The notes under the pieces: model-generated
Told to the model about the DNA's origin: nothing
Seen by the model: only the letters and a program-made list of their open reading frames with translations
Databases searched by the model: none
Translations under genes and position numbers: made by a program
Source: a bacterium
GTDB taxonomy: Bacteria; Vulcanimicrobiota; Vulcanimicrobiia; Vulcanimicrobiales; SCRA01
Length of the DNA: 17,971 bases
Assembly: GCA_004298675.1 (NCBI GenBank)
Contig: SCRI01000072.1
Coordinates: forward strand, 1 to 17,971
Reading direction: 5' to 3'
Part shown: positions 1 through 17,971 of the stretch, piece by piece
How positions within the stretch are numbered: the stretch's first letter is position 1
How the letters are laid out: each line of letters opens with the position of its first letter

Positions 1-53
1 CGCGCCTCGATCGCAAGCGACTTCTTCCGGCCGGGTCTGCGTGCAGTCGGAGA

Positions 54-839
54 TCAACTCGGCTCGGGTCGGAGTCTTGCGATGCGCAACAGGTTGTAGG
101 CAGCACCGATCATCTCCACGCACTGGCGGATCTTCCAGCGAACCGCGTGGCGTGCTCGCCGCAGTCCGCCCACTTTGCCCCAGCCGAAGATCTCGTCAAC
201 CAACTTTCGCTCGCGCTGACTCAACTGATATCGGGTACCACGCTGGCGCAAGCGCATGCGCCAACGAGCCCGCGCTTGCGGCGAACGTAGCCGAATCGCC
301 CCTTTTGCGCAGAGCAACGTGTGGGGTCACCTCTTGGTGCTCGAGTTCGGCCAAGAACACTCCGTCGTCGTAGCCCGCGTCGGCACCCAAGTACGTGTCA
401 CCATCAGCTGGTGGCGCCGGCGCACGCGCTTGACTATCAAGAGGGCGTTGCGGCGCTTGGCCGTCCCGTCGGCTTGATCCACCTCGAAGTCCACGATGAG
501 TCCGTGCCGATTCTCCATCAGCGCGTGGGCGCTGTGGGCAAGCATCGTCGAGCCGCCCTGGCTCTTGCGTGCCAAACGCGCCTGGGGATCGGTCAACGAG
601 CGGTGCCTGGCGTTGCTGCGCCGCTCGCCGCGAAAGTTCACCGAGGGATTGCCGCCATCCCCATTGTCGGAACCGTCGCTGACCTTCTCGTCGGGGCTCT
701 CGATGGGCCGCAGGCGCTTGAAGCTCGTGTAGCTGGCGATCAGCGTACCGTCGACGGTGAAGTACTCGTCCGAGACTAGCTCCTGAACGATGCCTCGGGC
801 CACGATACGCTCGAAGAGCGTGTGGGTGGCTGGCGACAA
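54..839 (-). pseudogene. IS5-family-type DDE transposase remnant, frameshifted and 5'-truncated
   Basis: This is a decayed transposase read on the minus strand. The first frame (839 down to about 400) carries DEYFTVDGTL, a DGGNPSVNFRGERRSN stretch and ALMENRHGL, all typical of the IS5-like family. The reading then moves to another frame, which gives GADAGYDDGVFLAELEHQ and VTPHVA between about 410 and 310. It returns to the first frame near the AAAAGGGG run (minus strand, 299-306) for SQRERKLVDEIFGWGKVGG and AAYNLLRIARL, ending at a TGA at 54-56. No single frame spans the protein, so it cannot make an intact enzyme. The usual N-terminal 60-100 residues are missing: the homology stops where a 16-bp IS-end-like motif (827-842) begins, and the apparent TTG start at 839 lies in that motif. 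No terminal inverted repeats were found. Confidence 0.85.
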
Positions 840-842
840 TTA
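827..842 (+). repeat. Solo 16-bp IS21-type end motif, direct copy of 17791-17806
   Basis: TGGCTGGCGACAATTA here is identical, in the same orientation, to 17791-17806. There it opens the terminal repeat array of an IS21-family element. Only these 16 bases are shared: the sequence then turns to GCGCATTG instead of the repeat TCTTGG. It sits exactly between the truncated IS5-type and IS256-type remnants, so it is probably a scar of an element inserted and mostly lost. Confidence 0.6.
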
Positions 843-852
843 GCGCATTGAC

Positions 853-881
853 TCACCAGAACTGCTATCAATGACTGGTGA
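853..881. repeat. Short inverted repeat, 7-bp arms
   Basis: TCACCAG (853-859) and CTGGTGA (875-881) are perfect inverted repeats with a 15-nt loop. It lies between the IS-end scar and the IS256-type fragment. There is no T-tract, so it does not look like a terminator. Its role is unknown. Confidence 0.3.
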
Positions 882-886
882 TTGCC

Positions 887-1009
887 TCATGCAAAAAACA
901 GATCCAGCACCTGATTGAGCACGGCCTCGATGAGCTTGGCCAGCCCGCCCAGCTGCCCCAGCAGTTCTGGCATCAGCGCGTCGGATAGGGTAAGATCGTA
1001 ATCGGCCAC
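887..1009 (-). pseudogene. IS256-family (mutator-type) transposase, N-terminal fragment
   Basis: A 40-codon reading frame from a GTG (1007-1009) to a TGA (887-889) encodes DYDLTLSDALMPELLGQ followed by GGLAKLIEAVLNQVL. This is the characteristic opening of IS256-family transposases, where an acidic LTLP/LS start precedes ELLPELL and a Gly-Gly-Leu helix. The homology ends after LNQVLD and the frame closes at once (LFFA then stop), while the family protein is about 400 residues. The fragment is therefore a 5' remnant cut off at the scar near 842-886. The sequence upstream of it on the minus strand, to about 1110, is probably the matching IS end (it contains CCCGTAAGATACTGTAAAAG), but I could not confirm the terminal repeat because no second end is present. 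Confidence 0.7.
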
Positions 1010-1071
1010 CGTTTCGTCCCTTCGGTTGGTGATTGTGTTGCTAACATCGATCTTCCGAACCGAAACGGTGG
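1006..1071. repeat. 11-bp inverted repeat around the IS256-fragment start
   Basis: CCACCGTTTCG (1006-1016) is the perfect reverse complement of CGAAACGGTGG (1061-1071), with 44 nt between them. The left arm overlaps the GTG start of the transposase fragment. The right arm can also pair with a nearer partner (see the hairpin at 1066-1084), so two alternative folds are possible. Confidence 0.45.
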
Positions 1072-1084
1072 CTCCTTGCCACCG
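1066..1084 (-). terminator. Possible weak terminator after the accC-accB unit
   Basis: CGGTGGC (1066-1072) and GCCACCG (1078-1084) form a perfect 7-bp stem with a 5-nt loop, beginning about 30 nt beyond the accB stop on the minus strand. On that strand only three T residues follow (GTTTCGG). On the plus strand TTTT follows nearby, but no gene ends there. A terminator function is plausible only because of position. Confidence 0.3.
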
Positions 1085-1115
1085 GCCTTTTACAGTATCT
1101 TACGGGACTCTATCT

Positions 1116-1340
1116 TCACGTCGTCTCGATCGTGACGATCGTATCGCCCTCTTGCACCATGTCAGCCTCATTGACATGGATCTCCTTGACGGTCCCTGGC
1201 GTGGGAGCGGTGACCTGGAGCTCCATCTTCATGGACTCGATGATCACGAGCACGTCATCAGCGTTGACACGGTCACCGATGCTCGATGTAATCTTCCAGA
1301 TCGACCCGGCAATATCGGCCTTCACGGGAACGAGAGCCAT
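1116..1340 (-). CDS. accB: Biotin carboxyl carrier protein, short single-domain form
   Basis: This 74-residue protein is a bare biotinyl domain. It carries the biotinylation motif ESMKM with Lys38 as the acceptor, preceded by the conserved GDRVNADDVLVI and followed by the APTPGTV turn and EGDTIVTIE strand. It would carry CO2 on biotin from the carboxylase (next gene upstream) to a carboxyltransferase. Fatty-acid-synthesis AccB is usually about 150 residues, with a long N-terminal linker that is absent here, so this looks like a dedicated carrier. The start is well supported: the strong ribosome site AGGAGGA (minus strand, 1345-1351) lies 4 nt before ATG. It begins 20 nt after the accC stop and must be co-transcribed with it. 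No accA or accD genes are in the window, so the likely partners are the PxpB/PxpC-like subunits. The symbol reflects family, not a role in fatty acid synthesis. Confidence 0.93.
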   Translation of the reverse strand: MALVPVKADIAGSIWKITSSIGDRVNADDVLVIIESMKMELQVTAPTPGTVKEIHVNEADMVQEGDTIVTIETT

Positions 1341-1360
1341 GGTGTCCTCCTCATGGTCGG

Positions 1361-2707
1361 TCAGATGCTCGCGAGAATACCGTGCGAGTCAATGAAACCA
1401 GTATCGTATTGTCCCGACGCGAAGCTCGGATGTCGAGCTATCGCTAGAAGGACGGGAATATTCGTCTTGATGCCATCAATGCGCGTTTGATTGAGGGCCT
1501 CTATCATTCGCCGAAGCGCATCGGCTCGTGCCTCACCCCAGGCGATGACCTTCGCGAGCATCGGATCGTAGTACGGCGTCACCGTATAGCCGGCCTCGAC
1601 ACCGTGATCGACACGTACATGGTCGAGCTCCGGCCAGGCGATACTTTCAATCGTACCGGGTGAGGGCAAGAGGCGCTTTGGGTCCTCGGCGTAGATCCTG
1701 CATTCGATCGCATGTCCCCGCGCCGCTGGTGCGGCATCGAATGAGAGCGGCTCGCCGGCCGCGACGCGCAACTGCTCCGCAACCAGGTCCAACCCAGTGA
1801 TCATCTCGGTCACCGGATGCTCCACCTGAAGGCGCGTGTTCATCTCCATGAAATAGAACTCACCGTGCTCATCGACAATGAACTCAAGGGTTCCGGCATT
1901 GACGTAATTGATGGCCTCCGCACCGATGACCGCCGCCTCTTCCATGCGCCGGCGTAGTTCCGGCGTGACGGCCGGCGAAAGCGCCTCCTCGATGACCTTT
2001 TGGTGGCGGCGTTGGATCGAGCACTCCCGCTCATGGAGGGCTAAGACGTGGCCACGAGCATCGCCGATGACTTGGATCTCGACGTGCCGCGGGCGCTCGA
2101 TGTACTTCTCGATGTACACCGTATCGTCTCCGAAGTAGCGCTCCGCCACCCGGCGACAACTCTCGAGTGCTCCGGCCAGAGCAATGCTCTGCCGCACGAC
2201 TTGCATCCCGATACCCCCGCCGCCGCCAGACGCCTTGACCAGCACGGGGTAGCCAAGCTCCTCCGCAAGCGCGTGAGCCGCCTGATGGTCATCGCAGGGG
2301 GAGAGCGCGCCCGGGACGATCGGCACGCTCGCCTCGCGCATGAGTTGCCGGGCCCCGAGCTTCGAGCCCATGGCGCGGATAGCCGCCGGCGCGGGGCCGA
2401 TGAAGGTTAGTCCCGCTGCCTCGCATCTCTCCGCAAACTCCGCCTTCTCAGAAAGCATCCCGTACCCCGGATGGATCGCCTCGGCCCTGGAGGCGCGGGC
2501 CGCATCGAGCAGAGCCTCCACGTGCAAGTAGCTCTGCGTGATCGGTCCCGGGCCGAGCCGGTATGCCTCGTCCGCCTCCCTCACATGGGGGGCGTCGATG
2601 TCGGCATCTGAATAAACCGCAACCGAGGCGATCCCGAGCGCGCGAAGCGTCCGCACGACTCTCCGGGCGATCTCCCCGCGGTTCGCGACCAGCACCTTTC
2701 TGAACAC
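1361..2707 (-). CDS. accC: Biotin carboxylase subunit (ATP-grasp)
   Basis: The protein uses ATP and bicarbonate to carboxylate biotin on the carrier protein. In the 448-residue form it starts MFRKVLVANRGEIA, the usual biotin carboxylase opening. HPGYGMLSE lies at about 79-87, and the ATP-grasp glycine loop KASGGGGGIGM at 158-168. HERECSIQRRHQKVIEE is at 224-240, and the catalytic FMEMNTRLQVEHPVTE at 285-300 includes Glu287, Asn289, Arg291 and Glu295. Length matches stand-alone AccC proteins (about 450). The loop has Ile166 where Arg is usual. The frame is open far upstream, but homology begins at the GTG at 2705-2707, which has GGAG six nt before it, so I chose that start. It is divergent from the gntR operon, and accB follows 20 nt downstream. 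With no AccA/AccD nearby, it probably serves the PxpB/PxpC-like carboxyltransferase rather than acetyl-CoA carboxylase. Confidence 0.93.
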   Translation of the reverse strand: MFRKVLVANRGEIARRVVRTLRALGIASVAVYSDADIDAPHVREADEAYRLGPGPITQSYLHVEALLDAARASRAEAIHPGYGMLSEKAEFAERCEAAGLTFIGPAPAAIRAMGSKLGARQLMREASVPIVPGALSPCDDHQAAHALAEELGYPVLVKASGGGGGIGMQVVRQSIALAGALESCRRVAERYFGDDTVYIEKYIERPRHVEIQVIGDARGHVLALHERECSIQRRHQKVIEEALSPAVTPELRRRMEEAAVIGAEAINYVNAGTLEFIVDEHGEFYFMEMNTRLQVEHPVTEMITGLDLVAEQLRVAAGEPLSFDAAPAARGHAIECRIYAEDPKRLLPSPGTIESIAWPELDHVRVDHGVEAGYTVTPYYDPMLAKVIAWGEARADALRRMIEALNQTRIDGIKTNIPVLLAIARHPSFASGQYDTGFIDSHGILASI

Positions 2708-2790
2708 GGAGCGCTCCAGTCCCAGGTTGACAACTCGCGTCACAATATGGTACCAACGAGTTGTGAATGACGTCATACGTATTACACGCG
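2708..2790. promoter_or_regulatory. Divergent accC/gntR control region with palindromes
   Basis: The short stretch between the two divergent units holds several symmetric sites. TGGTACCA (2748-2755) fits the T-GGT-ACC-A form seen in FCD-type GntR operators. ATGACGTCAT (2767-2776) is a perfect 10-bp palindrome, and it lies inside an imperfect 25-bp inverted repeat running from GTG (2763) to CAC (2787). A perfect -35 hexamer TTGACA is at 2727-2732, but the -10 at 18-bp spacing (TACCAA, 2751-2756) is poor. One GntR dimer bound here could control both units. Which palindrome is the operator cannot be decided from sequence. Confidence 0.45.
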
Positions 2791-3572
2791 TTCGCAATGA
2801 TACCTCCAAACTTAGCGACCGTGTGGTCGTTGAGCTCCAGCGGCAGATCTTGTCGGGGGAGCTTCCGTTCGGCGGGCGATTTCCGACCGAGGTGGAGCTC
2901 TGCGAGATGTTCGAGGTGAGCCGTACCGTCATTCGGGACGCCTTGCGGACGCTCACTGCCATTGGCCTCATCGAAGTCCAGCATGGACGTGGGATAAGCG
3001 TGACGCATCCGAACGACAAGTCAGCCGGTGCCGCGCTCGCGATCCTGCTCCTGCGCTCGAACCTCACCGTCGGCGAAGTCCTTGAGGCGCGCGGTCTCGT
3101 CGAAACCGAGATCTGCGCTCTAGCGGCCCGCTACGCCACGACCGAAGACGTGAGCCGGCTAGAGCAGAGGCTCGGGGCCTTCCGGTCGGCCGTTGAGCAA
3201 GGAAACGTTGAACAGGCCTTCGAGGAGCATTTGAGCTTCCACGCCGCACTCTACGACTCCATCCACGTCCCTGCACTGGCCCTCATGCTTCGACCAATGA
3301 TCGAGGTCATTCTCCTGAGCTCGCTTCCCCCCGTGCTCGACGAGCCACGCATGTGGGAGGTCGAGGCGCACAAGCACATTCTCGATGCAGTGCGGTCACG
3401 CGACGAGCAGCGGCTCCGCGCAGCCTTACAAGAGCACTTCCTCGAGATGGAGTCGGAATCGTATCGGGAGTACCGTTCGCAGACGCTCGCGGATTCCGAG
3501 GCCGTTCGGCACCTCATCGCCCGGATTAACGACCACCCTGTACACCACGGGAGAGACAACCTTGTCCATTGA
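2763..3572 (+). CDS. GntR-family transcriptional regulator, FadR/FCD subfamily
   Basis: The N-terminal winged helix-turn-helix runs from LSDRVVVELQRQILSGEL through FPTEVELCEMFEVSRTVI to the wing HGRGISV. An all-helical FCD ligand domain follows, with the family's EHLSFHAALYDSIH and EAHKHILDAVRSRDEQRL segments, whose acidic and His residues usually bind a metal and a carboxylate ligand. As first gene of the operon and divergent from accC, it is the likely local repressor, sensing the substrate or an intermediate; the ligand is inferred only. Start choice: an in-frame TTG at 2727 is possible, but it coincides with a TTGACA box and would leave only 19 nt to the accC start. I therefore prefer the GTG at 2763, although neither has a good ribosome site. 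Its 3' end overlaps the next gene by 11 nt. Confidence 0.85.
   Translation: MNDVIRITRVRNDTSKLSDRVVVELQRQILSGELPFGGRFPTEVELCEMFEVSRTVIRDALRTLTAIGLIEVQHGRGISVTHPNDKSAGAALAILLLRSNLTVGEVLEARGLVETEICALAARYATTEDVSRLEQRLGAFRSAVEQGNVEQAFEEHLSFHAALYDSIHVPALALMLRPMIEVILLSSLPPVLDEPRMWEVEAHKHILDAVRSRDEQRLRAALQEHFLEMESESYREYRSQTLADSEAVRHLIARINDHPVHHGRDNLVH
3549..3555 (+). promoter_or_regulatory. Ribosome-binding site deciding the TTG start of the aminotransferase
   Basis: GGGAGAG ends 6 nt before the TTG at 3562-3564. The reading frame is open far upstream (to 3385), but that part lies inside gntR and has no family similarity. This site therefore fixes the start, and it lies inside the end of gntR, implying translational coupling. 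Confidence 0.65.
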
Positions 3573-4920
3573 CGACTCGTCATCCGCGACTGTGACTTCG
3601 AGAACAGCTCAACTCTTAGATCGGCGCAAGAAGGTAATCCCTCGCGGTGTTGGTCACATGACCAAGATCGTTGCGGATCATGCGGAGGGCTCGTACCTGG
3701 TCGACGTTGACGGAAGGCGCTTCATCGACTTCTCCGGCGGGATCGGAACGCTCAACATTGGTCATCGTCACCCCGCCGTGATGACGCGCATTCAGGAGCA
3801 GCTCGACAAGCTCCACCACGTGGCAATCGGTGTCGCCCTCACGGAGCCATACATCGAGGTCGCAGAGCGTCTCTTGCCTTTGGTTCCGATACCTGGGGAC
3901 AAGAAAGCGATTCTCCTGAACAGCGGTGCCGAGGCGGTCGAAAATGCCATTAAGATCGCTCGCGCCTACACGAAGCGGCGCGGCGTCGTGTGCTTCGAGG
4001 GGGCATTCCACGGGCGCACTCTGATGACCATGACGCTTAGCAGCAAAGCGAATCCGTATAAGACCGGGTTTGGGCCATTCGCTCCGGACGTCTACCGCGT
4101 GCCGTATGCCTACTGCTACCGCTGCTCTCACGCCGACACCCCTGATCGCTGTCCGCTCCACGCGGCGGAGCCTCTGCAGCGCCTCTTCTCCGTCGAAGTC
4201 GATCCTAGCGAGATCGCCGCCGTCATCGTCGAGCCCGTTCAAGGCGAAGGCGGCTTCGTCGTCCCCCCGCCCGAGTTCTTGCGCGCGGTTCAGTCAATTT
4301 GCAGAAGCCACGGCGTGCTGCTGATCGCCGACGAGATTCAGACGGGCTTCGGACGTACCGGCAAGATGTTCGCGTGCGAGTCCGTCGGGATCGAACCAGA
4401 CCTGCTGTGCATCGGGAAGTCGCTTGCCGACGGCTTGCCGCTCAGCGCTGTCGTCGGCCGCGCGGAGGTCATGGACGGCCCCGTTCCCGGCAGCCTTGGT
4501 GGAACGTACACGGGCAATCCCATCTCATGCGCAGCGGCGCTCGGCGTGTTGGATGCCTTCGAGACCGAGGGGATCCTCGACAGCGCTCAGCGCCTCGGCA
4601 ATGCCATTCGGGCGCACTTCAGCGCCCTTCAACAGAAGTATGCTCTCATCGGCGATGTTCGCACCCTTGGTGCCATGGGAGCTATCGAACTCGTCCGCTC
4701 GCGCAAGGGACGCGAGCCGGCGAAAGATGAGACCCAGGCTGTGCTCGAGTACTGCCACGCGCATGGCCTCCTCCTCATCAAAGCAGGTATGTGGGACAAC
4801 GTCATCCGGGTGTTGATGCCGCTGAATATCCCCGACAAGGCGCTCGAGGACGGATTCCAAATCCTCGATAACGCCCTCGCTAACGTTCATCTTCATAACT
4901 CGCATCACGAACGCGTCTAA
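3562..4920 (+). CDS. gabT: 4-aminobutyrate (GABA) aminotransferase, class III PLP enzyme
   Basis: A 452-residue class III aminotransferase that would move the amino group of GABA to 2-oxoglutarate, giving succinate semialdehyde. Visible landmarks are IPRGVGHMTKIVADHAEG near the N-terminus, LNSGAEAVENAIKIAR (cofactor phosphate region), FEGAFHGRT, VEPVQGEGGFVVPP, ADEIQTGFGRTGK with Asp257 for the pyridine nitrogen, the PLP lysine Lys286 in CIGKSLADGLPLS, and the TYTGNPISCAAAL segment. Length is normal for GabT (420-450). The start is a TTG with a good ribosome site inside gntR. An insert with CYRC...C..H (Cys185, Cys188, Cys197, His200) is notable. The gene pairs with the downstream succinate-semialdehyde dehydrogenase gene to form the GABA shunt. 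Related omega-amino acids (5-aminovalerate, beta-alanine) are possible alternative substrates. Confidence 0.88.
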   Translation: MSIDDSSSATVTSRTAQLLDRRKKVIPRGVGHMTKIVADHAEGSYLVDVDGRRFIDFSGGIGTLNIGHRHPAVMTRIQEQLDKLHHVAIGVALTEPYIEVAERLLPLVPIPGDKKAILLNSGAEAVENAIKIARAYTKRRGVVCFEGAFHGRTLMTMTLSSKANPYKTGFGPFAPDVYRVPYAYCYRCSHADTPDRCPLHAAEPLQRLFSVEVDPSEIAAVIVEPVQGEGGFVVPPPEFLRAVQSICRSHGVLLIADEIQTGFGRTGKMFACESVGIEPDLLCIGKSLADGLPLSAVVGRAEVMDGPVPGSLGGTYTGNPISCAAALGVLDAFETEGILDSAQRLGNAIRAHFSALQQKYALIGDVRTLGAMGAIELVRSRKGREPAKDETQAVLEYCHAHGLLLIKAGMWDNVIRVLMPLNIPDKALEDGFQILDNALANVHLHNSHHERV

Positions 4921-4941
4921 CCACGCTAGAGGGGTACTAGG

Positions 4942-6039
4942 ATGTTACGGAGGGTCGTTTCCCTACTCGTAGTCGTTCCTTTCTTGACGGCTATGCTCAT
5001 CGCCACACCATCACCCCGTCCCGCAGCTGCGGCAGATGCTAGTTCCTGGACGTTCCCGGCCGGATTCGTCTATGCGAATGGCGAGACCAAGGACGGCATA
5101 TACCACCCGATTCCCGTCAGTCAGGTCACTAAACACTGGAAAGTCTGCGTGCTCTTTCCTCACATGAAGGACTCGTACTGGCTCGCCGCAGACTACGGCG
5201 TGGTCGCCGAGTCGCAGCGCGATCATCTGGCAATGCAACTATTCCAGGCCGGTGGATACACCAACCTCGCAACCCAACTCAACCAGATGGACGCCTGTAT
5301 CGCGCAGCACTATAACGCGATCGTGCTCGGCGCCATCAGTGCCAAGGGCGTCGCAGCAGAAGTCGACAAAGCAGCCGCTCACGGCATACCGGTCATCGAC
5401 TTCGTCAACGGCGTTGATGACCCCAAAGTTTCCGCTCACGCCCTCGTCAGCTTCTACGATCTCGCGCATACCACCGGAGAGTACATCATCAAGCACTCGA
5501 ACAGCAAGGCCGTCAACGTAGGCTACTTTCCCGGGCCTCAGGGCGCGGGTTGGTCGGACGACGCGGTGCGGGGATTTGACGATGCCATCAAGGACAGCAA
5601 CGTCCATGTTACCGTTACGCGGCGCGGTGACACCGGCGAGAATATCCAGCTGAATCTCATCCAGAATGCCATGCAGGCGTACTCGAACATCAATGCGCTT
5701 GTCGGCGTCGATATCGCCGCACAGGCAGCTGCTGTCGCCGTCCGGAATCTTAGCCTCCAGGGAAAGGTCAAGGTCTACGCCTTCGATATTATTCCGCCGG
5801 TCTACCAAGACATCGTGGATGGCAGCGCGGTCGGGTCGCCGACCGACTTCACGGTGATCCAAGGGCGTATGGCGATCGACTATGCGGTCCGTTTGCTCGA
5901 GCACAAGGCTCTCGAGGGTAATGCGAAGCGCGTCGGTCCGATCCCCAAGATGGTCACGGCTGAGAACATCAAGCAGATTCCCTGGAACGACATGTTCGCT
6001 CCGAAGAACTTCAAGGCCACCTATACCGTCCAACCGTAA
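4942..6039 (+). CDS. TorT-like periplasmic substrate-binding protein of an ABC transporter
   Basis: A 365-residue secreted binding protein. Residues 1 to about 32 are a signal peptide (basic MLRR, hydrophobic core, cleavage after a PAAAA run) with no lipobox cysteine, so it should be soluble in the periplasm. The mature part resembles the periplasmic TorT family: WKVCVLFPHMKDSYWLAADYG, QAGGYTNLATQLNQMDACI, IVLGAIS and GIPVIDFVNGV match that family's type-I binding fold. TorT normally reports TMAO to the TorS sensor kinase, but no sensor is encoded here. The next two genes are RbsA- and RbsC-like, so this protein most likely delivers substrate to them. The context suggests a small amide or lactam as ligand (inference). 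It starts 21 nt after gabT and has a TAGAGGGG-type ribosome site. Confidence 0.85.
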   Translation: MLRRVVSLLVVVPFLTAMLIATPSPRPAAAADASSWTFPAGFVYANGETKDGIYHPIPVSQVTKHWKVCVLFPHMKDSYWLAADYGVVAESQRDHLAMQLFQAGGYTNLATQLNQMDACIAQHYNAIVLGAISAKGVAAEVDKAAAHGIPVIDFVNGVDDPKVSAHALVSFYDLAHTTGEYIIKHSNSKAVNVGYFPGPQGAGWSDDAVRGFDDAIKDSNVHVTVTRRGDTGENIQLNLIQNAMQAYSNINALVGVDIAAQAAAVAVRNLSLQGKVKVYAFDIIPPVYQDIVDGSAVGSPTDFTVIQGRMAIDYAVRLLEHKALEGNAKRVGPIPKMVTAENIKQIPWNDMFAPKNFKATYTVQP

Positions 6040-6048
6040 GGAACTGTA

Positions 6049-7614
6049 TTGGACGCAGTAGCAGGACATCTCGACGAGCGTGGTGCCCCCATCGTCTCGC
6101 TCGTCGAGATCACGAAGCGGTTTGAAGGCGTTGTCGCTCTCGACGGCGTGTCGCTTGACGTCGCAGCCGGCGAAGTCGTCGTGGTGTTGGGCGAAAACGG
6201 TGCCGGAAAGTCGACACTCGTCAACGTCATGATCGGCGCCCTCCAGCCAAACGAGGGGACCATCTACGTGCGCGGTCAAAGGGTCTCTCACCAAGACCCC
6301 GCGGCTGCACGCCGCCAAGGCATCAACGCCGTCTTGCAGGATTTCAGCCTCGCGCCATCCCTCAGCGTGGCTGACAACCTGTTCCTTGGACGGGAGCCGA
6401 TGCGCCTCTTCATTCGCGACCGAGCTCGCGCGCGCCGCGAGGGGCGCGAGGCAATGCAGATGCTGGGAGTCAATATCGACGTCGATACGCCGGTATTGTT
6501 CCTCAGTCGAGCTGAACAACAGATGGTGGAAATCGTCAAGGCGCTGTGTGGGCGGCCAGGCGCCTTGATCCTCGACGAGCCGACCGCGACGCTCACCGGG
6601 GAGGAGACGCGTCGACTCTTTGAGATCGTCACGCGACTCAAGAGCGAAGGTTGGGGGGTGCTTTACATCACCCACCGCATGGAGGAGGTCCAGCGGCTCG
6701 GCGATCGCGTCGTGGTCCTTCGGGACGGTCGCCATATCTCTACGTATCGCGTCGCGAACGTGTCTGAGACGCACCTCATCCAAGACATGGTCGGCCGTCC
6801 CTTGAGCGCCCTCTACCCGGCCAAGGTGAGCGCCACGACGAATGCGCCTCCGGTGCTGCGGGTCGATAATCTCACGAGCAAGGACAAGAAGATTCTCGGC
6901 GTCTCGCTCGAGGTACGCCCCGGAGAAATCGTGGGGATCGCCGGGCTCGTCCGGTCCGGATGCTCGGAGGTAGCGCGAGCCTGCTTTGGATTGATCGAGC
7001 TCGACCAGGGATTCATCGAAATTGCCGGAGGCAGGGTCGAGAAGCCCGATCTGAGGAAGATGTTGCACCTGGGCCTCATCTACTTGCCGCAGGATCGGCG
7101 CGGCGAGGCGCTCTCCCTCTCTCGGACGATCGAAGAGAATGTTTCGCTCGAAGTCCTCGGCGAGTGGCGGTACAGCCCCTTCGGTCTGGTCAATCATGCG
7201 GCCGTCCACGAGGCCGTCGACGCGATCACCGAGCGCCTAGACGTCCGGCCGCGCAACATTCACCAGCCAGTCGTGAGTCTCTCGGGTGGGAACCAGCAAA
7301 AGGTCGTACTCGGCCGAGCGCTCACACGACCGCGCTCGGTCTACGTGTTCGACGAACCAACGGCGGGTGTCGATGTCGGTGCGCGGCAAGCCATCTACCA
7401 TCACATGCACGAGATCTGCAAGTCCGGCGCCGGCATTCTCTTCGCCTCGTCAGATCTGGAAGAGATCGTGCACCTCTCGTCTCGAGTCTACGTCATGCAC
7501 GAAGGCCGGATCCAGACCGAGCTGCACGGCGATGAGATCAACGATGAAGCGGTGGTAAGCTATTCATTTGGCCGGGACTCGGCGAACAGGGGAACGCTCC
7601 GTGCAAGCAACTGA
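6049..7614 (+). CDS. Sugar-type (RbsA-like) ABC transporter ATPase, two fused domains
   Basis: A 521-residue tandem ATPase of the RbsA/MglA/XylG class that powers import through the permease encoded next. Domain 1 has Walker A GENGAGKST (48-56), a degenerate signature LSRAEQQMVEI (from 152) and Walker B LILDEPTATLT (Asp176, Glu177). Domain 2 has the degenerate P-loop GEIVGIAGLVRSG lacking the Walker lysine, as is usual in this class, then SGGNQQKVVLGRAL (from 412) and VYVFDEPTAGVDVG (Asp435, Glu436). The start is a TTG preceded by AAGGAA, and no ATG or GTG fits before the conserved EITKRF. It lies 9 nt after the binding-protein gene and overlaps the permease gene by 14 nt. Despite the family's usual sugar substrates, the neighbours argue for a nitrogenous substrate. 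Confidence 0.92.
   Translation: MDAVAGHLDERGAPIVSLVEITKRFEGVVALDGVSLDVAAGEVVVVLGENGAGKSTLVNVMIGALQPNEGTIYVRGQRVSHQDPAAARRQGINAVLQDFSLAPSLSVADNLFLGREPMRLFIRDRARARREGREAMQMLGVNIDVDTPVLFLSRAEQQMVEIVKALCGRPGALILDEPTATLTGEETRRLFEIVTRLKSEGWGVLYITHRMEEVQRLGDRVVVLRDGRHISTYRVANVSETHLIQDMVGRPLSALYPAKVSATTNAPPVLRVDNLTSKDKKILGVSLEVRPGEIVGIAGLVRSGCSEVARACFGLIELDQGFIEIAGGRVEKPDLRKMLHLGLIYLPQDRRGEALSLSRTIEENVSLEVLGEWRYSPFGLVNHAAVHEAVDAITERLDVRPRNIHQPVVSLSGGNQQKVVLGRALTRPRSVYVFDEPTAGVDVGARQAIYHHMHEICKSGAGILFASSDLEEIVHLSSRVYVMHEGRIQTELHGDEINDEAVVSYSFGRDSANRGTLRASN
7588..7594 (+). promoter_or_regulatory. Ribosome-binding site setting the permease start
   Basis: AGGGGAA ends 6 nt before the GTG at 7601. The frame also has an upstream TTG (7568), but that has no comparable site. 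The GTG gives an N-terminus that leads directly into the first hydrophobic segment. Confidence 0.6.
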
Positions 7615-8665
7615 CTCGAGAAACAACCCCGTCGTGCAACTCGGTGACGGCCTTCGGAATATCTTCGCAAAGACCGGCGCCCTGCCGTTCTTGCTCGTGA
7701 TTCTGGTCGTCGTCTTCCAGTTGGCGAACAGCCGCTTTCTGGGACGACAGAACATGGAGGACATGCTTCACGAGGGTGTGTTCCTGGCCTTGGCATCGCT
7801 TGGTCAGATGTTCATCCTTGTATCGGGGGGCTTCGACCTCTCGATCGGCTCGAACATCGCCCTTACAAGCATTTCCAGTGCGTCAGTGATGGCCGCAGTC
7901 TATGGCGTTCACCCGGGAGCCGCTGGCCAGGCGATCGCTGCGGGCGCAGCAACAGCCGCCGTTGTGGGATTGGTCGTCGGCCTGGTCAACGGTGTGGGCG
8001 TCGCCGTGCTCGGCGTCAACCCATTCATCGTTACCCTCGCGACAGCTAGCGCTTTCCAAGGTATCACCTTGTTGATCAGTCAAGGCCAAGAGGTCGGAGG
8101 ACTGCCCAATGCCTTCATCACGAGCGTTGGCTCCGGTTCGTGGCTCGGCCTCCCGATCGCCGGTTGGGTCACGCTTCCCCTCGTCCTCGGGCTCTACGTG
8201 CTCCTGGCTTGGGCACGGTACGGCAGGTACATCTTCGCCATCGGCTCAAATGCGGCCGCGGCGCGTGTGGCTGGGGTTCACGTCGGCCTGCAGGTCCTGG
8301 CGACCTATGTGATCTGCGCCGTTGCAACTGCCATAGCCGGGTTCCTCCTCACGGCCCGCGTCTCGGCCGGCGAGCCGTTGCTGGGCGCTGAGTATACCTT
8401 GCAGAGCATAACGGCCGCCGTCATCGGGGGGGCATCCCTCCGCGGCGGACGGGGCAGCATCGGCGGCACGCTCCTCGGCGTTGTATTCGTGATCTTTCTC
8501 GCCGACGGCATGGACCTCATGCGCCTCGGCTCCAACCACGAGATGATCGCATTGGGGCTCGTGCTCATCTTCGCCGTCGTCGCGGACAGACAACGCGCCA
8601 AGGCCGTCGCCGCGGGATACCAGAAGCGCCTGATTTCTCAGTCCGATCCCGCGACGGAGGGCTAA
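7601..8665 (+). CDS. RbsC-like ABC transporter permease
   Basis: A 354-residue integral membrane protein of the branched-chain amino acid/ribose-type permease superfamily. The first membrane segment is near residues 25-42 (LPFLLVILVVVFQLA). The family landmark SGGFDLSIGSNIALTS follows EGVFLALASLGQMFILV. Later segments include VVGLVVGLVNGVGV, VNPFIVTLATASAFQGI, IGSNAAAARVAGVHV (the cytoplasmic coupling loop), and VIGGASLRGGRGSIGGTLLGV. Length is typical of RbsC (320-350). Its start overlaps the ATPase gene by 14 nt and the next gene begins 1 nt after its stop, so it is translationally coupled both ways. Only one permease gene is present, so it probably acts as a homodimer with the fused ATPase, as RbsC does. 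Confidence 0.92.
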   Translation: MQATDSRNNPVVQLGDGLRNIFAKTGALPFLLVILVVVFQLANSRFLGRQNMEDMLHEGVFLALASLGQMFILVSGGFDLSIGSNIALTSISSASVMAAVYGVHPGAAGQAIAAGAATAAVVGLVVGLVNGVGVAVLGVNPFIVTLATASAFQGITLLISQGQEVGGLPNAFITSVGSGSWLGLPIAGWVTLPLVLGLYVLLAWARYGRYIFAIGSNAAAARVAGVHVGLQVLATYVICAVATAIAGFLLTARVSAGEPLLGAEYTLQSITAAVIGGASLRGGRGSIGGTLLGVVFVIFLADGMDLMRLGSNHEMIALGLVLIFAVVADRQRAKAVAAGYQKRLISQSDPATEG

Positions 8666-8666
8666 C

Positions 8667-9644
8667 GTGGAAGAGGCATCCCAAGCCTGCGTCATCGAGC
8701 GGCGTCCCGCCGCCGGAGGCAAGCCAAGCGTCACCTACCGTTACGCCGGCGACCGCTACCTTCTCGCCGAGTATGGCGAGATGAACTTCGACCTCACGCT
8801 GAACTTCATTGTGCAGGCTGTGGACGGCGCGCTTCAACGAACTCCGTTCGAAGGCCTCATCGAGGCGGCACCCGGCTTCCGATCCATTCTCGTATCCTAT
8901 GAGCCGCGCTCCTGCCGGCTTGCCGGCCTCATCGAGCACCTCGACCGCATCTACGACGGCATCCCGGACGAGAAGTCCCTCGTGATCCCAAGCCGGCGCA
9001 TTTACCTGCCGATCGCGTTCGATGACAGCCAGACGCGAGAGGCGGTCACGCGGTACGCGCAGCTGATTCGGGCCGATGCTCCAAACGTCGAGGGGGGGAC
9101 GAACGTCGACTATACGGTGCGGTACAACGGCTTCTCCGACCGCGAGGAGCTCTATGCCGCAGTGCTCGGTGCGGAGCTCTGGACCGCATTCATCGGGTTC
9201 TTTCCGGGATTGCCCTTCATGTTTCCGCTCGATCCGCTGCGCTTCATCTTCGTCCCGAAGTACAATCCCACGCGCACATGGACGCCTGAGGGCGCCGTGG
9301 GCATCGGAGGCCCGTGCTACTCCATCTACCCGGTCGAATCTCCCGGAGGTTACCAGCTCATCGGGCGGACCCTCCCGATCTACGACCTACGGCAGCGAAA
9401 CAGCGCCTTCAAGTCGGATCCCATCTTGGTGCGACCAGCCGACCGCATCGTCTTTCATCGAGTCTCGGAGCAGGAGTTGCTCGACGGATTTGCAGACGTA
9501 CACGCGGACCGCTACCAGTATCGCATCGAGGACGCGCCGTTCGACGTGAGTGCCTATCTGGCATACTTGGAGCGCATCCGCCCCGAGGCCGAGGCGTGGC
9601 GGCACGCGCGTGAGGAAGCGGCACAGCGGACGCCAGTGGCCTAG
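8667..9644 (+). CDS. pxpB: Carboxyltransferase subunit A (PxpB/KipI family, urea-carboxylase-like)
   Basis: A 325-residue member of the allophanate hydrolase subunit 1 / carboxyltransferase domain family, half of a two-part carboxyltransferase. Family signs are GEMNFDLTLNFIVQAVDGAL (about 37-56), GFFPGLPFMFPLDP (about 178-191), the motif KYNPTRTWTPEGAVGIGG soon after, and ESPGGYQLIGRTLPIYD. That motif is what I expect of the carboxyltransferase region of urea carboxylases (R-TWTPE-AVGIGG); KipI/PxpB proteins read closer to PRTRVPAGSVGIAGG. It also exceeds the roughly 220-residue KipI type in length. This favours a biotin-dependent reaction with the accC and accB products encoded nearby. The GTG start has GGAGGG before it. 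It is one nt after the permease gene and is followed by its partner subunit gene. The symbol marks family only: activity on 5-oxoproline is not shown. Confidence 0.85.
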   Translation: MEEASQACVIERRPAAGGKPSVTYRYAGDRYLLAEYGEMNFDLTLNFIVQAVDGALQRTPFEGLIEAAPGFRSILVSYEPRSCRLAGLIEHLDRIYDGIPDEKSLVIPSRRIYLPIAFDDSQTREAVTRYAQLIRADAPNVEGGTNVDYTVRYNGFSDREELYAAVLGAELWTAFIGFFPGLPFMFPLDPLRFIFVPKYNPTRTWTPEGAVGIGGPCYSIYPVESPGGYQLIGRTLPIYDLRQRNSAFKSDPILVRPADRIVFHRVSEQELLDGFADVHADRYQYRIEDAPFDVSAYLAYLERIRPEAEAWRHAREEAAQRTPVA

Positions 9645-9674
9645 TTTGACGAATGACGAGCGAGGAATCAGACC

Positions 9675-10670
9675 ATGAGCAGCCCGCATGATCGCAGTCT
9701 GGAGATTCTCGAGGCTGGGATCCATTCAACGGTGCAGGACTTCCCGGGGCGTCGCGGATATCAAGCGCGGGGATTCTTCCCTGCGGGCCCCATGGACGCA
9801 TTCGCACTTCGCGCAGCGAATCTCTTGGTCGCAAACGACGAAGGCGCAGCGGGCATTGAGATCACGCTTGGAAAGTTCGCCGTGCGCTTCACCTGCGAGA
9901 CCACGGCTGCGTTGACCGGGGCTGCCGTCGACGCTACGCTCAACGGTGAGCCGCTTAGCTTGTGGGGGACAGTTCACGTCGCTGCGGGCGACGAGCTGCG
10001 CATCGGCATGGCGAAGGGGCCGGGCTTCCGCGTCTACCTGGCGGTCGCGGGCGGCATCGACGTGCCGTTGGTACTGGGATCCCGCGCGACATACACGATG
10101 GGGGCGCTCGGCGGCCTCGACGGGCGCCTCTTGAAGAAGGGGGACCACCTCTCCCTGCTGCCCTCGACGACGGCGCCTCGGCGGTACCGATTCGAAGCCG
10201 ACGCTGTTCCCCACTATAGCCGCGAGTGGGAAATCGAGGTGATGCGCGGACCACAGGCAGATCCGGATTTTCTGACGCCGGAGGACCTCTCCACGTTCTT
10301 CGCATCCCCTTGGAGCGTCGGTCATAACTCTAATCGTGTCGGTGTGCGCCTCGGGACGACGCACTTCACTTGGGCGCGCAAGACGGGTGGCGTCGCCGGA
10401 GGACACCCGTCCAACATCCTTGATAACGGGTATCCGCTTGGCGGAATCAACTTGAACGGCGATACGCCGGTCATCCTTGGTCCCGACGGACCGACCGCCG
10501 GGGGATTCGTGGTCATCGCCACCGTCGTCGGCGGCGCGCTTTGGAAACTCGGTCAACTACGGCCCGGCAGTGACGCGATCCGATTCAAGGAGGTTGACTA
10601 CGCTGCAGCAGCCTCTTTGACGCGAGATCTCGAGGCAAGGCTTTCCGGCGAGCACCTGGTGGAGATATAG
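9675..10670 (+). CDS. pxpC: Carboxyltransferase subunit B (PxpC/KipA family)
   Basis: A 331-residue protein of the allophanate hydrolase subunit 2 / biotin-dependent carboxyltransferase family (KipA, PxpC), the partner of the previous gene's product. The diagnostic N-terminus is visible: LEILEAGIHSTVQDFPGRRG, then FFPAGPMDAFALRAANLLV and GIEITLGKFAVRF. Further on come YLAVAGGIDVPLVLGSRATYTMGALGG, the SNRVGVRLG strand, and the closing LGPDGPTAGGFVVIATV, all in the usual order. Length fits (about 310-340). The ATG has GAGGAA 9 nt upstream. It starts 30 nt after pxpB and ends 3 nt before pxpA. In urea carboxylase both halves are fused to biotin carboxylase and carrier domains, whereas here the four parts are separate genes. 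Confidence 0.9.
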   Translation: MSSPHDRSLEILEAGIHSTVQDFPGRRGYQARGFFPAGPMDAFALRAANLLVANDEGAAGIEITLGKFAVRFTCETTAALTGAAVDATLNGEPLSLWGTVHVAAGDELRIGMAKGPGFRVYLAVAGGIDVPLVLGSRATYTMGALGGLDGRLLKKGDHLSLLPSTTAPRRYRFEADAVPHYSREWEIEVMRGPQADPDFLTPEDLSTFFASPWSVGHNSNRVGVRLGTTHFTWARKTGGVAGGHPSNILDNGYPLGGINLNGDTPVILGPDGPTAGGFVVIATVVGGALWKLGQLRPGSDAIRFKEVDYAAAASLTRDLEARLSGEHLVEI

Positions 10671-10673
10671 ACC

Positions 10674-11462
10674 ATGATCAAGATGGATATTAACGTCGAC
10701 ATGGGCGAGGGCTTTGGGCGGTGGACGCTAGGCGACGATGAGGCGCTCATGCCCTACATTTCCTCGGCGAATATCGCTTGCGGGTTTCATGCGGGTGACC
10801 CGAGAATCATGCGACGGACCGTTAGCGCAGCGGTGCGCCACGGGCTCGACATCGGCGCGCACGTCGCACTTCCGGATCTCCTTGGGTTCGGTCGCCGCCG
10901 AATGGCGCTTTCTCCGGAAGAGGTGCGCGACTACGGTACCTATCAGATTGGGGCGCTCTGGGCGTTCGTGAAGAGCGAAGGTGGGACGCTGTCGTACGTC
11001 AAGCCCCACGGCTCGCTCTATGCGATGATCAACGAGAATCCGGCGATGGCGTCCGCTCTCGCCGAAGGTCTCGCGGGCATCGATCCCGACCTCATCCTTC
11101 TGCTGCTCAACCGAAATACCGAAGCAGCGGTCGCGCGCCACGGCATCCGCCTCATCGCCGAGGGATTCGTCGATCTGGACTACGATGCCAAAGGCAACCT
11201 CATCATCGAGCGAGTGAAGGCCGCGCGGGATCCGGACGACGTCGCGACGCGTGCGTTGCGGATCGCAACGGAGCACAAGGTACGAACGATCGAAGGGATC
11301 GATCTGAGCGTGGACACGCCGACCATCTGCATTCATGGCGATGCTCCAAACGCACTGGATGTAGTAAGCGCGACACGCCGCCGCTTCGACGAAGCGGGCA
11401 TTTCGCTCATGCCTATTCGCCGTATTCTCGCATCGCACTCGCCGGAGCAGCCCGTGGCATGA
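10674..11462 (+). CDS. pxpA: LamB/YcsF family protein (PxpA-like lactam/5-oxoproline opening subunit)
   Basis: A 262-residue LamB/YcsF protein. The hallmark start DINVDMGEGFGRW, SANIACGFHAGDPRIMRRTV and VKPHGSLYAMI are all present, with the acidic and His residues of the polysaccharide-deacetylase-like fold. Bacterial members (PxpA) work with PxpB and PxpC in ATP-dependent opening of 5-oxoproline. The fungal namesake LamB is needed for growth on 2-pyrrolidinone. Here the GABA genes on either side make a gamma-lactam the more likely substrate (inference). Length is normal (about 250). ATG is preceded by GGAG 9 nt upstream, and a second ATG three codons in could also serve. Its stop overlaps the start of the dehydrogenase gene (ATGA), indicating translational coupling. 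Confidence 0.9.
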   Translation: MIKMDINVDMGEGFGRWTLGDDEALMPYISSANIACGFHAGDPRIMRRTVSAAVRHGLDIGAHVALPDLLGFGRRRMALSPEEVRDYGTYQIGALWAFVKSEGGTLSYVKPHGSLYAMINENPAMASALAEGLAGIDPDLILLLLNRNTEAAVARHGIRLIAEGFVDLDYDAKGNLIIERVKAARDPDDVATRALRIATEHKVRTIEGIDLSVDTPTICIHGDAPNALDVVSATRRRFDEAGISLMPIRRILASHSPEQPVA

Positions 11463-12949
11463 GGCACACCGGCAATGCGACCGTGGCTGGTCACGAGAAC
11501 GCCCTGATGGTCCTCAAATCCGTGCCCTCTGGCATGCTCATCGGCGGGAGCTGGGTTGCCGCGACGTCCGGCACCACGATGGCCGTCGAAGACCCGGCGA
11601 CGGGAGAGGTCATCGCCTCGGTACCCGATGCCTCCCCACGGGATGCGGCCGAGGCCGCTCGTCACGTCGTCGAAGCTCAGCGAACCTGGAGCTCCACGTC
11701 TCCCGAAGAACGCAGTGAGATCCTGCGGCGGGCGTTCGAGCGGATGACGGAAAGGGCGGAGGAACTCGCGTGCCTCGTCACGCTCGAGAACGGAAAGCCG
11801 CTGGCTGAAGCGCGCGCGGAAGTCGCCTACGCCGCCGAGTTCTTTCGCTGGTTTAGCCATCAGGCTGTCGCACTCGGCGGAGGCTTTGGACGACCGCCGA
11901 GCGGCTCGGGGCGTATTCTGGTCATGCGACAGCCCGTCGGTCCGGCGCTGCTCATCACCCCGTGGAACTTCCCGCTCGCGATGCTGACCCGCAAAATCGG
12001 CCCGGCCATCGCCGCAGGCTGCACGATGATCGTCAAGCCGGCACCCGAGACGCCGCTGAGCGCCCTCGTGCTCGGTTCTCTGCTGATCTCGGTTGGTCTC
12101 CCGGCCGAGACCATCAGCATCATCACGACCTCTCACGCGGACACGGTGGTCGAAGCGATCCTCAAGGAGCCCGGAATCCGTAAGATCAGCTTCACTGGCT
12201 CGACGGAGATTGGACGCCTCCTTCTCCATCGTGCTGCGGATCGAGTGCTGCGGACGTCAATGGAGCTCGGCGGGAACGCGCCGTTTATCGTCTTTTCCGA
12301 TGCCGACTTGGAACTCGCTGTTGAAGGGGCGGTGGTCGCGAAGATGCGCAACGGCGGGGAGTCCTGCATCGCAGCGAATCGCATGTACGTCCAGAGGTCC
12401 GTCGCTGCGGAATTCTCCAGTCGTCTTGCGAATCGGATGCGGCAGCTGCGCGTGGGTCATGGGCTCGATGCCGACGTCGAGGTTGGGCCGCTCATTAATG
12501 CCGAAGGCAAGGCCAAAGTGGAAGCTCTCGTCGACGACATGCTGCAGCGCGGAGGGTCTTTGCTAGTTGGAGGTACACGCATGACCGGCAAAGGATACTT
12601 CTTCGCACCAACGGTTATCGCGGATGTCCCCCCGCAGAGTCGCGTACTCCATGAAGAGATCTTCGGGCCGGTGGCGCCTATCATCAGCTTCGACGGTGAG
12701 GCCGAGGCGATCGCGTTGGCGAACGCTACGCCTTTCGGCCTCGCCGCGTATGCCTTCACGCGAGACCTCGGACGCGCGATGCGCGTTTCAGAGTCGCTCG
12801 AGGCCGGGATGGTCGGCATCAATACCGGCCTCATCTCGACGCCCGCCGCACCTTTCGGAGGGAGCAAGCAGAGCGGCTTGGGCCGCGAAGGCGGAGACCA
12901 AGGGATGTCCGAGTATCTCGAGACCAAATACGTTCGCGTCAACTGGTAA
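11459..12949 (+). CDS. gabD: Succinate-semialdehyde dehydrogenase (aldehyde dehydrogenase family)
   Basis: A 496-residue NAD(P)-dependent aldehyde dehydrogenase. It has the cofactor-binding segments TPWNFPLAMLTRKIGPAIAA and IVKPAPETPLSAL, the FTGSTEIGRLL loop, general base Glu269 in MELGGNAPFIVF, catalytic Cys303 in GGESCIAANRMYV, and EIFGPVAPIISF near the C-terminus. The ELGGNAPFIVF and GGSKQSGLGREGG stretches fit the GabD branch best. With gabT in the same operon, oxidation of succinate semialdehyde to succinate is the natural role. Start: ATG at 11459 overlaps the pxpA stop. A later ATG at 11507 would remove 16 residues before the conserved region and cannot be excluded. The next gene lies 14 nt downstream. 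Glutarate-semialdehyde oxidation is an alternative if the cluster handles a C5 lactam. Confidence 0.87.
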   Translation: MRHTGNATVAGHENALMVLKSVPSGMLIGGSWVAATSGTTMAVEDPATGEVIASVPDASPRDAAEAARHVVEAQRTWSSTSPEERSEILRRAFERMTERAEELACLVTLENGKPLAEARAEVAYAAEFFRWFSHQAVALGGGFGRPPSGSGRILVMRQPVGPALLITPWNFPLAMLTRKIGPAIAAGCTMIVKPAPETPLSALVLGSLLISVGLPAETISIITTSHADTVVEAILKEPGIRKISFTGSTEIGRLLLHRAADRVLRTSMELGGNAPFIVFSDADLELAVEGAVVAKMRNGGESCIAANRMYVQRSVAAEFSSRLANRMRQLRVGHGLDADVEVGPLINAEGKAKVEALVDDMLQRGGSLLVGGTRMTGKGYFFAPTVIADVPPQSRVLHEEIFGPVAPIISFDGEAEAIALANATPFGLAAYAFTRDLGRAMRVSESLEAGMVGINTGLISTPAAPFGGSKQSGLGREGGDQGMSEYLETKYVRVNW

Positions 12950-12963
12950 TAGGAGAAAGCCGC

Positions 12964-13530
12964 ATGTCGCGCATCTTGTCCATGGCCCAAGCCCGGTGGC
13001 GACCCGATACGACGGCCCTCGTCATCAGCGGCTCACTTGTGATGGCGTTCTCCGCCCATATCGCGGTGCGCGTTCCCTTCAGCCCTGTGCCGATCACCGG
13101 TCAGACTCTTGCCCTTCCCTTGATCGTCGCCGCTCTCGGCAGGAACCGCGCGGTCATGGCGATCTTCCTGTACCTCGCAGAAGGAGCGAGCGGTTTGCCC
13201 GTCTTTGCCCCTGGCGGCATCGGTCCGTTCACGCTGATCGGTCCTACCGCCGGTTACCTCTGGGGCTTTCTCGGCGCGGCGTGGCTCCTTGGCACGCTCT
13301 TCGAGCTCGGGCTCGTCGAGAACGTTCTGGGGCGCCTGCTCTCCATCGCGCTCTCAGACGCCGTGGTCTTCGCATTAGGTGCCGTATGGCTCGCGCACTT
13401 CGTGGGCATCGACCGCGCATTCGCGCTAGGTGTCACGCCATTCTTGGTTGGCGATGCGCTCAAGGTCGGGATCGCAACGTTCACGGCGCCAGCGGCTTTC
13501 CGCGTTACGGCGATGTTCCCGCGTCACTAG
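12964..13530 (+). CDS. bioY: BioY biotin transporter (S component)
   Basis: A 188-residue membrane protein of the BioY family, which takes up biotin alone or with an ECF energy module. The signature VRVPFSPVPITGQTLALPL is clear (about 35-53), followed by AIFLYLAEGASGLPVFAPGG, IGPTAGYLWGFLGA and hydrophobic helices, giving about six membrane segments in all, which is usual. It starts with ATG after AGGAG, 14 nt from the dehydrogenase stop, so it belongs to the same operon. A biotin importer beside a biotin carboxylase and carrier suggests cofactor supply for this pathway. No EcfA or EcfT genes are present, so it either works alone or shares a module encoded elsewhere. Its last 26 nt overlap the convergent gene. 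Confidence 0.93.
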   Translation: MSRILSMAQARWRPDTTALVISGSLVMAFSAHIAVRVPFSPVPITGQTLALPLIVAALGRNRAVMAIFLYLAEGASGLPVFAPGGIGPFTLIGPTAGYLWGFLGAAWLLGTLFELGLVENVLGRLLSIALSDAVVFALGAVWLAHFVGIDRAFALGVTPFLVGDALKVGIATFTAPAAFRVTAMFPRH

Positions 13531-14494
13531 CTTCCTGACCCTCACGCGCAAAGTCGTTGATGGCGGCTGCGAGGAGGGCGAGCTTCCTCCCCTTCTGTCC
13601 CTGCGTCCAGTCGCTCGAGTGCGGCGTCATGATGACGTTGTCGAGCGACTGGAAGGGACAGTGCGCTGGAAGCATCGGCTCGGAGGCAAGATCCGGTGGG
13701 TACTGATACCACACGTCAAGTGCAGCACCCGCGATGCGACGATCCCGCAGCGCTACGAAGAGATCGTGCTCGACGCAGATCGCGCCACGGGACACGTTGA
13801 CGAGATGGGCCGTGGGCTTCATAAGCTTAAGCCTCCTAGCATCGATCAGTCCTCGCGTCAACGAGGAGAGCTCGCAGCAGATCACGACTGCATCTGCAGA
13901 TGCCACGAGCGCGTCGATGTCGGAAGGATTGGCGATGCTGCCGAGTGTGGCAATACCCTCGGACTCGGCGACGAGGCGCTCAGGGTGCATCGTCACGGTG
14001 CGTGCACGCACAGAGAAGCCGTGCAGCCGTTTTAGCACTTCGCGGCCGATCCGTCCGAAGCCAATGAAACCCACCGTCGATCCATAGAGCTCGCCAACCC
14101 AGGCATCGGGGCGGTTGTTGCTAAACAGCCAATTGCCGGCACGAAGACCATGATCCGCGATCAGGAACTGCTGTCGCAATGCGATCAGTCCGCCGACGAC
14201 GTACTCCGCGATCGGAATCTCATGCCCTCCGCCGTTGACCACTCGAGCGCCAGCTGGGAGCAGGCTACGATTGATGCGATCTGTTCCGGCATTCGGGCAT
14301 ACCAATAGCCGTAACGCCGGGGTCGCGCCCGCGAGAGTCTCATCGTATGACTTCGACACAACAACGTCAGCGTCTGCAAGCTCCGGATCCTGCCTTGCCG
14401 ACGCTTCTGAGTCCATCGGCACATAGACAATGTCGTCATGGAGAAGGGCTCTAAGTTCATCGCCCCAGAGCGGCTCGAGATTCACGACTTTCAC
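13505..14494 (-). CDS. D-isomer 2-hydroxyacid dehydrogenase, NAD-binding
   Basis: A 329-residue protein of the D-2-hydroxyacid dehydrogenase family. The Rossmann motif GFIGFGRIG has GxGxxG at 145-150. Arg236 in LVNVSRGAI and His292 in MTPHSSDW match the catalytic Arg and His. Where many members have DV(F/Y)E with the catalytic Glu, this one reads LDVWYQYPP (Tyr263), a variant whose effect I cannot judge. Substrate is unknown: candidates are reduction of a 2-keto acid or glyoxylate-type compound. It is convergent with bioY and overlaps it by 26 nt, leaving no room for a terminator. It starts with GTG and I see no clear ribosome site. It is not obviously part of the lactam route and may have its own promoter in the 200 bp upstream. 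Confidence 0.85.
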   Translation of the reverse strand: MKVVNLEPLWGDELRALLHDDIVYVPMDSEASARQDPELADADVVVSKSYDETLAGATPALRLLVCPNAGTDRINRSLLPAGARVVNGGGHEIPIAEYVVGGLIALRQQFLIADHGLRAGNWLFSNNRPDAWVGELYGSTVGFIGFGRIGREVLKRLHGFSVRARTVTMHPERLVAESEGIATLGSIANPSDIDALVASADAVVICCELSSLTRGLIDARRLKLMKPTAHLVNVSRGAICVEHDLFVALRDRRIAGAALDVWYQYPPDLASEPMLPAHCPFQSLDNVIMTPHSSDWTQGQKGRKLALLAAAINDFAREGQEASDAGTSP

Positions 14495-14706
14495 AGAATC
14501 ACGCTATCGCTTCGCACGACTGCACTATCGCGGCTTTTGCCTTACGTAACCGTCGCTCCTCTCGTGCGTCTCGCTAACGTTCGTTCCGCACGCGCGCGAT
14601 TGCAGGTCAGCTCAGCGATTCAAGACGGATCGCTGACGAACCCTCGGCCACTTTCCCGCCGGCTTAAGGGTCGTGTACACGCTCCCCGCTCCGCTCAAGA
14701 ACTGAT
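14495..14706. other. Non-coding stretch between the dehydrogenase gene and the IS21 cluster
   Basis: No reading frame here resembles a protein. It should hold the promoter of the minus-strand dehydrogenase gene, but no convincing -35/-10 pair was seen. An 8-bp inverted repeat, TCAGCGAT (14613-14620) and ATCGCTGA (14630-14637) with a 9-nt loop, is the only clear structure. It lacks a T-tract. Confidence 0.5.
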
Positions 14707-14720
14707 TGTTAGCGCCGGGA

Positions 14721-14757
14721 TAAGATGGACCCGCTAGGGTCGCGTTAAGACGGACCC
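14721..14757 (-). repeat. Terminal direct repeats of IS21 element A
   Basis: TAAGATGGACCC (14721-14732) and TAAGACGGACCC (14746-14757) are 11/12 identical, 25 bp apart. Multiple short repeats at the ends are a hallmark of IS21-family elements and serve as transposase binding sites. The stop codon of the element's istB lies inside the second copy. Confidence 0.65.
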
Positions 14758-14935
14758 ACCCGTGGCGCTAGTTTGGCAGCGGGCGAGCTGCTCCTCTTGG
14801 CAGTGCGGCCTCGTAAGCGGTAGCTGTCCCCTTTGAGATTGAGGACGTGCGAGTGGTGAAGGAGTCGATCGAGCATTGCAGCGGCGAGAGTGGTATCGAC
14901 GAAGAACTCAGCCCAATCGGCGAAGCCCTTGTTGC
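14745..14935 (-). pseudogene. istB: istB of element A, C-terminal part (disrupted)
   Basis: Read on the minus strand, this segment encodes NKGFADWAEFFVDTTLAAA, then MLDRLLHHSHVLNLKGDSYRL and a basic tail ending VGPS and TAA (14745-14747). This is the standard C-terminus of the IstB helper ATPase. It joins in frame to the piece at 17428-17803 once element B and one copy of its target duplication are removed: the joint then reads TIITSNKGFADW, exactly as in intact IstB proteins. The gene is inactive as it stands. Confidence 0.88.
14928..14935. repeat. Target-site duplication of IS21 element B, left copy
   Basis: CTTGTTGC here and at 17420-17427 flank element B. Deleting the element plus one copy restores an uninterrupted istB frame. 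Because the last C could belong to the element, the duplication is 7 or 8 bp, in the range known for IS21. Confidence 0.85.
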
Positions 14936-14941
14936 CTCAGC

Positions 14942-14985
14942 GGGCAGTTCAAAATGTACCAGCTGTGGGCAGTTGAAAGTGTACC
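14942..14985 (+). repeat. Left-end repeats of IS21 element B (two copies)
   Basis: GGGCAGTTCAAAATGTACC (14942-14960) and GGGCAGTTGAAAGTGTACC (14967-14985) are direct repeats 25 bp apart, differing at two positions. They match, inverted, the three copies at the right end and are presumably IstA-binding sites. Confidence 0.85.
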
Positions 14986-15021
14986 GGCCCCGGGCTGGGT
15001 GATTATGGTCGCAATGCTTGG

Positions 15022-15789
15022 CTAGGTCGTCGCCAGAGCCTTCCGGGTTCTGGCGGTGAGACTGTGCTCGTGCAGGCGGTAGCTCTTGCCGCGAATCTCG
15101 ATGAGATGGCTGTGGTGCATCAAACGGTCGAGAAATGCCGCCACCGCCGGGGTGTCGCCGAAGATCTTGGGCCAGTCCTCAAGGGGGCGGTTTGATGTCA
15201 GGATGGTGGAACCGCGCTCATAGCGGCGCATGATGATCTCCAGCAGATCCTCGGCGGCGGTGACGGGCAGTTTGCGCATTCCCAAGTCATCGATGATCAG
15301 CAGCGGAACCTCGCTGTATGTCGCGATTGCCGCCGCGCGTTCGCCGGTGGCGTTGGCGAGCAGCAGTTCTTCGAACAGCAGATGGGCCTCGCGGTAGAGT
15401 ACGCGAAAGCCGGCTATCACCGCCGCCATGCCTAGCGCCTGGGCGATGTGGCTTTTGCCGACCCCCGCGTTGCCAAGGAGTAAGGCATCTTCATGCTGCT
15501 CGATGAAGCGGCCACTGGCCAGCTCGAAGATCAGTGCCCGGTCGATGCCGGTGTTGAAGCTCCAGTCAAAGGTGTCCAACGTCTTGTGGTCGCGGAAGCC
15601 GGCCGCCTTCACTCGGCGCTCGATTAGTCGATCGCGCCGTCGCCGCAACTCGTCATGTACCAACAGGCCGATGAAGTCGAGCGGCCCGAGGCTCTCAGCG
15701 CGTGCCTGCTGAGCGCGTACGGTGAGCGCATCGGCCATGCCACCCAGGCGCAGTTGCCGTAGTGAGTGATCGAGCTCCTCCGGGGTCAT
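15022..15789 (-). CDS. istB: IstB, IS21-family helper ATPase (element B)
   Basis: A 255-residue DnaC-like AAA+ ATPase that helps the IstA transposase choose and engage target DNA. The helical N-terminus has LRQLRLGGMADAL. Walker A is LLGNAGVGKSHIAQALG, Walker B VPLLIIDDLGMRKL, sensor STILTSNRPLEDW, and the C-terminal LDRLMHHSHLIEIRGKSYRL. Length matches intact IstB proteins (about 250). The ATG (15787-15789) overlaps the istA stop by 4 nt, the usual IS21 arrangement. Its sequence differs clearly from the disrupted istB of element A, so the two are separate IS21 lineages. Confidence 0.95.
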   Translation of the reverse strand: MTPEELDHSLRQLRLGGMADALTVRAQQARAESLGPLDFIGLLVHDELRRRRDRLIERRVKAAGFRDHKTLDTFDWSFNTGIDRALIFELASGRFIEQHEDALLLGNAGVGKSHIAQALGMAAVIAGFRVLYREAHLLFEELLLANATGERAAAIATYSEVPLLIIDDLGMRKLPVTAAEDLLEIIMRRYERGSTILTSNRPLEDWPKIFGDTPAVAAFLDRLMHHSHLIEIRGKSYRLHEHSLTARTRKALATT

Positions 15790-17318
15790 GCAGTCACTCC
15801 TTGCGTGAGCGTTGAGAAATGAGTCGTATAGGTCTGGATCTCAGGGATGATGTGATGCTCGCTCTTCAGCGCCGCCGGTGTGGCATGATGGGCCAGGTAG
15901 CTGCGCACGAACCGCAGGCTGGCGGTGCCCAGTGCGGCAGCGAATGAGCAGGCGCGCTCCACGGCCGCGGGATCATAGCGCCGCAACAGATCGAGCATGC
16001 CAAAGAGCGCGCGTAGAGCGGTGGCCCCGCGCTCCTGGAGAAGCCGCTGGGCGAAGGTACCGCAATTCGGCCCCACCAGAGCGATACGGGCGGCGAGCCG
16101 GTCGGCGCTCGGCGGAGTCTGCCTGGGGCGGTCCGCGTCGGCAGTACGCCGCTGGCCCCTGTGCAGTGCGATCGGGTGTTCGCGCGCGCACGCGTGCGTC
16201 TTGGGATCGATGATGCGCAGCCACAGGCGCCCAACGTGAACGATGACTTTGCTGCCCGCATAGCGTGGCGGCACCGAGTAATAGGCGCCATCAACCTCGA
16301 TGTGGCCGTCGAAGTGGACGCTGCGCTGGCAGATGCGGTAGTACTCGAACCTCGTTACCGGCAGCGGCAGCAGGAAGGGGCGCTCCTCCTCGAACATCGC
16401 CCGCACTTGCCGCTTGGTCGTGCCGTGGATGCGCGTCGCCGCCCAGCGCTCGTTCCAACGGGCCACGAAGGCGTTCTGCTCCTCGATACTCTCGAAGCGC
16501 CGCCCTTTCAACGCCGTCGCCTGCGTATAGCCGACCGCCGACTCCACCTTGCCCTTGAGGTCCGGCGCGTATGGACGGCAGGGCAGCGGTACGGTGCCGT
16601 AGTGCTCGAGCATCTTGGCATAGAGCGGGTTGAGCTGCGGATCCCAGATGTCCGGCTGGAGGACACCCTCCTTGAGGTTGTCGAGCCGAACCGCGTGGAC
16701 GGTGCCGCCAAAGAACGCGAAGGCCTCTTCGTGCAGGCGGCACCACATCTCGGTCGACGACTTCCACACCGTCTTGCGGAAAGCGTGGCGGCTGTTGCTC
16801 AGCGTCATCACGAACAGCCGCGGCCGGCGGTACTTCCCACTGCGATGGTCCCGGGTGGGCGCGCCCTCGCCGTAATCGACCTGCGCCTCTTGGCCGGGTG
16901 CAGTCTCAAACCGGCAACTGATCTTCGGCTCCCGCGTACGCAACCTGCGGGCGAGCCGCTTGACGGCATCGTAGGAGCCGGTGTAGCCGTGGTGCTCCAC
17001 CAGATCTTGGTAGATCGCCGTGGCGTTGCGACGCTTCTCCAGCTCGGCCTCGATGAACGCTCGGAATGGTTCGGCGCTGCTGCGCGGCTTCGGGTCGGTG
17101 GGCACCCCCGAGTCGGTGGGCACTTCGCTCGGGGTGGTACACTTTGCCGGCAACAGCCCCGCCTCGCAGCGGAGGCGGTGAATCGTGGCCCGGTGATAGC
17201 CGCCTTCGCGGGCGATACGCCGCTCGCTCCAGCCCAGGCGCAAGAGGTGCAGAATGGTTTCTCGCTCGGTCATGCTCAGCGTATTCACGGCGCCGTCTTG
17301 GCGGTGCCGCCTTGGCAT
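15786..17318 (-). CDS. istA: IstA, IS21-family DDE transposase (element B)
   Basis: A 510-residue transposase. Its N-terminal helix-turn-helix includes LLRLGWSERRIAREGGYHRATI. A variable linker with the short tandem VPTDSG-VPTDP follows. The RNase-H-like core shows the catalytic Asp in QEAQVDYGEG, the second Asp in AVRLDNLKEGV and the Glu in PDLKGKVESAVGY. The C-terminal part has the family's SVPPRYAGSKVIVHV strand region. Length is typical (about 500). The first ATG (17318) is used here; an ATG at 17273 giving MTERET is equally credible. It overlaps istB by 4 nt. Part of the linker-coding DNA resembles the element's own end repeats. Confidence 0.95.
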   Translation of the reverse strand: MPRRHRQDGAVNTLSMTERETILHLLRLGWSERRIAREGGYHRATIHRLRCEAGLLPAKCTTPSEVPTDSGVPTDPKPRSSAEPFRAFIEAELEKRRNATAIYQDLVEHHGYTGSYDAVKRLARRLRTREPKISCRFETAPGQEAQVDYGEGAPTRDHRSGKYRRPRLFVMTLSNSRHAFRKTVWKSSTEMWCRLHEEAFAFFGGTVHAVRLDNLKEGVLQPDIWDPQLNPLYAKMLEHYGTVPLPCRPYAPDLKGKVESAVGYTQATALKGRRFESIEEQNAFVARWNERWAATRIHGTTKRQVRAMFEEERPFLLPLPVTRFEYYRICQRSVHFDGHIEVDGAYYSVPPRYAGSKVIVHVGRLWLRIIDPKTHACAREHPIALHRGQRRTADADRPRQTPPSADRLAARIALVGPNCGTFAQRLLQERGATALRALFGMLDLLRRYDPAAVERACSFAAALGTASLRFVRSYLAHHATPAALKSEHHIIPEIQTYTTHFSTLTQGVTA

Positions 17319-17340
17319 GCCCGGGCCAGTCAGGAGAGGT

Positions 17341-17412
17341 GGTACAGTTTCAACTGCCCACCGACCCCTGGTACATTTTCACGTGCCCATCGGTGGTACA
17401 CTTTGCGTGCCC
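17341..17412 (-). repeat. Right-end repeats of IS21 element B (three copies)
   Basis: GGTACAGTTTCAACTGCCC (17341-17359), GGTACATTTTCACGTGCCC (17370-17388) and GGTACACTTTGCGTGCCC (17395-17412) are inverted relative to the two left-end copies. The unequal number, two on the left and three on the right, is visible directly. Confidence 0.85.
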
Positions 17413-17419
17413 GCCGAGG

Positions 17420-17427
17420 CTTGTTGC
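17420..17427. repeat. Target-site duplication of IS21 element B, right copy
   Basis: CTTGTTGC, identical to 14928-14935. The bases that follow (TCGTAATG) continue the disrupted istB of element A in frame. Confidence 0.85.
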
Positions 17428-17803
17428 TCGTAATGATGGTTGACGCGCACTCGTAGCGCTGACAGAGTAGCTGAAAGAGCCAGGTGGCAGCGGATTTGTC
17501 GAATTCGACGTAGCCTAGCTCGTCGATGATGAGCAGAGGTACATTGACAAGGTGTCGCTGCTTGTGGCCGGGGACTCCTTCGAGTTGAGCCGCGCGGATT
17601 TGATCGAGCAGATCCTGGGCGGAGAGGAAGTAGACGCGGTGACCGGATTGAAGGGCGCGCATGCCGAGCCCAATCGCGAGATGTGTCTTTCCGACGCCCG
17701 GTGGTCCGAGAAGAAACACATTTTCTGCACGCTCGACGAAGGCCAAGGTTTGGAGCTCGTTGACGGTGCGGCGTTCGAGCGAGGGCCGTGTGGCTGGCGA
17801 CAA
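17428..17803 (-). pseudogene. istB: istB of element A, middle part (5'-truncated, disrupted)
   Basis: On the minus strand this segment encodes ERRTVNELQTLAFVERAEN, Walker A FLLGPPGVGKTHLAIGLG, Walker B VPLLIIDELGYVEFD and the sensor CASTIITSNK, where element B interrupts it. The read-through tail after SNK (PRRARKVYHRW and on) is encoded by element B's end and is not native. The N-terminal 60-70 residues expected of IstB are missing. The frame instead opens at a TTG (17801-17803) inside the end motif of the third IS21-type element, so the native sequence stops near 17788. Confidence 0.87.
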
Positions 17804-17840
17804 TTATCTTGGCCGGTAGGCGACAACTATCTTGGCCGGT
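17796..17840 (+). repeat. Terminal direct repeats of IS21 element C
   Basis: Two 22-bp units, 17796-17817 and 17819-17840, both start GGCGACAA and end TATCTTGGCCGGT. They differ at one base (T or C at the ninth position) and are 23 bp apart, as expected for IS21-type ends. Confidence 0.8.
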
Positions 17841-17909
17841 TGAAAGCCGAGGCCGGAAGGCTCAGGAGTGGAGCCGCGAACCGCCGACCGCTTGGTCGAA
17901 GGCGAGCGG

Positions 17910-17971
17910 ATGCCCGGCAAAAGGATCACCGACCAGCAAGTGCACATCTACAAGGCCCAGCGGCGCGTGTA
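17910..17971 (+). CDS. istA: IstA transposase N-terminus (element C, partial at window edge)
   Basis: An ATG at 17910 opens a frame that reads MPGKRITDQQVHIYKAQRR and is still open at the end of the window. The opening (MPGK/R-LTD-QV--Y) is common among IS21-family IstA proteins. An in-frame GTG at 17868 could extend it by 14 residues, but these show no family similarity. Only 20 residues are visible, so intactness is unknown. Confidence 0.7.
   Translation, partial: MPGKRITDQQVHIYKAQRRV

Follow-up and report, generated by a model that had tools for sequence, protein, structure and literature searches.

A putative biotin-dependent cyclic-amide degradation cluster with urea-carboxylase-type carboxyltransferases and a LamB/YcsF protein in a member of the Vulcanimicrobiota

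The window analysed here is the whole contig SCRI01000072.1 (17,971 bases), which carries IS21 genes at one end. On its minus strand lie the genes of a biotin carboxyl carrier protein (BCCP; 1116..1340; 74 aa, motif ESMKMEL, Pfam Biotin_lipoyl 66.4 bits) and an AccC-like biotin carboxylase (BC; 1361..2707; GTG start, three biotin carboxylase domains in Pfam). The divergent control region (2708..2762) contains the palindrome TGGTACCA at 2748-2755, near inverted arms at 2727-2737 and 2757-2767, and this may be a GntR operator; no match to a sigma-70-type promoter was found in the divergent gap. On the plus strand follow a GntR/FCD-family regulator (about 2763..3572, start uncertain; Pfam GntR and FCD), a GABA aminotransferase GabT with a TTG start (3562..4920), a TorT-family CUT2 substrate-binding protein (4942..6039; NCBIfam PRK10936, 304.7 bits), a sugar-type importer ATPase with a double cassette (6049..7614; two stretches of Pfam ABC_tran) and an RbsC-like permease (about 7604..8665, start uncertain, the ORF opening at 7568; Pfam BPD_transp_2). 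These are followed by two carboxyltransferase (CT) subunits, CT_C_D (8667..9644; 325 aa) and CT_A_B (9675..10670), a LamB/YcsF protein of the PxpA family as the putative ring-opening subunit (10674..11462; Pfam LamB_YcsF 287.5 bits), a GabD-like homologue of succinate-semialdehyde dehydrogenase (SSADH; 11459..12949) and the biotin importer subunit BioY (12964..13530; Pfam BioY 113.6 bits). Every gene named in the first-pass annotation was recovered by Pfam or NCBIfam matches. The two divergent units that it proposed agree with the spacing, as the carrier and BC genes are on the minus strand and the others on the plus strand; neighbouring genes are nearly contiguous, with gaps of a few bases and some overlaps, an arrangement that fits two transcription units diverging from 2708-2762. 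The cluster is more than a chance assembly, since the domain matches are far above the curated Pfam cut-offs and the synteny of the core is kept across phyla.

The two CT proteins had been labelled PxpB and PxpC, and this label gave way to a urea-carboxylase type when model scores and residues were compared. The CT_C_D subunit scored 270.1 bits against the urea carboxylase model TIGR02712 versus 66.6 bits against the PxpB model TIGR00370 (cut-off 145.55), and the CT_A_B subunit scored 358.3 bits versus 180.1 bits against the PxpC model NF045499, whose cut-off of 500 is strict, the C78 PxpC itself scoring only 193.6. Against the PDB urea carboxylase 3va7 the two subunits reached 168.9 and 234.9 bits, respectively, and the tree places the window CT among the CT domains of urea carboxylase and apart from PxpB. 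The segment G.HPSN..D..Y of CT_A_B is common to fused biotin enzymes and missing from the PxpC proteins compared, and the residues K198, Y199, T206, Y229 and Q230 of CT_C_D are likewise common to the fused enzymes and missing from the PxpB and PxpC proteins compared. BC, BCCP and both CT domains of urea carboxylase are all found in the window, the BC and BCCP also matching the urea-carboxylase model; the full-length TIGR02712 cut-off of 1303 bits is not reached by these four separate genes, which score 558, 358, 270 and 66 bits. Sequence comparison settles the predicted CT type as that of urea carboxylase, and the reading of the genes as PxpB and PxpC was discarded on model scores, tree and motif. 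Acetyl-CoA carboxylase was also discarded on the CT type, the subunits being CT_A_B and CT_C_D with no crotonase-fold AccA/AccD. The split carboxylase linked to LamB in the first-pass annotation is upheld by the model scores, carriers, tree and residues. At the same time, CT_C_D has the motif GFFPGLPF where the fused enzymes have GVYLGAPV, and its Phe178, Leu182 and Phe184 are common to both module clades. The position of yeast Asn1330, which we take to be substrate-contacting, is Asn in most class A members, Gln in class B and Asp in 11 of 12 fused homologues.

The biotin carboxylase, one of four in the genome, scored 602.8 bits against the NCBIfam AccC-type model, which is under the cut-off of the model, and is therefore regarded as a paralogue. 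The biotinyl lysine in the MK motif is kept in all of the 56 aligned carriers, including fused urea-carboxylase homologues. A BATS/BioB domain was not found in the genome, and with BioY encoded in the cluster this fits the use of imported biotin. Among the relatives, the copy of Rhizobium CIAT894 is accompanied by genes for SSADH and carbonic anhydrase and by bioB, a gene for a bioF-like synthase and bioD. The dependence on biotin claimed in the first-pass annotation thus appears sound from the invariant lysine, the CT residues, BioY and the lack of a BATS domain in the genome, and the biotin-synthesis and carbonic-anhydrase genes beside the Rhizobium copy lend it further support.

The LamB/YcsF protein passes the PxpA model NF003814 (291 bits, cut-off 226) and matches PDB 1v6t with 227.2 bits. 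It shares the window with a GABA transaminase, a pairing also known from the Aspergillus-type lam pathway. GabT passes the GABA-transaminase equivalog TIGR00700 (547.6 bits, cut-off 506.65), and the best other GabT copy in the genome is 50% identical to it. The SSADH homologue has TIGR01780 as the best of 44 families, with a score of 560.4 bits that is under the cut-off of 646.35. Neither an allophanate hydrolase gene nor a carboxyguanidine deiminase gene was detected among the cluster genes, and LamB stands in that place. A separate PxpABC set is present elsewhere in the genome, its PxpB scoring 150.2 bits, above the TIGR00370 cut-off, and accompanied by PxpA and PxpC; because of this set 5-oxoproline is unlikely to be the substrate, in line with the argument against it in the earlier reading. 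PxpABC acts on 5-oxoproline with neither BC nor BCCP; LamB can thus dispense with biotin chemistry in some systems, a point against the biotin-dependent reading.

The three parts of the ABC importer were present as described, and the importer is now assigned to the CUT2 type; its binding protein belongs to the TorT family and matches PDB 4yhs with 272.6 bits and TorT (3o1h) with 130.8 bits. A TorT importer was observed in 13 of 42 class A loci, which were found through their CT and include the window, and in none of 59 controls.

The core of BC, BCCP, two CT subunits and LamB is also present in Thermomicrobia, Thermoleophilia, Rokubacteria, Sysuimicrobiota, actinomycetes, proteobacterial plasmids and haloarchaea, and the order pxpA-accB-accC-CT-CT was observed in one row in all 17 alpha- and betaproteobacterial plasmid loci read with annotation. 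Database records name these core genes 5-oxoprolinase, allophanate hydrolase or acetyl-CoA carboxylase. A gabT gene of at least 400 bits was found in 5 of 64 module loci, and a gabD gene of at least 450 bits in 8. Both adjoin the core again, in differing arrangements, in Ruegeria, Aestuarium and Agrobacterium, which favours the GABA branch proposed earlier, and gabT also lies by the core in ANGP1. Co-occurrence of the core with gabT and gabD had been expected; the core does recur across phyla, but the two genes are absent from most copies, and neighbourhoods without them had been named beforehand as evidence against the proposal. We consider gabT and gabD, on this count, as recurrent accessories rather than parts of the core, and other lactams as likely elsewhere. 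Transaminases of about 140-155 bits near several Thermomicrobia copies were too low to be counted as GabT, and the aldehyde dehydrogenases at two Thermomicrobiales loci (L140 and L145) were not taken as gabD, as they lie among hpaB, FAA-hydrolase and dioxygenase-like genes of an aromatic pathway. The Thermomicrobia copies carry a molybdenum hydroxylase, the nearest solved structure of which is quinoline 2-oxidoreductase, a lactam-forming enzyme; the Thermoleophilia copies carry hydantoinase A/B genes nearest to caprolactamase, and other module loci have hydroxyacid-dehydrogenase-like genes in place of gabT and gabD. Hydroxylases and hydantoinases of these kinds belong to cyclic-amide chemistry, and the neighbouring enzymes suggest several cyclic-amide substrates across the family.

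We propose that the cluster probably serves the catabolism of a cyclic amide, here most likely one that opens to GABA, namely 2-pyrrolidinone or a close derivative, through biotin-dependent N-carboxylation followed by LamB action. A lactam as the substrate class is well supported, and 2-pyrrolidinone is the favoured substrate on the gene content of the window. The lactam would be taken up by the TorT/CUT2 importer, while biotin carboxylase would use ATP and bicarbonate to form carboxybiotin on the carrier of 74 aa. From there the two CT subunits would move the carboxyl group onto the nitrogen of the lactam, in the manner of urea carboxylase with urea, and LamB/YcsF would hydrolyse the activated N-carboxylactam. 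The resulting N-carboxy-amino acid would shed CO2 spontaneously, so that bicarbonate would act catalytically, with a net expense of one ATP. Succinate semialdehyde and then succinate would be formed from the amino acid by GabT and the SSADH homologue, BioY would provide biotin, and the GntR protein would govern the divergent promoters. Against the GABA-lactam reading stand the lack of gabT and gabD in most relatives, the GABA product being argued for the window and a few other loci, the second GabT in the genome and the sub-threshold score of the SSADH homologue.

It is possible, though rather unlikely, that the same enzyme acts on another lactam, such as delta-valerolactam, an N-substituted pyrrolidinone or a hydroxylated N-heterocycle, with the GabT and GabD homologues working on 5-aminovalerate or a related omega-amino acid. 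Since 5-aminovalerate and glutarate semialdehyde are further substrates of the GabT and SSADH families, delta-valerolactam stays in view, and the exchange of gabT and gabD in relatives for the hydroxylases, hydantoinases or dehydrogenase-like genes described above indicates that substrates differ within the family; in the window, however, the transaminase scores above the threshold of the GABA-transaminase equivalog, and SSADH is the best match of the dehydrogenase. It is improbable that the cluster is a PxpABC 5-oxoprolinase that uses BC and BCCP to convert 5-oxoproline to glutamate, with gabT and gabD there by chance. LamB matches PxpA models, and a GntR regulator senses 5-oxoproline and governs pxpTABC in C. 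glutamicum (PMC13274462), but the CT subunits miss the PxpB and PxpC models by wide margins, a true PxpB with its partners is encoded elsewhere in the genome, and the pairing of gabT and gabD with the core is repeated in distant taxa. Still less probable is a urea or guanidine carboxylase in split form that serves nitrogen assimilation: the CT subunits are indeed nearest to urea-carboxylase-type enzymes, which BC and BCCP match as well, yet the cluster has LamB instead of allophanate hydrolase or carboxyguanidine deiminase, the GFFPGLPF motif departs from that of the fused enzymes, and so does the Asn or Gln at the Asn1330 position.

A different question is whether mis-binning or passive carriage on a mobile island accounts for the contig, its link to the host and the biotin auxotrophy being accidental, for which we see a minor but somewhat greater chance than for any of these rival substrates or enzymes. 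Within the class of the host, the split type was found only in the source genome and not in three genus mates, the GC content of the contig is 62.4% versus 64.1-70.0% in 18 sampled genome chunks, and IS21 genes lie at the contig end. The tetranucleotide correlation of 0.67, however, is within the range of the genome's own chunks (0.66-0.80), although foreign loci reach 0.69. This reading concerns the host rather than the function, and is compatible with the lactam pathway.

Among known systems, urea carboxylase and urea amidolyase (yeast DUR1,2; Kluyveromyces lactis KlUA, PDB 3va7 and 5i8i) have the same four parts, BC, CT_A_B, CT_C_D and BCCP. The window CT sequences are nearest to them and keep their invariant residues, but urea carboxylase is one polypeptide whereas the window parts are separate proteins, and urea amidolyase has allophanate hydrolase where the window has LamB/YcsF. 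PxpABC resembles the cluster in LamB/PxpA with two CT-fold subunits, in ATP-dependent lactam opening and, in C. glutamicum, in GntR control (PMC13274462); it differs in that PxpB and PxpC are without the biotin-enzyme residues, no BC or BCCP gene is present and the product is glutamate. In Aspergillus nidulans, lamA and lamB are co-regulated with gatA and gabA in the AmdR regulon, placing LamB and GABA transaminase in lactam catabolism under one regulator, and the part of that account drawn on here describes no bacterial-type importer or biotin genes (PMC8016842).

In a literature search, with most subscription journals outside its reach, we found no description of the window gene set. The chances seem to us evenly divided that the cluster represents a widespread, undescribed class in bacteria and archaea, in which urea-carboxylase relatives N-carboxylate cyclic amides for opening by LamB, with two CT lineages (one with urea carboxylase, the other in proteobacteria, actinomycetes and haloarchaea), often a TorT-type importer, and interchangeable upstream and downstream enzymes. 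If the proposal is true, this would add to PxpABC and the CapAB/hydantoinase family a third ATP-driven route for opening lactams, distinguished by its use of biotin and its recycling of bicarbonate. Genes that currently carry the names 5-oxoprolinase, allophanate hydrolase or acetyl-CoA carboxylase, in up to 89 plasmid records and many genomes, would then gain a functional assignment. The proposal would further suggest how LamB takes part, at the molecular level, in the use of 2-pyrrolidinone, make the TorT-CUT2 family a candidate lactam importer, and bear on the breakdown of pyrrolidone solvents and nylon-4-type monomers. CapAB and OplBA of the hydantoinase A/B family are likewise ATP-driven and open caprolactam or valerolactam, and bicarbonate or carboxyphosphate mechanisms have been considered for them (PMC8453981), but they form an unrelated protein family without biotin. 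Hydantoinase A/B genes adjoin some module copies, and in Phaeobacter they adjoin a TorT importer.

Every gene named in the first-pass annotation was found in its place, and the gene anatomy of the cluster is certain. The biotin carrier and biotin carboxylase (BC) genes lie on the minus strand, and the regulator, GabT, importer, carboxyltransferase (CT) subunits, LamB, dehydrogenase and BioY genes follow one another in this order in a tight plus-strand run. After BioY come a D-2-hydroxyacid dehydrogenase-like gene (13505-14494, minus strand) and then the istA and two istB genes of an IS21 element (14937-17803), which has 36-nt inverted repeats at 14950-14985 and 17370-17405 and no second full copy elsewhere in the genome. 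An ORF at 327-839 (minus strand) resembles a decayed transposase and has no Pfam match.

The urea-carboxylase and PxpB/PxpC readings of the CT subunits were told apart by NCBIfam scores: CT_C_D scored 270 bits for urea carboxylase versus 66 for PxpB, and CT_A_B 358 versus 180 for PxpC. The top solved structures were Kluyveromyces urea carboxylase and urea amidolyase, and the closest CT relatives of the window are in Thermoleophilia (56-64% identity). In the CT_C_D tree (57 sequences), class A, comprising the window and bacteria such as Thermomicrobia and Thermoleophilia, clusters with fused urea-carboxylase homologues; class B is a second clade of proteobacterial and haloarchaeal copies plus one copy each from three actinomycetes, and the two PxpB proteins of the host form a separate long branch. 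In each of Prauserella, Nocardia and Nocardioides, one locus combines CT pairs of both classes with a single biotin carboxylase and a single LamB. A Dehalococcoidia locus has a split CT pair without LamB, branching with the fused homologues, and may encode a genuine split urea carboxylase.

Invariant positions common to class A, class B and the fused enzymes include the G.HPSN..D..Y segment of CT_A_B, which is missing from PxpC and likewise a gap in E. coli YbgK, and K198, Y199, T206, Y229 and Q230 of CT_C_D, which are missing from PxpB. Within the CT_C_D stretch GFFPGLPF, which reads GVYLGAPV in the fused enzymes, both module classes have Phe178, Leu182 and Phe184, unlike the fused enzymes; the presence of these changes in two diverged classes suggests a common acceptor other than urea. 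The position of yeast Asn1330, which we take to contact the substrate, holds Asn in most of class A, Gln in class B and Asp in 11 of 12 fused homologues. Asp here is presumably a mark of guanidine carboxylases, and many records named urea carboxylase may be such enzymes.

Each of the 56 aligned carriers, among them those within the fused homologues, keeps the MK biotinylation motif, and BioY occurs in the window cluster and six related loci. A search that was positive for 8 of 14 control genomes detected no BATS domain in the host, which therefore probably imports biotin. In Rhizobium CIAT894 the module is directly followed by genes for SSADH, carbonic anhydrase, bioB, a bioF-like synthase and bioD, and the Acidiphilium locus has bioB; carbonic anhydrase and biotin genes are expected recruits of an enzyme consuming bicarbonate and biotin.

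One scan of genome contigs, together with class-level searches, yielded 42 class A loci, and plasmid searches yielded 89 class B records; any class B figure for the TorT importer is biased, because many of these loci were found through TorT. Among the alpha- and betaproteobacterial loci that were read with annotation, all 17 showed the contiguous order pxpA-accB-accC-CT-CT. The haloarchaeal plasmids of Haladaptatus and Natribaculum hold the module or parts of it. The proposed co-occurrence of gabT and gabD with the core recurs in varied arrangements, in a minority of loci: GabD (at least 450 bits) in 8 of 64 module loci versus 0 of 59 control loci around fused homologues (7 of 63 without the window, Fisher p = 0.008), and GabT (at least 400 bits) in 5 of 64 versus 0 of 59 (p = 0.07 without the window), the p-values being rough because the loci are related and the sample is not random. 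Placement is more telling than these values: gabD-gabT is divergent and upstream of the module in Ruegeria; in Aestuarium it lies downstream of the importer, in Agrobacterium T29 it immediately follows the CT genes, and the ANGP1 operon begins with gabT.

Independent neighbours indicate cyclic amides as the substrate class. Eleven Thermomicrobia-type loci hold a molybdenum hydroxylase trio; the T. roseum copy has as its nearest solved relative quinoline 2-oxidoreductase, an enzyme that converts an N-heterocycle to a cyclic amide; another such trio is found in the Diaphorobacter and Sulfitobacter loci. Thermoleophilia copies adjoin hydantoinase A/B, one being nearest to caprolactamase yet below its cut-off, and Phaeobacter combines hydantoinase A/B with the TorT importer. 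On the Rhodococcus sp. PD04 plasmid the TorT importer lies beside an amidohydrolase, SSADH and a flavin-dependent oxidoreductase, a set resembling a pyridine-degradation cluster.

The module is probably a biotin-dependent system for cyclic-amide opening. By the precedent of urea carboxylase, the CT subunits would transfer CO2 to the lactam nitrogen, which would render the ring carbonyl imide-like; hydrolysis by LamB would follow, and the carbamate would break down to amino acid and CO2. Carboxyl transfer to carbon or oxygen is also compatible with the sequence. The first-pass annotation had proposed 2-pyrrolidinone, which gene context favours over the alternatives as the simplest fit, because the window GabT exceeds the equivalog cut-off and an SSADH homologue is present; valerolactam or substituted pyrrolidinones may be the substrate instead. 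In Aspergillus, lamA and lamB, the genes for lactam use, are regulated together with GABA transaminase (PMC8016842). 5-Oxoproline is unlikely: contig C78 of the host encodes a true PxpB above cut-off with PxpA and PxpC, and PxpABC yields glutamate, as the first-pass annotation had argued, and requires no BC, BCCP, GabT or GabD (PMC13274462; also general knowledge). Urea-carboxylase-type chemistry would here be coupled to LamB, and such a system is apparently undescribed as such in the literature searched, in line with the first-pass annotation, which knew of none with this exact gene set.

The contig was possibly acquired by mobile-element transfer or mis-binned into the host genome (3.03 Mb, completeness 98.5%, against a contig of 17,971 bases). 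Among 117 genomes from this class, the split type is unique to this one, the other two matches being fused enzymes of more than 1,100 aa; GC content is 62.4% versus 64.1-70.0% in 18 sampled host chunks, and the tetranucleotide correlation, 0.67, lies close to the lower limit of the host values. The functional reading is unaffected by either event.

On C78, the PxpC (L004, 8740-10035) has a C-terminal extension resembling a biotinyl domain with the lysine missing (AELEVMGERRPL). A PxpA-PxpB pair on contig C70 (L005, G000:C70:51000-67000, 7886-9715) has no detectable PxpC beside it at that locus; its neighbours are LIV-type ABC genes, CoA-transferase-like genes and two proteins of unknown family, 410 aa and 468 aa long, the shorter of which is matched by no NCBIfam model.
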